Shown here one piece after another: positions 1 to 52,615 of a stretch of DNA of 52,615 nucleotides. The notes below the pieces were generated by a model. The model searched no databases. It saw only the letters and a list, made by a program, of their open reading frames with translations, and was not told the DNA's origin. The translations under genes and the position numbers were made by a program. Location: NCBI GenBank assembly GCA_027006175.1, contig JALTKS010000077.1:1-52615 (forward strand). The letters are read 5' to 3'. Positions within the stretch are counted from its first letter, which is position 1; each line of letters starts with the position of its first letter. This DNA comes from Gammaproteobacteria bacterium. GTDB lineage: Bacteria; Pseudomonadota; Gammaproteobacteria; AKS1.

Positions 1-137
1 ATGAAAATTTATTAGCTGCACTCGATATGGGTTTACCTGATTGTGCCGGCGTTGCACTGGGCGTTGACAGGTTACTGATGATTGCAACAGCGGAACAATC
101 CATTGCAGCGGTGACGACTGCATCATCAAGAGAATAA
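1..137 (+). CDS. epmA: EF-P lysine lysyltransferase EpmA, 3' end (partial)
   Basis: Only the last 44 codons are inside the window (frame beginning at base 3, TAA at 135-137). The visible end contains [17 protein letters not shown], which matches the class II aminoacyl-tRNA synthetase motif 3 region at the C terminus of EpmA (PoxA/GenX). The family attaches beta-lysine to a conserved lysine of elongation factor P in the cytoplasm. A neighbouring psd gene is common for epmA in Gammaproteobacteria and supports the call. A lysyl-tRNA synthetase (LysS) end is the main alternative, but the [11 protein letters not shown] wording fits EpmA better. The gene converges with psd across about 160 bases. 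Confidence 0.8.
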
Positions 138-298
138 TTATGGCGTTATTATATTTGGTTATTTACTAATGTTGTTTTTTGAAAAGAAGAGTGTTTGAAT
201 AATTTGATGATGACAACATATATCTGGTTTGATAGAACGAGAGTAGTATGAATAAAGAAGGAACTTATTTAGAAGTATTAGGCAGAACTAGAGTATAT
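138..298. other. Convergent intergenic region between epmA and psd
   Basis: AT-rich 161 bases between two converging stop codons. I see no G+C-rich hairpin followed by a T run, so no confident terminator. A 21-codon reading frame from 249 runs into the psd 3' end but has no good ribosome binding site and was not called. Confidence 0.4.
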
Positions 299-1141
299 TT
301 AATCACCTTTTGATAAGCATTGTCCCATGCGCACCGTATCTGTCGCAGAGATATCATCATTCCATTCAATGGCATCTTTTGCGAACAGTAAAATTACCGT
401 TGAACCCATATTGAACCGACCCATTTCATCACCACGCTGTAGTGAAATAGTTTGTTCATCATAACGCCATGTTGTAATTTCTTTTCCATAGGGTGGCGTT
501 ATCATGCCATGCCAAACCGTTTCCATACTTCCCACGTTGATAGCACCAACTTGTATCAATGCCATTGGCCCATGATCAGTATCAAATATATTTAATACTC
601 GCTCATTAACCGCAAATAAATTGGGCACAGTTTCAGCTGTATAAGTATTAACACTATAAAGCTTACCGGGGACATAGGTCATTTCACGTAAGTGACCTTC
701 AATCGGCATGTGAATACGATGATAGTCTCGGGGTGATAAATAAATACAACAAAAATGGCCATCAATAAACTTGTTGGCTAATGTGGCCGAACCACCCAGC
801 AATGCGGTTAAATCATAGTTATGATTTTTAGCTTGTAAAATAGTTTGGTCATTTATACGACCAATTTGGCTGACGGTGCCATCGACCGGTGAGCAGACAC
901 CTTTTTCACATATGGGTCTAACACCATCACGAAGCGATCGGGTAAAGAAGCTATTGAAGTCTTTATAGGCTTCAACTTCAGGTTGTACTGCAAGACTCAT
1001 ATCAACATTAAATTGTTTAATAAATGTGTTGATTGCCCAATTTTTGAACCATGGTTTACGAATACGAGTAATCTTATATATAAGATTAGACAAACCATGT
1101 TGTGGAATAATACGAATAAATAAATTAGTAATGGCAGACAT
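299..1141 (-). CDS. psd: Phosphatidylserine decarboxylase proenzyme
   Basis: 280 residues, normal for the bacterial enzyme, which converts phosphatidylserine to phosphatidylethanolamine at the inner membrane. The self-cleavage site is visible near the C terminus as MGSTVILLF; the serine of GST would become the pyruvoyl group. This enzyme has MGST where most bacterial homologues have LGST. The Asp of SPVDGTVS and the His of YHRIHMP fit the other members of the autocleavage triad. ATG at 1139-1141. It is the last gene of a short minus-strand run after SCO and PCu(A)C genes, with only 4 bases separating it from the latter, so they are probably co-transcribed. Confidence 0.95.
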   Translation of the reverse strand: MSAITNLFIRIIPQHGLSNLIYKITRIRKPWFKNWAINTFIKQFNVDMSLAVQPEVEAYKDFNSFFTRSLRDGVRPICEKGVCSPVDGTVSQIGRINDQTILQAKNHNYDLTALLGGSATLANKFIDGHFCCIYLSPRDYHRIHMPIEGHLREMTYVPGKLYSVNTYTAETVPNLFAVNERVLNIFDTDHGPMALIQVGAINVGSMETVWHGMITPPYGKEITTWRYDEQTISLQRGDEMGRFNMGSTVILLFAKDAIEWNDDISATDTVRMGQCLSKGD

Positions 1142-1145
1142 AATG

Positions 1146-1607
1146 TTAGTGGTGCTTGTGTTGAGATGAATCAGAGTTGGTGTTTTTTCGTATAATAAAG
1201 CTAGCCGTTGCTGAAGTACTATTACTAAAAATAAAATTTATAGTTACTCTTTCACCTGCATGCAATGGTTTCAGCGGATTAAATAGCATTAAGTGTAATC
1301 CTTCTGGCTGGAAAACAAGCGGTGTTTGATGAGAGATCGTGACGGTTGGCTGGTGAATCATTTTTGTTAAGCCATTTTCAAGCACCGTTTCATGGAATTC
1401 AATTTTTTTAAAGGCAGGACTTGATGCGCCAATGATTTTAATATCTTTATTCAGATTGTTTTTAAAGATCGCATAGCCAGCCTGGACACGGCTTACAGGA
1501 GGCGCTTCACGTATCCATGCTTCTTCTACGTTGATACCTTGAGCCATAATCGAAGTGGTAACGACTGACAGCAGAAATGCAATACCAATATTTTGTAACC
1601 TGGACAT
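1146..1607 (-). CDS. PCu(A)C-family periplasmic copper chaperone
   Basis: 153 residues with an N-terminal signal peptide cleaved around MAQG. The family binds Cu(I) through His and Met side chains and passes copper to the CuA or CuB site of cytochrome oxidase. Visible ligand candidates are the His in EFHETV, Met in LTKMIH and the HLMLF segment. The C terminus is His-rich (SSQHKHH), which could add metal binding. It overlaps the upstream SCO gene by one base (TAATG), so the two are translationally coupled; the SCO/PCu(A)C pairing strongly supports a role in copper delivery to a terminal oxidase. No oxidase genes lie in this window. Confidence 0.88.
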   Translation of the reverse strand: MSRLQNIGIAFLLSVVTTSIMAQGINVEEAWIREAPPVSRVQAGYAIFKNNLNKDIKIIGASSPAFKKIEFHETVLENGLTKMIHQPTVTISHQTPLVFQPEGLHLMLFNPLKPLHAGERVTINFIFSNSTSATASFIIRKNTNSDSSQHKHH

Positions 1608-2254
1608 TAATTCTGCTCGTAAAAATATCTAATCAAGTTGAATTCACTCACAAGCTTGGCGGCATCGTGTGGGCCAGAGAACAATGCATGTAAATTTCCG
1701 TCTGGGTTGACCAATAAAATGGCGCCACTATGTTGCACATCGTATTCGGTATCATCCGGTGATTTCTTGTTGATAAGATAGGGGATGCCAAATTGTTTTG
1801 TGACCACATCAATTTGTTGGCTGGATTTCCCGGTTAGACCTATGAAGGCATTGTTGAAATAAGGAATGTAGGCTGAAAGTTGTTTTACTGTGTCACGTTC
1901 GGGATCAACGGAAACCATAATAAATCGCGGTGTTTGTTTATCGGGTTGTTTTTGTTCTAAATTGACCGCCATGATATTCATCATTGATAAGGTGTTAGGG
2001 CACACATCCGGGCAGTTCGTGTAGCCAAAAAAGATGAATGACCAATTTCCTTTTAATGATGCCTGGGTGAAAGGTTTACCCGTATGATCGGTTAACTCAA
2101 AGTCTTTGATGGCTCTAGGGCTACGAAAAACCGTGGCGCTGAGATTATCCAGATCAGCACGGCTGACTCTACCTTGCTGGTATAGGGTATATCCAACGAT
2201 AGAGACAATAATAATGACGCCCAAAAATAGCGTCGTGAAAAGTGATTTGCTCAT
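1607..2254 (-). CDS. SCO1/SenC family copper chaperone/thiol reductase
   Basis: 215 residues with an N-terminal membrane anchor (roughly residues 5-25) and a periplasmic thioredoxin-like domain. The copper/thiol motif CPDVC sits in FGYTNCPDVCPNTL, and the third ligand His is in VQHSGAILL. SCO proteins reduce and metallate the CuA centre of cytochrome c oxidase. The gene is directly followed by the PCu(A)C chaperone with a one-base overlap. ATG at 2252-2254 is the only start that keeps the anchor. Confidence 0.92.
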   Translation of the reverse strand: MSKSLFTTLFLGVIIIVSIVGYTLYQQGRVSRADLDNLSATVFRSPRAIKDFELTDHTGKPFTQASLKGNWSFIFFGYTNCPDVCPNTLSMMNIMAVNLEQKQPDKQTPRFIMVSVDPERDTVKQLSAYIPYFNNAFIGLTGKSSQQIDVVTKQFGIPYLINKKSPDDTEYDVQHSGAILLVNPDGNLHALFSGPHDAAKLVSEFNLIRYFYEQN

Positions 2255-2318
2255 AGCATACAGCCTATCCGACCTTGTTAACGAGGCAAGATCATAGCAG
2301 ATTTAAGTGATGAAATAG

Positions 2319-4628
2319 CTATTTTGTGGTCATAACACTGACAGCTTGCCAGTTTTCGTCCGGTGGGGTGATTCGGAATTCCTTGATGAGTTTCAAGTAC
2401 ATATCTGCCGTCAGGTTTTGATTGTAGTTTTCGTACCAATATTGGAAAACAGGCTCTGCTTTGTCCCAATTACGTTCTCGATAGTCAGCGAGTGCTTGTT
2501 TCCAGTTTGCCAGATCAACAGCAAGTTGACCCGTTGGCTCACCACGACCCATGACTTCATGAATGGGAACAGCAAGATCTTTACCTTTGACAACAACACG
2601 ATCCAGTTCACGACCATAAAATTTATTGTCGAGAGATTGCCAGGTACTTTCAGAGACAATCAGACGGACACCATAATATTTGGTTAAGCCCTCAAGGCGA
2701 GCACCAAGATTTACATTGTCACCCATAACCGTATAACTCAAGCGGCGGTCAGAGCCCATGTTACCAACACGCATGGGGCCACTATTGAGCCCTATGCCAA
2801 TCTGAATAGAAGGTAAGCCTTTTTCTAGCCAGCCTTCTCGTAATTCATCAAGGCGCTCTAACATAACCAGCGCAGCTTCTGTTGCGCGAACAGGATGATC
2901 GTCTTGCGGTATCGGTGCTCCCCAGAAAGCCATGATGGCATCACCAATGTACTTATCCAGTGTCCCATCAGCATCAAAAACAATGTCTGTCATGGGTGAG
3001 AAATATTCGTGCAAAAAGCTGGTGAGTGCCTCAGCTTCCATGCTTTCGGAGATGGTGGTGAAACTACGGATATCAGAAAATAATACAGTTAGATTTTCTT
3101 CTGCACCCTCTAAACTAAGCAAAGCAGGGTTTTCTGATACTTGATCAGTGAGTTGCGGAGATAAGTACAGACCCAGTGCATTTTTGTATAAGCGTTTTTG
3201 GCGCTCATCAATAACAAAACGCATAGTGGTTGATTGAGCATATAAAATAACGATAAAACTAACCGGTATGACAATGCTAAACGTCATGCCCCATTGAACA
3301 AATAATATTCCAACATAAAGAAACAGTAATGATGCAAGTCCTAACACGACAAACAGGGATTGAACCGGTTTCAGTTTTGCTGAGCTGAGCATGACAATAA
3401 AAAACAGAATGATCAGCAGTGGGATTTCAAGCCACATAGCCCAGAGTGGTTTATAAAAACTATCGCCATTGAGAAAATTGGAAACACCATAGGCGACTAA
3501 CTCAGTGCCCCAGATTTTACCTACCGGTGTTAAATGATAATCATGTAGTAAATTAGAGTCTGAACCAAAAACGACAAGTTTGTCTTTGATCATGGCAGGA
3601 TCGATTTTACCGTTGATTAGATCGTGCGCACGTAGCAATGGGATTTTTGATTCATATTGACGGTTGTAGAAATTAATTTGTATTTCACCCGCTGCATCAG
3701 TGTGTACTTCGTATTTGCCAATAGCGAGTTTTTCTGCTTTGCCATCTTTAAGCGTTAAATCATAAACTTTCTCTTTTGAGTAAGTTCGAACTGCTTCAGC
3801 GATGGTGTTCATCAGGTAATAACTTTTTGGTTTATCCCCAGCTGTTTGTAATCGGTGAAATAATGGCGCTGATCCAATTGTGCCGTAACGATCATTATTA
3901 ACCCATGCAAAACCTTGTCCTTTGGCCCGGATTTGCAGGGGCAAGATTGATGTCCTTACACCATGAATACGCTGGTAGGGGTAAATATCCAGCTCGCCAT
4001 TACCAATAACATTGAATTTACTTTGTGTTGCTAACCTTGCCATATTGGCTGCGTATAATTTACGTTGGCGTTCGTTAGCAAATTCGTTTTTACGAGCCAG
4101 AATGTAAATAAGCGTGTAATCAAGTTTTGATAATGAGCGTTTAAGTTGCCCATCAAAATTAAGTTCCCGGACTAATTTTAAATAAGTCTGCTGTGACATA
4201 TCACCAATATGTTTACCCAGTGATTCCAGGACCCAGGGTGCCTGGGGCCATTCAAAAATCATATCAATTAATACAGCACGTGGTTTCATTGAGGCAAGTG
4301 TTTGAAATACCTTGGCATGTACCTTACGGGCTAATGGCCATGTATCCTGTTCTGCAATTAAATCCGCATCCAGATTAACCAGAACTACATCCGGGTGTGG
4401 CGAATCATTGCGAAGCGCCATTAATGCTGTTTGATAATAACTATCAGGTTTCAGGATGGTGCCAAAAAAATTACGGGCGGTTTGGTTGAAATCAATGGTA
4501 GTTACTTCTGCTTTATAGGGAAGTGTGCGGTATACCCATGTTTCTGCAAAAACGTATAGTCCTAAATAAATAATCAGTATGGCAGTACTGACGAGTGGAA
4601 TAGGATCCTTGAAAATTGATTTCAGCAT
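2319..4628 (-). CDS. CHASE2-domain class III adenylate/guanylate cyclase
   Basis: 769 residues. Order: one N-terminal transmembrane helix (about 13-28), a long extracytoplasmic CHASE2 sensor (about 40-380), three closely spaced transmembrane helices (about 390-470), a short linker and a cytoplasmic cyclase domain (about 510-700). Both metal-binding aspartates are present, in LFSDIRSFT and YIGDAIMAF. The protein would make cAMP (or cGMP) in response to an unknown periplasmic signal. The C terminus ends PPDENWQAVSVMTTK, closely matching the end of the second cyclase at 36051-38342. It is the third gene of a minus-strand unit after a FecR-domain protein and a TPR/barrel protein, 18 bases after the latter. 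Substrate preference cannot be decided by eye. Confidence 0.9.
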   Translation of the reverse strand: MLKSIFKDPIPLVSTAILIIYLGLYVFAETWVYRTLPYKAEVTTIDFNQTARNFFGTILKPDSYYQTALMALRNDSPHPDVVLVNLDADLIAEQDTWPLARKVHAKVFQTLASMKPRAVLIDMIFEWPQAPWVLESLGKHIGDMSQQTYLKLVRELNFDGQLKRSLSKLDYTLIYILARKNEFANERQRKLYAANMARLATQSKFNVIGNGELDIYPYQRIHGVRTSILPLQIRAKGQGFAWVNNDRYGTIGSAPLFHRLQTAGDKPKSYYLMNTIAEAVRTYSKEKVYDLTLKDGKAEKLAIGKYEVHTDAAGEIQINFYNRQYESKIPLLRAHDLINGKIDPAMIKDKLVVFGSDSNLLHDYHLTPVGKIWGTELVAYGVSNFLNGDSFYKPLWAMWLEIPLLIILFFIVMLSSAKLKPVQSLFVVLGLASLLFLYVGILFVQWGMTFSIVIPVSFIVILYAQSTTMRFVIDERQKRLYKNALGLYLSPQLTDQVSENPALLSLEGAEENLTVLFSDIRSFTTISESMEAEALTSFLHEYFSPMTDIVFDADGTLDKYIGDAIMAFWGAPIPQDDHPVRATEAALVMLERLDELREGWLEKGLPSIQIGIGLNSGPMRVGNMGSDRRLSYTVMGDNVNLGARLEGLTKYYGVRLIVSESTWQSLDNKFYGRELDRVVVKGKDLAVPIHEVMGRGEPTGQLAVDLANWKQALADYRERNWDKAEPVFQYWYENYNQNLTADMYLKLIKEFRITPPDENWQAVSVMTTK

Positions 4629-4646
4629 ATGCTGTGCATGGTTAGC

Positions 4647-5966
4647 CTAAAAAGAGTAGATCAAGTTAATGCCAGTTGTTTCCTGGTTATAAACGAAGGA
4701 AGCAAGAGAAGATTCTGCATCATAATAGCGGTAGTATATTTCGTTTCGTAAACTACGATTCCATACTTTACCAATTTTAAATGATGTTTCACGATAGTCA
4801 TCATTACGGTCGGTAGGATTGGGTTCATCGTAATCACGATCTTCCTTACGGTATGAAATATCTAAATAGGTTGAGTACCAGGGTAGTGGTGTAAAGAAGC
4901 TTGCACGGTATTGATCTGATTCATATGAGAAGGTACTCGTATCATCGGTGTCATTTTTACGCTTACGATAATCAAGTGAAACGGAAGCGCCTTGTGTAAG
5001 AAATGGAAGCAATACCCGGTTGTTAAATTCAAAATCAGTTTTGGTTGCGTCTTGTGAACCATTTTGTGGAAATCTGTCATCAGCAACACGAGCGACTAAT
5101 GAAATGCGGTAGTTCTTTGTCACTTTCTGGTTATACGTCAAAATAGCGCGATTAGTAATAATGAACTCGTCATGACCAAAGCCAACCAATTCACGCTCTA
5201 TTGCCAGTCGCCCATCCCAACCATAGCCAACCATTCCCGCATGGAATCCTAAACGGGCAAGATCGACTTCAAAATTATGAGACACACTTTTTTTGTAGAA
5301 CTGATCGAGCAGTAAGCCGGTTACGCCAACATAATAGCGTTCACCAATACGTTGGTTATATTGTGCGGAAGCGGTTACTGCCCAACGGAAATCCTTAATA
5401 TTTGAAGCATTAACATTTGCTGAGCCACTGGGCGCAGAAGAAATATTGGTGTCGCGCTCATAAGCAGTAATGAATGTTCCGTTAAATCCTTTAGGGCGAT
5501 AACTAAGACCTGTTTCGGCAAGTGCTAACTCGGCAGATGTTTGATAAGGATCATCTGGGCGATCGGCAATGCGCCCAAAATATTCACGTGCAAGGTTTTC
5601 ATTCTTGGCTAAACGGTGGCCTTTCGCGGTAATAAATAAAGTACGGCTGGAATCATCACCATTAGCAATTAATTTGTCACCTGCTTGAGCGGTGACCTTG
5701 CCATTTTCTGCCTTGAAACCGGAGAACATTAAATAGGTGAGGGCACCTTTGTTATTTGGAGCCACTTTTAATGCGCGTTGGAATTTCTTAATTGCCTTGT
5801 CGTAGTTGCCTTTATTAAACGCAACAATACCGATGATAAAGGGGCGCTGGAAGCGAATATCGTTAGCTGGGTTGACGACTGGTTTTTTACTGTCTGCGAA
5901 CAAGGGGCTTGTTTGTGCCAAGCTAATGACTATCGCCATTGTGCAGAGTGTAAGTATTCTGAACAT
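4647..5966 (-). CDS. TPR-containing outer-membrane beta-barrel protein (Slam/DUF560-like architecture)
   Basis: 439 residues: signal peptide ending near LFADS, a TPR-like segment (about 40-90, with GNYDKAIKKFQRALKVAP), then a long stretch of alternating-residue amphipathic strands to the C terminus, which ends NLIYSF with the terminal aromatic residue typical of outer-membrane barrels. A short periplasmic TPR part plus barrel is the layout of surface lipoprotein assembly modulators (DUF560), but I cannot confirm that membership by eye. It sits between a secreted FecR-domain protein and a CHASE2 cyclase. A role in displaying or exporting the FecR-domain protein is an inference. Confidence 0.7.
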   Translation of the reverse strand: MFRILTLCTMAIVISLAQTSPLFADSKKPVVNPANDIRFQRPFIIGIVAFNKGNYDKAIKKFQRALKVAPNNKGALTYLMFSGFKAENGKVTAQAGDKLIANGDDSSRTLFITAKGHRLAKNENLAREYFGRIADRPDDPYQTSAELALAETGLSYRPKGFNGTFITAYERDTNISSAPSGSANVNASNIKDFRWAVTASAQYNQRIGERYYVGVTGLLLDQFYKKSVSHNFEVDLARLGFHAGMVGYGWDGRLAIERELVGFGHDEFIITNRAILTYNQKVTKNYRISLVARVADDRFPQNGSQDATKTDFEFNNRVLLPFLTQGASVSLDYRKRKNDTDDTSTFSYESDQYRASFFTPLPWYSTYLDISYRKEDRDYDEPNPTDRNDDYRETSFKIGKVWNRSLRNEIYYRYYDAESSLASFVYNQETTGINLIYSF

Positions 5967-6198
5967 TTCCCTCGCTCCCTTTCCCCAATAATTCTTTATT
6001 TATAATAGCTTAGGAGGATAATATAGTGTTGTTTATTAAGAATCAAGGAACTGTTGATTAAATTCTATATTCTTTTACCCCATGTCCTGACAACATACTG
6101 AATAGGTCTAGTTAAGCATAGTGATTTAAATAAGTGACCAGAGAGCGGTGAGCAACGCTCATTTTTATTTCAACGTGGTGCATGAATAGAGAAATGGA
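5967..6198. other. Gap between the FecR-domain gene and the TPR/barrel gene
   Basis: 232 bases. A weak hairpin (GAGCG at 6143-6147, CGCTC at 6156-6160) is followed on the plus strand by ATTTTTATTT, so it would terminate plus-strand transcription, for which no gene is present. AT-rich sequence just upstream of the barrel gene (about 5990-6025) could hold a promoter, but I see no clear -35/-10 pair. Confidence 0.3.
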
Positions 6199-8190
6199 TT
6201 ATCTGATATTTTTCAGGTTACCAATATTTCTTGCACCGCCGCCAATGTTACCGATGTTTTTTACACTACCGACATTGCCTATATTACCAACATTACCAAT
6301 ATCTCTTACACTACCGATATTGCCTAGATTACCAACGTTACCAATATCTCTTACACTACCGATATTGCCTAGATTACTAACGTTACCAACGTTACCAATA
6401 TCTCTTACACTACCTATATCGCCTAGGTTACTAACGCTACCAATATCTCTTACACTACCGATATTGCCTAGGTTACTAACGCTACCAATATCTCTAGCAC
6501 TACCTATATTGCCTAGGTTACTAACGCTACCAATATCTCTTGCACTATTTAAGCTGCCTACATTAGCGACGTTACCAATTTTCCCGTTAAGACTCGTGCC
6601 TAAGCCAGGTGCCAAATTAGATCCAGGTCTAATAGCGCTAATGGCTTGATTGTCACCAAAGCCTGTTGCATCTGGAGCAGAAAATGTTTCTTTAGTAACA
6701 GCATTTCCAGCGAGGCTAGTTTGATTTCCAAGATTTAAACCGATATCTCTGTCAGCACTGACTGTCCCGAGGAAACCAATTTTACCCCCATCACTCCCAA
6801 ATACATCAACTGAACCGCGGAAATTACCCTCACCGCCTACAACATTGCCAATAATCCCATTATCGACAAAATCATTAATTTGACCAACACCAGAGGTACG
6901 CGGTGCTCCAGCGCCGGCATAAACATCAGGGTTTGTATCACCGCCGCCAGGAAGAACGGGTCCACTGCCACCAGTAGGTGTGCCGCCAAAACCGCCACCT
7001 ATACCGCTGCCACCCGTTTCTCCGGGGTTACCACCAATGCCAATTCCAGGCAGGCCTCCAGGCAAATTACCACTGCCACTACCACAGGTATCAGCGCCAC
7101 AGTCTTGATTGCCACCGCCAGTACCACCTGTTCCACCGGCAGTGCCGCTACCACCTGTTGCAACGACAATAGGCCCAGTAACTCTTCCACCTGCGAAGCT
7201 GGATCCAGCTGAAGGACTTGCATCTGAGGCGACGGTGACAGAGTCGTTTGACGTCGTGGCAGCGGTAGCTGTGCCTGAGCCTGAGCTTCCAGAGTCTGAA
7301 GAGCCTGAATCAGATGCGTCACCGGTTTCACTTGATGCTGTTGTCGCTGGTGCAGAATCGCTGGCAGCTGCTGGCGAGCCGGAATCTGTTCCAGGATCTG
7401 AATCGCCCGTGTCTGAAGAAGAACCACTCTCAGTGGGTGCCATGGTTGCACCGTCAGCTGATGCAGTCACCATTCCACCAATAGCGCCGCCTGAATCACC
7501 GCCATCACCTGAATCGCTATCGCTTGATGATGGGTTGGCCATCGTGCCAGAACTTGCTGATGACTGAGCATTAGTTTGTCTGTTAGTGGGTGGGCCATTG
7601 ATTACGCCGGTTGTTCCACCGGTATTATTGCCATTGCTTGCGTCACTACTGGAAGCGGTCACGATTTTTTTTGAATGCTCACGCTTATTTTCATTTGCTG
7701 TTTGTGTTTGTTTGGAAGAAGAGCTTGCTGCAGGGTTGTTATCTGCTTTTACAGCGCGTTGCTGGCTTCTGGGAGAAGCTGATTTACCAAGTAACTTGTT
7801 ACCTACAGCAACGAATTGAGAGCCGCCATTTTCAAGAATACCGCCAGGGAAGTATCGGAATTGTCCTTTGAGAATACGAATGATGCTGCGGCCTGGTTTG
7901 CCATCTTTCGCTTCTTCATAGACTTCAATATTGGCATGGGCATTTGGCCCCAGTGTTAGCATGCTTTCATCGTTAAACAATATCGTAGTATTACCTTTCT
8001 CACCTGTTTTTAACGAATCGCCTTCGTCCAGTGTATCGTTAATAACAAATTCACCTTTGCCAACTAAACTGACATCAGTGGCAACGGCGGCGATGCCAAT
8101 TTCGGTTTGTTTTGCATTGGAAATATTGCTCACTAGCAAAAAACTCGCAGTGAGTAGGCTGATAAAGAATTGTTTGCTAATAGTGTTCAT
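6199..8190 (-). CDS. FecR-domain secreted protein with low-complexity body and 15-residue tandem repeats
   Basis: 663 residues from the ATG at 8188-8190, chosen because GGAGAGAG lies just upstream and a signal peptide (cleavage near SNISNA) follows at once; an upstream in-frame ATG at 8238 would put 16 residues before the signal peptide. Residues about 50-130 match the FecR fold (LKTGEKGNTTILFNDES). The next roughly 250 residues are rich in Ser, Gly, Thr and Ala, followed by a Gly-rich part. The C terminus is a tandem repeat of a 15-residue unit of the type SVSNLGNIGSVRDIG. The repetitive end suggests a stalk or surface-exposed solenoid. The gene leads a unit with a TPR/barrel protein and a CHASE2 cyclase. 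Confidence 0.8.
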   Translation of the reverse strand: MNTISKQFFISLLTASFLLVSNISNAKQTEIGIAAVATDVSLVGKGEFVINDTLDEGDSLKTGEKGNTTILFNDESMLTLGPNAHANIEVYEEAKDGKPGRSIIRILKGQFRYFPGGILENGGSQFVAVGNKLLGKSASPRSQQRAVKADNNPAASSSSKQTQTANENKREHSKKIVTASSSDASNGNNTGGTTGVINGPPTNRQTNAQSSASSGTMANPSSSDSDSGDGGDSGGAIGGMVTASADGATMAPTESGSSSDTGDSDPGTDSGSPAAASDSAPATTASSETGDASDSGSSDSGSSGSGTATAATTSNDSVTVASDASPSAGSSFAGGRVTGPIVVATGGSGTAGGTGGTGGGNQDCGADTCGSGSGNLPGGLPGIGIGGNPGETGGSGIGGGFGGTPTGGSGPVLPGGGDTNPDVYAGAGAPRTSGVGQINDFVDNGIIGNVVGGEGNFRGSVDVFGSDGGKIGFLGTVSADRDIGLNLGNQTSLAGNAVTKETFSAPDATGFGDNQAISAIRPGSNLAPGLGTSLNGKIGNVANVGSLNSARDIGSVSNLGNIGSARDIGSVSNLGNIGSVRDIGSVSNLGDIGSVRDIGNVGNVSNLGNIGSVRDIGNVGNLGNIGSVRDIGNVGNIGNVGSVKNIGNIGGGARNIGNLKNIR
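6296..6574 (-). repeat. 45-bp in-frame tandem repeats in the FecR-domain gene
   Basis: The word CCAATATCTCT (plus-strand reading) recurs at 6296, 6341, 6395, 6440, 6485 and 6530. Spacing is 45 bp except one 54-bp unit (6341 to 6395), which carries an extra 9 bp. Each unit encodes 15 residues and keeps frame. Near-identity at DNA level suggests recent expansion by slippage or recombination. Confidence 0.9.
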
Positions 8191-8266
8191 GCTCTCTCTC
8201 CGTAAATAGCGCGGTTCGCTGCTACTTTGGGTTATCACCCTACGTAATTGTCTAATTTATGTACAA

Positions 8267-8295
8267 ATTCTAACGCTATTCATGATGGCTTACAA
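8267..8295 (-). promoter_or_regulatory. Predicted sigma70 promoter of the FecR/TPR/CHASE2 unit
   Basis: Read on the minus strand: -35 TTGTAA (8290-8295), a 17-base spacer, -10 TAGAAT (8267-8272). This is a good match with ideal spacing. The start of transcription would fall near 8260, leaving about 70 bases of leader before the ATG at 8190. Confidence 0.5.
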
Positions 8296-8450
8296 TCGGT
8301 ACACAATGGTATCTTATGTAAGAAAAAGCTTACAAAAAAAGACATTATGTAATCTTTCGGTTCACCAACATTCAGTTTGTTGTCATGTTCAAAGTATAGG
8401 TAAGGAAGCTTGAAACAACAGTGACTTTTAGCTTATTTGAGGTGTGACTT

Positions 8451-8474
8451 ATTTACCTTAGAAAACAGGTAAAT
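8451..8474 (-). terminator. Possible hairpin after ccmE
   Basis: A 7-bp perfect inverted repeat (ATTTACC at 8451-8457, GGTAAAT at 8468-8474) lies just beyond the ccmE stop codon. The stem is A+T-rich and no clear T run follows, so it is a weak terminator candidate for the long minus-strand operon. Confidence 0.25.
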
Positions 8475-8476
8475 TT

Positions 8477-8914
8477 TTACGGTTTTTTGAGTGTTTTAGC
8501 GGCATCCATCGCTGCTTTAGCCTCGGGTGGCATGTAATTTTCATCATGTTTCGCTAAAACCTGCTCAGCGATAAACAGCCCGGATGCATCTAATTTTCCT
8601 TGTGTAACAACACCTTGGCCTTCGCGAAACAGATCCGGCAAGATGCCTTCGTAGGCTACGTTGATGTCTTTAATGGTATCGGTGACGGTGAAGGTAACTT
8701 TGAGCCCTTTATTACTGTGTTTAACGCTATTTTCTTTTACCATGCCGCCAAGTCGAAAGGTTTGGTTAACCGGCGCTTTGCCTGCTTTGATGTCTGTTGG
8801 TGAGTGGAAATAGACAATATTGTCTTTAAACGCATTGAGTATAAGCAAAGTAACGAGACTGAGCCCAATAACCGATATCGCAATAATGCTAATTTTCTTA
8901 TGACGTGGTTTCAT
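8477..8914 (-). CDS. ccmE: Cytochrome c maturation heme chaperone CcmE
   Basis: 145 residues: a short cytoplasmic N terminus, one membrane anchor (about 8-27) and a periplasmic OB-fold domain. The heme-binding His is in VLAKHDENYMP, the standard CcmE motif. CcmE receives heme from CcmC with release by CcmAB and hands it to CcmF/CcmH for attachment to apocytochromes. The reading frame overlaps the end of ccmD by 17 bases, so translation is probably coupled. It is the last gene of the minus-strand ccmABCDE block. Confidence 0.96.
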   Translation of the reverse strand: MKPRHKKISIIAISVIGLSLVTLLILNAFKDNIVYFHSPTDIKAGKAPVNQTFRLGGMVKENSVKHSNKGLKVTFTVTDTIKDINVAYEGILPDLFREGQGVVTQGKLDASGLFIAEQVLAKHDENYMPPEAKAAMDAAKTLKKP

Positions 8915-9059
8915 GTTGTTGTCTTATTTTCTTTTGTTGCGTACGAAATTTTCGTAACGGTAACCAGACATTCAGTCCAAGAATAACGGCTGCGAGCAGG
9001 TAGCTAGTCCATACATGGAAAGCATATCCGCCCATATTAAAAAATTCGGCCCAATTCAT
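8898..9059 (-). CDS. ccmD: Heme exporter protein CcmD
   Basis: 53 residues from the ATG at 9057-9059, which overlaps the ccmC stop as ATGA; a start 21 bases upstream is possible but would lie inside ccmC and lacks the usual spacing. It has one transmembrane helix after the N-terminal WAEFFNMGGYAFHVW, a typical CcmD opening, and a basic cytoplasmic tail. CcmD holds the CcmABC transporter and CcmE together to release holo-CcmE. Confidence 0.9.
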   Translation of the reverse strand: MNWAEFFNMGGYAFHVWTSYLLAAVILGLNVWLPLRKFRTQQKKIRQQHETTS

Positions 9060-9781
9060 GCGCCTTGTTCCTTTAACCAACGTGAGTCTGCTTCATTTTC
9101 AAGGATGTCTGATCGCATGCGTAATAGGACAACGCTGATGAAGAAAAGTTTGAAGGCGCCCATCATCACCAGGAGTGGAATTAAAATACTACTGTGAATA
9201 CGTGGGCCATCAATGCGCGCCACCGAAGCAGGTTGATGTAAGGTGTTCCACCACTCTACCGAGTAATGAATGACGGGCAGGTTGATAACACCGACCAGGA
9301 CCAAAACAGCGCCAGCACGTGCAGCACGGCGTGGATCATCAATGGCTGATTGTAATGACATAAACCCTAAGTATAGAAAAAGCAGAATTAATTCTGATGT
9401 GAGGCGTGCATCCCATACCCACCATGTTCCCCACATGGGTTTACCCCAAATAGATCCCGTTACCAAGGCAAGTAAAGTGAACGAGGCGCCAATCGGGGCA
9501 GCACAAGCAATAAACGTATCAGTGAGTTTTATTTTCCAGACTAGACCGACCGCAGCCGCCCCTGCCATGGTGGCGTAAATGAACATCGACATCCACGCCG
9601 CAGGGACATGGATAAACATAATGCGAACGGTTTCACCTTGTTGGTAATCAGGAGGAGCAACAAATAAGCCAAGGTACAAACCCGCAGCGAGTGTTAGGGC
9701 ACATAGCCATGCAAACCACGGCAGCATCTTACCAGCGAGTGGGTAAAAGTATTTTGGCGCGGCGTATTTTTGAAATATCAC
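9056..9781 (-). CDS. ccmC: Heme exporter/heme handling protein CcmC
   Basis: 241 residues with six membrane helices and the WWD-type heme-handling motif in WGTWWVWDARLTSEL. Conserved periplasmic histidines flank it (FIHVPAAWM and VIHYSVEWW). CcmC loads heme onto the CcmE histidine. It lies 48 bases after ccmB and overlaps ccmD by 4 bases. Confidence 0.96.
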   Translation of the reverse strand: MIFQKYAAPKYFYPLAGKMLPWFAWLCALTLAAGLYLGLFVAPPDYQQGETVRIMFIHVPAAWMSMFIYATMAGAAAVGLVWKIKLTDTFIACAAPIGASFTLLALVTGSIWGKPMWGTWWVWDARLTSELILLFLYLGFMSLQSAIDDPRRAARAGAVLVLVGVINLPVIHYSVEWWNTLHQPASVARIDGPRIHSSILIPLLVMMGAFKLFFISVVLLRMRSDILENEADSRWLKEQGA

Positions 9782-9829
9782 TGTGCTGGCCCATTGTTTG
9801 TTAGCGTATTCATAAAGACAGTTTACCAG

Positions 9830-10516
9830 TTAATCCAATGAAACTCTTAATGCGTAGCTGGTGATCCACGGTGCAAAGATAAGGGTAATAATCAAATAAG
9901 CACCTAATAATGATAATTGAGCTTCGGCGGGGAAACCATTGCTGGTCGCAATAATGGCACCGGTAGCAAAAATAAGCACTGGAATGTAAAGCGGTAGAAT
10001 TAATAATGCCAACAGCACACCGCCGCCACGTAAGCCAAGCGTTAGCGCGGCACCAATAGCCCCCACGAGACTAAGAATAGGCGTGCCAAGCAAGAGGGTG
10101 ATCATGGTGTAGATTAATGCACTGGATGACATATCAAGGCTGACACCCAGTAATGGGCTGATGATAACCAGAGGAAGCCCTGTGGTTAGCCAATGTGAAA
10201 AAATTTTAGCAGACACCAAAATACTTGCAGGTTGAGGTGACAGTAATAACTGTTCAAGTGTGCCGTCATGTAGTTCATTACCAAACAGTCGGGAAAGTGA
10301 TAATAAGGTTGCTAGTAACGCGGCAACCCAGATAACACCAGGTGCAATGGTGCGTAACATATCCGGTTCAGGGCCAACGCCCAAGGGAAATAAACTGATC
10401 ACGATAATGAAAAAGATCAAGGGCGTCATAATGTCATTGCGTTGCCGATAGGCAAGCAATAACTCGCGTTTTAACACGCGCTGCCAGGCAGAGAACAAAT
10501 TAATATTAGCCGCCAT
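9830..10516 (-). CDS. ccmB: Heme exporter membrane subunit CcmB
   Basis: 228 residues, six predicted membrane helices, and the recognisable N-terminal block RELLLAYRQRNDIMTPL plus NELHDGTLEQLLLSP. CcmB is the permease partner of the CcmA ATPase; the complex releases heme-loaded CcmE. Its ATG directly follows the ccmA stop codon with no gap. Confidence 0.96.
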   Translation of the reverse strand: MAANINLFSAWQRVLKRELLLAYRQRNDIMTPLIFFIIVISLFPLGVGPEPDMLRTIAPGVIWVAALLATLLSLSRLFGNELHDGTLEQLLLSPQPASILVSAKIFSHWLTTGLPLVIISPLLGVSLDMSSSALIYTMITLLLGTPILSLVGAIGAALTLGLRGGGVLLALLILPLYIPVLIFATGAIIATSNGFPAEAQLSLLGAYLIITLIFAPWITSYALRVSLD

Positions 10517-11122
10517 TTAACTTAGTACCACATTAATACTGACGCGAGAAATAAAACTCGCATCCTGATGAGTGGTGATAACCGCCATACCGCCTGTTTC
10601 TAAATGTTGCGTGAGGCGTTGACTAAACCATTCAACCGCATTTACATCGAGCGCAGCGAGAGGTTCATCAAGAACCCAGAGTTTGCAGGGTTCAAGTAAT
10701 AACCGTGCTAATGCAACACGGCGTTGCTGGCCCTGGGATAATAAGCGTAGTGGTTTGTCATAATGTTGACTAAGCCCAATTTCTTCAAGCGCTGAAAAGA
10801 TGACTGCACGATGAGCGGTTTGTTGGCAAGAAAGCCTGAGGTTTTCTACAGCATCAAGATCGCTGTGCATGCCATGACGATGACCGATGTAGAGAAGGTT
10901 TTCGTTGAAGTCATCGCGGTTTGATTCGATGGGTTGTTGTTGCCAGATAATATTACCTTCTGCCGGCAAGGTCAGGCCACAGAGCATGCGTAGCAGGGTG
11001 GTCTTGCCACTGCCGTTACTACCACTGACGTGAAGTAGGGCACCTGCTTCTAACTGGAAAGACACATCGGAAAAAAGTCGCTGGCCGCCACGTTCGGCAG
11101 CCAGTGTATTTGCTTGTAACAT
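10517..11122 (-). CDS. ccmA: Heme exporter ATP-binding subunit CcmA
   Basis: 201 residues, normal for CcmA. Walker A is GSNGSGKTT, the ABC signature is LSQGQQRR and Walker B is LWVLDEPLAALD. It begins 12 bases after the stop codon of the LVIVD ten-heme cytochrome gene, so the maturation genes are likely read through from the electron-transfer cluster and made together with their substrates. Confidence 0.96.
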   Translation of the reverse strand: MLQANTLAAERGGQRLFSDVSFQLEAGALLHVSGSNGSGKTTLLRMLCGLTLPAEGNIIWQQQPIESNRDDFNENLLYIGHRHGMHSDLDAVENLRLSCQQTAHRAVIFSALEEIGLSQHYDKPLRLLSQGQQRRVALARLLLEPCKLWVLDEPLAALDVNAVEWFSQRLTQHLETGGMAVITTHQDASFISRVSINVVLS

Positions 11123-11134
11123 TACTGGACAGGT

Positions 11135-14100
11135 TTATCTTTTTTCACTGCGAACCATGTCATCCAACTTCGCCTCATCTGTAACAAAGTAGGGGTCGCC
11201 GTGTTCATCTAAATAGAGTTTTTGCATTTCTTCCAGATTAAATGGGCGTGAACCAATACGACCAAATATTGCAACTTGACCACCGGTTTCATCCACTGCT
11301 CGGTCACGTGCAAGACCTTTAGACAGTGCCAGTGCTGGTGAATTAGTTGGTGCGGTTGCAATTAATTCAGGCACAGGTTCCGGGCTAAAGCCATAGAAAC
11401 GTGGCTGTGAATCAGGTGAGGTTAATTGCAGCACTTTAAGACCGTTCTTGCCATCGGCTACATAACCGATAAGTGAAGCATTGGTTGTACCAATCACAAT
11501 GTCGCGTGCATCGTTTAATTGACCATCAGCGGTGTACTTCATGTAAACCTTAGGCTGTTCTGGTTTTTCAACGTCGATGATAACTATACCTTCACTGCCT
11601 GCTGCAACATAGGCATAAGTCCGTGCAACGTAAATGCGATGACCATCTTTGAGTGGTACAAAGGCATTGTCAACAATCTTGGGTTTAGCCGGGTGCGTTA
11701 CATCAACCACCTTAAAGCCTTCATCATCGGTTACAAACAGGTAACGGAACTGAACGGTTGTGGCACGTGGGTTCTTCATCGGAATCACGTTAAGCAACTT
11801 GGGCTTGGTTGGGTCGTCCATATTCACAACCACAACCCCCTTCGGTGTCGTGATGTAGAAGTTGTAACCGGCAATAGTTAAATGACTTGCGCCATTCAGC
11901 ACACCATTTTCATTCCACGTTGTTTTACGTTCGAAGAAGTTATTACGTGGCTCACCATCAGAAAGGGTGTTGATATCAACCACGATCAAACCTTCTTCTG
12001 AATCAGTGATGAACATATTGTCGTAGATAGGATGCATGGGTTGTTCAAGATTCACTTCTTGCATCATCTTGCTGCGACTACGTACTGCATGCACAGGTTG
12101 CGTCGTTGGTAATACAACACAAGTTGCATTCTTGGACTTGATACGTGTGTTATGACCTAAGGGACTAAATGGCGCCGTAATAACGCGCTGTGAAAAGCCT
12201 TTGTTAGCAATGCTGGCTACGTCATAAGCTTGTGTACCATTTTTGCCTTCAGAAACGTATAAGTATTCGCCGCGAAGCTGTAGGCAATTTGCCTGTTCAG
12301 AATCATGACGGAACACGTATTCCAGTTTTTCAGGTAATACACGGTTGTTATCAAGATGATCCTTGTACCAGTCAGGGTAGGCGTACTTGTGCAAGTAACT
12401 ACCAATAACAGCTTGTGGCTCTTCCCATTCGGTAACACGCTGACCAATAATCTGGTCTTCAGTACCAACCCATGCGTAATAACCAACAAAGTTGACGAAG
12501 TTGGTCCCTAGCAGTAATAACTGCGACATGATGGCATTGTTATCGTTTGCTTCAGACAAGTGACAATCGGTACAGGTCTTGGTTTCTGTTTTACGCGTAG
12601 TATGCGGGAAGTGTGGTGCAAAGGCTTGAGAGCTATAACCACTTGCCGCAACCGGAGGTTGTTGAATATAAATTAACTCACGGTTTGCATTACGTGAAGA
12701 CAGGACTAATGCAGATGAAGAACGCACGGGTGCAATACGACCACCCTTGGCTGGACCGTGTTTGCCCAACTGGTACATTTGATCTCGTACCACTTGTGGG
12801 TTGTAGGTAGCATAGTTACGTGTTTCGCCGCCTTCGTAATGACCACGTTCTGCTTTCCAGTTTGCCTGAATTGGCAGGTGACAACCGGCACAACTGGTTG
12901 CCCATGAACTATGGCAGGTGAAACAGAGCATGTTTTCATTTTTGTGCGCGCGATCTTCTTTCGCGACACCAAGACCCCATTCAAAGGTCTTTTTATTCTT
13001 AGACATTAATTTTGCACGCGCTGATTTAGCATTAAAGTCTTTATGATCAGGATTAACATTATTTTTGACTAATGACATTTCCCATTCACGATCAGGCCAG
13101 AGTGATGAACGTTGAATTAATTTGTCATCACGCCACTCAAAACGTTTTTTGCCTGTTGGTGTACGAAGCAGTGACAAGTCGTTACCACCTGGCGGTGCTG
13201 CAGGCCCAGATGTTTTCAGCGTAGGGTATTCATCAGCCGTGCCGTGACAATCCATACAGTCAATTTCAACCGACTGCGCAACTTCGCCATAAATATGTCC
13301 GTTACCGTGTGCATCTTGTGCAAAGTGACAGTCAACACAGTGCATGCCTACATCAAGGTGAATCGATGACATGTGTACCGCTTTTTTAGCCCACTTGGGA
13401 TCGTCTTCTGAAACGATCTTGCCATCTTTATCCAGCATGTTGCCTTTACGGTCACGCTTGAAAATAGCGCGGAAGTTCCAGCCATGACCGTGGTAATCCG
13501 CAAATTGTGTATCGCTTAATTCTTCATTGTTATCCCAAACCTTTTCAAGGAATTCACGATCACTCCACTTACCACGAATCGCGGCTTCCTCTGGATTGTG
13601 CTTGTTGATTTCACGAATCTCGGCAGCCGTTGGGTAGCGTTGTTCTTTTGGCCACATATGCGGTGCATCTGATTCATAATCCCACATGGTGTAACCAAGG
13701 TAACTGTTCACGAACACATTGGGTTGATGCATGTGACAGTTCATACACAGTGAGGTCGGAATTGAACGTGAGAACTCATGTTTAATCGGGTGACCTGATT
13801 CATCTTTATCAATGGTTGGATCAACTGTTTGTGATTTGCCTTTGTGACCAAATTCCGCATAAGGACCTGAATGGCGCGGGTCGCGATCATTGGCATAGAC
13901 AACATGACAGGATGAACAACCGGAAGAACGGAAGTCACCAGGACCATCATTGGTACCGAGGAACCAAAGGAACGGATCGTTTAAGCGCGTTTTAGTAATG
14001 TTAAGAACAGGAACTGAAATTCGTTGACCTGTACCTGGGCCACGGTTTGATTGTTTGATATCTGGACGCCCCGGTTCTTCAAGTTGTTGGATACGACCAA

Positions 14101-14890
14101 GACTGTTTGGTAAACCTGTTTCCGCAAACAGGTTAACAATGTTACGACCACCACGTTCAAATACACGGAAGATATCGCCGGGAGGAACGGTTTCCCAACT
14201 TGGTAGAGGGAATAGTTGTGCTAAGGCACCTTTTGCTGCCATTTCAGGCGTTGGTTTAACAGGGGCAACCAGAGAAGCAGGTTCGCCATCACGGGTGTAG
14301 GCTTCACCAAGGATGTAACGTTTAAAAGGTAGAATACCATTGTTATAAGCACCACCACCCCAAAGCATAATACCGGTTGCCATCATGCTGCGTTCACTGG
14401 CTTGAATGATTGGCAAGTGACAGGCACCACAGGCTTCACGTGCAACACGTAAGTCACCCGGATTTACGAAGCGAACAAACTCAGCGCTTTCGTTATTTAG
14501 TAGAGTAAAACTGATTTCAGGGTTGGCACTGCTTGGGTAATTCCAGGTTTTTGGGAAGCGGGGTTGTACATGGCTCTTATCCAGTGCCGCTCGGTAAGCT
14601 TTATCACCTTTCTTTGTGTTAGCGGGTTTTTTAACTGTGGCGTCACCACCATGACAATCAGTACAGCCAAGCACAACAGAAGGGCTAATATGCATGGTTT
14701 TACGATCTGATTTTGAGTGACAGGTAATACAACCTTCGCTTTTAGGATCAGCTTCCTCCCATGTTTGATGTTTGGGCGCATCTGGTGTAACGGCATATTT
14801 TATATCACGCGGCTTTTCCAAATCAGACGCGGACGCAAAAATGCTAGTCAGACAAAGCAGACCAATAGTGAGCAGAGATTGTTTCATCAC
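11135..14890 (-). CDS. Ten-heme c-type cytochrome with C-terminal LVIVD-repeat beta-propeller
   Basis: 1251 residues with a signal peptide (cleavage near FASAS). Ten CXXCH motifs are visible: CITCH (54-58), CTDCH (76-80), CGACH, CSSCH, CMNCH, CVDCH, CMDCH, CFTCH, CAGCH and CTDCH, all in the N-terminal two thirds. The last roughly 400 residues contain blades of the LVIVD type (GLIVVDI, GVVVVNM, GFKVVDV, GIVIIDV, GLKVLQL), which form a beta-propeller. There is no lipobox, so it is either periplasmic or exported to the surface. It follows an outer-membrane barrel gene (27-base gap) and precedes ccmA, consistent with a terminal electron-exchange component. The substrate is unknown. It is not recognisable as MtrA or OmcA. 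Confidence 0.85.
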   Translation of the reverse strand: MMKQSLLTIGLLCLTSIFASASDLEKPRDIKYAVTPDAPKHQTWEEADPKSEGCITCHSKSDRKTMHISPSVVLGCTDCHGGDATVKKPANTKKGDKAYRAALDKSHVQPRFPKTWNYPSSANPEISFTLLNNESAEFVRFVNPGDLRVAREACGACHLPIIQASERSMMATGIMLWGGGAYNNGILPFKRYILGEAYTRDGEPASLVAPVKPTPEMAAKGALAQLFPLPSWETVPPGDIFRVFERGGRNIVNLFAETGLPNSLGRIQQLEEPGRPDIKQSNRGPGTGQRISVPVLNITKTRLNDPFLWFLGTNDGPGDFRSSGCSSCHVVYANDRDPRHSGPYAEFGHKGKSQTVDPTIDKDESGHPIKHEFSRSIPTSLCMNCHMHQPNVFVNSYLGYTMWDYESDAPHMWPKEQRYPTAAEIREINKHNPEEAAIRGKWSDREFLEKVWDNNEELSDTQFADYHGHGWNFRAIFKRDRKGNMLDKDGKIVSEDDPKWAKKAVHMSSIHLDVGMHCVDCHFAQDAHGNGHIYGEVAQSVEIDCMDCHGTADEYPTLKTSGPAAPPGGNDLSLLRTPTGKKRFEWRDDKLIQRSSLWPDREWEMSLVKNNVNPDHKDFNAKSARAKLMSKNKKTFEWGLGVAKEDRAHKNENMLCFTCHSSWATSCAGCHLPIQANWKAERGHYEGGETRNYATYNPQVVRDQMYQLGKHGPAKGGRIAPVRSSSALVLSSRNANRELIYIQQPPVAASGYSSQAFAPHFPHTTRKTETKTCTDCHLSEANDNNAIMSQLLLLGTNFVNFVGYYAWVGTEDQIIGQRVTEWEEPQAVIGSYLHKYAYPDWYKDHLDNNRVLPEKLEYVFRHDSEQANCLQLRGEYLYVSEGKNGTQAYDVASIANKGFSQRVITAPFSPLGHNTRIKSKNATCVVLPTTQPVHAVRSRSKMMQEVNLEQPMHPIYDNMFITDSEEGLIVVDINTLSDGEPRNNFFERKTTWNENGVLNGASHLTIAGYNFYITTPKGVVVVNMDDPTKPKLLNVIPMKNPRATTVQFRYLFVTDDEGFKVVDVTHPAKPKIVDNAFVPLKDGHRIYVARTYAYVAAGSEGIVIIDVEKPEQPKVYMKYTADGQLNDARDIVIGTTNASLIGYVADGKNGLKVLQLTSPDSQPRFYGFSPEPVPELIATAPTNSPALALSKGLARDRAVDETGGQVAIFGRIGSRPFNLEEMQKLYLDEHGDPYFVTDEAKLDDMVRSEKR

Positions 14891-14917
14891 GGTTTTTATT
14901 CCATGTTGTGTTGCATG

Positions 14918-17131
14918 CTAATAAGTTAATAGTAAGTTAGCCAAAATTGAGTAGGAGGTTTCGTCTCCATATAACTCTTTAAAACCATCGCCGGGCTCGA
15001 GTGCTGCGGCTGACAGTCTGAATATGACATTCTGGGTAAAGAATGGACGGTAAATAGCAGATACAGATAAATCCCAGCCGATATCATTATCGATTGAACC
15101 TACTTGACGGTATGCCTCTAGCGAAGCGGTATTCGCAAAGCCAAGTTTGTTCGCGTTAACAGAAACACGCCATTCAGGTGTAATGTCAAAGTCAGCACCA
15201 ACACCGATTAACGTTGTGCCCGGGTTAACAAAGTTAGATTGCCCTTGTTCCTTTGATGTCCGAAGTGAGTTTAAAATACCGTTACGTGCAGAGAGTGCTA
15301 CACCACCACCACCAATGTTGGCGACAGGTTGGCGAATCCAGAAACTGGTATCTGAACCGGCGAATTGCGGGTTTTCAAAAATAGCATCAAAACCCTGAGA
15401 AACATTATCGAATGGATCTTTATCACCACTGGCGTAAAGACCGGATAAACGTACGCGAATCCAGTCAAAGTCCATCGATGCTTCAGCTGCAAGGAAGAAT
15501 GCATCAATACGTGTTTTGCCATTGAAGAACGCATTACGGCTTTCATTACCGGTTGCATAGTAATAAGAGGTTGTTAAGTTAACACGACCAAAATGACCAT
15601 CACCGTTGTAGCCAATATAAGTCACATTGTAGTTACGTGGTCTACCATCACCGAGTGGGGCTGGGCGAGCAAGAAAACCATTACTATCAAAGAACAGCCC
15701 ATCATCACCTTCACGGTTACGGTTATGAATCACCGTTGCTTGAGAGGTGTAACCAATAACAGGGAAATCCTGTTTATAGATGTTGGCAATAAAGACATCA
15801 TCATCACGTAGAGATTTACTGATATCGTTTAAACCACTATTGAGGTCTTTATCGACACGGCGGAACCAGGCCAGGTTGTATTGGTAAAAGTTATTATCCC
15901 GGTTACCAAATAAACGAATACCAAATTGTTGATCCTGAAACAGGAAGCCACGGAAGTCAGTATTAAAAGGTTGAATACCGACACGGATCGAATCGAAATC
16001 ATAACGATCCGATACATTGCGTAAATGTTTGTCCCAGAATAATTCCTGAACGCCTACATGCGTATCTCTGCGTACATTGCCGCGCCCGGGTAATACTGAC
16101 AGGACACGATCTTCTTCAACTTCAACGCGATTGTAGTTAAAAGCAAGGGTTAAACGGAACTCATGATCGGGTGGCTTAAATGCCGTATCACCTTTATACA
16201 GCACAAAACCGGTAATTAATGTTTGACTAAATACGGTTTGATCGCGTCCACCAAAGACATCGAGCGCACCAGGTGAGCGGCTGGTTGCAGGCGAAACAGG
16301 TGTGGGTAATTTACGCGGTTCATAAACGGTATCTGAAATAATATTGGCACTAAAGAACCAGTCTTTTGTGCCTAAAATAGGGCGATCACCTTTTAGGGTA
16401 TTCTGGTTGTAGGGGTCAAACCATCGTTCATTGACACCAATAGCCTCAACAATACGGTAACGGTCGGGAACAGGCACAACCGGATGCGGTAAGTTTGGGT
16501 TTGAAATAGCAATGGGCCGCAGATCGGTATTTCTGTTCGGATCTTCCTGTTTTGGTGCAGGACGGTCCGGTTTACGTTCAGCACCTGGACGGCGTCGATC
16601 TACTTCAGCGACGATAATTTCTTCAGTAGGTTCTTGATAAGCCCAAGGCCCCGAAGGTTCCTGATTTAGCGACTGATCGCTACTGAGGCTAAAACCATTT
16701 TCGCGTATACCAAATTCATTGTAGGTATCAGCAGCAGCAACAACGGTATTTGTAGAGGTTGCTTCTGTTGTAAAAGGATTGACTTCATCTTGACTTGACG
16801 TCATTAAAATATCATCAGTTGATACCGTTTTTTTTGTATCGTCAGTAGCGTAGTTAAGAGCAGTGCTTAATTCCAAATGACCAAGTGAATGATTTTCAGG
16901 TTGAGGTGTCTTCTTATTGGTCGCATAGTTGAAAGTAGTGTTTATCTTCATGCTGCCCGTTTGCTGGATAGTCTTGCTATGCATTTTACTCTTGGTTGCA
17001 TAGTTAAACACAGTCGTCACTTTGATATGACCGGGTTTTGTTTCGTCAAGGGTAGCCGCATTTGCCAATGCAAGGTTGGCAGTGAGTGACATAACCAGAC
17101 AAAGCGTACTATGTGAGCTAAAATTTCTCAT
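14918..17131 (-). CDS. Outer-membrane beta-barrel protein of the electron-transfer cluster
   Basis: 737 residues: signal peptide (cleavage near ANAAT), three 25-residue repeats (34-108), a disordered Pro/Arg-rich linker (about 180-215), then a barrel-like series of alternating strands ending in SILANLLLTY, with a C-terminal aromatic. It occupies the position that MtrB/PioB-type porins hold in known conduits, but I see no MtrB signature, so it is a functional analogue by context only. Only 2 bases separate it from the preceding lipoprotein gene, so the pair is translationally coupled. It may carry substrates or hold a multiheme protein across the outer membrane. Confidence 0.75.
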   Translation of the reverse strand: MRNFSSHSTLCLVMSLTANLALANAATLDETKPGHIKVTTVFNYATKSKMHSKTIQQTGSMKINTTFNYATNKKTPQPENHSLGHLELSTALNYATDDTKKTVSTDDILMTSSQDEVNPFTTEATSTNTVVAAADTYNEFGIRENGFSLSSDQSLNQEPSGPWAYQEPTEEIIVAEVDRRRPGAERKPDRPAPKQEDPNRNTDLRPIAISNPNLPHPVVPVPDRYRIVEAIGVNERWFDPYNQNTLKGDRPILGTKDWFFSANIISDTVYEPRKLPTPVSPATSRSPGALDVFGGRDQTVFSQTLITGFVLYKGDTAFKPPDHEFRLTLAFNYNRVEVEEDRVLSVLPGRGNVRRDTHVGVQELFWDKHLRNVSDRYDFDSIRVGIQPFNTDFRGFLFQDQQFGIRLFGNRDNNFYQYNLAWFRRVDKDLNSGLNDISKSLRDDDVFIANIYKQDFPVIGYTSQATVIHNRNREGDDGLFFDSNGFLARPAPLGDGRPRNYNVTYIGYNGDGHFGRVNLTTSYYYATGNESRNAFFNGKTRIDAFFLAAEASMDFDWIRVRLSGLYASGDKDPFDNVSQGFDAIFENPQFAGSDTSFWIRQPVANIGGGGVALSARNGILNSLRTSKEQGQSNFVNPGTTLIGVGADFDITPEWRVSVNANKLGFANTASLEAYRQVGSIDNDIGWDLSVSAIYRPFFTQNVIFRLSAAALEPGDGFKELYGDETSYSILANLLLTY
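16808..17032 (-). repeat. Three 25-residue tandem repeats at the N terminus of the barrel protein
   Basis: Residues 34-58, 59-83 and 84-108 each begin G-x-hydrophobic and share the core NYAT at the same place: GHIKVTTVFNYAT, GSMKINTTFNYAT, GHLELSTALNYAT. The period is exactly 25 residues for the first two units. The core resembles a beta strand; the variable half is polar. Confidence 0.85.
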
Positions 17132-17133
17132 GA

Positions 17134-19248
17134 CTATTTTCCATCACAGACATTTTCGTCATTATTATTAATGAAAGGGTTTTGTGGGCATTGAATATAA
17201 CGTAATGGCTGACCGGCAAACGCAGGCGGTGTTATGTTATCTGCTCTAATGGCTGTTGGCGCATTGCCAATAATCATGTCACCAGCATCACCAATGCCAT
17301 CACCACCTAAGGCCAAACTGGCGCGGTAGGTACCAAGGAAGGAAATCATATCATCTTGATCAACGCCATCGCCGGAAACACCGATACCGCCAATAAGCAC
17401 ACCATTACGATAAATTGGTACAGAACCAGGGAAAATCTGAATACCATTTGACAAGCGGGCTGTGCTAACACAGTTAGTGGCATTAACGCCGCCAGCTAAA
17501 TGATTGACTAGTCCATTTAACACCAGATCCAATTGCATACCATTGGAGAAGGGGCTCCATGAGTTCGATGCAGGTGTTGTTACAAAGGGTTTACTAAAAG
17601 GTCCGTTATTGGGGAGTGCTACAAGGTCATTGCCATCAGGGTAGAATGGACGAGATAAATTCCCGCCTGATCGATCAGCAAAAGCAGTGCCATTGGCTAA
17701 GGCTGCATCCGTTCCAAGAAATGCTCTAACACCTTTACCACTTGCGACTGAACCGACATAGTCGGCAGAAAAATCTACGACAGTTGTTGATGCTGTGCCA
17801 TTCGCATTAAGGTAGGTTACATCGTTTTCAGCAGATAAAACTGTTCCGGCATCAGTACTCGAGAAGAATGTTGCAGTGCGCGCTTTTTGTAATGAAACAT
17901 CAGTACCAAATAGCGGTGCATCACGCGTTCTTGCGATACCTAAGATATTACCTGCTGTATCAACAACTGAGATTGTTACACGTGCCTGACTATCAAGTGG
18001 ACGGCGAATTTGTGCACGCGCTTCATTGGCAACGCCAAGTGCACTGCGGAGTATTTGTGTAACATCTGCTGCGGTGAGTTCGTTACCGCCGACCGCAACA
18101 ACCGCGTCGCGGGGTGCATAGCGATTATTGCCTGCACCGTCGGTGAGTACAAATGCATCTAAACCAGGAAACAGGGTCGCATCAATGACGTCAGCATCTT
18201 CTATCCCGGAATTAGGCATACCAAAAGTAGAACCGTTAAGAAGCCCGTTTGCAGCAATAAAATAATTTCGTACAGCGATTGGTGTCGCCGGTGTGACTGG
18301 ATCGGCGCGATTATCATCAATAAGGTTTCCTAAAACGCCGTTGATAGTAGCAAAAGCAGGCGCGTTAGCTGGATTACTTAGCAGGTCACCGCTGTCAACA
18401 TCGGAGTAACGTAAGCTACGTCCATCGACAGTGATTCGGTTAGCCTGCCGATCAACAGGGGGAGCATAGCCAAATTGACCGGCAATAGCGATGAGCTCGT
18501 CAACACTATTATCATTATCAAGAATGTTTCTGTCTAAACCGTAAACACCATCGGCAATAACACCAATACCGCCAACAGGATGGCCATTTTTATAAAGCGG
18601 GAAGCCACCAGGATCAGCAGATAAACCGAGCGGTGAACGTTGAGGTCCAATCCCGATACCGGCACTGCTTGCTGCGTTATTTGCATCGGTAACCAAATCA
18701 CTACACGGTAATTGACTAAACTGTACCCCAAATAGTGGGCCGCCCGGTAGACCGGTTTCATGTGGGCTAAAATGTTCTTGAATGATATGACTTGCTGTGC
18801 GGGTACTAAAGGCGTTGCCTTCTGATGCAAGGTATGAACCTGTGACCGCCTTGGCGATGGCAGCAAGGTCGCTCGGTAAAATAGCCAGGTTTTCAAGCCC
18901 TGAAACGCTAGGCGTATCGACCAAGGTTGAACGAATAGTAAACGTTGTTGCCGCACCGTTCATTTGAAATAGCCCAAGGACATTACCAACGCGATCAGTG
19001 ACAGCAATGGTTGCATTTACGCCACGCATTTGTGCTTCTTGTACTGCACGAGAAATAACAGTGCCAACATCGGTAGCAGTAAGAAACGCAGGACTGTTTG
19101 TAGCACAAAAACCGGTACACCCAGAATCAAAGTTACTTCCTTGTGCTGCAGCATTGCCCTTGCTTCCACCACCACCGCCACCACAGGCTGTGATGAGAGT
19201 CAGGCTAGCTAGCAGCGCGATGCTGCGTGTAAATTTTGCTACGTTCAC
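17134..19248 (-). CDS. Lipoprotein with two HbpS/GlcG-type heme-binding domains
   Basis: 704 residues. The N terminus is a lipoprotein signal with lipobox LITAC (Cys22) followed by a glycine run. Two copies of the HbpS/GlcG (DUF336) fold are visible, opening with LTATDVGTVISRAVQEA and LTAADVTQILRSALGVA; both have the later IPIYRNG-like and GGIGV segments (PLYKNGHPVGGIGV, PIYRNGVLIGGIGV). HbpS members bind heme or iron at their surface. Between barrel and FHA-cytochrome genes, it could be an outer-membrane heme or redox partner. No CXXCH is present. There is a 29-base gap to the upstream gene. Confidence 0.8.
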   Translation of the reverse strand: MNVAKFTRSIALLASLTLITACGGGGGGSKGNAAAQGSNFDSGCTGFCATNSPAFLTATDVGTVISRAVQEAQMRGVNATIAVTDRVGNVLGLFQMNGAATTFTIRSTLVDTPSVSGLENLAILPSDLAAIAKAVTGSYLASEGNAFSTRTASHIIQEHFSPHETGLPGGPLFGVQFSQLPCSDLVTDANNAASSAGIGIGPQRSPLGLSADPGGFPLYKNGHPVGGIGVIADGVYGLDRNILDNDNSVDELIAIAGQFGYAPPVDRQANRITVDGRSLRYSDVDSGDLLSNPANAPAFATINGVLGNLIDDNRADPVTPATPIAVRNYFIAANGLLNGSTFGMPNSGIEDADVIDATLFPGLDAFVLTDGAGNNRYAPRDAVVAVGGNELTAADVTQILRSALGVANEARAQIRRPLDSQARVTISVVDTAGNILGIARTRDAPLFGTDVSLQKARTATFFSSTDAGTVLSAENDVTYLNANGTASTTVVDFSADYVGSVASGKGVRAFLGTDAALANGTAFADRSGGNLSRPFYPDGNDLVALPNNGPFSKPFVTTPASNSWSPFSNGMQLDLVLNGLVNHLAGGVNATNCVSTARLSNGIQIFPGSVPIYRNGVLIGGIGVSGDGVDQDDMISFLGTYRASLALGGDGIGDAGDMIIGNAPTAIRADNITPPAFAGQPLRYIQCPQNPFINNNDENVCDGK

Positions 19249-19278
19249 GGGTACTTTCCTCTGATAAATCTTTTGTTA

Positions 19279-21012
19279 TTACTTACTCGGTTTTTCCATG
19301 CGTGCCGCTGTTGCCGATCGTTCATTTCTTGCTGGCATGCCTTTGCGATCACCTAACAGGAAGTCATCAGCGATATGGAAACCATGGCAATCAACACAGG
19401 TTGATTCAACTTTATTATGTACTTCACTGGTGCCGGCATGACATTGCTGGCAATTATCAATCGCAGGAATTAATACATCACCACTGTCTTCTGATTTAGA
19501 TGCATCATGACAATCTGTACATTCCATCGTTTTATGTTTGTTGTGCACAAAGCGTGATTTTGGCAACCATGTATCGGCAATACGCACAGGGGCAATTTCC
19601 CATTTAGGTGAATCACCGTCTTTTACTTTTGTGACATCATGACAGGTTGCACAAACACGATCTTCAAACAGGTCTTCGCCAACACTCATGGCTTTTTGTT
19701 TTGCCCACAGGAAGGCATCTTTGCGTTCACGAGGTGTTACTCGTTGACCAGGACGACGACGATTACGGACAACAGCAGGCGCATCAATGTCATCGTAGCC
19801 ACCTTTAAGAGCCACGTTGCCATAGTATTCAGTCAAGGTATAAAGAATATGTTCAAGGTTGCCATGTGGAACGACGCGTTGTGGCACATCTTCTTCAAAT
19901 TCGAGACGGTGACACTGTGCACAATGGTCTTTCATGTTAATGGGTTTCATGCCGATGCCACCAGGCTCAGGTTGGTGACAGTCAGCACAAACCATCACTT
20001 GATTGCCATTAGGTGAATCAAGACCTTCAGGATCCAGATGGGTATCATGCGGGAATTTCAAGTTAGATGTTTCTACCGGTTTGTCTTTTAACGCATCACG
20101 TTCAGATGTGAATTTTTTGGCAGCGGCATCATAACGGAACATAGTGGCGCTAAAGTCTGGATGGTTTTTACCAAAGTCTTGTACATTCTTTAAATCAGTA
20201 CCGGTTTTTTCATCCAGATCTTTATGGCAATCACCACAAAGCCCTTCATCACGGCGAACCAGACCATCACGACCATTGTGTTCTTTATGACAGGTTGCAC
20301 AGCGTGTTTCATTCAGTCCGGACAGTTCAAAGAACAAGGGATCGGCATGAGTATGTGTTTCCGTGTGACATGTCACACAAGCCACATCACGCACAGTGGT
20401 AAAGGCTTCCTGGTGACATGCTTTACAGTCATTGGCGAAGAAAGTGTGCGCAGATTCGAACTCACCGGTTTTCCAGGCGATGTCAGCGGTAATCGGTGCG
20501 TCTTTAAACATATCGCGCACGTCATCAGAGAAGAATGCAGCAATCGGTAAAGCAAGGAATAGTGCAGCGATAACTGTAAAGAACACCCAGGACCAACGGC
20601 GACGACTAAAGCCTGTTGCAGCAAGCGTAGTAACCGAACGCTGTTTTAATTTTTCCAGATCATCACCAAGTTGACGAACTAGCTCAACAGTAATGTCGAG
20701 ATCTTTGCCTTCGTCAGCAGACACTATTTTTATATCGTAAGGACCAACAGCAATGATGTCACCGCCATTAAGACGGGTACTTTGTATGATGTTGTTATTA
20801 ACACGAATATCAGAGCCGGATTCCGCTTCGATGTAATAACGTCCCTGGCGGTCATGGATAGTTGCATGATGTAATGAGGTACGGAAATCAGACAAGTAGA
20901 GTTCATTGTCGGTGCTGCGACCGATACGAATACTCGAACCTGAGATAACGTCATCTTTATGGGTGACGCCACCGCGGGACTTACGTGTTAGAAAACTGAC
21001 ATTACACTGCAT
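19279..21012 (-). CDS. FHA-domain, membrane-anchored ten-heme cytochrome
   Basis: 577 residues. Residues about 20-100 are an FHA phosphothreonine-binding domain (SIRIGRSTDNELYLSDF, with Ser46 and His49 in the usual places). One transmembrane helix lies at about 141-161, and the rest is periplasmic with ten CXXCH sites: CKACH, CVTCH, CATCH, CGDCH, CADCH, CAQCH, CATCH, CTDCH, CQQCH and CVDCH. There is no cleavable signal; the FHA part should stay in the cytoplasm. Position after the di-heme b gene (9-base gap) suggests that it takes electrons from that protein at the periplasmic face, like CymA or NapC but unrelated in layout. The fusion of a signalling domain with a multiheme wire is unusual. 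Confidence 0.88.
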   Translation of the reverse strand: MQCNVSFLTRKSRGGVTHKDDVISGSSIRIGRSTDNELYLSDFRTSLHHATIHDRQGRYYIEAESGSDIRVNNNIIQSTRLNGGDIIAVGPYDIKIVSADEGKDLDITVELVRQLGDDLEKLKQRSVTTLAATGFSRRRWSWVFFTVIAALFLALPIAAFFSDDVRDMFKDAPITADIAWKTGEFESAHTFFANDCKACHQEAFTTVRDVACVTCHTETHTHADPLFFELSGLNETRCATCHKEHNGRDGLVRRDEGLCGDCHKDLDEKTGTDLKNVQDFGKNHPDFSATMFRYDAAAKKFTSERDALKDKPVETSNLKFPHDTHLDPEGLDSPNGNQVMVCADCHQPEPGGIGMKPINMKDHCAQCHRLEFEEDVPQRVVPHGNLEHILYTLTEYYGNVALKGGYDDIDAPAVVRNRRRPGQRVTPRERKDAFLWAKQKAMSVGEDLFEDRVCATCHDVTKVKDGDSPKWEIAPVRIADTWLPKSRFVHNKHKTMECTDCHDASKSEDSGDVLIPAIDNCQQCHAGTSEVHNKVESTCVDCHGFHIADDFLLGDRKGMPARNERSATAARMEKPSK

Positions 21013-21021
21013 GACTAAGGC

Positions 21022-21861
21022 CTACCAATAAAAGAAGATTGAAACGACGTGTGCTATCAGTGCAGCAAGTAAAGCGAACGATAGTGGTACATGGAAGTAA
21101 AGCCAGATATCCATCATTGCTTTGTATTGCACATCGCGGCAAGCACGTTGAACGAGTTCACATTTTTTACCAAGTAAGGTGATGAGGCGACTGCCATCGT
21201 CTGCCATTTCTTTTGGTAATGATTTGTTAAGTTCGCTGACTTTATTAAAAGCAGATTGAGTAGCGCAGTGCTTGGGTCTGCCTGATAATTGCTGACGAAC
21301 CGAACCACCAATGGTGGTTTTTTCACTCGACTCTAAAATACATTTACTAATTTCATCAGTTAGTTTAGCGGCTGTTTCACGGCATTCACGATCAAGCTCT
21401 GACATTTCAATCATCATTAACTCAAGTGTATTGCCGCGACGATTTTTCGTCATTAACTCGGGGTAACGCAGGTAAGCATAAACACCAAAGATGCCACTGA
21501 TGATAACAATGAACATTAATACGTAGGCAAGGGTATGAAGATTCCAGCCAACCTGAAAACCGGCGTGCAGTGTTGCAATAACAATCAGGGCCAAACCAAG
21601 GTAAACGTGAGCGGATAACCAGCCTTCAACTTTACCCATAGACGATTTGTATGAGCGCTTGCGCATGCCAAACCACATTAATAATAAAATCAGGAAAGCG
21701 CCAAGACCACCCAGGGTATAACCTAACCAGGTGCCACCGTTAGGGCCATCAACAGGTGCGTGGATGGCATAAGCAACCACCGACGCAATGATTAACAACA
21801 TACTTAATTTTAAGTAACGATAACCACTGTAAACAAAAAGTGACTGATGCATCATTGCCAA
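21022..21861 (-). CDS. Di-heme b-type transmembrane cytochrome (ferric-reductase-like)
   Basis: 279 residues with about five membrane helices. Two helices each carry a pair of histidines exactly 13 residues apart: H-VYLGLALIVIATL-H and H-VPLSFALLAALIA-H. Two H-x13-H helices are the heme-binding pattern of cytochrome b and of the ferric reductase/NOX superfamily, implying two stacked hemes spanning the membrane. A soluble insert of about 100 residues with five cysteines separates the two helices. It lies 6 bases after the reductase gene and 9 before the FHA cytochrome gene, as expected for a protein that moves electrons across the inner membrane between them. Confidence 0.8.
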   Translation of the reverse strand: MAMMHQSLFVYSGYRYLKLSMLLIIASVVAYAIHAPVDGPNGGTWLGYTLGGLGAFLILLLMWFGMRKRSYKSSMGKVEGWLSAHVYLGLALIVIATLHAGFQVGWNLHTLAYVLMFIVIISGIFGVYAYLRYPELMTKNRRGNTLELMMIEMSELDRECRETAAKLTDEISKCILESSEKTTIGGSVRQQLSGRPKHCATQSAFNKVSELNKSLPKEMADDGSRLITLLGKKCELVQRACRDVQYKAMMDIWLYFHVPLSFALLAALIAHVVSIFFYW

Positions 21862-21867
21862 AGTGTC

Positions 21868-24300
21868 CTAATAATTTTCAAGGTTAGTAACAGACATAAA
21901 TTCGCTTGGATTAACACGAATTGCAGCACCTGTTGGACAGGCTCTTACGCAAGAAGGGCCGCCTGGCATGTCTTTACACATGTCACATTTTACGGCCATT
22001 TTCTTCGCATCTGGATCTTGTTTCGCTTTTTTGAGGTTACTCGTGCCTGGTGCCAAACCTGCACCGGTTAACAACCAGGAAACCAGACTGGTTTTGTGTT
22101 TCTTTGATACCATTGCCATTTGAATAACGCCGTAAGGGCAATTACGTTGGCAGTTGCCACAACCAATACAGTTACTGGCAATATAAACTTCGCCATTTTC
22201 TGCTCGGCGAATAGCATCGGGTGGACAATCTTGCATACAGTGTGGATGTTCACAGTGGCGACAAGACGTAGGAACATGGATAGACGCAAAGGTAGGTCCT
22301 GCTTCACGGTCGAGTCGAGATGTACCGTAATGTGTTTCGGCACAGGCTTTTTCGCAATTATCACAACGAACACAAAGAGATTCATCGATTAATAATACGT
22401 CAGTTGCTTCACCAAGCCCTTGTTCAACGAGGAAGCTGATAATCGTGCCTGAATCTGTATTGTCTTCCATTTGCACGTTAACTTGTTTACGACTATCGAT
22501 TACTTCTTGCACGCGTTTGCGAACATCTTCATCTTCGTCAGCAAGTTTGCGGAAGGCATCGCCATCAAGGCAAATAGTTTCGGTGGCCACTGCAGCGCGA
22601 ATGGTGGCGGAGCGATGGCTATCACCGAACAAAGCCATTTCACCTACATAGTTACCCGCAGGTAAATATGAAAGAACAACTTCTTTGCCACCGACTGTTT
22701 TAGAAACAGTTAGTGAGCCGACACGCACCAGATGCAGTGAATCGCCTTCATCGCCTTCACGGAAGAGGACTTCACCTGCTTTAAATGATTTTAGCGTTGC
22801 CGTTTTAATAACAGACTGGAGTTTTTCTACGGGCGTGTTTGGTGCAATCTTCGCTTGTAATGCACGCATTAAGAAGGCTTCATCAATGACTCGTTTAACC
22901 GATTCAACCGAGCTAATGGTTTTGTTCATGGAGCGTCGTGGTGTTTCGATTAACACACAGTTTTTGCCAGCAAGAATAGTCGCTGAACGGCGATGCCCTG
23001 AGATCAAACTCATTTCACCAAAGAATGCGCCTTTACTTAAAGAAATACGTTGGCTTGGGTCTTTAGGATTAATTTGTACCTGTACTTCACCACTAACAAT
23101 TGAATAGAAGGTATTGGTGAAATCATTGCGCTCAAAAATAATGTCACCTTCAGCTGGCGTGCGCATATCACTGTCGATCATGAACTCGCGAAGTTGCAAG
23201 GTTGTTAAACCGGATAGCAATGGTACGTTAGTCGTGATCATTTTGAGCACATCACTAACGGACATGTTGTTGTTACGTGCACTGAACTTACGGAATTTTT
23301 CTTTTAGTAATGGTTCGTCAGCAGGTTCAACATCATTGCCTTCGATGAACTCAATGACTTCGTAGCCCTGGTTCATGGCGGATTTAATCAGTGGGTAACC
23401 GGCCAAGGCACCAACAATATATAAACCAGATACATTTGATTCGTATTGGTTGGTTAATGCAGGGACGGCCGCTGGATCGTCACTTGGAAATTCAATCCCA
23501 CAAGATTGTACAAAGCGTCGTGGTGCAATGGCGCCAAGACGCGCAATAATGCGATGACAGTTAACTTCTGCTTCACCGTTTTTAGTGGCTAGAACAATCT
23601 TACCCACTTCACCTGAACCCAGAGGCGTATCAAATTGCTCTACACGAACGGTGTTTGAATTGTAATAAGGCTCGATAACATTGGTTTCGATGGCTTTGTT
23701 AATGCCATCTTCGTTACCTTGTTTGGCGCGTGAAAATTCATCTTTACGGTTAACAATAATAACCGTGTTTTGTTTCGTCAGGGCAAGGGCATTTTCAATG
23801 GCAGCATCACCGGCACCAATGACAACAATCGTTTCATCAGCGTATTCATCCGGATCATCAAGTTGGTATTGCACCATATCGAGGTCTTCACCTTCGACAC
23901 CTAATTTGCGTAAGTTGCCTTGCAGGCCGATGCCCATGACAACAAATTCAGCGGTGATGGTTTCACCCGATTTGGTTTTAATGGTGAAATCACCTTTAGA
24001 ACCGCTAATTTCAGTGACTTCACAGTTGTACTTTACGTTAGTGTTATGAGCAGCAACTTGTGTGTTCCATACCTCGAGAATGTGCTCACGCGTGCCGGCT
24101 GCAAAATCGAGAGGGCTTCGTAAAGGCAAGACTTGAGGCTCATCCATCACATGCTTGCCTTTCTGATACTTATAAATGGTATCTGAAAGATGATCAGTAC
24201 TTTCTAGTAGCACGTGTGAAATGCCTAATTCCGCAGCATGAGCGGCGGCACTCATGCCACCAGGTCCGGAACCGACGATGGCGATTTTGAAATCAGCCAT
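21868..24300 (-). CDS. FAD/NAD(P) oxidoreductase with two cNMP-binding domains and a four-cluster ferredoxin domain
   Basis: 810 residues. Residues 1-330 are a thioredoxin-reductase-like flavoprotein with FAD motif GSGPGGM (10-16) and NAD(P) motif IGAGDAA (161-167); there is no redox CXXC, so it resembles ferredoxin reductases rather than true thioredoxin reductase. Two cyclic-nucleotide-binding domains follow (about 365-470 and 490-595), each with an intact phosphate cassette (FGEMSLISGHRRSAT and VGEMALFGDSHRSAT). The C terminus has four 4Fe-4S Cys groups: CDNCEKAC, CRHCEHPHCMQDC, CIGCGNCQRNC and CDMCKDMPGGPSCVRAC. It is cytoplasmic, with a strong Shine-Dalgarno sequence GGGGGAG before the ATG. 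As first gene of the operon it would feed electrons from NAD(P)H to the membrane cytochrome. Confidence 0.88.
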   Translation of the reverse strand: MADFKIAIVGSGPGGMSAAAHAAELGISHVLLESTDHLSDTIYKYQKGKHVMDEPQVLPLRSPLDFAAGTREHILEVWNTQVAAHNTNVKYNCEVTEISGSKGDFTIKTKSGETITAEFVVMGIGLQGNLRKLGVEGEDLDMVQYQLDDPDEYADETIVVIGAGDAAIENALALTKQNTVIIVNRKDEFSRAKQGNEDGINKAIETNVIEPYYNSNTVRVEQFDTPLGSGEVGKIVLATKNGEAEVNCHRIIARLGAIAPRRFVQSCGIEFPSDDPAAVPALTNQYESNVSGLYIVGALAGYPLIKSAMNQGYEVIEFIEGNDVEPADEPLLKEKFRKFSARNNNMSVSDVLKMITTNVPLLSGLTTLQLREFMIDSDMRTPAEGDIIFERNDFTNTFYSIVSGEVQVQINPKDPSQRISLSKGAFFGEMSLISGHRRSATILAGKNCVLIETPRRSMNKTISSVESVKRVIDEAFLMRALQAKIAPNTPVEKLQSVIKTATLKSFKAGEVLFREGDEGDSLHLVRVGSLTVSKTVGGKEVVLSYLPAGNYVGEMALFGDSHRSATIRAAVATETICLDGDAFRKLADEDEDVRKRVQEVIDSRKQVNVQMEDNTDSGTIISFLVEQGLGEATDVLLIDESLCVRCDNCEKACAETHYGTSRLDREAGPTFASIHVPTSCRHCEHPHCMQDCPPDAIRRAENGEVYIASNCIGCGNCQRNCPYGVIQMAMVSKKHKTSLVSWLLTGAGLAPGTSNLKKAKQDPDAKKMAVKCDMCKDMPGGPSCVRACPTGAAIRVNPSEFMSVTNLENY

Positions 24301-24318
24301 TTACTCCCCCTAAAAATA

Positions 24319-24334
24319 AACTACTTAAGTAGTT
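24319..24334. promoter_or_regulatory. Perfect 16-bp palindrome before the reductase gene
   Basis: AACTACTTAAGTAGTT is fully self-complementary and ends 18 bases before the reductase ATG, just upstream of its Shine-Dalgarno sequence. It could be an operator for a dimeric repressor or a 5'-leader hairpin affecting translation of the first gene. Confidence 0.5.
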
Positions 24335-24418
24335 AGATAGACACTATTTCCAGGAATATCGTTGTTCATCAATGTGTTGAACATGATGAAAGAACCACTC
24401 CCTGGGTCTGGGCAGCCG

Positions 24419-24438
24419 TGCTCGATTATTATTGAGCA
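24419..24438. promoter_or_regulatory. Imperfect 20-bp dyad TGCTC-N10-GAGCA
   Basis: TGCTCGATTATTATTGAGCA matches its reverse complement at 8 of 10 half-site positions. It lies about 120 bases upstream of the reductase gene and 310 upstream of ccmF, a plausible position for a regulator serving both directions. Confidence 0.3.
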
Positions 24439-24747
24439 TTCTTATATGACTGAACCAGATGAATTATTTATTTTTCTTCCATGCGAAATTAAGCGCAGGG
24501 TTGAGTACAGTACCGCAGCTTTAGTTATCGATCAATGCACATTAGGCTAGGATTCGATATTACTAAAATTTCTTACGTGTGGAATACAGAAAAAGGCATT
24601 AGACTGCTGAAGCTTAAAAAATACCGAATGCGTAATTCCTGCATGTAATGTAGGTGAAATAGCCGCGAATGACAAGCGTAATTCTTGTACAATGAGGGGC
24701 GAAAAAATATTTTTTATATATAAAACAATAAGTTAATAAAATAAGGG

Positions 24748-26718
24748 ATGGGGATGCAGGGCTTTATTAGCAATTACCTAGTTGAATTTGGTCATCTAGC
24801 CGTTTTTACAGCATTTATTTTGTCGATAGTTCAAGCGGCTGCACCCTGGCTGGCGGGGCGTCTGGAAACCCCCGCGTTGGCGCGCAGTGGCATCATGGCA
24901 AGTTATATCGTATTGATTTTAATGACAATTGGTGGCGCGACCTTAATACATGCCTTCGTGATAAGTGACTTTACGGTACTTTATGTTGCGTCTCACTCAA
25001 ATGTGGAATTGCCACTCCTATATAAGGTCACGGCACTTTGGGGGGGGCATGAAGGGTCACTATTCCTCTGGGCATGGATATTGTCGGCCTTTACGACCTT
25101 GCTTGCTATTCAAGGTAAGCGATTGTTTCCTAAGCGATTACCGGTACTTTTGAGTGTGCAGGCACTGTTATTATTAGGTTTTTTAGGTTTGATTCTGTTC
25201 TTATCAAATCCTTTTGAACGTCTTTTACCCGGTGCGGTAGCGGGAAGAGATTTAAACCCATTACTGCAGGATCCTGGCATGGCATTTCACCCCCCTATGC
25301 TTTATCTCGGTTATGTTGGCTTCTCAATCCCTTTTGCCTTTGCAATGACCGCCATGCTGACGCGTTGGGAAACAACACTATGGATTGGCTTGATTCGCCG
25401 TTGGACCTTGTTTGCATGGACAATGTTGACTATTGGCATCATGTTAGGCGGCTGGTGGGCCTATTACGAATTAGGTTGGGGTGGTTACTGGGCATGGGAT
25501 CCGGTTGAGAACGCATCCTTTATGCCCTGGTTGCTGGGTACGGCACTGATTCATTCGATTACGGTGCAAGAAAATCGCCGTATGTTACAGACATGGAATT
25601 TGTTTTTAGCGATCAGTACATTTTCATTGTCATTGCTCGGTACTTTCCTGGTTCGCTCGGGTGTTTTGTCATCGGTGCATGCTTTCGCGGTTGATCCCGG
25701 GCGTGGTCTTTATATTTTAATGTTTATGGGCACCGTGTTAGTTGTTTCATTTGGTTTGTTTCTGGCAAAAGGGCGGGTTGACCCACAGCGAGAAGCAATG
25801 AGCTCATCCATGTCTCGCGAAATGTTGTTTGTGATGAACAATGTGCTCTTTAGTGTTTTATGTGTTCTGGTTATGTTGGGTACATTATATCCTTTAGCGC
25901 TTGAAGCTATTAATGGTGCCAAGATAACTGTTGGCGCACCTTATTTTAATGCCGTGCTCATTCCGTTTTTCTTTTTAGTGATTTTGTTAATGGGGGTTGC
26001 TCCTGCAACGCCATGGCGTAATGTTAATTTATCCAGACTTTGGTCTCGTTTAGGTATGCCGATGGGCATTGGTTTTATTGCTGCGGTCATCATGTTTGTA
26101 TGGGACAGTCAGGCACACTGGTTTGCATTTGTTGGTACAGGATTGGTTGCTTTTGTATTGGCCGCTATGTTGGTTGATTTTTACCGAAATGCACGTCGTC
26201 GAGCAAAACAAAATAATGACAATATTGTGAGTGCCTGGTTTTATTTGGTAAAACGAAATCGCCGATACTATGGCGGTATGTTTGTGCATCTGGGTATTCT
26301 TGTGATTGCTATTGGTATGATTGGTTCGGGTTTGTTTCGACAGGAACAAGTGGTGCTGATGGCGAAAGGTGATGTGATTGAAATCGGTGGCGAGAAATTA
26401 CGTTTTGATGGCGTAAAACAATTCAAGAAAGATAATTATTTTGCGCTGCAAGGTCAGTTTGCTTTGCTTGGTACGGATATCGTATTAAAACCTGAGCGCC
26501 GTAAATATCCTGTGCAGGAAGCACCTACAACTGAATCCGGTATTCATGCAAACTGGGCTCGTGATGTTTATTTTGTTATTGGTGAATTGGTTGATGGCCG
26601 CTACTCGGTGCATGCCTACGTGAACCCTTTAGTACAGTGGATATGGTTTGGTGGCTTTATTATTGTTTTCGGTATTGGCTGGTCATTGTCGCAACGTATT
26701 CGTGAGAAACGAGCATGA
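24748..26718 (+). CDS. ccmF: Cytochrome c heme lyase subunit CcmF
   Basis: 656 residues from the ATG at 24748; the ATG at 24754 is better spaced from AAGGGA and may be the real start. It is a polytopic membrane protein with the WWD heme-handling motif (GWGGYWAWDPVENASFMPWL) and periplasmic His residues, ending in a periplasmic domain and last helix. CcmF joins heme from CcmE to CXXCH of apocytochromes with CcmH and CcmI. First gene of ccmFGHI, overlapping ccmG by 4 bases (ATGA). It is transcribed away from ccmABCDE, which lies about 13 kb to the left on the other strand. Confidence 0.96.
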   Translation: MGMQGFISNYLVEFGHLAVFTAFILSIVQAAAPWLAGRLETPALARSGIMASYIVLILMTIGGATLIHAFVISDFTVLYVASHSNVELPLLYKVTALWGGHEGSLFLWAWILSAFTTLLAIQGKRLFPKRLPVLLSVQALLLLGFLGLILFLSNPFERLLPGAVAGRDLNPLLQDPGMAFHPPMLYLGYVGFSIPFAFAMTAMLTRWETTLWIGLIRRWTLFAWTMLTIGIMLGGWWAYYELGWGGYWAWDPVENASFMPWLLGTALIHSITVQENRRMLQTWNLFLAISTFSLSLLGTFLVRSGVLSSVHAFAVDPGRGLYILMFMGTVLVVSFGLFLAKGRVDPQREAMSSSMSREMLFVMNNVLFSVLCVLVMLGTLYPLALEAINGAKITVGAPYFNAVLIPFFFLVILLMGVAPATPWRNVNLSRLWSRLGMPMGIGFIAAVIMFVWDSQAHWFAFVGTGLVAFVLAAMLVDFYRNARRRAKQNNDNIVSAWFYLVKRNRRYYGGMFVHLGILVIAIGMIGSGLFRQEQVVLMAKGDVIEIGGEKLRFDGVKQFKKDNYFALQGQFALLGTDIVLKPERRKYPVQEAPTTESGIHANWARDVYFVIGELVDGRYSVHAYVNPLVQWIWFGGFIIVFGIGWSLSQRIREKRA

Positions 26719-27230
26719 ATAAAATATGGTGGGCGATTGTGCCGGTGTTGGTAATACTGTTCGGTTTACTCGGTTACGGTTTAACCAGTAACCCGAAGCA
26801 TATTCCTTCGCCACTGATTGGTAAGCCTTTTCCTGTTATTGAAGGAAAGGATCTAAATGGAAACAAGGTTACCTTAGGCGTTGTTAATGGAAAACCTACG
26901 GTGGTCAATGTCTGGGCGTCATGGTGTGCAGCGTGTCGTTTGGAACACAATGTATTGATTCGTGGTTCACGTCGTTATGGCGATAAAATTTCGCTTGTTG
27001 CGATTAATTACAAAGATGAATTGGCGGATGCAAAAGCATGGTTGCGTCAATTAGGAAACCCCTATCTCTGGTCGTTTCATGACCTGGCTGGAAGAGCAGG
27101 GTTAGAACTTGGTGTTTATGGTGTGCCGGAAACCTTCTTTGTTAATAAGCAAGGCATTATTGTTGAAAAAATTTCAGCACCACTGACTGATGCACAATTT
27201 TCAGCTGGTGTGGCGTTAATGAGTAAGTAA
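26715..27230 (+). CDS. ccmG: Thiol:disulfide interchange protein CcmG/DsbE
   Basis: 171 residues with an N-terminal membrane anchor (about 5-24) and a periplasmic thioredoxin fold. The active site is WASWCAACR and the cis-proline region is GVYGVPETFFV, with the family GVYGVPE signature. It reduces the CXXCH cysteines of apocytochromes, alone or through CcmH. It overlaps ccmF by 4 bases and ccmH by one base (TAATG), showing a coupled operon. Confidence 0.96.
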   Translation: MNKIWWAIVPVLVILFGLLGYGLTSNPKHIPSPLIGKPFPVIEGKDLNGNKVTLGVVNGKPTVVNVWASWCAACRLEHNVLIRGSRRYGDKISLVAINYKDELADAKAWLRQLGNPYLWSFHDLAGRAGLELGVYGVPETFFVNKQGIIVEKISAPLTDAQFSAGVALMSK

Positions 27231-27727
27231 TGATTAAAAAAATACAAAAACGGTTATTGATGATTGCTATGTTGGGTTTTTCAACGGCCGTATTTTCTTC
27301 GCCGGTTAATGAAGATCCCATTGAAAGACAAATGCTGGATATTGCTGCCAAGTTGCGTTGTACGGTTTGTCAAAATCAACCGGTATCAGAATCACATTCT
27401 GGCTTGGCAGGTGATATGCGTAACCTTATTACAGAAAAATTAAAACAAGGTAATAACGAAGCAGAAATAATGCAGTTCTTTGTTGATCGTTACGGTGACT
27501 ATGTTTTATTAGAACCACCTCAATCGGGTAATGGCACCTTGTTATGGGTGTTGCCGCCATTGCTTCTATTGTTCGCTATGATAGCGGCAGTCATGATGAT
27601 GAAATCGCGGGGTAAAAATCAAACGAGTTCCCCTGTTGCGACACTAAGTGATGCAGATAAAGAGCGTATTCGTCTTGCGCGTGAAATAGATGCAGGTGAA
27701 AGTAAAAACTCAAAGGAAACGCAGTAA
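27230..27727 (+). CDS. ccmH: Cytochrome c maturation protein CcmH (CcmL type)
   Basis: 165 residues: signal peptide (cleavage near FSSPV), the LRCTVCQNQPV redox motif, and a C-terminal membrane helix (about 102-124) followed by a short charged cytoplasmic tail. This is the short CcmH form; the TPR part is the separate ccmI gene that follows with no gap. It acts in thiol reduction of apocytochrome at the heme lyase. Confidence 0.95.
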   Translation: MIKKIQKRLLMIAMLGFSTAVFSSPVNEDPIERQMLDIAAKLRCTVCQNQPVSESHSGLAGDMRNLITEKLKQGNNEAEIMQFFVDRYGDYVLLEPPQSGNGTLLWVLPPLLLLFAMIAAVMMMKSRGKNQTSSPVATLSDADKERIRLAREIDAGESKNSKETQ

Positions 27728-29161
27728 ATGTTAGTGCTCGTTATTAGTTCGATAATCCTGTTTGCATTCTGTGCCTGGTTTCTTGCAAAACCATTTCGTG
27801 AGTCGAGTCATGAACAGGAAATATTGGCGCAAGCTCGCCAATATGCGTTGGCGCGTGATCGTGTTTTGCGTCAGTTAGAGCAGCTTGAAGCTCAGGCAGA
27901 TGAGGGTGTGTTGGAAGCGGGTGTTGCCCGTGATGAAACCTTGCGATTAGAAATAGAACTGGCAGAAATTTTAAAACATTTAGAAGCGCTGGATGCTACG
28001 CCAGACACAGAGACATTAAGTCAACAAGGTCGTTTGCAATGGCTGCTTGCATTAGCGGTGTTTGCGTTGATAATTCCCTTGGTGGTAATAATTTCCTATG
28101 GTAGTTGGCAAGCGAATACCTTGTTAACCTTAGCAGGAGCCAATATGGGTGAGATGCCCGTTGTGTCTCAACGCTCGGCTGCACCGCCGGCGGCTTTTCC
28201 TCCAGAAGTATTGGAAATGGTTGCTCGTCTGGAGAAGCGTATGGCCGACTCGCCTGACGATGGTGAAGGCTGGAAACGTTTGGGTCGTTCATACATGGTA
28301 ATGGGGCGTCGTGATGAGGCGATAACCGCCTATCGTAAGGCCGCTGCTTTATTACCGAATGATGCTGATATTCGTGATTCATTGGCACAGTTGGAGACGA
28401 ATGCCGTTGCCACCCCTAACCAGGCACAACCGGCTTTTCCACCACAAGTCCTGGCAATGGTCGCACAACTTGAAAAACGGCTTTCAGAATCTCCCGATGA
28501 TGGTGAAGGCTGGAAACGTCTTGGTCGCGCTTATACGGTGATGAAACGTTATAGTGAAGCCGTTTCTGCTTATACTTCTGCTGCTGAAATATTACCGAAT
28601 GATCAATCTATTCAGGTGGCATTGCAGGAGTTATCTCAAATTGCCACAAAGAGTGGATTGCACAAAAATACAACGGGTGTCGATGAGAAAGGACAGGCTG
28701 CGCACCCACCGCTACCAAAAGGTTCACTCGACAATATTATTCGTCTGGAAAAAGCGATTGCCAAAGAGCCGGATAACCCGATTGCATGGGCTAAATTAGG
28801 ACAAGCTTATACAGGGATTAATCGTCAGCCTGATGCGATCCGTGCTTTCGCAAAAGCACATGAATTAGCCGAAGGCGATGTCACGATACTCTCCATGTAT
28901 GCAGAAGCTGTTTTTAATGAGAATCCGCGCGATCCAGATGGAAAGGCATTTCGTTTATATACCAAGCTCAACCAATTATCGCCAAGACACCCGGATGGCT
29001 TATGGTTTCTGGGTTTAGCGGCCTATAGCGAGGGTAATTTAAGCAAAACAATTGACCTTTGGAGTCAACTATTAACCGTGTTACCGCGTGATAGTGAGGG
29101 CTATGCCAGTGTTAAACAGGCCGTGGCGAAGGTCGAGGTACTTTTAAATAAGGGAAAATAG
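27728..29161 (+). CDS. ccmI: Cytochrome c maturation TPR protein CcmI
   Basis: 477 residues: two membrane helices (about 2-18 and 98-118) separated by a coiled-coil-prone cytoplasmic loop, then a periplasmic TPR region. The TPR part holds three related blocks of about 65-110 residues each. The first two are nearly duplicate, with FPPEVLEMVARLEKRMADSP/FPPQVLAMVAQLEKRLSESP and then DDGEGWKRLGR in both. CcmI binds apocytochrome C termini and delivers them to CcmF/CcmH. The ATG directly follows the ccmH stop. Confidence 0.93.
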   Translation: MLVLVISSIILFAFCAWFLAKPFRESSHEQEILAQARQYALARDRVLRQLEQLEAQADEGVLEAGVARDETLRLEIELAEILKHLEALDATPDTETLSQQGRLQWLLALAVFALIIPLVVIISYGSWQANTLLTLAGANMGEMPVVSQRSAAPPAAFPPEVLEMVARLEKRMADSPDDGEGWKRLGRSYMVMGRRDEAITAYRKAAALLPNDADIRDSLAQLETNAVATPNQAQPAFPPQVLAMVAQLEKRLSESPDDGEGWKRLGRAYTVMKRYSEAVSAYTSAAEILPNDQSIQVALQELSQIATKSGLHKNTTGVDEKGQAAHPPLPKGSLDNIIRLEKAIAKEPDNPIAWAKLGQAYTGINRQPDAIRAFAKAHELAEGDVTILSMYAEAVFNENPRDPDGKAFRLYTKLNQLSPRHPDGLWFLGLAAYSEGNLSKTIDLWSQLLTVLPRDSEGYASVKQAVAKVEVLLNKGK

Positions 29162-29174
29162 TTTCATAATGGGC

Positions 29175-29223
29175 GCCTATTGCCTTTGGAACGGCAGGGG
29201 GTTGTTCCAATACAAAAATAGGC
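29175..29223 (+). ncRNA. Candidate structured leader or intercistronic RNA element
   Basis: Two nested perfect stems: outer GCCTATT (29175-29181) with AATAGGC (29217-29223), inner TTGGAAC (29186-29192) with GTTCCAA (29204-29210), closing an 11-base loop containing GGGGG. No T run follows, so it is not a standard terminator. It lies between ccmI and the five-heme cytochrome gene and could be a processing site, partial terminator or cis-regulator. Confidence 0.4.
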
Positions 29224-29265
29224 ATTTCCCTTTTAGGGGATAAAACAACAATAAGGGATTCAGGC

Positions 29266-30606
29266 ATGAAGGCATTCTTCTCTCGTAGTTTATTGTTGGT
29301 TGGACTGTTGTTCAGCCTTTCAGGTTTGTCTGCAGATGAGGCAACTGTTCCGCAGTATTCTAAAGATAAGCATCTTGGTGTGGGTAGTTGTTCGAACAGT
29401 ACTTGTCATGGTTCGATTCAACCATGGAAGAAATCGAACATTCTCCAGAATGAATATATCACCTGGACTAAAGAAGATAATCATTCTCGCAAAGCGTATA
29501 GCGTACTAACCAATAAATTATCAAAACGCATTGCGCGTAACCTGGGCTTAAAAGATCCTGCGCACGAAGCCAATATTTGTCTTGATTGTCATGCTGATAA
29601 TATTCCCGTTGATATTCGTGGTGAGCGTTTTGATATTGCTGATGGTGTTGGTTGTGAAGCCTGTCATGGTGGTTCAGAGCGTTGGATTGAATCTCACACA
29701 TCCAGTGAAACAACCCATGAAGAAAATTTAAAAAACGGTTTATACCCAACCGAAGACCCGGTTGCACGGGCAACACTGTGTTATTCATGTCACTTTGGTG
29801 ATAAGAATAAATTAGTAACGCATCGTATTATGGGGGCTGGTCATCCACGCCTTCGTTTTGAATTAGATACCTTCACTGCAACCCAGCCTGCGCACTACGT
29901 TATTGATAAAGATTATCGTAAACGCAAACCGGTTTTCTCTGGCGTACAAATCTGGGCGATTGGGCAAGCGATTGGTATGCGTTCGAACCTTGATTTGTTA
30001 CTGGATGCTAAACGGGGCCGTGATGGTATTTTCCCTGAATTGGTTTTGTTTGATTGCCACGCTTGTCATAAGACGATGGACAAAGCGAGTTGGCGTCGAC
30101 GTTCAGGTACGGGCTTGCCACCGGGTATTGTGCGTTTGAACGATGCCAACTTTATTATGTTGCGTCATATCCTTAAAGCAGTTGATGCAAAACTGGCGAA
30201 ACAGTTACGCAGTCAAACACGCGCACTACATCGTTCAGTGATTAATGGGAATACGGCACTGAGACGTGCGGCCGCGGCTGTGCGTACCACAACCGAGAAA
30301 GCCATTAAGGAACTTGCCAATCATGAATTTTCAGATGGTGATGTCATCGTTATTCTAAAAAGTATCATTGCGGAAGGGCTGAAGGGTGAGTTACGTGATT
30401 ATGCATCAGCAGAGCAAACCATGATGGCAGCGAATAATGTGGTGGTTGTATTGGATAATGCGAAGGCAATTAACGATGCACAATTAAATAAACTCAATAA
30501 AGCATTAGATAAAATGTTTGAAGTAACGAAGAACGATAAAGTTTATCGTCCGGGTAAATTTACGGCAGCATTAAAATCGTTGAAGAGTGCGATACCCAAT
30601 CTGTAA
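29266..30606 (+). CDS. Five-heme c-type cytochrome (cytochrome c554-like)
   Basis: 446 residues with a signal peptide (cleavage near GLSADE). Heme sites: an unusual CX4CH at residues 42-48 (CSNSTCH), then CLDCH, CEACH, CYSCH and CHACH. The block MGAGHPRLRFELDTF is shared, to my knowledge, with c554-like multiheme cytochromes of Gammaproteobacteria. After the last heme site the C-terminal roughly 180 residues are alpha-helical and heme-free. The CX4CH site needs a permissive System I lyase, and the gene follows ccmFGHI by about 100 bases. It is likely periplasmic; the redox partner is unknown. It converges with trhP, with only 6 bases between the stop codons. Confidence 0.82.
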   Translation: MKAFFSRSLLLVGLLFSLSGLSADEATVPQYSKDKHLGVGSCSNSTCHGSIQPWKKSNILQNEYITWTKEDNHSRKAYSVLTNKLSKRIARNLGLKDPAHEANICLDCHADNIPVDIRGERFDIADGVGCEACHGGSERWIESHTSSETTHEENLKNGLYPTEDPVARATLCYSCHFGDKNKLVTHRIMGAGHPRLRFELDTFTATQPAHYVIDKDYRKRKPVFSGVQIWAIGQAIGMRSNLDLLLDAKRGRDGIFPELVLFDCHACHKTMDKASWRRRSGTGLPPGIVRLNDANFIMLRHILKAVDAKLAKQLRSQTRALHRSVINGNTALRRAAAAVRTTTEKAIKELANHEFSDGDVIVILKSIIAEGLKGELRDYASAEQTMMAANNVVVVLDNAKAINDAQLNKLNKALDKMFEVTKNDKVYRPGKFTAALKSLKSAIPNL

Positions 30607-30612
30607 ATTGGC

Positions 30613-31935
30613 TTAATGATACTTCGCTAGCAAGCCCAAGGTCATTTCTTTTGCTGGTACGGGAATGGTTACTTCGTAACCACTTCCCAGCGCCGCCTCT
30701 AAAGCATTGCCTTTTTTGTCGTGGATACTTTCAAGTGTAAAGGTCTGATTGCCTTCGGGAATAATCAGTTCAAGTTTATCGCCAACTGAGAATTTGTTTT
30801 TTGCATCAACAGTAGCCAGTTGTGTTGCTGGATCGAAATCAATCACTTCACCAACAAAACGTTGTGTAAAGCTGGTTGAGGCATTTTGCATGTAGTTCTG
30901 GTGATCTTTGGTATGGTGACGCTGATAGAAACCATCAGTGTAACCACGGTTAGCGAGTGATTCCAGACCACATAATAAATCCTCATTAAATGGTCGACCT
31001 GCTTCTGCATCTTCAATCGCTTGTTTGTAAATTTGTGCCGTACGTGCGACGTAATAATGAGACTTGGTACGACCTTCAATTTTAAGAGAGTCGACGCCGA
31101 TCTCAACGAGCTTCTGAACATGCTCAACAGCACGCAGGTCTTTTGAGTTCATGATGTAGGTACCAAGTTCATCTTCCATGATCGGCATCATATCACCACG
31201 ACGTTGACCTTCTTCAATAAGATAAACCTGGTCGGCTTTGGGGTGACGTTGCATGCCACCCATTTGTGAGGTCATATTTTCAGCTAATCGAATGTCACCG
31301 GTTGCATCTTCTTCTGCGGGTGAAAGGAAGTATTCCCAGCGACAAGAGTTGGTGCAAGTACCTTGATTGGGATCACGGTGATTAAAGTAACCGGATAATA
31401 AACAGCGACCAGAGTAAGCAATACATAATGCGCCATGAACAAAAACTTCAAGTTCCATATCAGGGCAGCGTTGACGAATATCATCGATTTCATCAAGTGA
31501 TAATTCGCGTGATAAAATAACGCGTTCAACACCCATTGATTTCCAAAAAGCAACAGAAGCATAATTCATGGTATTGGCTTGAACGGAAAGATGAATCGCC
31601 ATCTCGGGCCAGCGCTCCCTTACCATCATAATTAAACCGGGATCAGCCATAATTAGTGCATCGGGTTTCATCGCAATGATGGGTTCAATATCACCCATGT
31701 AGGTATCTACCTTGCTGTTGTGTGGCAGCAGGTTACTTGCAACAAAAAGTTTTTTACCCAGGCTATGCGCTTCGTTGATACCTTGTTCAAGCTTATCCAT
31801 TGAGAATTCATTGTTACGGACACGCAGACTATAGCGAGGCTGCCCTGCATAGACCGCATCAGCGCCATAAGCAAAGGCATAACGCATGCTATGTAATGTT
31901 CCCGCAGGAGATAACAGTTCAGTTTTAGTAGCCAT
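30613..31935 (-). CDS. trhP: tRNA 5-hydroxyuridine modification protein TrhP/YegQ (peptidase U32 family)
   Basis: 440 residues from the ATG at 31933-31935. I chose this start because the protein then opens MATKTELLSPAG as in homologues, and because a TATAAT box at 31973-31978 lies downstream of the longer in-frame start at 31998. The U32 signature is present: EVFVHGALCIAYSGRCLLSG with further cysteines in GTCTNSCRW, likely Fe-S ligands. The family forms 5-hydroxyuridine at tRNA position 34 from prephenate-dependent chemistry. It is probably transcribed alone. Confidence 0.9.
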   Translation of the reverse strand: MATKTELLSPAGTLHSMRYAFAYGADAVYAGQPRYSLRVRNNEFSMDKLEQGINEAHSLGKKLFVASNLLPHNSKVDTYMGDIEPIIAMKPDALIMADPGLIMMVRERWPEMAIHLSVQANTMNYASVAFWKSMGVERVILSRELSLDEIDDIRQRCPDMELEVFVHGALCIAYSGRCLLSGYFNHRDPNQGTCTNSCRWEYFLSPAEEDATGDIRLAENMTSQMGGMQRHPKADQVYLIEEGQRRGDMMPIMEDELGTYIMNSKDLRAVEHVQKLVEIGVDSLKIEGRTKSHYYVARTAQIYKQAIEDAEAGRPFNEDLLCGLESLANRGYTDGFYQRHHTKDHQNYMQNASTSFTQRFVGEVIDFDPATQLATVDAKNKFSVGDKLELIIPEGNQTFTLESIHDKKGNALEAALGSGYEVTIPVPAKEMTLGLLAKYH

Positions 31936-31972
31936 ACAAAGTATCAGGTAGTTGAGGTTAGTATCTGGCGCG

Positions 31973-31999
31973 ATTATAGAGCAAACACCGCTCTGCAAA
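31973..31999 (-). promoter_or_regulatory. Predicted trhP promoter
   Basis: A perfect -10 TATAAT (31973-31978, minus strand) lies about 38 bases before the chosen trhP ATG. The best -35 is TTTGCA (31994-31999) with a short 15-base spacer, so strength is uncertain. Confidence 0.4.
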
Positions 32000-32006
32000 C
32001 AGTGTT

Positions 32007-32852
32007 TTAGAGCTGAGGTCGTCGATTGCTGTCTAATGAATAGTGTCGAGGGGTGTTATGGAGCGGGCAGTTAAAACGGAGTGATACCGCTGTTAATTGT
32101 AAATCAGTCGTGAATTCGTCTTCATTACCATAGAGACGATCACCTAAAATAGGAAAACCGGCAGAGGCTAGATGCTTGCGGATTTGGTGTTTACGCCCAG
32201 TTTCAATATCAATACTCACCAGAGAGCAATCCTTTGTTTCTGAATATTCAATTAAACGTATGTGACTAATAGCCGGTTTATTATCAATGAGATTATTAAT
32301 GGTTAATACTTCCGGTGAAGCTGGAAAGTTGCCATGCACAATAGCTTGATAGCGTTTACTAATGGCACGTTGCTGGAATAATTGCGTTAATGCGGCGGTG
32401 GCTTTTTTTGTATGAGCAAGCAAAATAAGCCCTGTTGCAGCACGGTCAAGACGATGAACAATAAAGGCGGAACGTTCCGGTTTTAAATGTTGCGATGCCC
32501 AACGGCTTATTGTGCAATGATCACTCCATTTACTTCCTTGAGAGAGCATGCCACAGGGTTTGTACCAAACACTGTAATCACCTTCATCCGCAATCAAGCT
32601 GGCTTGTGGTGATTGGGTCGCAAGTATTTTGGCATTATAGTAGAGGTGTAAGGTGTCACCTTTATTCAGTTTACGGCTTGCACGACGTAACCGTTGCGTA
32701 TGTTTGCCACGACTAAGCCAGACAGCACCTTTTGACATGGTTTGTTTAATCGTTTGTTTCGACAGTTGTGTATGGCTACTGATAACGTCAACAGCGGTGA
32801 CATTGGCTTGATCAATCTCAATGTGTTTTTCAATAAGCTCAGTGCCTGGCAT
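32007..32852 (-). CDS. RluA-family RNA pseudouridine synthase
   Basis: 281 residues. An S4-like RNA-binding N terminus (about 25-75) precedes the catalytic domain. The active-site motif is VHRLDRAATGLILLA with the catalytic Asp, and the later GRKHQIRKHLASAGFPILGD block is typical of RluA/RluC/RluD. It isomerises uridine in rRNA or tRNA; the exact target cannot be assigned. It ends 71 bases before the trhP start and follows chrA by about 12 bases, which suggests co-transcription with the upstream gene. Confidence 0.9.
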   Translation of the reverse strand: MPGTELIEKHIEIDQANVTAVDVISSHTQLSKQTIKQTMSKGAVWLSRGKHTQRLRRASRKLNKGDTLHLYYNAKILATQSPQASLIADEGDYSVWYKPCGMLSQGSKWSDHCTISRWASQHLKPERSAFIVHRLDRAATGLILLAHTKKATAALTQLFQQRAISKRYQAIVHGNFPASPEVLTINNLIDNKPAISHIRLIEYSETKDCSLVSIDIETGRKHQIRKHLASAGFPILGDRLYGNEDEFTTDLQLTAVSLRFNCPLHNTPRHYSLDSNRRPQL

Positions 32853-32864
32853 GATTTTTTTTAT

Positions 32865-34211
32865 TTACAATGATGCGAATAAAAATGAGTATGAAAAACC
32901 AAGTACCGCACAGGCAGCAATCACTTGAACAATGCCTGCTTTAAATTTAAATAACGCAATAAATGCCAATGCACCAATGATGGCTGATACCCAATCAAAG
33001 TTGGCTTCGGTGCCATTTGGCCAAAGTACATGAATAGCGAAGAAGACAGCTAAATTCAGAATAACACCGACCACTGCGGCGGTAATGCCGGTAAGCGGCG
33101 CGGTGAATTTTAAATCGCCTCGGGTTGCTTCAACGGCAGGGCCTCCGATCAGGATAAATAAGAAAGAAGGTAAAAAAGTAAAAATGGCAGCGATGGTTGC
33201 ACCTGCAGCACCCGCAAGCAGAAGGCCTTCAGGTCCAAACACTTCCTTGGTCCAGCCACCAACAAACCCGACAAATGACACCACCATAATAAGTGGTCCA
33301 GGTGTCGTTTCACCTAATGCCAGGCCATCGATCATTTGTGTGCCGGTTAACCATGCGTAATGTTCAACACCGCCCTGATAAACATAGGGGAGAACAGCGT
33401 AAGCGCCACCAAAGGTCACTAATGCCGCTTTGGTAAAGAACCAACCCATTTGTGTGAGTGTGCCTTCCCACCCATAGACACTGATTAAAGCAGCCATAAT
33501 AGTGGCCCAAAGCCCAAGACCAACGAACGAAAAGCGAATTAAACGACCCCAATTAAATGTTGCGTGGTCAGGAACGGGTGTATCATCATCAATCAGCGCA
33601 GGTCCGTAACTCTCATGACTGCTTCCGTGATGGCCGCCTGCTTTAAATTCATTGGGAGCAATACGCGAACCGGTTAAACCAATCAGTCCGGCAATTAAAA
33701 CGATATAAGGAAAGGGAACATCAAAGGCATATATGGCAATAAAGGCAAGCAATGCCATAACACGTAATGTGTTTGTTTTTAGCGCGCGTGAGCCGATTCG
33801 ATAGGCGGCAAATACCACAATTGCGGTAACGGCTGGTTTTATACCATACAAAATACCGGCGATAGCCGGTACATCACCGTAACTCAGGTAAACCCAGGTT
33901 AGTGCAATAAGAATAAACAGTGAAGGGATAACAAACAGTACACCAGCAATAATACCGCCCCATACACCATGCATTAACCAACCAATATAAGTGGCAAGTT
34001 GTTGCGCTTCAGGACCGGGCAACACCATGGTGTAGTTGAGTGCATGCAGGAAACGGTGTTCAGAAATCCAGCGACGTTTTTCAACAAGCTCCTGGTGCAT
34101 CATGCTGATTTGACCTGCAGGACCACCAAAGCTGATAAAACCCAGTTTTAGCCAGTAGGCAAAAGCTTCAAATAGCGTTACATTTTCCGGTTTTTCCGTG
34201 GGCGTTATCAT
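32865..34211 (-). CDS. chrA: Chromate transporter ChrA
   Basis: 448 residues of the long-chain form with two homologous CHR halves. The N half has GFISFGGPAGQISMMHQELV and PGPEAQQLATYIGW; the C half has KAALVTFGGAYAVLPYVYQG and LGETTPGPLIMV. About ten or more membrane helices. The family exports chromate, giving resistance, though many chromosomal copies have no proven role. A charged His-rich loop (about 185-205) links the halves. Nothing nearby (no chrB) suggests a chromate regulon. Confidence 0.93.
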   Translation of the reverse strand: MITPTEKPENVTLFEAFAYWLKLGFISFGGPAGQISMMHQELVEKRRWISEHRFLHALNYTMVLPGPEAQQLATYIGWLMHGVWGGIIAGVLFVIPSLFILIALTWVYLSYGDVPAIAGILYGIKPAVTAIVVFAAYRIGSRALKTNTLRVMALLAFIAIYAFDVPFPYIVLIAGLIGLTGSRIAPNEFKAGGHHGSSHESYGPALIDDDTPVPDHATFNWGRLIRFSFVGLGLWATIMAALISVYGWEGTLTQMGWFFTKAALVTFGGAYAVLPYVYQGGVEHYAWLTGTQMIDGLALGETTPGPLIMVVSFVGFVGGWTKEVFGPEGLLLAGAAGATIAAIFTFLPSFLFILIGGPAVEATRGDLKFTAPLTGITAAVVGVILNLAVFFAIHVLWPNGTEANFDWVSAIIGALAFIALFKFKAGIVQVIAACAVLGFSYSFLFASL

Positions 34212-34253
34212 TGATGATATCCAATTTCTTATTATTCGTTTTTGATGAATATA

Positions 34254-34880
34254 TTATCGAGACTGGATTATATGTTTTAGTTGCCGGTTGTGATACCTGC
34301 TTAAGCTAACTAATCCGATGATGGCACCAACCAGAGCAAGTCCCATGTCAGATTGTGTATCCCAGACATAGCCTTGTGTGCCTAAAAAGGCATCTGCCGC
34401 TTCTTCTGAGGTGAGTGCCACCCCCCATTCGATTAATTCATAAAAGGCGCTGAATGCCAGAGCAAAACAAACGATAAAGAAATTTTGCCATTTAATGCCG
34501 TTAATAACTTTTTTTCGTAAAATAATTTCACGTGTAATCAAAGCGGGAATAAAGCCCTGTGCAAAGTGTCCTACTTTATCGTAATTGTTTCGTGAAGACC
34601 CCATGAGCTCTTGCAATGTGTCGAACAAAGGCACTTCCGCATAGGTGTAGTGACCACCAATCATTAAAATGATTGAGTGAATCAAGATTAGATTATAAAC
34701 GAGGGGCGTTAGTCTAAAGCTGTTATAGGTTGCAATAAGAACAATTAGGCCAATGATTGCCGGTAAAACTTCAAGAAACCAGGTGTATTGATCTTTAGGG
34801 TTTATACCTGACCATATTAAAGTGGCCATGAAAATTATTAGCCAGAGATATTTATTTATTGTCCTTGTCTCATTTTCCAT
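34254..34880 (-). CDS. DUF2238 (YjdF-type) membrane protein
   Basis: 208 residues with about six membrane helices. The family block GGHYTYAEVPLFD, then NYDKVGHFAQGFIPAL, and FYELIEWGVAL mark DUF2238. Conserved His, Asp and Glu residues near the membrane suggest metal or proton handling, but the function is unknown. It lies 42 bases after... chrA in the opposite reading order (it is upstream of chrA) and 18 bases downstream of the PilU-like gene, so it may be co-transcribed with both. Confidence 0.85.
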   Translation of the reverse strand: MENETRTINKYLWLIIFMATLIWSGINPKDQYTWFLEVLPAIIGLIVLIATYNSFRLTPLVYNLILIHSIILMIGGHYTYAEVPLFDTLQELMGSSRNNYDKVGHFAQGFIPALITREIILRKKVINGIKWQNFFIVCFALAFSAFYELIEWGVALTSEEAADAFLGTQGYVWDTQSDMGLALVGAIIGLVSLSRYHNRQLKHIIQSR

Positions 34881-34898
34881 GCTCTCCCTGCCCCTGAT

Positions 34899-35990
34899 TT
34901 ATGAAAAAATACTGTCACCTGAAGAGATACCACTACCACCCAGTTTGATAGATAATTTTACATTGCCCGGTAAATCAGCATTTGCCATGGCTTGCTCTAG
35001 TGTGATCTTACCTTCTTTGTGTAAACGAATAAGATCATCTTCAAATGAAACCAGTTCACTATTAATTCTTTTGCCAAGAATTTCTTTAATAGTATTGATT
35101 TCACCGTCACGGATAGTTTTTCGGATATTGGCGGTGTTAATGAGTATTTCCAAAGTAGGAATTAACTTTCCATCTACCCCAATAACCAGTCGCTGCGCAA
35201 TAATCGCACGTAAGGATAAAGACAGGTCCATGTATAACTGCTCACGCGCTGATTCAGGGAAGAAGTTAACAATGCGCTGTAAGGCCTGCTCTGTATTAGT
35301 CGCATGCAAGGTGGTGAGACATAAATGCCCTGTATCAGCATAAGAAATAGCATGCTTCATCGTTTCTTGATCACGAACCTCGCCAATTAAAATCGCATCG
35401 GGTGCTTCGCGGACAGCGTGTCGAAGAGCATCACCATAAGATTTCGTATCTAGCCCAATTTCACGCTGGTTAACAATGGATTTCTCGTGGTGGTAAATAA
35501 ATTCAATGGGGTCTTCCAGAGTTAAAATATGCCCTGTAGTGTTGTGGTTACGGTAATCGAGCATCGAAGCAAGCGTGGTTGATTTACCTGAACTGGTTGA
35601 TCCAGCCACAATGATCAAGCCACGTTTCTCCATCACTAATTCGCTGAGCACACGTGGTAATCCCAGTTCTTCAATTGAAGGGACTTGCCATTTTATGTAG
35701 CGAATTACCATGGAAACTTCGCCACGTTGCTTAAATAAATTGATTCTGAATCGACCAACATTATTGACCGAGTAAGCCAAATCTAATTCCAGATTTTCTT
35801 CGAATTGGTGTATTTGCTCTTCGCTTAAAATAGCATAGGCAAGTTTTTGTACTTGACCAGGAGGGAAAGGCGTTTCACCTATTGCACTTGTTACCCCTTC
35901 AACTTTCAAGTTGACAGGTGCACCGGTAGTGAAAAAGATATCAGATGCTTTTTTCTGCACCATAATCTCAAGATATGTATTTATATCCAT
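34899..35990 (-). CDS. pilU: PilT/PilU-type pilus retraction ATPase, closest to PilU
   Basis: 363 residues. Walker A is GSTSSGKST, the Asp-box region is LTLEDPIEFIYHHEKS, Walker B is DAILIGEVRDQET and the His box is GHLCLTTLHATNTEQALQRI. The opening DINTYLEIMVQKKASDIFFTTGAP and the wording of the Walker B/His region are nearer PilU than PilT. It would drive or assist type IV pilus retraction at the cytoplasmic face. No pilT or other pilus gene lies next to it, which is unusual for pilU; its neighbour is a nucleotide cyclase, so a link between cAMP and twitching is possible but unproven. Confidence 0.85.
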   Translation of the reverse strand: MDINTYLEIMVQKKASDIFFTTGAPVNLKVEGVTSAIGETPFPPGQVQKLAYAILSEEQIHQFEENLELDLAYSVNNVGRFRINLFKQRGEVSMVIRYIKWQVPSIEELGLPRVLSELVMEKRGLIIVAGSTSSGKSTTLASMLDYRNHNTTGHILTLEDPIEFIYHHEKSIVNQREIGLDTKSYGDALRHAVREAPDAILIGEVRDQETMKHAISYADTGHLCLTTLHATNTEQALQRIVNFFPESAREQLYMDLSLSLRAIIAQRLVIGVDGKLIPTLEILINTANIRKTIRDGEINTIKEILGKRINSELVSFEDDLIRLHKEGKITLEQAMANADLPGNVKLSIKLGGSGISSGDSIFS

Positions 35991-36050
35991 GTTGTTCAGT
36001 CTCTAAAGGTAATAATGATTAATATTAGTAGAGATTTATCTTTTGTACCA

Positions 36051-38342
36051 TTATTTGGTTGTCATCACAAAAACACCATTCCAGTCATCGGGTGGGTTTT
36101 CTTTTAAAGTATGGCAGCGGTCAATGTATTGTTGAGAAAGTTTATCGTTGGGGTTGGCATGCAATGCATCGTTAAATAGTTTTATAGCGTGATCCCAGTT
36201 AGCATTTCGGTAGCATTCTCGGCCTTCACTGAAGTAACCAACAACATCCATTAAGTTGGGGAACGTTTCAGGGGTATGATAGTCCAGAACCTCAAAAACA
36301 CGTACGGGTTTTGTTTTACCTTTAACCACTACATCATCAATATCCCGAATACGGTAAGTACCGCGTAACCTTTCCTGTGTATTGCCACTGATTAGAATGC
36401 GAGCGGCATATGATTTACACGCTGATTCAAGACGTGCAGCAAGGTTAACACCATCACCAATCATAGTAAGATCTTTGAATTTGGGTGAGCCAATTTCACC
36501 ACAAACTACATCATCGGTATTTAAACCAAGTCCCATATCAACGGGTTTTAGTCCACTGTGGGCACGTTCCTCATTCCAGTCCCAGACGGAGCGAATCATT
36601 TCGATGCCAGCACGTAAGGCACGATCTTCATCATCATCATGTGCTATTGGGGTACCAAACGCGGCCATAATGGCATCACCAATAAACTTATCGATCATAC
36701 CTTCTTCTTTATTGATGCAGTCATACATACGAGTAAAGTAATCATTTAAAAACGACACGGTACCTGTTGCGCCTAATTCTTCAGTGAGTGTGGTGAATCC
36801 ACGTATGTCTGAAAATAAAACGGTTGGGCGAGCAACATGCCCCTGTGACATGGCTTCCTGATCTTCTATTAGTTGATCGGCTAATCTTGGATCGATGTAT
36901 CGAGACATGGTGGCTTTCATGCGTTTTTCTGCACTGACATCCTCAACCATGATCATGCTACCGAGTTTTTCTCCGTCACTGCTATTCAGTGGGAGTAGGG
37001 TGATATTCACAGACAAGGTAACATCACCAAAGACTAACTCTGCATCCATAATAAGATCAGACACCTGGGATTCAACAAGTTTTTGAACACGTTGAGTTAA
37101 CCATTCATTTTCATCGGCAAGAAAATCGCCAACCGGTTTATCAACCAGGTCACTCATTTCGACATTAAAAATATTCAACACGGCGCTGTTGCAGGTAACG
37201 ACAGTGCTATTCTCATCCAGTGTGATCACACCGTTGGACATACTGTCTAGCATGCTTTCGCTGTAATTCTTCATGTTCTGAACATCATTGAAGAGTTTGG
37301 CATTTTCAAGCGCAATAGAGACTTGTGCAGTAAAGGCTTTTAAGCGTGCTTCATCTTCATCATTGAAGGCACCGCCGCGTTTGTTAAGCATTTGTGTAAC
37401 GCCAATAACTTTGCCATTTTTATTGACGAGCGGCACACATAAGATTGAACGAGTAAAGAATCCTGTTTGCTTATCAAAAGAAGGGTTGAAGCGTAGATCG
37501 GCATAGGCATGTGGCATATTAATGCTTTTGCCTGATGCAAACACCGCACCGGCTATACCAAGATGATTTGGAAAGCGGATTTCAGTTGCGCCAATGCCTT
37601 CACCAATCTGAGAAAACAGTTCATTGGTTTTTTCATCGTTGACAAACAGGGTTGAGCGTTCGGCATTCAGCATGCGTGTTGCTTCGCTCATTACTTTTTG
37701 TAATAAAATCCCGAGGTCAATTTCCGAGGTGATATCAGCAACAATATCGAGGAACTCTAATTCCTGTTCACGTGACTTTTGCATCTTTTCGGATGTCTGG
37801 CGGTTCTTTAAAACGGCGGCTGCCTGTAGTGACATTGATTCTATGAGCTCAATATCTTCATCAGTAAAGCTGCCTTCGCGTTTATTCAGTGCCTGACAGA
37901 CGCCAATAATTTCATCGTTAACGGTTCTTATGGGAACACAGATAATGCTCTTGGTTTCATAACCGGTTTGTTGATCCGTTTCTTTATTAAAGCGCTCATC
38001 GGCATAGGCATCGTGAATAATAATATTCTCACCAGTCGTAAAAACATGCCCGGCAATCCCCTTATTATTGATTATACGAATAGTATGTTGTCGATTTCCT
38101 AATGCTACCCGGGAATAGAGTTCCCCTGTCTCTGTATCATTAAGGAAGATTGTACCTCGATCAGCATCGAGTTCTTTGGTGGTTAGTTCCATTAAGGTTT
38201 TTAGTACACCATCCAGGGTGTCATGTTTTGCCATGCTGCGGCTAACATTAACTAGAAGTTCGGCTTGCCTTAAACGCTTGCGCTCATCTGCATTGAGGGA
38301 GCGCGTATTATCATCCGTTTTTTTTGATTTTTTCTTTGTCAT
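36051..38342 (-). CDS. GAF-GAF-PAS class III adenylate/guanylate cyclase
   Basis: 763 residues, soluble. Two GAF domains (about 40-185 and 205-355) each carry a cyclic-nucleotide-type signature (RFNKETDQQTGY and RFNPSFDKQTGF, followed by ICVPI/LCVPL and NKR), then a PAS domain (about 365-470) and a cyclase domain (about 505-690). Metal aspartates are in VLFSDIRGFT and DKFIGDAIMAAFG. The last 60 residues look TPR-like and end PPDDWNGVFVMTTK. If the GAFs bind cAMP or cGMP, the enzyme is feedback-controlled by its own product. It is encoded between a coiled-coil gene (21-base gap) and pilU. Confidence 0.9.
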   Translation of the reverse strand: MTKKKSKKTDDNTRSLNADERKRLRQAELLVNVSRSMAKHDTLDGVLKTLMELTTKELDADRGTIFLNDTETGELYSRVALGNRQHTIRIINNKGIAGHVFTTGENIIIHDAYADERFNKETDQQTGYETKSIICVPIRTVNDEIIGVCQALNKREGSFTDEDIELIESMSLQAAAVLKNRQTSEKMQKSREQELEFLDIVADITSEIDLGILLQKVMSEATRMLNAERSTLFVNDEKTNELFSQIGEGIGATEIRFPNHLGIAGAVFASGKSINMPHAYADLRFNPSFDKQTGFFTRSILCVPLVNKNGKVIGVTQMLNKRGGAFNDEDEARLKAFTAQVSIALENAKLFNDVQNMKNYSESMLDSMSNGVITLDENSTVVTCNSAVLNIFNVEMSDLVDKPVGDFLADENEWLTQRVQKLVESQVSDLIMDAELVFGDVTLSVNITLLPLNSSDGEKLGSMIMVEDVSAEKRMKATMSRYIDPRLADQLIEDQEAMSQGHVARPTVLFSDIRGFTTLTEELGATGTVSFLNDYFTRMYDCINKEEGMIDKFIGDAIMAAFGTPIAHDDDEDRALRAGIEMIRSVWDWNEERAHSGLKPVDMGLGLNTDDVVCGEIGSPKFKDLTMIGDGVNLAARLESACKSYAARILISGNTQERLRGTYRIRDIDDVVVKGKTKPVRVFEVLDYHTPETFPNLMDVVGYFSEGRECYRNANWDHAIKLFNDALHANPNDKLSQQYIDRCHTLKENPPDDWNGVFVMTTK

Positions 38343-38363
38343 TTTTGAGCCAGTATTTTTTTG

Positions 38364-38903
38364 TTACGTTATAGTTTCGACTTTATCGCGTAATTCCTGA
38401 ATAGTCTTCTGTAATTGTTTGCGTTCACTATTAAAATCAGCCGTTTCTCTTGCCAATGTTTCATTACTACTCATGCGAAGATGTTCCAGCTCTTCGCGTA
38501 TTGAGGCGATGGTTTGTTCCAGTTGTTGTATAATGGCACTGTCATCAGCGATGGTATCTTGTTTATCACGATTGTGTTCAATCGACATGTTTTCCATCTC
38601 ATCGCGAAGCGAGGAAACTGTTTTTTTTAACTGTGCTATTTCACTTTGAGAATCGGCAACCGCATCTTGCACTTTGCGAGTGGTTTCATTATTAATAAAC
38701 TCAATTTCTTCACGAATGGCTGCAATGGTGGCAACAAGCTGGGCATTTTCACTATTAGCATCGGCAACCGCATCACGGACACGGGCATCTGCGTTATGAC
38801 TTACTTCTTCAAGTTCCTCTCGCATAGCGCTAACACTGTCTTTGAGATGGTTATTCTCACGCTGACATTCACGCAGTTGTTCTTCTAATGTACCTTGTTC
38901 CAT
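38364..38903 (-). CDS. Coiled-coil protein built from 36-residue repeats
   Basis: 179 residues, strongly charged, predicted almost entirely coiled coil, with no signal or membrane helix. Residues 16-51, 52-87, 88-123 and 124-159 are four exact 36-residue units with a fifth partial one. Shared positions include QL-x-x-TI-x-x-(I/L)R-(E/D)-E-(I/L/M)-E, and units 1-3 end near (D/Q)-x-(A/I)-AD. A 36-residue period fits mixed heptad/hendecad packing. It starts 13 bases after the glycoside hydrolase gene and ends 21 bases before the cyclase gene, so it could be a scaffold or dimerisation partner of that soluble cyclase. No family recognised. Confidence 0.75.
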   Translation of the reverse strand: MEQGTLEEQLRECQRENNHLKDSVSAMREELEEVSHNADARVRDAVADANSENAQLVATIAAIREEIEFINNETTRKVQDAVADSQSEIAQLKKTVSSLRDEMENMSIEHNRDKQDTIADDSAIIQQLEQTIASIREELEHLRMSSNETLARETADFNSERKQLQKTIQELRDKVETIT

Positions 38904-38916
38904 CGTTTGCTCTTAC

Positions 38917-41577
38917 TTAACGTCGCCATTCATCAATCAATGAGGCAACCAGTGCTGTCCAACCGGTTTGGTGTGATGCGCCTAAACCAGTGCCTTTGTC
39001 GCCATGAAAATACTCATAAAATAAAATATGATCTTTCCAGAGAGGATCAGTTTGAAATTTTTCAACATCACCAAAAACAGGGCGGCGACCTTGTTTGTCT
39101 TTGCTGAAAATATTAATCATACCATTCGCAAGGCGTTCAGCCATATCACCGGCAGTGACTTCTTTGCCATTATCCATTTTTATTTTTAATAAATCGCCAT
39201 AGGCAGTATCAAGTTTACGAAGCGATTCAATCATCAGGAAGCTGGTCGGGAACCAAATTGGACCGCGCCAGTTTGAATTGCCGCCTTTTAATTTACAGAC
39301 TGCTTCCCCCGCCTCGTAGCCAACCGTGTTATCACCTAGCACAAACGGGTTGGTTTCATGATGTTTTGACAGGCTGCGCAAGCCAAAGTCAGACATGAAT
39401 TCATTTTCATCCCACATGCGTTCAAGAATGCGTTTAAGCTGTTCTTCGTTCACAATAGTGAGAATATGGGTATCTGTAGTTTTGGTTTTGATACGGTTGC
39501 AAACGTGTTGCACAACATCCTGGCGGTTTTTAACAAACCAGTCGAAGCTGGAAGTAAATTCATTAAAGGCATTGATTTTTTTACGTTCAAGCCTTTCTAC
39601 GGCAAATAAAGGAATCAGACCAACCAATGAACGTACGCGCAGTTTATGGAAGCTTTCATCAGGGTAGCGCAATACGTCATAGAAGAAGCCATCTTCTTCA
39701 TCCCACAAATTGTAATTTCGGTTACCCATTTGTTTCATCGCTGCGCCAACATAAATATAATGTTGGAAATACTTGGTTGCCAGTCCTTCGTAAACCGGGT
39801 TATCTTTGGCCAGCTCCAGAGAGATCCGCATTAAGTTCAGGCAAAACATTCCCATCCAACCGGTTGCATCTGATTGTTCAAGTTTTGCTCCACCGGGTAA
39901 TTCTTCAGAGCGGTCGAACACAGTAATGTTATCTAATCCAAGAAAGCCACCTTCAAAAACATTATTGCCTTCAGCATCAACCTTGTTGATCCACCAGGCA
40001 AAATTTATTAACAGTTTATGGAAACATTTTTGCAGGAACTCACGATCGGGTTTGCCATTACGGATCTTGTCCATGTTGTAAACACGCCAAACCGCCCAGG
40101 CATGTACCGGTGGATTAAGATCGGAAAATTCCCATTCATAAGCAGGTATTTGTCCGTTAGGATGCTGGAACTGTTCAAACAACATCAGCCACAATTGATC
40201 TTTGGCAAATTCGGGATCGATGAGGGTAATGGGTACAGTGTGAAAGGCTAAATCCCATGCCGCAAACCACGGGTATTCCCACTTATCCGGCATAGAGAGT
40301 ATGCGCATGGAATTTAAATGCCGCCAATGCTGGTTACGAATTGTTTTCCGTGACTCAGGCGGTGGCATGGTTGAATTATCACCTTCAAGCCAACGTTGTA
40401 CATCAAAAATATAATTTTGTTTGGTCCACATTAACCCGGCAAACGCCTGGCGTTGAATGTTCTTCTCATCATCGCTGGCTTTGGGCGGGTGAACATCAGC
40501 GTAAAATTCATCCGCGTCTTTTAAACGTGCTGCAACAATCGCATCGACATCATCCAGTGGGTTTTTAGTTGCTGTATCCGTAAGACGTAATTTTAAAACG
40601 GTTGAGCCACCGGCTTTAACATTACGTTTGAAATGAATCCCTGCTTTAGTGCCAGTATTCTTGGTATTAATGCATTTTTCACCATGAATAATGTGGCGGT
40701 GAAAAGCATCTTTCACGAATTTTCTGCCATCATCGGCTTCTTCACCATACAATTGACGTGTATTGGTTTCGTTGTCAGTGAACATGACAACCCCATCGTC
40801 ATCGGCATAAAGATAGCGTTTGCCGAGTTCATATTTAAATGGCAGATTTTTTAGTCCACAGGAAGTGCTGTCATCGGCTTCGATATGAACATGCTTTGCT
40901 GCTTTACGACCTTTTTTGATGACAGGCTCATCAAGGCGTTCATCGCCCCATGCCCAGATATTGCGAAACCATAAATTGGGGATTAGATGAATCTCGGCAT
41001 CGTCTGGTCCACGATTGTGCACGGTAATTCGAATCGCAATATCCTCTTCAGATTCTTTGGCATATTCCATATAGACGTCAAAGTAACGATCTTCATCAAA
41101 GGCACCGGTATCCAGTAGCTCGTATTCGTCGCCTTGTCCGCCGCGTGATTTGTTTTCATCAATGAGATCCTGGTAGGGATATTCCGCTTGCGGGTATTTG
41201 TAGAGAAATTTCATGTAACTGTGTGTAGGGGTACTATCAAGATAAAAATAGTACTCCTTTACATCTTCGCCATGATTACCTTCATGCGGGGTCAGACCAA
41301 ACAGGCGTTCTTTTAGAATAGGGTCCTTGCCATTCCACAAGGCAAGCGAGAAATTCAGTAGTTGATAACGGTCACTGATGGCACCGATGCCATCTTCACC
41401 CCAGCGGTAGGTCTTGCTGCGCGACATATCATGGCTTAGATACCCCCAGGCATCACCATCGGCACTATAATCTTCGCGCACTGTTCCCCATGAACGCTCA
41501 CTGAGGTAGGGTCCCCAGCGTTGCCAGTTTGCTTGTTGGTTTTTTATCTCTGCTAAGCGCTTCTTTTCCTGACTCAT
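38917..41577 (-). CDS. MGH1-type/GH63-like glycoside hydrolase (predicted glucosidase)
   Basis: 886 residues, cytoplasmic by lack of a signal. The N terminus ([20 protein letters not shown]) and the (alpha/alpha)6-barrel segment with [41 protein letters not shown] and [18 protein letters not shown] match the mannosyl-oligosaccharide-glucosidase-like family found in many bacteria. Acidic catalytic candidates are the Asp in AWDLAFH and the Glu/Asp in EWEFSD. The family probably cleaves alpha-glucosidic links in small oligosaccharides such as glucosylglycerate-like solutes, but the substrate is not shown here. First gene of the unit that continues to the coiled-coil protein, cyclase and pilU. 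Confidence 0.85.
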
Positions 41578-41658
41578 TTTACAACTACCTTGTTGGGTGA
41601 GAGCTACACATTGTTATTTTTACTCGTCCACCTAGCTTAGCTGTTGAATCTGCATTTG

Positions 41659-42693
41659 TCAGGTCAGCAATTGCCAGTTTATGGTCTCTTTGGCGCGGAG
41701 TGGGATCACCTGTTGATCGCCAAGTGGATAGTGATCAGGAACAGTCCATTGTTGCTGTTGTAGCGTAATACTCGTGCTATTTCGGGGTAATCCGTAGAAA
41801 TCAGCTCCATAAAAACTCGCAAAAGCCTCAAGTTTATCAAGGGCATTGGCGGAGGCGAAGACTTCTGCATACAGCTCGATAGCCGCATGAGCAGTGTACA
41901 TCCCAGCACAGCCACAGGCAGATTCCTTCGCGCCTTGGGGGTGAGGGGCACTATCCGTCCCGAGGAAAAACTTGGGATTACCGCTGGTGGCAGCAAAAAT
42001 CAGTGCTTCACGGTGCGTTTCGCGTTTAAGAATGGGAAGGCAGTAGTGATGAGGGCGCATTCCCCCGACAAACATGGCATTGCGGTTCATTAACAAATGG
42101 TGGGCGGTAATGGTTGCCGCAACATTTGAGGTGGTGTTGAGAATGAAGTCGACGGCATCACGGGTGGTGATATGTTCAAGTACGACCTTGAGTTTGGGAA
42201 ATTGACCGAGTAAGGGCATCAGCTGGTCATGAATAAAGACCTTCTCACGGTCAAACACATCAATGTCTGGATCGGTAACTTCACCGTGTATAAGGAGTGG
42301 CATACCCGTTTCTTGCATCGCTTGAATCGCTGCTTTGGGTTTTTGTATATCCGTGACACCCGAATCAGCATTGGTGGTTGCGCCAGAAGGGTAAAGCTTA
42401 ACCGCATAAATATGTTCACAATCAGCGGCTTGATGGATTTCTTCGGCGGAGGTGTTATCGGTTAAATACAAGGTCATTAATGGCGTAAAGCATGAGTCGG
42501 TGGGTAAAGCCGCCATAATTTGTTCACGGTAGGCTAATGCCATATCAACCGTGGTGATGGGTTGTTTCAGGTTTGGCATAATAATCGCGCGCCCAAACTG
42601 GCGGGCAGTGTGTCCAATGACACTCGCCATGGCATCGCCATCACGCACATGTAAGTGCCAGTCATCGGGTTGTGTCAGAGTTATTGTTTGCAT
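41659..42693 (-). CDS. pyrC: Dihydroorotase
   Basis: 344 residues, the class II (E. coli PyrC) size. Metal site HLHVRDG near the N terminus, the carbamylated Lys in [12 protein letters not shown], His in [10 protein letters not shown] and the catalytic Asp in [16 protein letters not shown] are all present. It interconverts N-carbamoyl-aspartate and dihydroorotate in pyrimidine synthesis. No pyrimidine genes adjoin it. ATG at 42691-42693; the Shine-Dalgarno sequence is poor. Confidence 0.96.
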
Positions 42694-42790
42694 GCTGTTT
42701 TCTTGTGTGATTTTTCGTCATTATGCCATGAAGATCTGCTTATATATATAAAGGAATAAAATTTAAGCTCAACAGTTGTCGATTGGTTTT

Positions 42791-42827
42791 TTGCAATTAA
42801 ATGTTGCTTTAATACTGCAAATTGCAA
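42791..42827. promoter_or_regulatory. Inverted repeat TTGCAATT-N21-AATTGCAA
   Basis: Perfect 8-bp arms at 42791-42798 and 42820-42827, ending 3 bases before the candidate -35 of the TPS operon. Position suits an activator or repressor site. Confidence 0.35.
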
Positions 42828-42830
42828 GGT

Positions 42831-42859
42831 TTGAAAAGTATTGAAGATGAGTATTAAAT
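42831..42859 (+). promoter_or_regulatory. Candidate promoter of the TPS/CDI-like operon
   Basis: -35 TTGAAA (5 of 6 matches), spacer 17, -10 TTAAAT (4 of 6). It would give a leader of about 110 bases before the small ORF and 190 before tpsB. Weak but correctly spaced. Confidence 0.35.
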
Positions 42860-42975
42860 GCGCGCTGTGGGTGGGGACCTGTGACGCTTAAAATGACTTT
42901 CTTGATTATCTGCGTACGTCTTTCTGCCTGTTTATGTACTTTTTACAGCATTTTTAGATTGATACGGACGTTGAA

Positions 42976-43059
42976 ATGAAACACCTGTTTAAACTTTTAC
43001 CAAAAAATCCTTATTGTGAGAATACCTCGCGGCTTTCTGGATCGGTCGTCGTAGTCTAA
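42976..43059 (+). CDS. Small leader ORF coupled to the TpsB transporter
   Basis: 27 codons (MKHLFKLLPK to VVVV) from ATG 42976, ending in TAA that shares its last A with the tpsB ATG (TAATG). TpsB itself has no Shine-Dalgarno sequence in the preceding 15 bases, so translation by termination-reinitiation from this ORF is plausible. The ribosome site of the small ORF (GGACG) is weak. No similarity recognised; it may be only a chance frame. Confidence 0.35.
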   Translation: MKHLFKLLPKNPYCENTSRLSGSVVVV

Positions 43060-44825
43060 TGCCCGTTACATTTAAAATCAGGTGCACGCAAGTGTACACG
43101 GGCAGCTGTGCGTGGGTTATTGTTATCACCATTCATGCCTTGTTGCTTGGTGCGATATTTACGTCACCCGTCATTGCGGGTCCTGCATTAAATATTCCCG
43201 ATAACACTGCGAGGGAAACCTTACGTGAACAACAACGTCAACGTGAATTACGAGATCGTTTAACCTCACCGCCAGATGTTCGTTTGCAGGCAACCGTGCC
43301 AGTAACGCCCGCTAATTACCCGGATAATGAAACACCCTGTTTTACGATTCGTAAAATTCTTTTAACGGGTGAGCAGCACCAGCAATTTGAGTTCTCACTT
43401 AAGGCAGTCACCGCGGGGGATGATCCGGCTGTGGGACGTTGTCTTGGCGTGCAGGGGATTAATGTTTTAATTGCCCGGGTACAAAATGCGGTGATTGAAC
43501 GCGGGTTTGTCACCACGCGTATTCTTGCCGTGCCACAAGATCTGAAAGACGGTATTTTAGAACTGGTTGTTATTCCGGGATACCTGCGCAATATTCGTTT
43601 TGATGCCGATGCCCCGCCACGACAACTTAACAGTGCCATGCCAATCCGCCCTGGCGATATTCTTAACTTGCGCGAACTCGAACAAGCACTTGAAAACTTT
43701 AAACGTGTCCCGACTGCCGATGCCGATTTTCAAATTAAACCGTCCGATGATCCCGGTGCTAAATCAGGTGACAGTGATGTCGTTATTCGTTACCAACAAG
43801 CGTTTCCATTACGTTTGAGTCTTGCTATTGACGATGGTGGTGCGCGGTCAACCGGGCGTAATCAGGCGAGTTTAACCTTGTCGTATGATAATCCGCTTTC
43901 ATTGAATGATTTGTTTTATATCAGTTTGAATCGGGATATTGAAGATGGTGATGACAGCGCACAAGGCACCGATGGCTATACAGTGCATTATTCTTTGCCG
44001 ATCCAAAACTGGTTACTCAGTGCAACGGCAAGTCGTTTTAATTATCGGCAAACGGTGGCAACAGCGATTCAATCATCACGTTTTAGTGGTGAGAGTAAAA
44101 CAGCAGAACTGCGCGTGGCACGACGTGTATATCGTGATGCACAACGACGCACCAATGCCTATGTCCGCGCTTACCTGCGCAGTTCGAGAAATTTTATTAA
44201 TGACATTGAAGTTGGCTTACAACGCCGGCGCACAGCGGGTTATGAAATTGGTATTCATCATCGTGAATACATCGGTGCAAATACCTTAAACGTAAACCTT
44301 GCCTGGCGGCGTGGTACTGGTGCTTTTAGTGCACTGGATGCACCCGAAGATGCCTTTAACGAAGGCTCATCTCGCCCCTCTTTATACACGGCTGATATTA
44401 GCTTGAATGCGCCATTCAATCTTGGCGCGAAAAAATTTGTTTATAACGGACAAATTCGTTGGCAGGAAAACCGCACTCCACTGGTGCCACAAGATCGCTT
44501 TTTTATCGGTGGTCGTTACACCGTGCGTGGTTTTGATGGGGAACAGGTTTTCTCTGCTGATCGCGGCTGGTTAATACGTAACGACATCAGTACCGCGCTG
44601 GGTAGCAGTGGACAATCGGTTTATCTGGGGCTGGATTACGGTGAGGTTGATGGGCAATCGAGCGCATTTTTATTAGGCAAACATCTTGCTGGCGGTGTTG
44701 TGGGGCTGCGTGGTGGTTATAAACAATTACGTTACGACGTATTTATGGGTAAACCCATTTCCAAACCCGATGGTTTTCGCACCGCTAAAACGGTGTACGG
44801 CTTTAATCTCAATGTGAGCTTTTAG
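43059..44825 (+). CDS. TpsB-family two-partner-secretion transporter (CdiB/FhaC/ShlB type)
   Basis: 588 residues: a signal peptide with an extended N region (cleavage near VIAGPA), a charged linker/plug-helix part (REQQRQRELRDRL), two POTRA domains (the first opening PCFTIRKILLTG, the second around residues 180-245), then a 16-strand barrel ending in FNLNVSF. The L6-loop motif is in GGRYTVRGFDGE. It exports the exoprotein encoded two genes downstream through recognition of its TPS domain. The start depends on coupling to the small upstream ORF. Confidence 0.92.
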   Translation: MPVTFKIRCTQVYTGSCAWVIVITIHALLLGAIFTSPVIAGPALNIPDNTARETLREQQRQRELRDRLTSPPDVRLQATVPVTPANYPDNETPCFTIRKILLTGEQHQQFEFSLKAVTAGDDPAVGRCLGVQGINVLIARVQNAVIERGFVTTRILAVPQDLKDGILELVVIPGYLRNIRFDADAPPRQLNSAMPIRPGDILNLRELEQALENFKRVPTADADFQIKPSDDPGAKSGDSDVVIRYQQAFPLRLSLAIDDGGARSTGRNQASLTLSYDNPLSLNDLFYISLNRDIEDGDDSAQGTDGYTVHYSLPIQNWLLSATASRFNYRQTVATAIQSSRFSGESKTAELRVARRVYRDAQRRTNAYVRAYLRSSRNFINDIEVGLQRRRTAGYEIGIHHREYIGANTLNVNLAWRRGTGAFSALDAPEDAFNEGSSRPSLYTADISLNAPFNLGAKKFVYNGQIRWQENRTPLVPQDRFFIGGRYTVRGFDGEQVFSADRGWLIRNDISTALGSSGQSVYLGLDYGEVDGQSSAFLLGKHLAGGVVGLRGGYKQLRYDVFMGKPISKPDGFRTAKTVYGFNLNVSF

Positions 44826-44843
44826 GTGGGGGATGATAACAAC

Positions 44844-45410
44844 ATGAAATTTGAAGGAACCACTATTATTTGCCCAGCAAAGACGGGTAAACCTTTTAAC
44901 GAAGCGGAAGTATTGGGCTTAGCCGTTTGGTTAATGCTGCAATCAGAAACACATAAAGACTTACCGCTGATGGATTTACCTGTGTTGTTGTTACCGGCCA
45001 TCAAACATGGCCAGTTTATTTTAGGGCTAAAGGATAACAAACCCGTGTTCTTTATGAGCTGGGCAGAAATGAATGCACAGGCAGAAGCCCGTTATATCGA
45101 TCAGCCACCTGAACTCATGCCATTGGCAGACTGGCATAGCGGTGATCGTATCTGGTGCCTGGATTGGGTGACACCGTTTGGACATAGCCCTGTTTTAAGT
45201 CGCTTAATGAAAAAAGGGCTGTTTGCCAATCGTTGTATTCGTTCACTTTACCACCGTGGTGATAAAAAAGGCATACGTGTTATGCAATTTCACGGACGCT
45301 TACTTTCACATCAACAGGCAAGGCAATGGTTCGATAAGCATCCCATTATTAAAAGTGATGTTGCACTTCCTGAAATAAGCGAAGCCACATCAAAAACTCA
45401 GTATGCATAG
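44844..45410 (+). CDS. HlyC/CdiC-like toxin-activating lysine acyltransferase
   Basis: 188 residues from the ATG at 44844, which has GGGGGA upstream; a GTG at 44826 directly after the tpsB stop is an alternative start. Alignment by eye with E. coli HlyC keeps both catalytic residues: His37 in ETHKDLP (HlyC His23) and Asp107 in CLDWVTPFG (HlyC Asp92). It also keeps LLPAIKHGQFIL, VFFMSWAEMN, SGDRIW and FHG. The family transfers an acyl group from acyl-ACP to internal lysines of exported toxins in the cytoplasm. Its place between transporter and exoprotein genes implies that the 2112-residue protein is its substrate. Similar genes (cdiC) occur in some enterobacterial CDI loci. Confidence 0.88.
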   Translation: MKFEGTTIICPAKTGKPFNEAEVLGLAVWLMLQSETHKDLPLMDLPVLLLPAIKHGQFILGLKDNKPVFFMSWAEMNAQAEARYIDQPPELMPLADWHSGDRIWCLDWVTPFGHSPVLSRLMKKGLFANRCIRSLYHRGDKKGIRVMQFHGRLLSHQQARQWFDKHPIIKSDVALPEISEATSKTQYA

Positions 45411-45422
45411 CAAGGAAGCATT

Positions 45423-48400
45423 ATGAACAAACAGTTATATCGAGTAATTTTTAATCGCACGTGTGGTCGCTTTGTGGTGGTAGGTGAATTAGCCCGCATC
45501 ACGCGCGGACAGGCGAGTGTAATGCGTGGGAGGCCGGCGGTTGCCAGTCTGTGGTCACGTTTAAACCCATTGGCCTTATTCACGCATTTGGCATTGGGCG
45601 CCACGGTATTATTTTCCACCACCGTACAGGCTGATATTGTGGCGAACAGTGCCGCGCCACAACAGCAACAACCCACGGTGACCACCACTGCAAACGGTGT
45701 GACACAGGTCAATATTCAAACGCCCAATGCAACAGGCTTATCACATAACCGCTACAGCCGTTTTGATGTGGATCCCACCGGCGCTATTTTAAATAATGCC
45801 CGCGTGTTAACCCAAACTCAACTCGGTGGTCTGGTGTTAGGCAACCCGAACCTGGCAACGGGCACCGCCAGTGTGATCCTGAACGAAGTGAATAGCAACG
45901 ATCCCAGTCAACTGCGCGGTTTTCTGGAAGTTGCCGGTGATCGTGCGCAGGTTATTGTTGCCAACCCGGCGGGGATTACTTGTGATGGCTGCGGGTTTAT
46001 TAATGTTAACCGCGCCACCTTAACCACCGGTACACCGCTACTCAATGGCGGTAATTTAGAAGCGTATGTGGTGCGTCGTGGTGTGGTCAGTATCGAAGGT
46101 AACGGCCTGGATGCCAGCCAAACCAATTTCACCGACATCATCGCCCGCAGTGTTCGCATTAACGCCAACCTGCATGCCACTGATTTACGCCTGACCACCG
46201 GTGCCAATCGTGTCAATGCCGCGAATACCCGCGCCGATCCGGTTAGCGGTGACGGTGATACCCCGGCTTTTGCACTTGATGTAAGTGAACTGGGTGGCAT
46301 GTATGCCGGCAAGATCCGTTTAGTGGGGACTGAACTGGGTGTGGGGGTACGTAATGCAGGTAACATAGCGGCCAGTGCGGGTGAACTGACGCTCACGGCA
46401 GATGGTCGCCTGATCAATAGCGGTGATATGACGGCAACGACAACGGTTGCCATTAACACCGCAGAAGGCATTGATAACAGCGGCACAATTGCGGCGGATG
46501 GCACATTGAATATTGATAGCGAGGGCGAGCTGGTCAACAGAGGTAATGCTGCCTTGTATGGCGACGATGTCGATATTGACGTTGCCACCCTCAGCAACCG
46601 CGCCGAGGGTGGTCGTGCTGCAGTCATCGCTGCACGAAATGATCTTGATGTGAATGCTGACGAAATTGAAAATCGTGATGGCGCATTGTTATACAGCGGC
46701 AATAACACCACGCTGACGGCCACCACACTCAATAACAACAGCGGTTTAATCGATGCCGATGGTGATATTGCGATCACCGCGACCACCATCAACAACAGCA
46801 ATGAAAATTTTCAGACTCGGTTGGCATTTAAAAGCGAGGAAACCGTACAGGAATTTGCGCTGGTTGGCTCGCCGAATCGTTATCGGCCCGATCAGGTCAG
46901 CCTGCGCCCCGACAGAAACGATGATGTGAATTTTCTGGTGACACCGGAAGGTGAAGACGATGCCTACAACCAGTTTGATTACACCCGCCGGGTTGATGAG
47001 ACTGAAATCGTCAGTTCCGATCCGGCACAGATTCGTGCCGGTGGGGCAATAAGAATCACGGCCGATACCGTTATCAACGACAACAGCCGCGTGATTGCCG
47101 GTGGCGATTTAACTGCCAATATTGATAACCTGATTAACACCGAAACCAGTGGTCGCCGCATTACGCAGGAAAACGGCACGCTACGTACGTTTGTTCGTCA
47201 TAACCGCAAAGGCCGTGACGACACCCGTGTTATTGTTTCAAGCTATGCCCCCGCCGCACGTGAGGAACGTTTTAGTCTGAACCAGGCGGCCTTCGCCGGG
47301 CAAACCACGGGCGAAGCGCATCGCGCCGATGTCCCGTTGAGTAACAGCGCCCTGTTCCGTAATACACCGGATTCAAACGCTCGTTTCCTTATTGAAACCG
47401 ATCCGCGTTTTACCAACCAACGTATTTTCCTCTCGTCTGATTTTGTACTGGATCAACTTGTTTTTGATCCGGCACTGTCTCAAAAACGCCTTGGCGATGG
47501 TTTCTATGAACAGCGTCTGGTGCGCGAGCAAGTCGCCCAATTACGAGGTCGGCGTTTTCTGCAAGGCTTTTCCGATGATCAAAGCCAATATCAGGCACTT
47601 TTGAATGCCGGTATCACCGCGGTCAATGAATTTAACTTACGCCCCGGCATTGCCTTAAGCGGTGAGCAAGTCGCCCAACTCACCAGTGACGTGGTGCTGC
47701 TCATTGACCGCGAGGTGAGCCTGCCCGATGGCACAATCACCCGTGCATTGGTACCGCAACTTTACCTGCGCCCGCAAGCCGGTGACTTAAACGGCAACGG
47801 CGGGCTATTGGCCGCGGCGCAAGTCAACATTACCGCCACACAAACCGCGCAAAATGCCGCGTCAATTATTGCGCAGGACAAGGCCACGCTGGCCGCCAAT
47901 ACCCTTATCACGCAAGGCGGCGACATCCGCAGTACGCGCACATCACTCACCGCGCAACAAGACATTCAATTACAGGGCGGTACCCTGCAAGGCGATGACA
48001 GCCTGAGCGTGACGGCGGGGCGCGATATTATTGCCCGCTCAGGCGTTTCCACACAAACAGGCGCACAAGGTAGCCGTCAAAACATCAACCGCCGCGTGAG
48101 TTTATTTGTGACACAAGCGCAAAGTATTTTACTCGCCAGTGCGGGGCGGGATATTGCTCTGGACGGCGTGGATATCGTGCAAACCGGCAACGCCGGTCAA
48201 ACCCGGATAAACGCAGGGCGTGACATTCAATTAGGCACGGTCACAGAAACCCTGCAACAGGCCGTGGTGCACGATGCCAATAATTTTCGCAAAGAAACGC
48301 GACAAGCACAGCTCGGGAGCACACTCACCACATCTGGCGATCTTGTGCTGAATGCGGGCAGTGACATTACAAGCACTGCCGCCACCCTGCGCAGCGAACA

Positions 48401-51400
48401 GGGACAAATCGATCTGACGGCAGGCAATGACATTCGTTTAGAGGCGGGGCGTTCAAGGCTTGATTTTGACGAAGGCGTGAAAATTAAAAGCAGCGGGTTT
48501 TTATCATCCACCACCCGCACCCGCCGCGACAGCATTAAAGAAGACAAGACCGTGGGCACGGTGCTCAGTGCCAACACGGTTAACGTGCAAGCGGGCAACG
48601 ACATTAACGTGACAGGCAGTGACACGGTGGCCAGCAATGGCGTCACCCTGAACGCACAAAACAAGCTCAACATTAACGCCGCCACCAACACCCGCCTTGA
48701 GCTGCACCTGCGCGAAAAGAAAAAGAGCGGTCTATTTAGCTCGGGTGGTTTAGGCGTGACCCTGGGCACCCAACAACTCAACAAAGACACCACCACCCAA
48801 GTGGCCAGCGCCGCCGGCAGCACCCTTGGCAGTGTGCAAGGCAATGTTGCACTCACCGCGGGCACCGACTTTACCCAAACCGGCAGCAGTGTCTCGGCAC
48901 CCGAAGGGGATGTGACGATTACCGCGCAAAATATTGATATTGCGGCGGCACAAAGCACCTCAAAAACCGTTAATGAAACCCGTTTCAAACAATCGGGTAT
49001 TAGCCTGAGCATCACCAACCCCGTGGTCAGTGCCCTCCAAACCAGTCAGCGCGTCATCGCTGCTGCCGGTGATGTCAAAGACAGCCGCCTGCAAGCCCTG
49101 GCGGCTGCCACCGTAGGCTTAACTGCCTACAACGCACTGGATGCCGTGCAACGCGGCCAGGGACTTAAAAACCCCAACGCAGCGGATAAGCTCGGTGGCA
49201 TTAACATCAGCATTAGTCTGGGCAGCGCAAAGAGCAAAACCACCACCACCCAAACCCGCACCACCGCGGTAAGCAGTGTGATTGCCGCAGGTAACAACCT
49301 TAGCCTGAATGCCACCGGCACCCCGAATGAGGGAGTTAATGAAGGCGGTGACATCAACATCATCGGCAGTGAACTGCGCGCGGGTAACAACGCCACGCTG
49401 ATTGCTAACAACGCCTTGAACATCAATGCCGAGCAAAATACCGCAACCCTGGAACGCGACTCAACATCCAGCAGTGCCAGTGTTGGAGTGGGCTTTAGTT
49501 TAGGCAGTCAAGGCACTGGCTTTAACATCACCGCCAGTGCCAGCCGCGGCAAAGGCGAGGCGGAAGGGGATGATGTGACGAACACCCTTAGCCGTGTTGA
49601 CGCAGGCAATATTGCTCGTCTTGACTCCGGCGAAGACACCACCTTGAAAGGCGGCATCGTCACTGGCAAACAAGTCATCGCCAAGGTGGGCGGTGACCTA
49701 AACATTGAAAGTACCCAGGATACCTCTACGTTCACCTCAAAACAACGCAGTGGCGGCTTATCTGTCAGCATCCCTGTTTACGGTGCTCGCACCTTCACCG
49801 CTGGTGCGAACGCCAGCAAAAGCGACATAGACAGCACCTTTAAAAGCGTCACGGAACAAAGCGGCTTAAAAGCTGGCGACGACGGCTTTGATGTCACGGT
49901 GCAAGGCAACACCGACTTAAAAGGCGCGGTGATAGCGAGCAATCAAACCGCGATTCAAACCAACAAAAACAAACTCACTACCGGCACGCTGACCACCCGC
50001 AATCTTGAAAACAGCGCCGAATTTGAAGCCGATGCGATTGGTTTCAGTGCGTCAGTGAGTATTAACAGCAAGGATGACGTCACCGGCTTACCGACCCCAC
50101 TAAGCGCGGGCGGTGCAGGCGAACAACGTGGCAAAGCCAACAGCACCACCTTATCAGGGGTAAGTAGTGGCACAGTCACCATCACGGACGATAAAAAACA
50201 ACAAACCTTAACCGGCCAGGATGCCACCACCACGGTGGCGTCACTCAACCGGAAGGTGGACAGTGACAAAGACACCAGTAACGCCTTAGACCGCATCTTT
50301 GATGAACAAACTGTGCAGCGGGACATTGATGCGCAGGTGTTGATTACGCAAGAATTTGGCAAGGTTGCGCCGAAGGCGGTGGCGGATGTGACAGCAGGCC
50401 TTGCAAGAGAGCTTAACCTGAAAGCCTTAGCCATAAAAACCACCGATCCAACCCGTGCGGCAGCACTTAAAGCCGAAGCGGCGAAATATGATGAAGGCGG
50501 TGAATATCGGGTTGCACTGCAAACCGTCGTCGGTGGTTTAAGTGGCGGGTTTGATGGTGCGTTGGGTGCGGGTGCGGCGGCGAGCAGTGCTAATTTGCTG
50601 AAGGCCTTGCAACAACAGGTTAAGGATAGATTGCAAAATGCGGGTGCAGACGCCGATACCGCGAACGGCGTATCGCAAGGGCTTGCGCAACTCACTGCTT
50701 TTGCTTTGGGCAGTGTGATAGGTGGACGTCAAGGCGCAATCGGTGCATTAGCTGTAGATACGAATAACCGGCAATTGCATGACAATGAGAAACAACGGAT
50801 TAAACAACTGGCCAAGGGTAATGTGGTCAGTGAAGCACGGTTAACAGCGGCGGCCTGTGCTTTGGTGAGGTGTTATGCAGAGTATGACGTGGGCAGTGAG
50901 GCTTATAACCGACTCAAGGCGCTGGCGAACGCAGGTGCGAGTGAAGCGCTTGCTGAAGAACGAGCGATATTGCTTGACCACCGTCAGGCAGGACTTTTCG
51001 ACTATGACACGGTTGGCGTTTTCAGTGACAGCAATAAGGATGCTCTAAGACGACTCAATAACACCTATCAGATTGGGACACGCACGTTGGGTGTGGGAGT
51101 AGGACTTGCAGGCACAGCGGCGACCGTGGGGATCGTTTTAACGGCACCGGCATCCTGTGCAACGGGTGTTGGTTGTGCTGCAAGTGTGGTGGGTGGTGGT
51201 TTATCCATTGATGCGGCCGCCACAGGTTTTGCGCAAGCGATTTCAGGTGAGTCTGAAAACACGATTACCAATCAGGCATTACAAAGCCTGGGGCTTTCAC
51301 CGGAGGCTGCACTTTATACAGAATTTGCGTTATCCTTAGCGGCACCGGCTAAGGCGTTGCAGGTGGCTACGAGGAATGCGTTGCCTGTTGCGGTTGTGCA

Positions 51401-51761
51401 GGAGGTGGGGCGTGTTACAAAAGGAACTAGTGCTCTCGCTGGGGCTAGTGATCTTGCTCGTAGTGCAAAAATAACCGACGAATTCATAACGAATAAAGTA
51501 CTACGTTTCCATGGTCATGGTTCTTCGATCGCTGGTAAGTCTCGTTTTGCGCGTGATTTCGATATACGTGCCGGTATTCGTCAGACCTTAGATAGCCCAG
51601 AGTCGTTAATCCTCCCAAATACGGGCGGTCGTCCTGGGTCAATATTGATCCGAGATTTCGGGCAGCCGATTGGTGTTAATCCCAGAGGTAATCCAGTCAA
51701 TCGGTTAAAGACCGTGATCGATGAATCGGGCAACATTGTTACAGCATTTCCAGTTAGGTGA
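45423..51761 (+). CDS. CdiA-like filamentous hemagglutinin-type exoprotein (TpsA) with C-terminal toxin
   Basis: 2112 residues, Shine-Dalgarno AAGGAAG. Order: extended signal peptide with ESPR (1-70, cleavage after VQA); TPS secretion domain with NPNL (141-144) and NPAGI (181-185) and CDGCGF; a long filamentous repeat region (about 250-1640); a pretoxin region with NRQLHDNEKQRIKQLA and a Gly/Ala-rich hydrophobic stretch (about 1880-1940); and a C-terminal domain of about 97 residues from 2016. That domain has His2030/His2032, several Arg and ends SGNIVTAFPVR, which resembles small RNase-type toxins (BECR group), a tentative reading. No VENN motif is seen. The body is G+C-rich, the end is not. 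Confidence 0.9.
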   Translation: MNKQLYRVIFNRTCGRFVVVGELARITRGQASVMRGRPAVASLWSRLNPLALFTHLALGATVLFSTTVQADIVANSAAPQQQQPTVTTTANGVTQVNIQTPNATGLSHNRYSRFDVDPTGAILNNARVLTQTQLGGLVLGNPNLATGTASVILNEVNSNDPSQLRGFLEVAGDRAQVIVANPAGITCDGCGFINVNRATLTTGTPLLNGGNLEAYVVRRGVVSIEGNGLDASQTNFTDIIARSVRINANLHATDLRLTTGANRVNAANTRADPVSGDGDTPAFALDVSELGGMYAGKIRLVGTELGVGVRNAGNIAASAGELTLTADGRLINSGDMTATTTVAINTAEGIDNSGTIAADGTLNIDSEGELVNRGNAALYGDDVDIDVATLSNRAEGGRAAVIAARNDLDVNADEIENRDGALLYSGNNTTLTATTLNNNSGLIDADGDIAITATTINNSNENFQTRLAFKSEETVQEFALVGSPNRYRPDQVSLRPDRNDDVNFLVTPEGEDDAYNQFDYTRRVDETEIVSSDPAQIRAGGAIRITADTVINDNSRVIAGGDLTANIDNLINTETSGRRITQENGTLRTFVRHNRKGRDDTRVIVSSYAPAAREERFSLNQAAFAGQTTGEAHRADVPLSNSALFRNTPDSNARFLIETDPRFTNQRIFLSSDFVLDQLVFDPALSQKRLGDGFYEQRLVREQVAQLRGRRFLQGFSDDQSQYQALLNAGITAVNEFNLRPGIALSGEQVAQLTSDVVLLIDREVSLPDGTITRALVPQLYLRPQAGDLNGNGGLLAAAQVNITATQTAQNAASIIAQDKATLAANTLITQGGDIRSTRTSLTAQQDIQLQGGTLQGDDSLSVTAGRDIIARSGVSTQTGAQGSRQNINRRVSLFVTQAQSILLASAGRDIALDGVDIVQTGNAGQTRINAGRDIQLGTVTETLQQAVVHDANNFRKETRQAQLGSTLTTSGDLVLNAGSDITSTAATLRSEQGQIDLTAGNDIRLEAGRSRLDFDEGVKIKSSGFLSSTTRTRRDSIKEDKTVGTVLSANTVNVQAGNDINVTGSDTVASNGVTLNAQNKLNINAATNTRLELHLREKKKSGLFSSGGLGVTLGTQQLNKDTTTQVASAAGSTLGSVQGNVALTAGTDFTQTGSSVSAPEGDVTITAQNIDIAAAQSTSKTVNETRFKQSGISLSITNPVVSALQTSQRVIAAAGDVKDSRLQALAAATVGLTAYNALDAVQRGQGLKNPNAADKLGGINISISLGSAKSKTTTTQTRTTAVSSVIAAGNNLSLNATGTPNEGVNEGGDINIIGSELRAGNNATLIANNALNINAEQNTATLERDSTSSSASVGVGFSLGSQGTGFNITASASRGKGEAEGDDVTNTLSRVDAGNIARLDSGEDTTLKGGIVTGKQVIAKVGGDLNIESTQDTSTFTSKQRSGGLSVSIPVYGARTFTAGANASKSDIDSTFKSVTEQSGLKAGDDGFDVTVQGNTDLKGAVIASNQTAIQTNKNKLTTGTLTTRNLENSAEFEADAIGFSASVSINSKDDVTGLPTPLSAGGAGEQRGKANSTTLSGVSSGTVTITDDKKQQTLTGQDATTTVASLNRKVDSDKDTSNALDRIFDEQTVQRDIDAQVLITQEFGKVAPKAVADVTAGLARELNLKALAIKTTDPTRAAALKAEAAKYDEGGEYRVALQTVVGGLSGGFDGALGAGAAASSANLLKALQQQVKDRLQNAGADADTANGVSQGLAQLTAFALGSVIGGRQGAIGALAVDTNNRQLHDNEKQRIKQLAKGNVVSEARLTAAACALVRCYAEYDVGSEAYNRLKALANAGASEALAEERAILLDHRQAGLFDYDTVGVFSDSNKDALRRLNNTYQIGTRTLGVGVGLAGTAATVGIVLTAPASCATGVGCAASVVGGGLSIDAAATGFAQAISGESENTITNQALQSLGLSPEAALYTEFALSLAAPAKALQVATRNALPVAVVQEVGRVTKGTSALAGASDLARSAKITDEFITNKVLRFHGHGSSIAGKSRFARDFDIRAGIRQTLDSPESLILPNTGGRPGSILIRDFGQPIGVNPRGNPVNRLKTVIDESGNIVTAFPVR

Positions 51762-51764
51762 GAT

Positions 51765-52157
51765 ATGGCATTAACGATAGCTATTGCCTCGGATGAAAAG
51801 CAGCTTGAGCAACACGGTGATTACGTGATGCTTTATGACGAGTTGGTCAATTACTTTGAACGCCTGGAAGATTTTCCAACAATCAAAAAACTTAGCGATT
51901 TTGATCCCTATGGTGTCACGCACATATCAGTCACTCTCCAACAAGAACTAAAAAAGGAATTAGAGAGAATAATGATTCATGCGCGAAACCAGCATCTGCT
52001 GCCACCACCGGACCATGTTGGTATGGAGGGTGGTACGGATGTGAAGTTTGGTGAAGAGTTTGGTTGGGCAGGACTGATAGGCTTTTTCAAAGCTTTGGAA
52101 AATCTTCTTGAACAGATCAATGAGAAGGACAAGAAATTGTTTGCTATCGGTGATTAA
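51765..52157 (+). CDS. Probable immunity protein for the CdiA-like toxin
   Basis: 130 residues, acidic, no signal or membrane helix; contains a GWAGLIGFFKALENLLEQ helix near the C terminus. It begins 3 bases after the exoprotein stop with AGGTGAG as ribosome site. I recognise no family. Small size, acidity, low G+C and the position right after a toxin-bearing C terminus are the grounds for the call. It would bind and neutralise the toxin in the cytoplasm. Confidence 0.7.
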   Translation: MALTIAIASDEKQLEQHGDYVMLYDELVNYFERLEDFPTIKKLSDFDPYGVTHISVTLQQELKKELERIMIHARNQHLLPPPDHVGMEGGTDVKFGEEFGWAGLIGFFKALENLLEQINEKDKKLFAIGD

Positions 52158-52184
52158 GGATAGATCTATATGACTAAGGAACGG

Positions 52185-52250
52185 GGTCAGGTCTTGCAAT
52201 GCAACAAATGCTGGAAATGAACCTGAAATGTGGCAGTGCAAGACCTGACC
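52185..52250. repeat. Inverted repeat resembling REP/IS200-type ends
   Basis: Perfect 14-bp arms GGTCAGGTCTTGCA (52185-52198) and TGCAAGACCTGACC (52237-52250) with a 38-base loop. From memory, the GGGGTCAGGTCTTGCA word is often seen beside IS200/REP-type tyrosine transposase genes. No transposase is in the window, so it may be a solo element. It may also act as a transcriptional hairpin after the immunity gene. Confidence 0.6.
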
Positions 52251-52329
52251 TTTGCTCACTTGCGCACGCATTTATCCGTAAATTAATTTTTAATAATTAA
52301 AGGGTACGTTAGAAACAAAGGATGTCTAT

Positions 52330-52615
52330 ATGAAAAATAGAGCTGGTCTACTGGAAACATGTTTGTATATATTATCTTTCTTTTCCTATGTTGGCGCTGT
52401 TTTTGCGATAATTAATTATGGTGAATTGGTTAGTAAAAACCCTGTTGTATCATTTCTTACAGTTGTTGTTGTACCGGGTATAATCAGTATTTCTTTTGGA
52501 TTGGCATTTCATTACTGTGCAAAATTTATTGTTAAAGGAAGTAAAAAGGCTTGGGCGATATCAGTATTTTTATTAGGCGTTCAAGTATTGGTTGGTTTGT
52601 TGACTATTTACTTTA
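52330..52615 (+). CDS. Small membrane protein, 3' end beyond the window (partial)
   Basis: 95 codons visible from ATG 52330, preceded by AAAGGATG as ribosome site. About three hydrophobic helices are seen (residues about 10-30, 38-60 and 75-95), with a CAKFIVKGSKKAW loop between the last two. No family recognised. It follows the immunity gene by about 170 bases, separated by the inverted repeat. Confidence 0.6.
   Translation, partial: MKNRAGLLETCLYILSFFSYVGAVFAIINYGELVSKNPVVSFLTVVVVPGIISISFGLAFHYCAKFIVKGSKKAWAISVFLLGVQVLVGLLTIYF

Follow-up and report, generated by a model that had tools for sequence, protein, structure and literature searches.

A conserved proteobacterial gene set encodes a candidate NAD(P)H-fed electron chain ending at an outer-membrane barrel

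Introduction

Among the porin-cytochrome complexes, PCC4 is known by prediction only (He et al. 2017, PMC5566968). Its multiheme cytochromes carry 4, 5 and 10 hemes, and its inner-membrane protein combines five transmembrane helices with two WX3HX13H motifs and an SGXXG motif; in subgroup II, a pfam13247 Fe-S gene lies upstream of the inner-membrane protein gene (PMC5566968). The direction proposed for PCC4 is inward, from an outside donor to quinone (He et al. 2017, PMC5566968). In Geobacter, the extHIJKLMNOPQS cluster is linked to selenite/tellurite reduction, and ExtI, a porin-like protein, affects selenite and tellurite reduction (PMC5877670).

Here we analyzed a stretch of 52,615 nucleotides from a gammaproteobacterial genome (GCA_027006175.1, contig JALTKS010000077.1), hereafter the window. 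A sequence-only reading had proposed in it an undescribed six-gene conduit covering every step from NAD(P)H to the cell surface, its direction being not visible. In the openly accessible journal literature that was searched, we found no description of the gene set, and nothing relevant on LVIVD, FHA or cNMP domains with multiheme proteins. "Undescribed" therefore fits the outer half, for which no published description was found, whereas the inner half matches PCC4 as predicted in 2017 (He et al. 2017, PMC5566968). The system as a whole appears to be a variant of a mostly predicted kind.

Results

Gene organization

The six tightly packed ORFs were recovered at 11135-24300 in the proposed order, all on the minus strand, with intergenic gaps of 6, 9, 30, 2 and 27 bp, and Pfam agrees with their assignments in outline (Table 1). 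The 20 c-type heme sites attributed to them are also present, as 10 CXXCH motifs in P0003 and 10 in P0006. Exactly 10 CXXCH were found in 53/53 and 75/75 homologues of the two decahemes, and such invariance indicates that these counts are not due to chance. The P0005 barrel has no CXXCH, which does not fit a Cyc2-type single fused cytochrome-porin with one heme.

The six genes form a real unit, but the set is not complete at six. Clustering of the ORFs that flank homologous loci brought up a c554-like family, which was then located in the window beyond the six genes and which adjoins the other six in many genomes. With this seventh part, the system totals 24 CXXCH and one CX4CH.

Table 1. Positions of the gene set and associated features in the window
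Feature	Positions	Strand	Content or basis
P0001, FAD/NAD(P)H, tandem cNMP and ferredoxin fusion, cytoplasmic	21868..24300	−	Pfam, motifs, homologues
P0002, inner-membrane di-heme b protein	21022..21861	−	Five hydrophobic segments, two WX3HX13H, one SGXXG
P0003, FHA decaheme	19279..21012	−	Cytoplasmic FHA, one TM segment (143-161), periplasmic decaheme
HbpS/GlcG-type lipoprotein	17134..19248	−	Three stretches, lipobox LITAC
P0005, outer-membrane beta-barrel	14918..17131	−	Predicted: 18 strands after a disordered region (1-250), with an AlgE/OccK-like fold
P0006, LVIVD decaheme cytochrome	11135..14890	−	10 CXXCH; LVIVD beta-propeller at the C-terminus, starting near residue 800
c554-like cytochrome, seventh part	29266..30606	+	4 CXXCH and one CX4CH (CSNSTCH); past ccmF-I
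ccmA, ccmB, ccmC, ccmE (heme attachment)	8477..11122	−	Pfam for E; sequence together with position for A, B and C
ccmF, thioredoxin-like (ccmG), ccmH, ccmI	24748..29161	+	Divergent, upstream of the six-gene set
CHASE2-class III nucleotide cyclase	2319..4628	−	Putative cyclic-nucleotide source

Distribution of the gene set

Scanning genomes with P0006 gave over 500 relatives, and the best 80 were used for locus comparison, yielding 47 named loci of at least 20 kb from alpha-, beta- and gammaproteobacteria. All six genes occur in 44 of these 47 loci, nearly always in the same order, so the co-occurrence expected of a unit is borne out in three classes. Of the exceptions, one is short of HbpS only, and in the other two no inner half was seen over the stretch covered. 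The commonest order is FAD protein, b protein, FHA decaheme, HbpS, barrel, LVIVD decaheme and c554; the FAD protein comes last in betaproteobacteria, and the inner half is inverted in some alphaproteobacteria. Neighbouring genes mostly touch or overlap across homologous loci. In 13 loci (among L018-L035, L049, L060 and L077) that are alphaproteobacterial or group with them, the FHA decaheme and HbpS are separated by a secreted protein of roughly 150 aa.

Among 397 evenly drawn Pseudomonadota, the LVIVD decaheme was found in 13 genomes (about 3%). The barrel was found in 14, namely the same 13 and G197, whose contig stops just past the barrel, and a strong b protein is present in all 14. This supports a unit and the proposed tie between barrel and LVIVD cytochrome; on the exclusive co-occurrence in this sample, the reading of the barrel as an unrelated porin was rejected.

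The LVIVD decaheme tree mainly follows the classes, with the alphaproteobacteria as one group; the system is therefore probably old, with patchy loss. Plasmid-borne copies occur in Sphingobium and Sphingopyxis, two of the plasmids being typed as conjugative. Cultured carriers include Sphingobium herbicidovorans (on a plasmid), Steroidobacter, Parahaliea, Duganella and Limnobacter. P0006 is 91% identical in Sulfuriflexus sp. RS_11_44, which marks the genome of the window as Sulfuriflexus-like, and the cluster is not present in the complete congener genome G002. We also noticed the cluster in metagenome-assembled genomes titled Bordetella parapertussis, Klebsiella pneumoniae and Marinimicrobia (L043, L073 and L077), titles that look wrong.

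Inner half and its relation to PCC4

P0001 had been taken for a flavin/ferredoxin reductase, which describes its FAD-NAD(P) and ferredoxin parts but misses the tandem cNMP domains that are also fused in. Pfam and sequence comparison resolve three parts: a YpdA/Bdr-like FAD-NAD(P) domain, a PKA-R-like cNMP tandem and, at the C-terminus, a HycB/DmsB-like ferredoxin. The ferredoxin has 16 Cys in 56/56 homologues, fitting four [4Fe-4S] clusters. The FAD GxGxxG, the NAD(P) GxGxxA and an NRxxEFxRxK stretch are all nearly invariant. In each of the two cNMP domains, the G, E and R residues of the phosphate cassette are 80-100% conserved.

In P0002, the ligand pairs H85/H99 and H257/H271 are invariant. 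Its sole Pfam match, PF01292, falls below the cut-off of that family, the ferric reductase domain PF01794 was not matched, and a PDB sequence search gave no matches. P0003 has one heme per 35 aa and locally matches MtrA (6r2q_A, E 2.3e-6); in NCBIfam it reaches 28 bits to the DmsE family (cut-off 192), short of MtrA/DmsE membership. Because the phospho-threonine contacts of its FHA domain are degenerate, with Ser kept in 11%, gating by phosphorylation is weakly supported.

The inner half may work like NOX or ferric reductase (FRE), which share NAD(P)H, FAD, two b hemes on paired HX13H and outward electrons. Unlike NOX/FRE, it consists of separate proteins with four [4Fe-4S] clusters between FAD and heme and a c-heme extension, and shows no FRD family match.

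We compared the locus with PCC4 through the published description and two look-alike clusters, G181 and G447, which come from genomes with the b protein but without the LVIVD decaheme and stand in for the original sequences. P0002 agrees with the PCC4 inner-membrane protein in its five hydrophobic segments and in its motifs, both WX3HX13H being kept in 41/41 homologues and SGXXG in 40/41. PF13247 (Fer4_11) occurs in P0001, directly upstream of P0002, which is the subgroup II trait. The heme set here is 4 (plus one CX4CH), 10 and 10, versus 4, 5 and 10 in PCC4. The G181 cluster, comprising a porin-position protein, an NAD-binding/2Fe-2S reductase, a 4-heme c554, a cNMP/Fer4_11 protein, a b protein and a 10-heme cytochrome, agrees with the published text on subgroup II (He et al. 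2017, PMC5566968); hhalign gave probabilities of 99.1% for the FHA decaheme and 98.4% for c554 against it. In G447, the FAD protein, b protein and FHA decaheme are 60, 43 and 37% identical to those of the window. This cluster also includes a pair of c554s, a 5-heme cytochrome and a different barrel-sized protein, and its heme numbers are 4, 5 and 10.

Our locus thus shares with PCC4 the b protein motifs, the Fer4_11 protein upstream, the 10-heme and c554-type cytochromes and a barrel. It differs in the fusion of NAD(P)H-FAD to cNMP-ferredoxin and in the presence of HbpS and the LVIVD decaheme. Compared with the barrels of the two PCC4-like clusters, as stand-ins for the original PCC4 porins, our barrel gave an hhalign probability under 1%. 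Distance correlations between loci, uncorrected for shared ancestry, peaked in the inner half, at 0.74 for FAD-FHA decaheme, followed by 0.63 for barrel-HbpS, and were lowest between the halves (FHA decaheme-HbpS, 0.20). The inner half is thus homologous to a cluster matching the PCC4 description, and the outer half (HbpS, barrel and LVIVD decaheme) does not appear to be. Since the inner proteins join the look-alikes and the barrels do not, and since distances correlate within halves, we concluded from these sequence comparisons that a PCC4-type inner module is joined to various outer cassettes, the present system being one of them.

This kinship bears on direction. If electrons were taken up as proposed for PCC4, Fe(II), Mn(II) or another outside donor would be oxidized at the barrel and electrons would run inward to quinone, consistent with the homology of the inner module to a PCC4-like cluster and with the PCC3/PCC4 motif set of the b protein. 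We consider such uptake rather improbable: an NAD(P)H/FAD domain is directly fused into the chain, which makes inward flow less likely here, reducing NAD(P)+ with electrons of Fe(II) or Mn(II) would be uphill and against the membrane potential on general bioenergetic grounds, and no evidence of a quinone site was found. Direction is hence somewhat more visible than the sequence-only reading allowed, in that outward flow is the more likely direction for a chain with an NAD(P)H domain, yet this domain alone does not fix it.

Outer half

In the barrel model, 18 strands follow a disordered stretch of about 250 residues, with a pLDDT of 66 overall and about 90 in most strands. Similar folds are those of OccK/OprD porins and of AlgE, the latter matching at Z 27.4 with an rmsd of 2.8 over 361 residues; MtrB is absent among the fold matches listed, which is uninformative by itself. 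A PDB sequence search with the barrel and the LVIVD cytochrome gave no matches. P0006 is the most conserved part of the system (median 64% across homologous loci). Its model is good in the propeller only, where structure matches are to generic propellers, and the heme part mostly has a pLDDT below 60.

The layout recalls Shewanella MtrCAB, in which a periplasmic decaheme, an outer-membrane barrel and a large decaheme are likewise combined. By analogy, the LVIVD decaheme could thread the barrel, so that its propeller or hemes outside would pass electrons at the cell surface to minerals, humics or other cells. The nearly constant adjacency of barrel, lipoprotein and decaheme, the heme-rich proteins at both sides of the periplasm and a general plan equal to that of porin-cytochrome complexes all agree with such a conduit. 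Its dimensions do not: MtrB is a 26-strand barrel, whereas ours is predicted to have 18 strands, giving backbone-to-backbone widths by standard geometry of about 47 and 33 Å, respectively. Further, P0006 has one heme per 72 aa, a density that is not wire-like and differs from that of MtrA. No NCBIfam match was obtained for the barrel (MtrB/PioB-type) or, in the case of P0006, for OmcA/MtrC, and P0003 stayed under the MtrA cut-off as noted above. The input also differs, NAD(P)H here versus quinol in MtrCAB, and the named hosts are mostly O2-respiring heterotrophs according to general knowledge of their physiology. We therefore regard the surface conduit as unlikely. The redox domains do span the cell from cytoplasm to outer membrane, as had been claimed, but the last step to the surface is put in doubt by the much narrower barrel and by the plain signal peptide of P0006.

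A parallel is offered by Geobacter ext, which also unites a porin-like protein, multiheme cytochromes, a b cytochrome and an Fe-S protein in one cluster. Residues 318-777 of P0006 are distantly ExtM-like, at 69.9 bits versus a cut-off of 800 for the ExtM equivalog, so that ExtM is a remote relative of its heme part only; the relation is bridged by 800-aa intermediates scoring about 200 bits. Unlike our locus, ext has a Rieske/bc-type inner part, a rhodanese lipoprotein and a selenoprotein, and lacks the FAD/cNMP protein, FHA and the propeller. ExtM-like cytochromes of 800 aa were seen in the gammaproteobacteria G051, G048, G046 and G035 (L122-L125), the two that were scored against ExtM giving about 200 bits, and in G048 the gene diverges from a Porin_5 gene.

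Genomic context

The ccm genes form two divergent blocks around the cluster, which splits the only ccm set of the genome; the only ccmF adjoins the cluster. In G002, the ccm set is uninterrupted, and its copies are about 40-60% identical to those of the window, with ccmI lower. P0006 and ccmA likely share one transcript, because ccmA begins 12 bp past P0006. A promoter scan scored no better than shuffled sequences. The host genome has heme-copper oxygen reductases.

Among the Pfam domains of 69 downstream ORFs, only FHA (12) and PP2C (12) recur strongly. A class III cyclase neighbours the cluster in several lineages, at a minority of loci. Besides the CHASE2-type cyclase, the window carries a second class III cyclase of GAF-GAF-PAS type (36051-38342, minus strand), as well as a chromate transporter family protein with two PF02417 stretches (32865-34211, minus strand). 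At 43059-51761 on the plus strand, a ShlB-type transporter, a HlyC-type acyltransferase and a 2112-aa TPS/haemagglutinin protein resemble a cdiB-cdiC-cdiA contact-dependent inhibition locus. A functional tie of the cluster to these two-partner/haemagglutinin genes (43-52 kb) was rejected, as no such pair lies near other clusters and a pair in Sphingobium is not conserved.

Discussion

We propose, at a probability of about one half, that the locus encodes a signal-gated, NAD(P)H-driven outward reductase chain whose last cytochrome works at the barrel. Cytoplasmic NAD(P)H would reduce the FAD of P0001, and the four [4Fe-4S] clusters would relay the electrons to the pair of b hemes embedded in the inner membrane. 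They would then move to the periplasmic FHA decaheme, the c554-like carrier and finally the LVIVD decaheme, which may be docked at the outer-membrane barrel together with the HbpS lipoprotein. A substrate reaching the LVIVD cytochrome through or at the barrel would be reduced there. Such a substrate-fed terminal reductase is favoured by the barrel size, the conservation of the decaheme and the parallel with ExtM/ExtI.

In a NOX/ferric reductase-like inner part, electrons would exit from the negative side and spend membrane potential. A gate would therefore be needed, possibly formed by the two cyclic-nucleotide domains and the FHA domain, and for the same reason main respiration is an unlikely role. 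The conserved phosphate cassettes and the recurring FHA, PP2C and cyclase genes agree with such gating. More tentatively, and with some doubt, we suggest a type of system common in aerobic Proteobacteria and put to non-respiratory use, in which a cyclic-nucleotide-gated NOX-like NAD(P)H reductase feeds a dedicated outer-membrane terminal reductase.

To our knowledge, no described porin-cytochrome system spends NAD(P)H at the outer membrane under second-messenger control. If the proposal is true, this is what ordinary aerobes would do, and the presence of the genes in about 3% of sampled Pseudomonadota and in cultured strains makes it directly testable.
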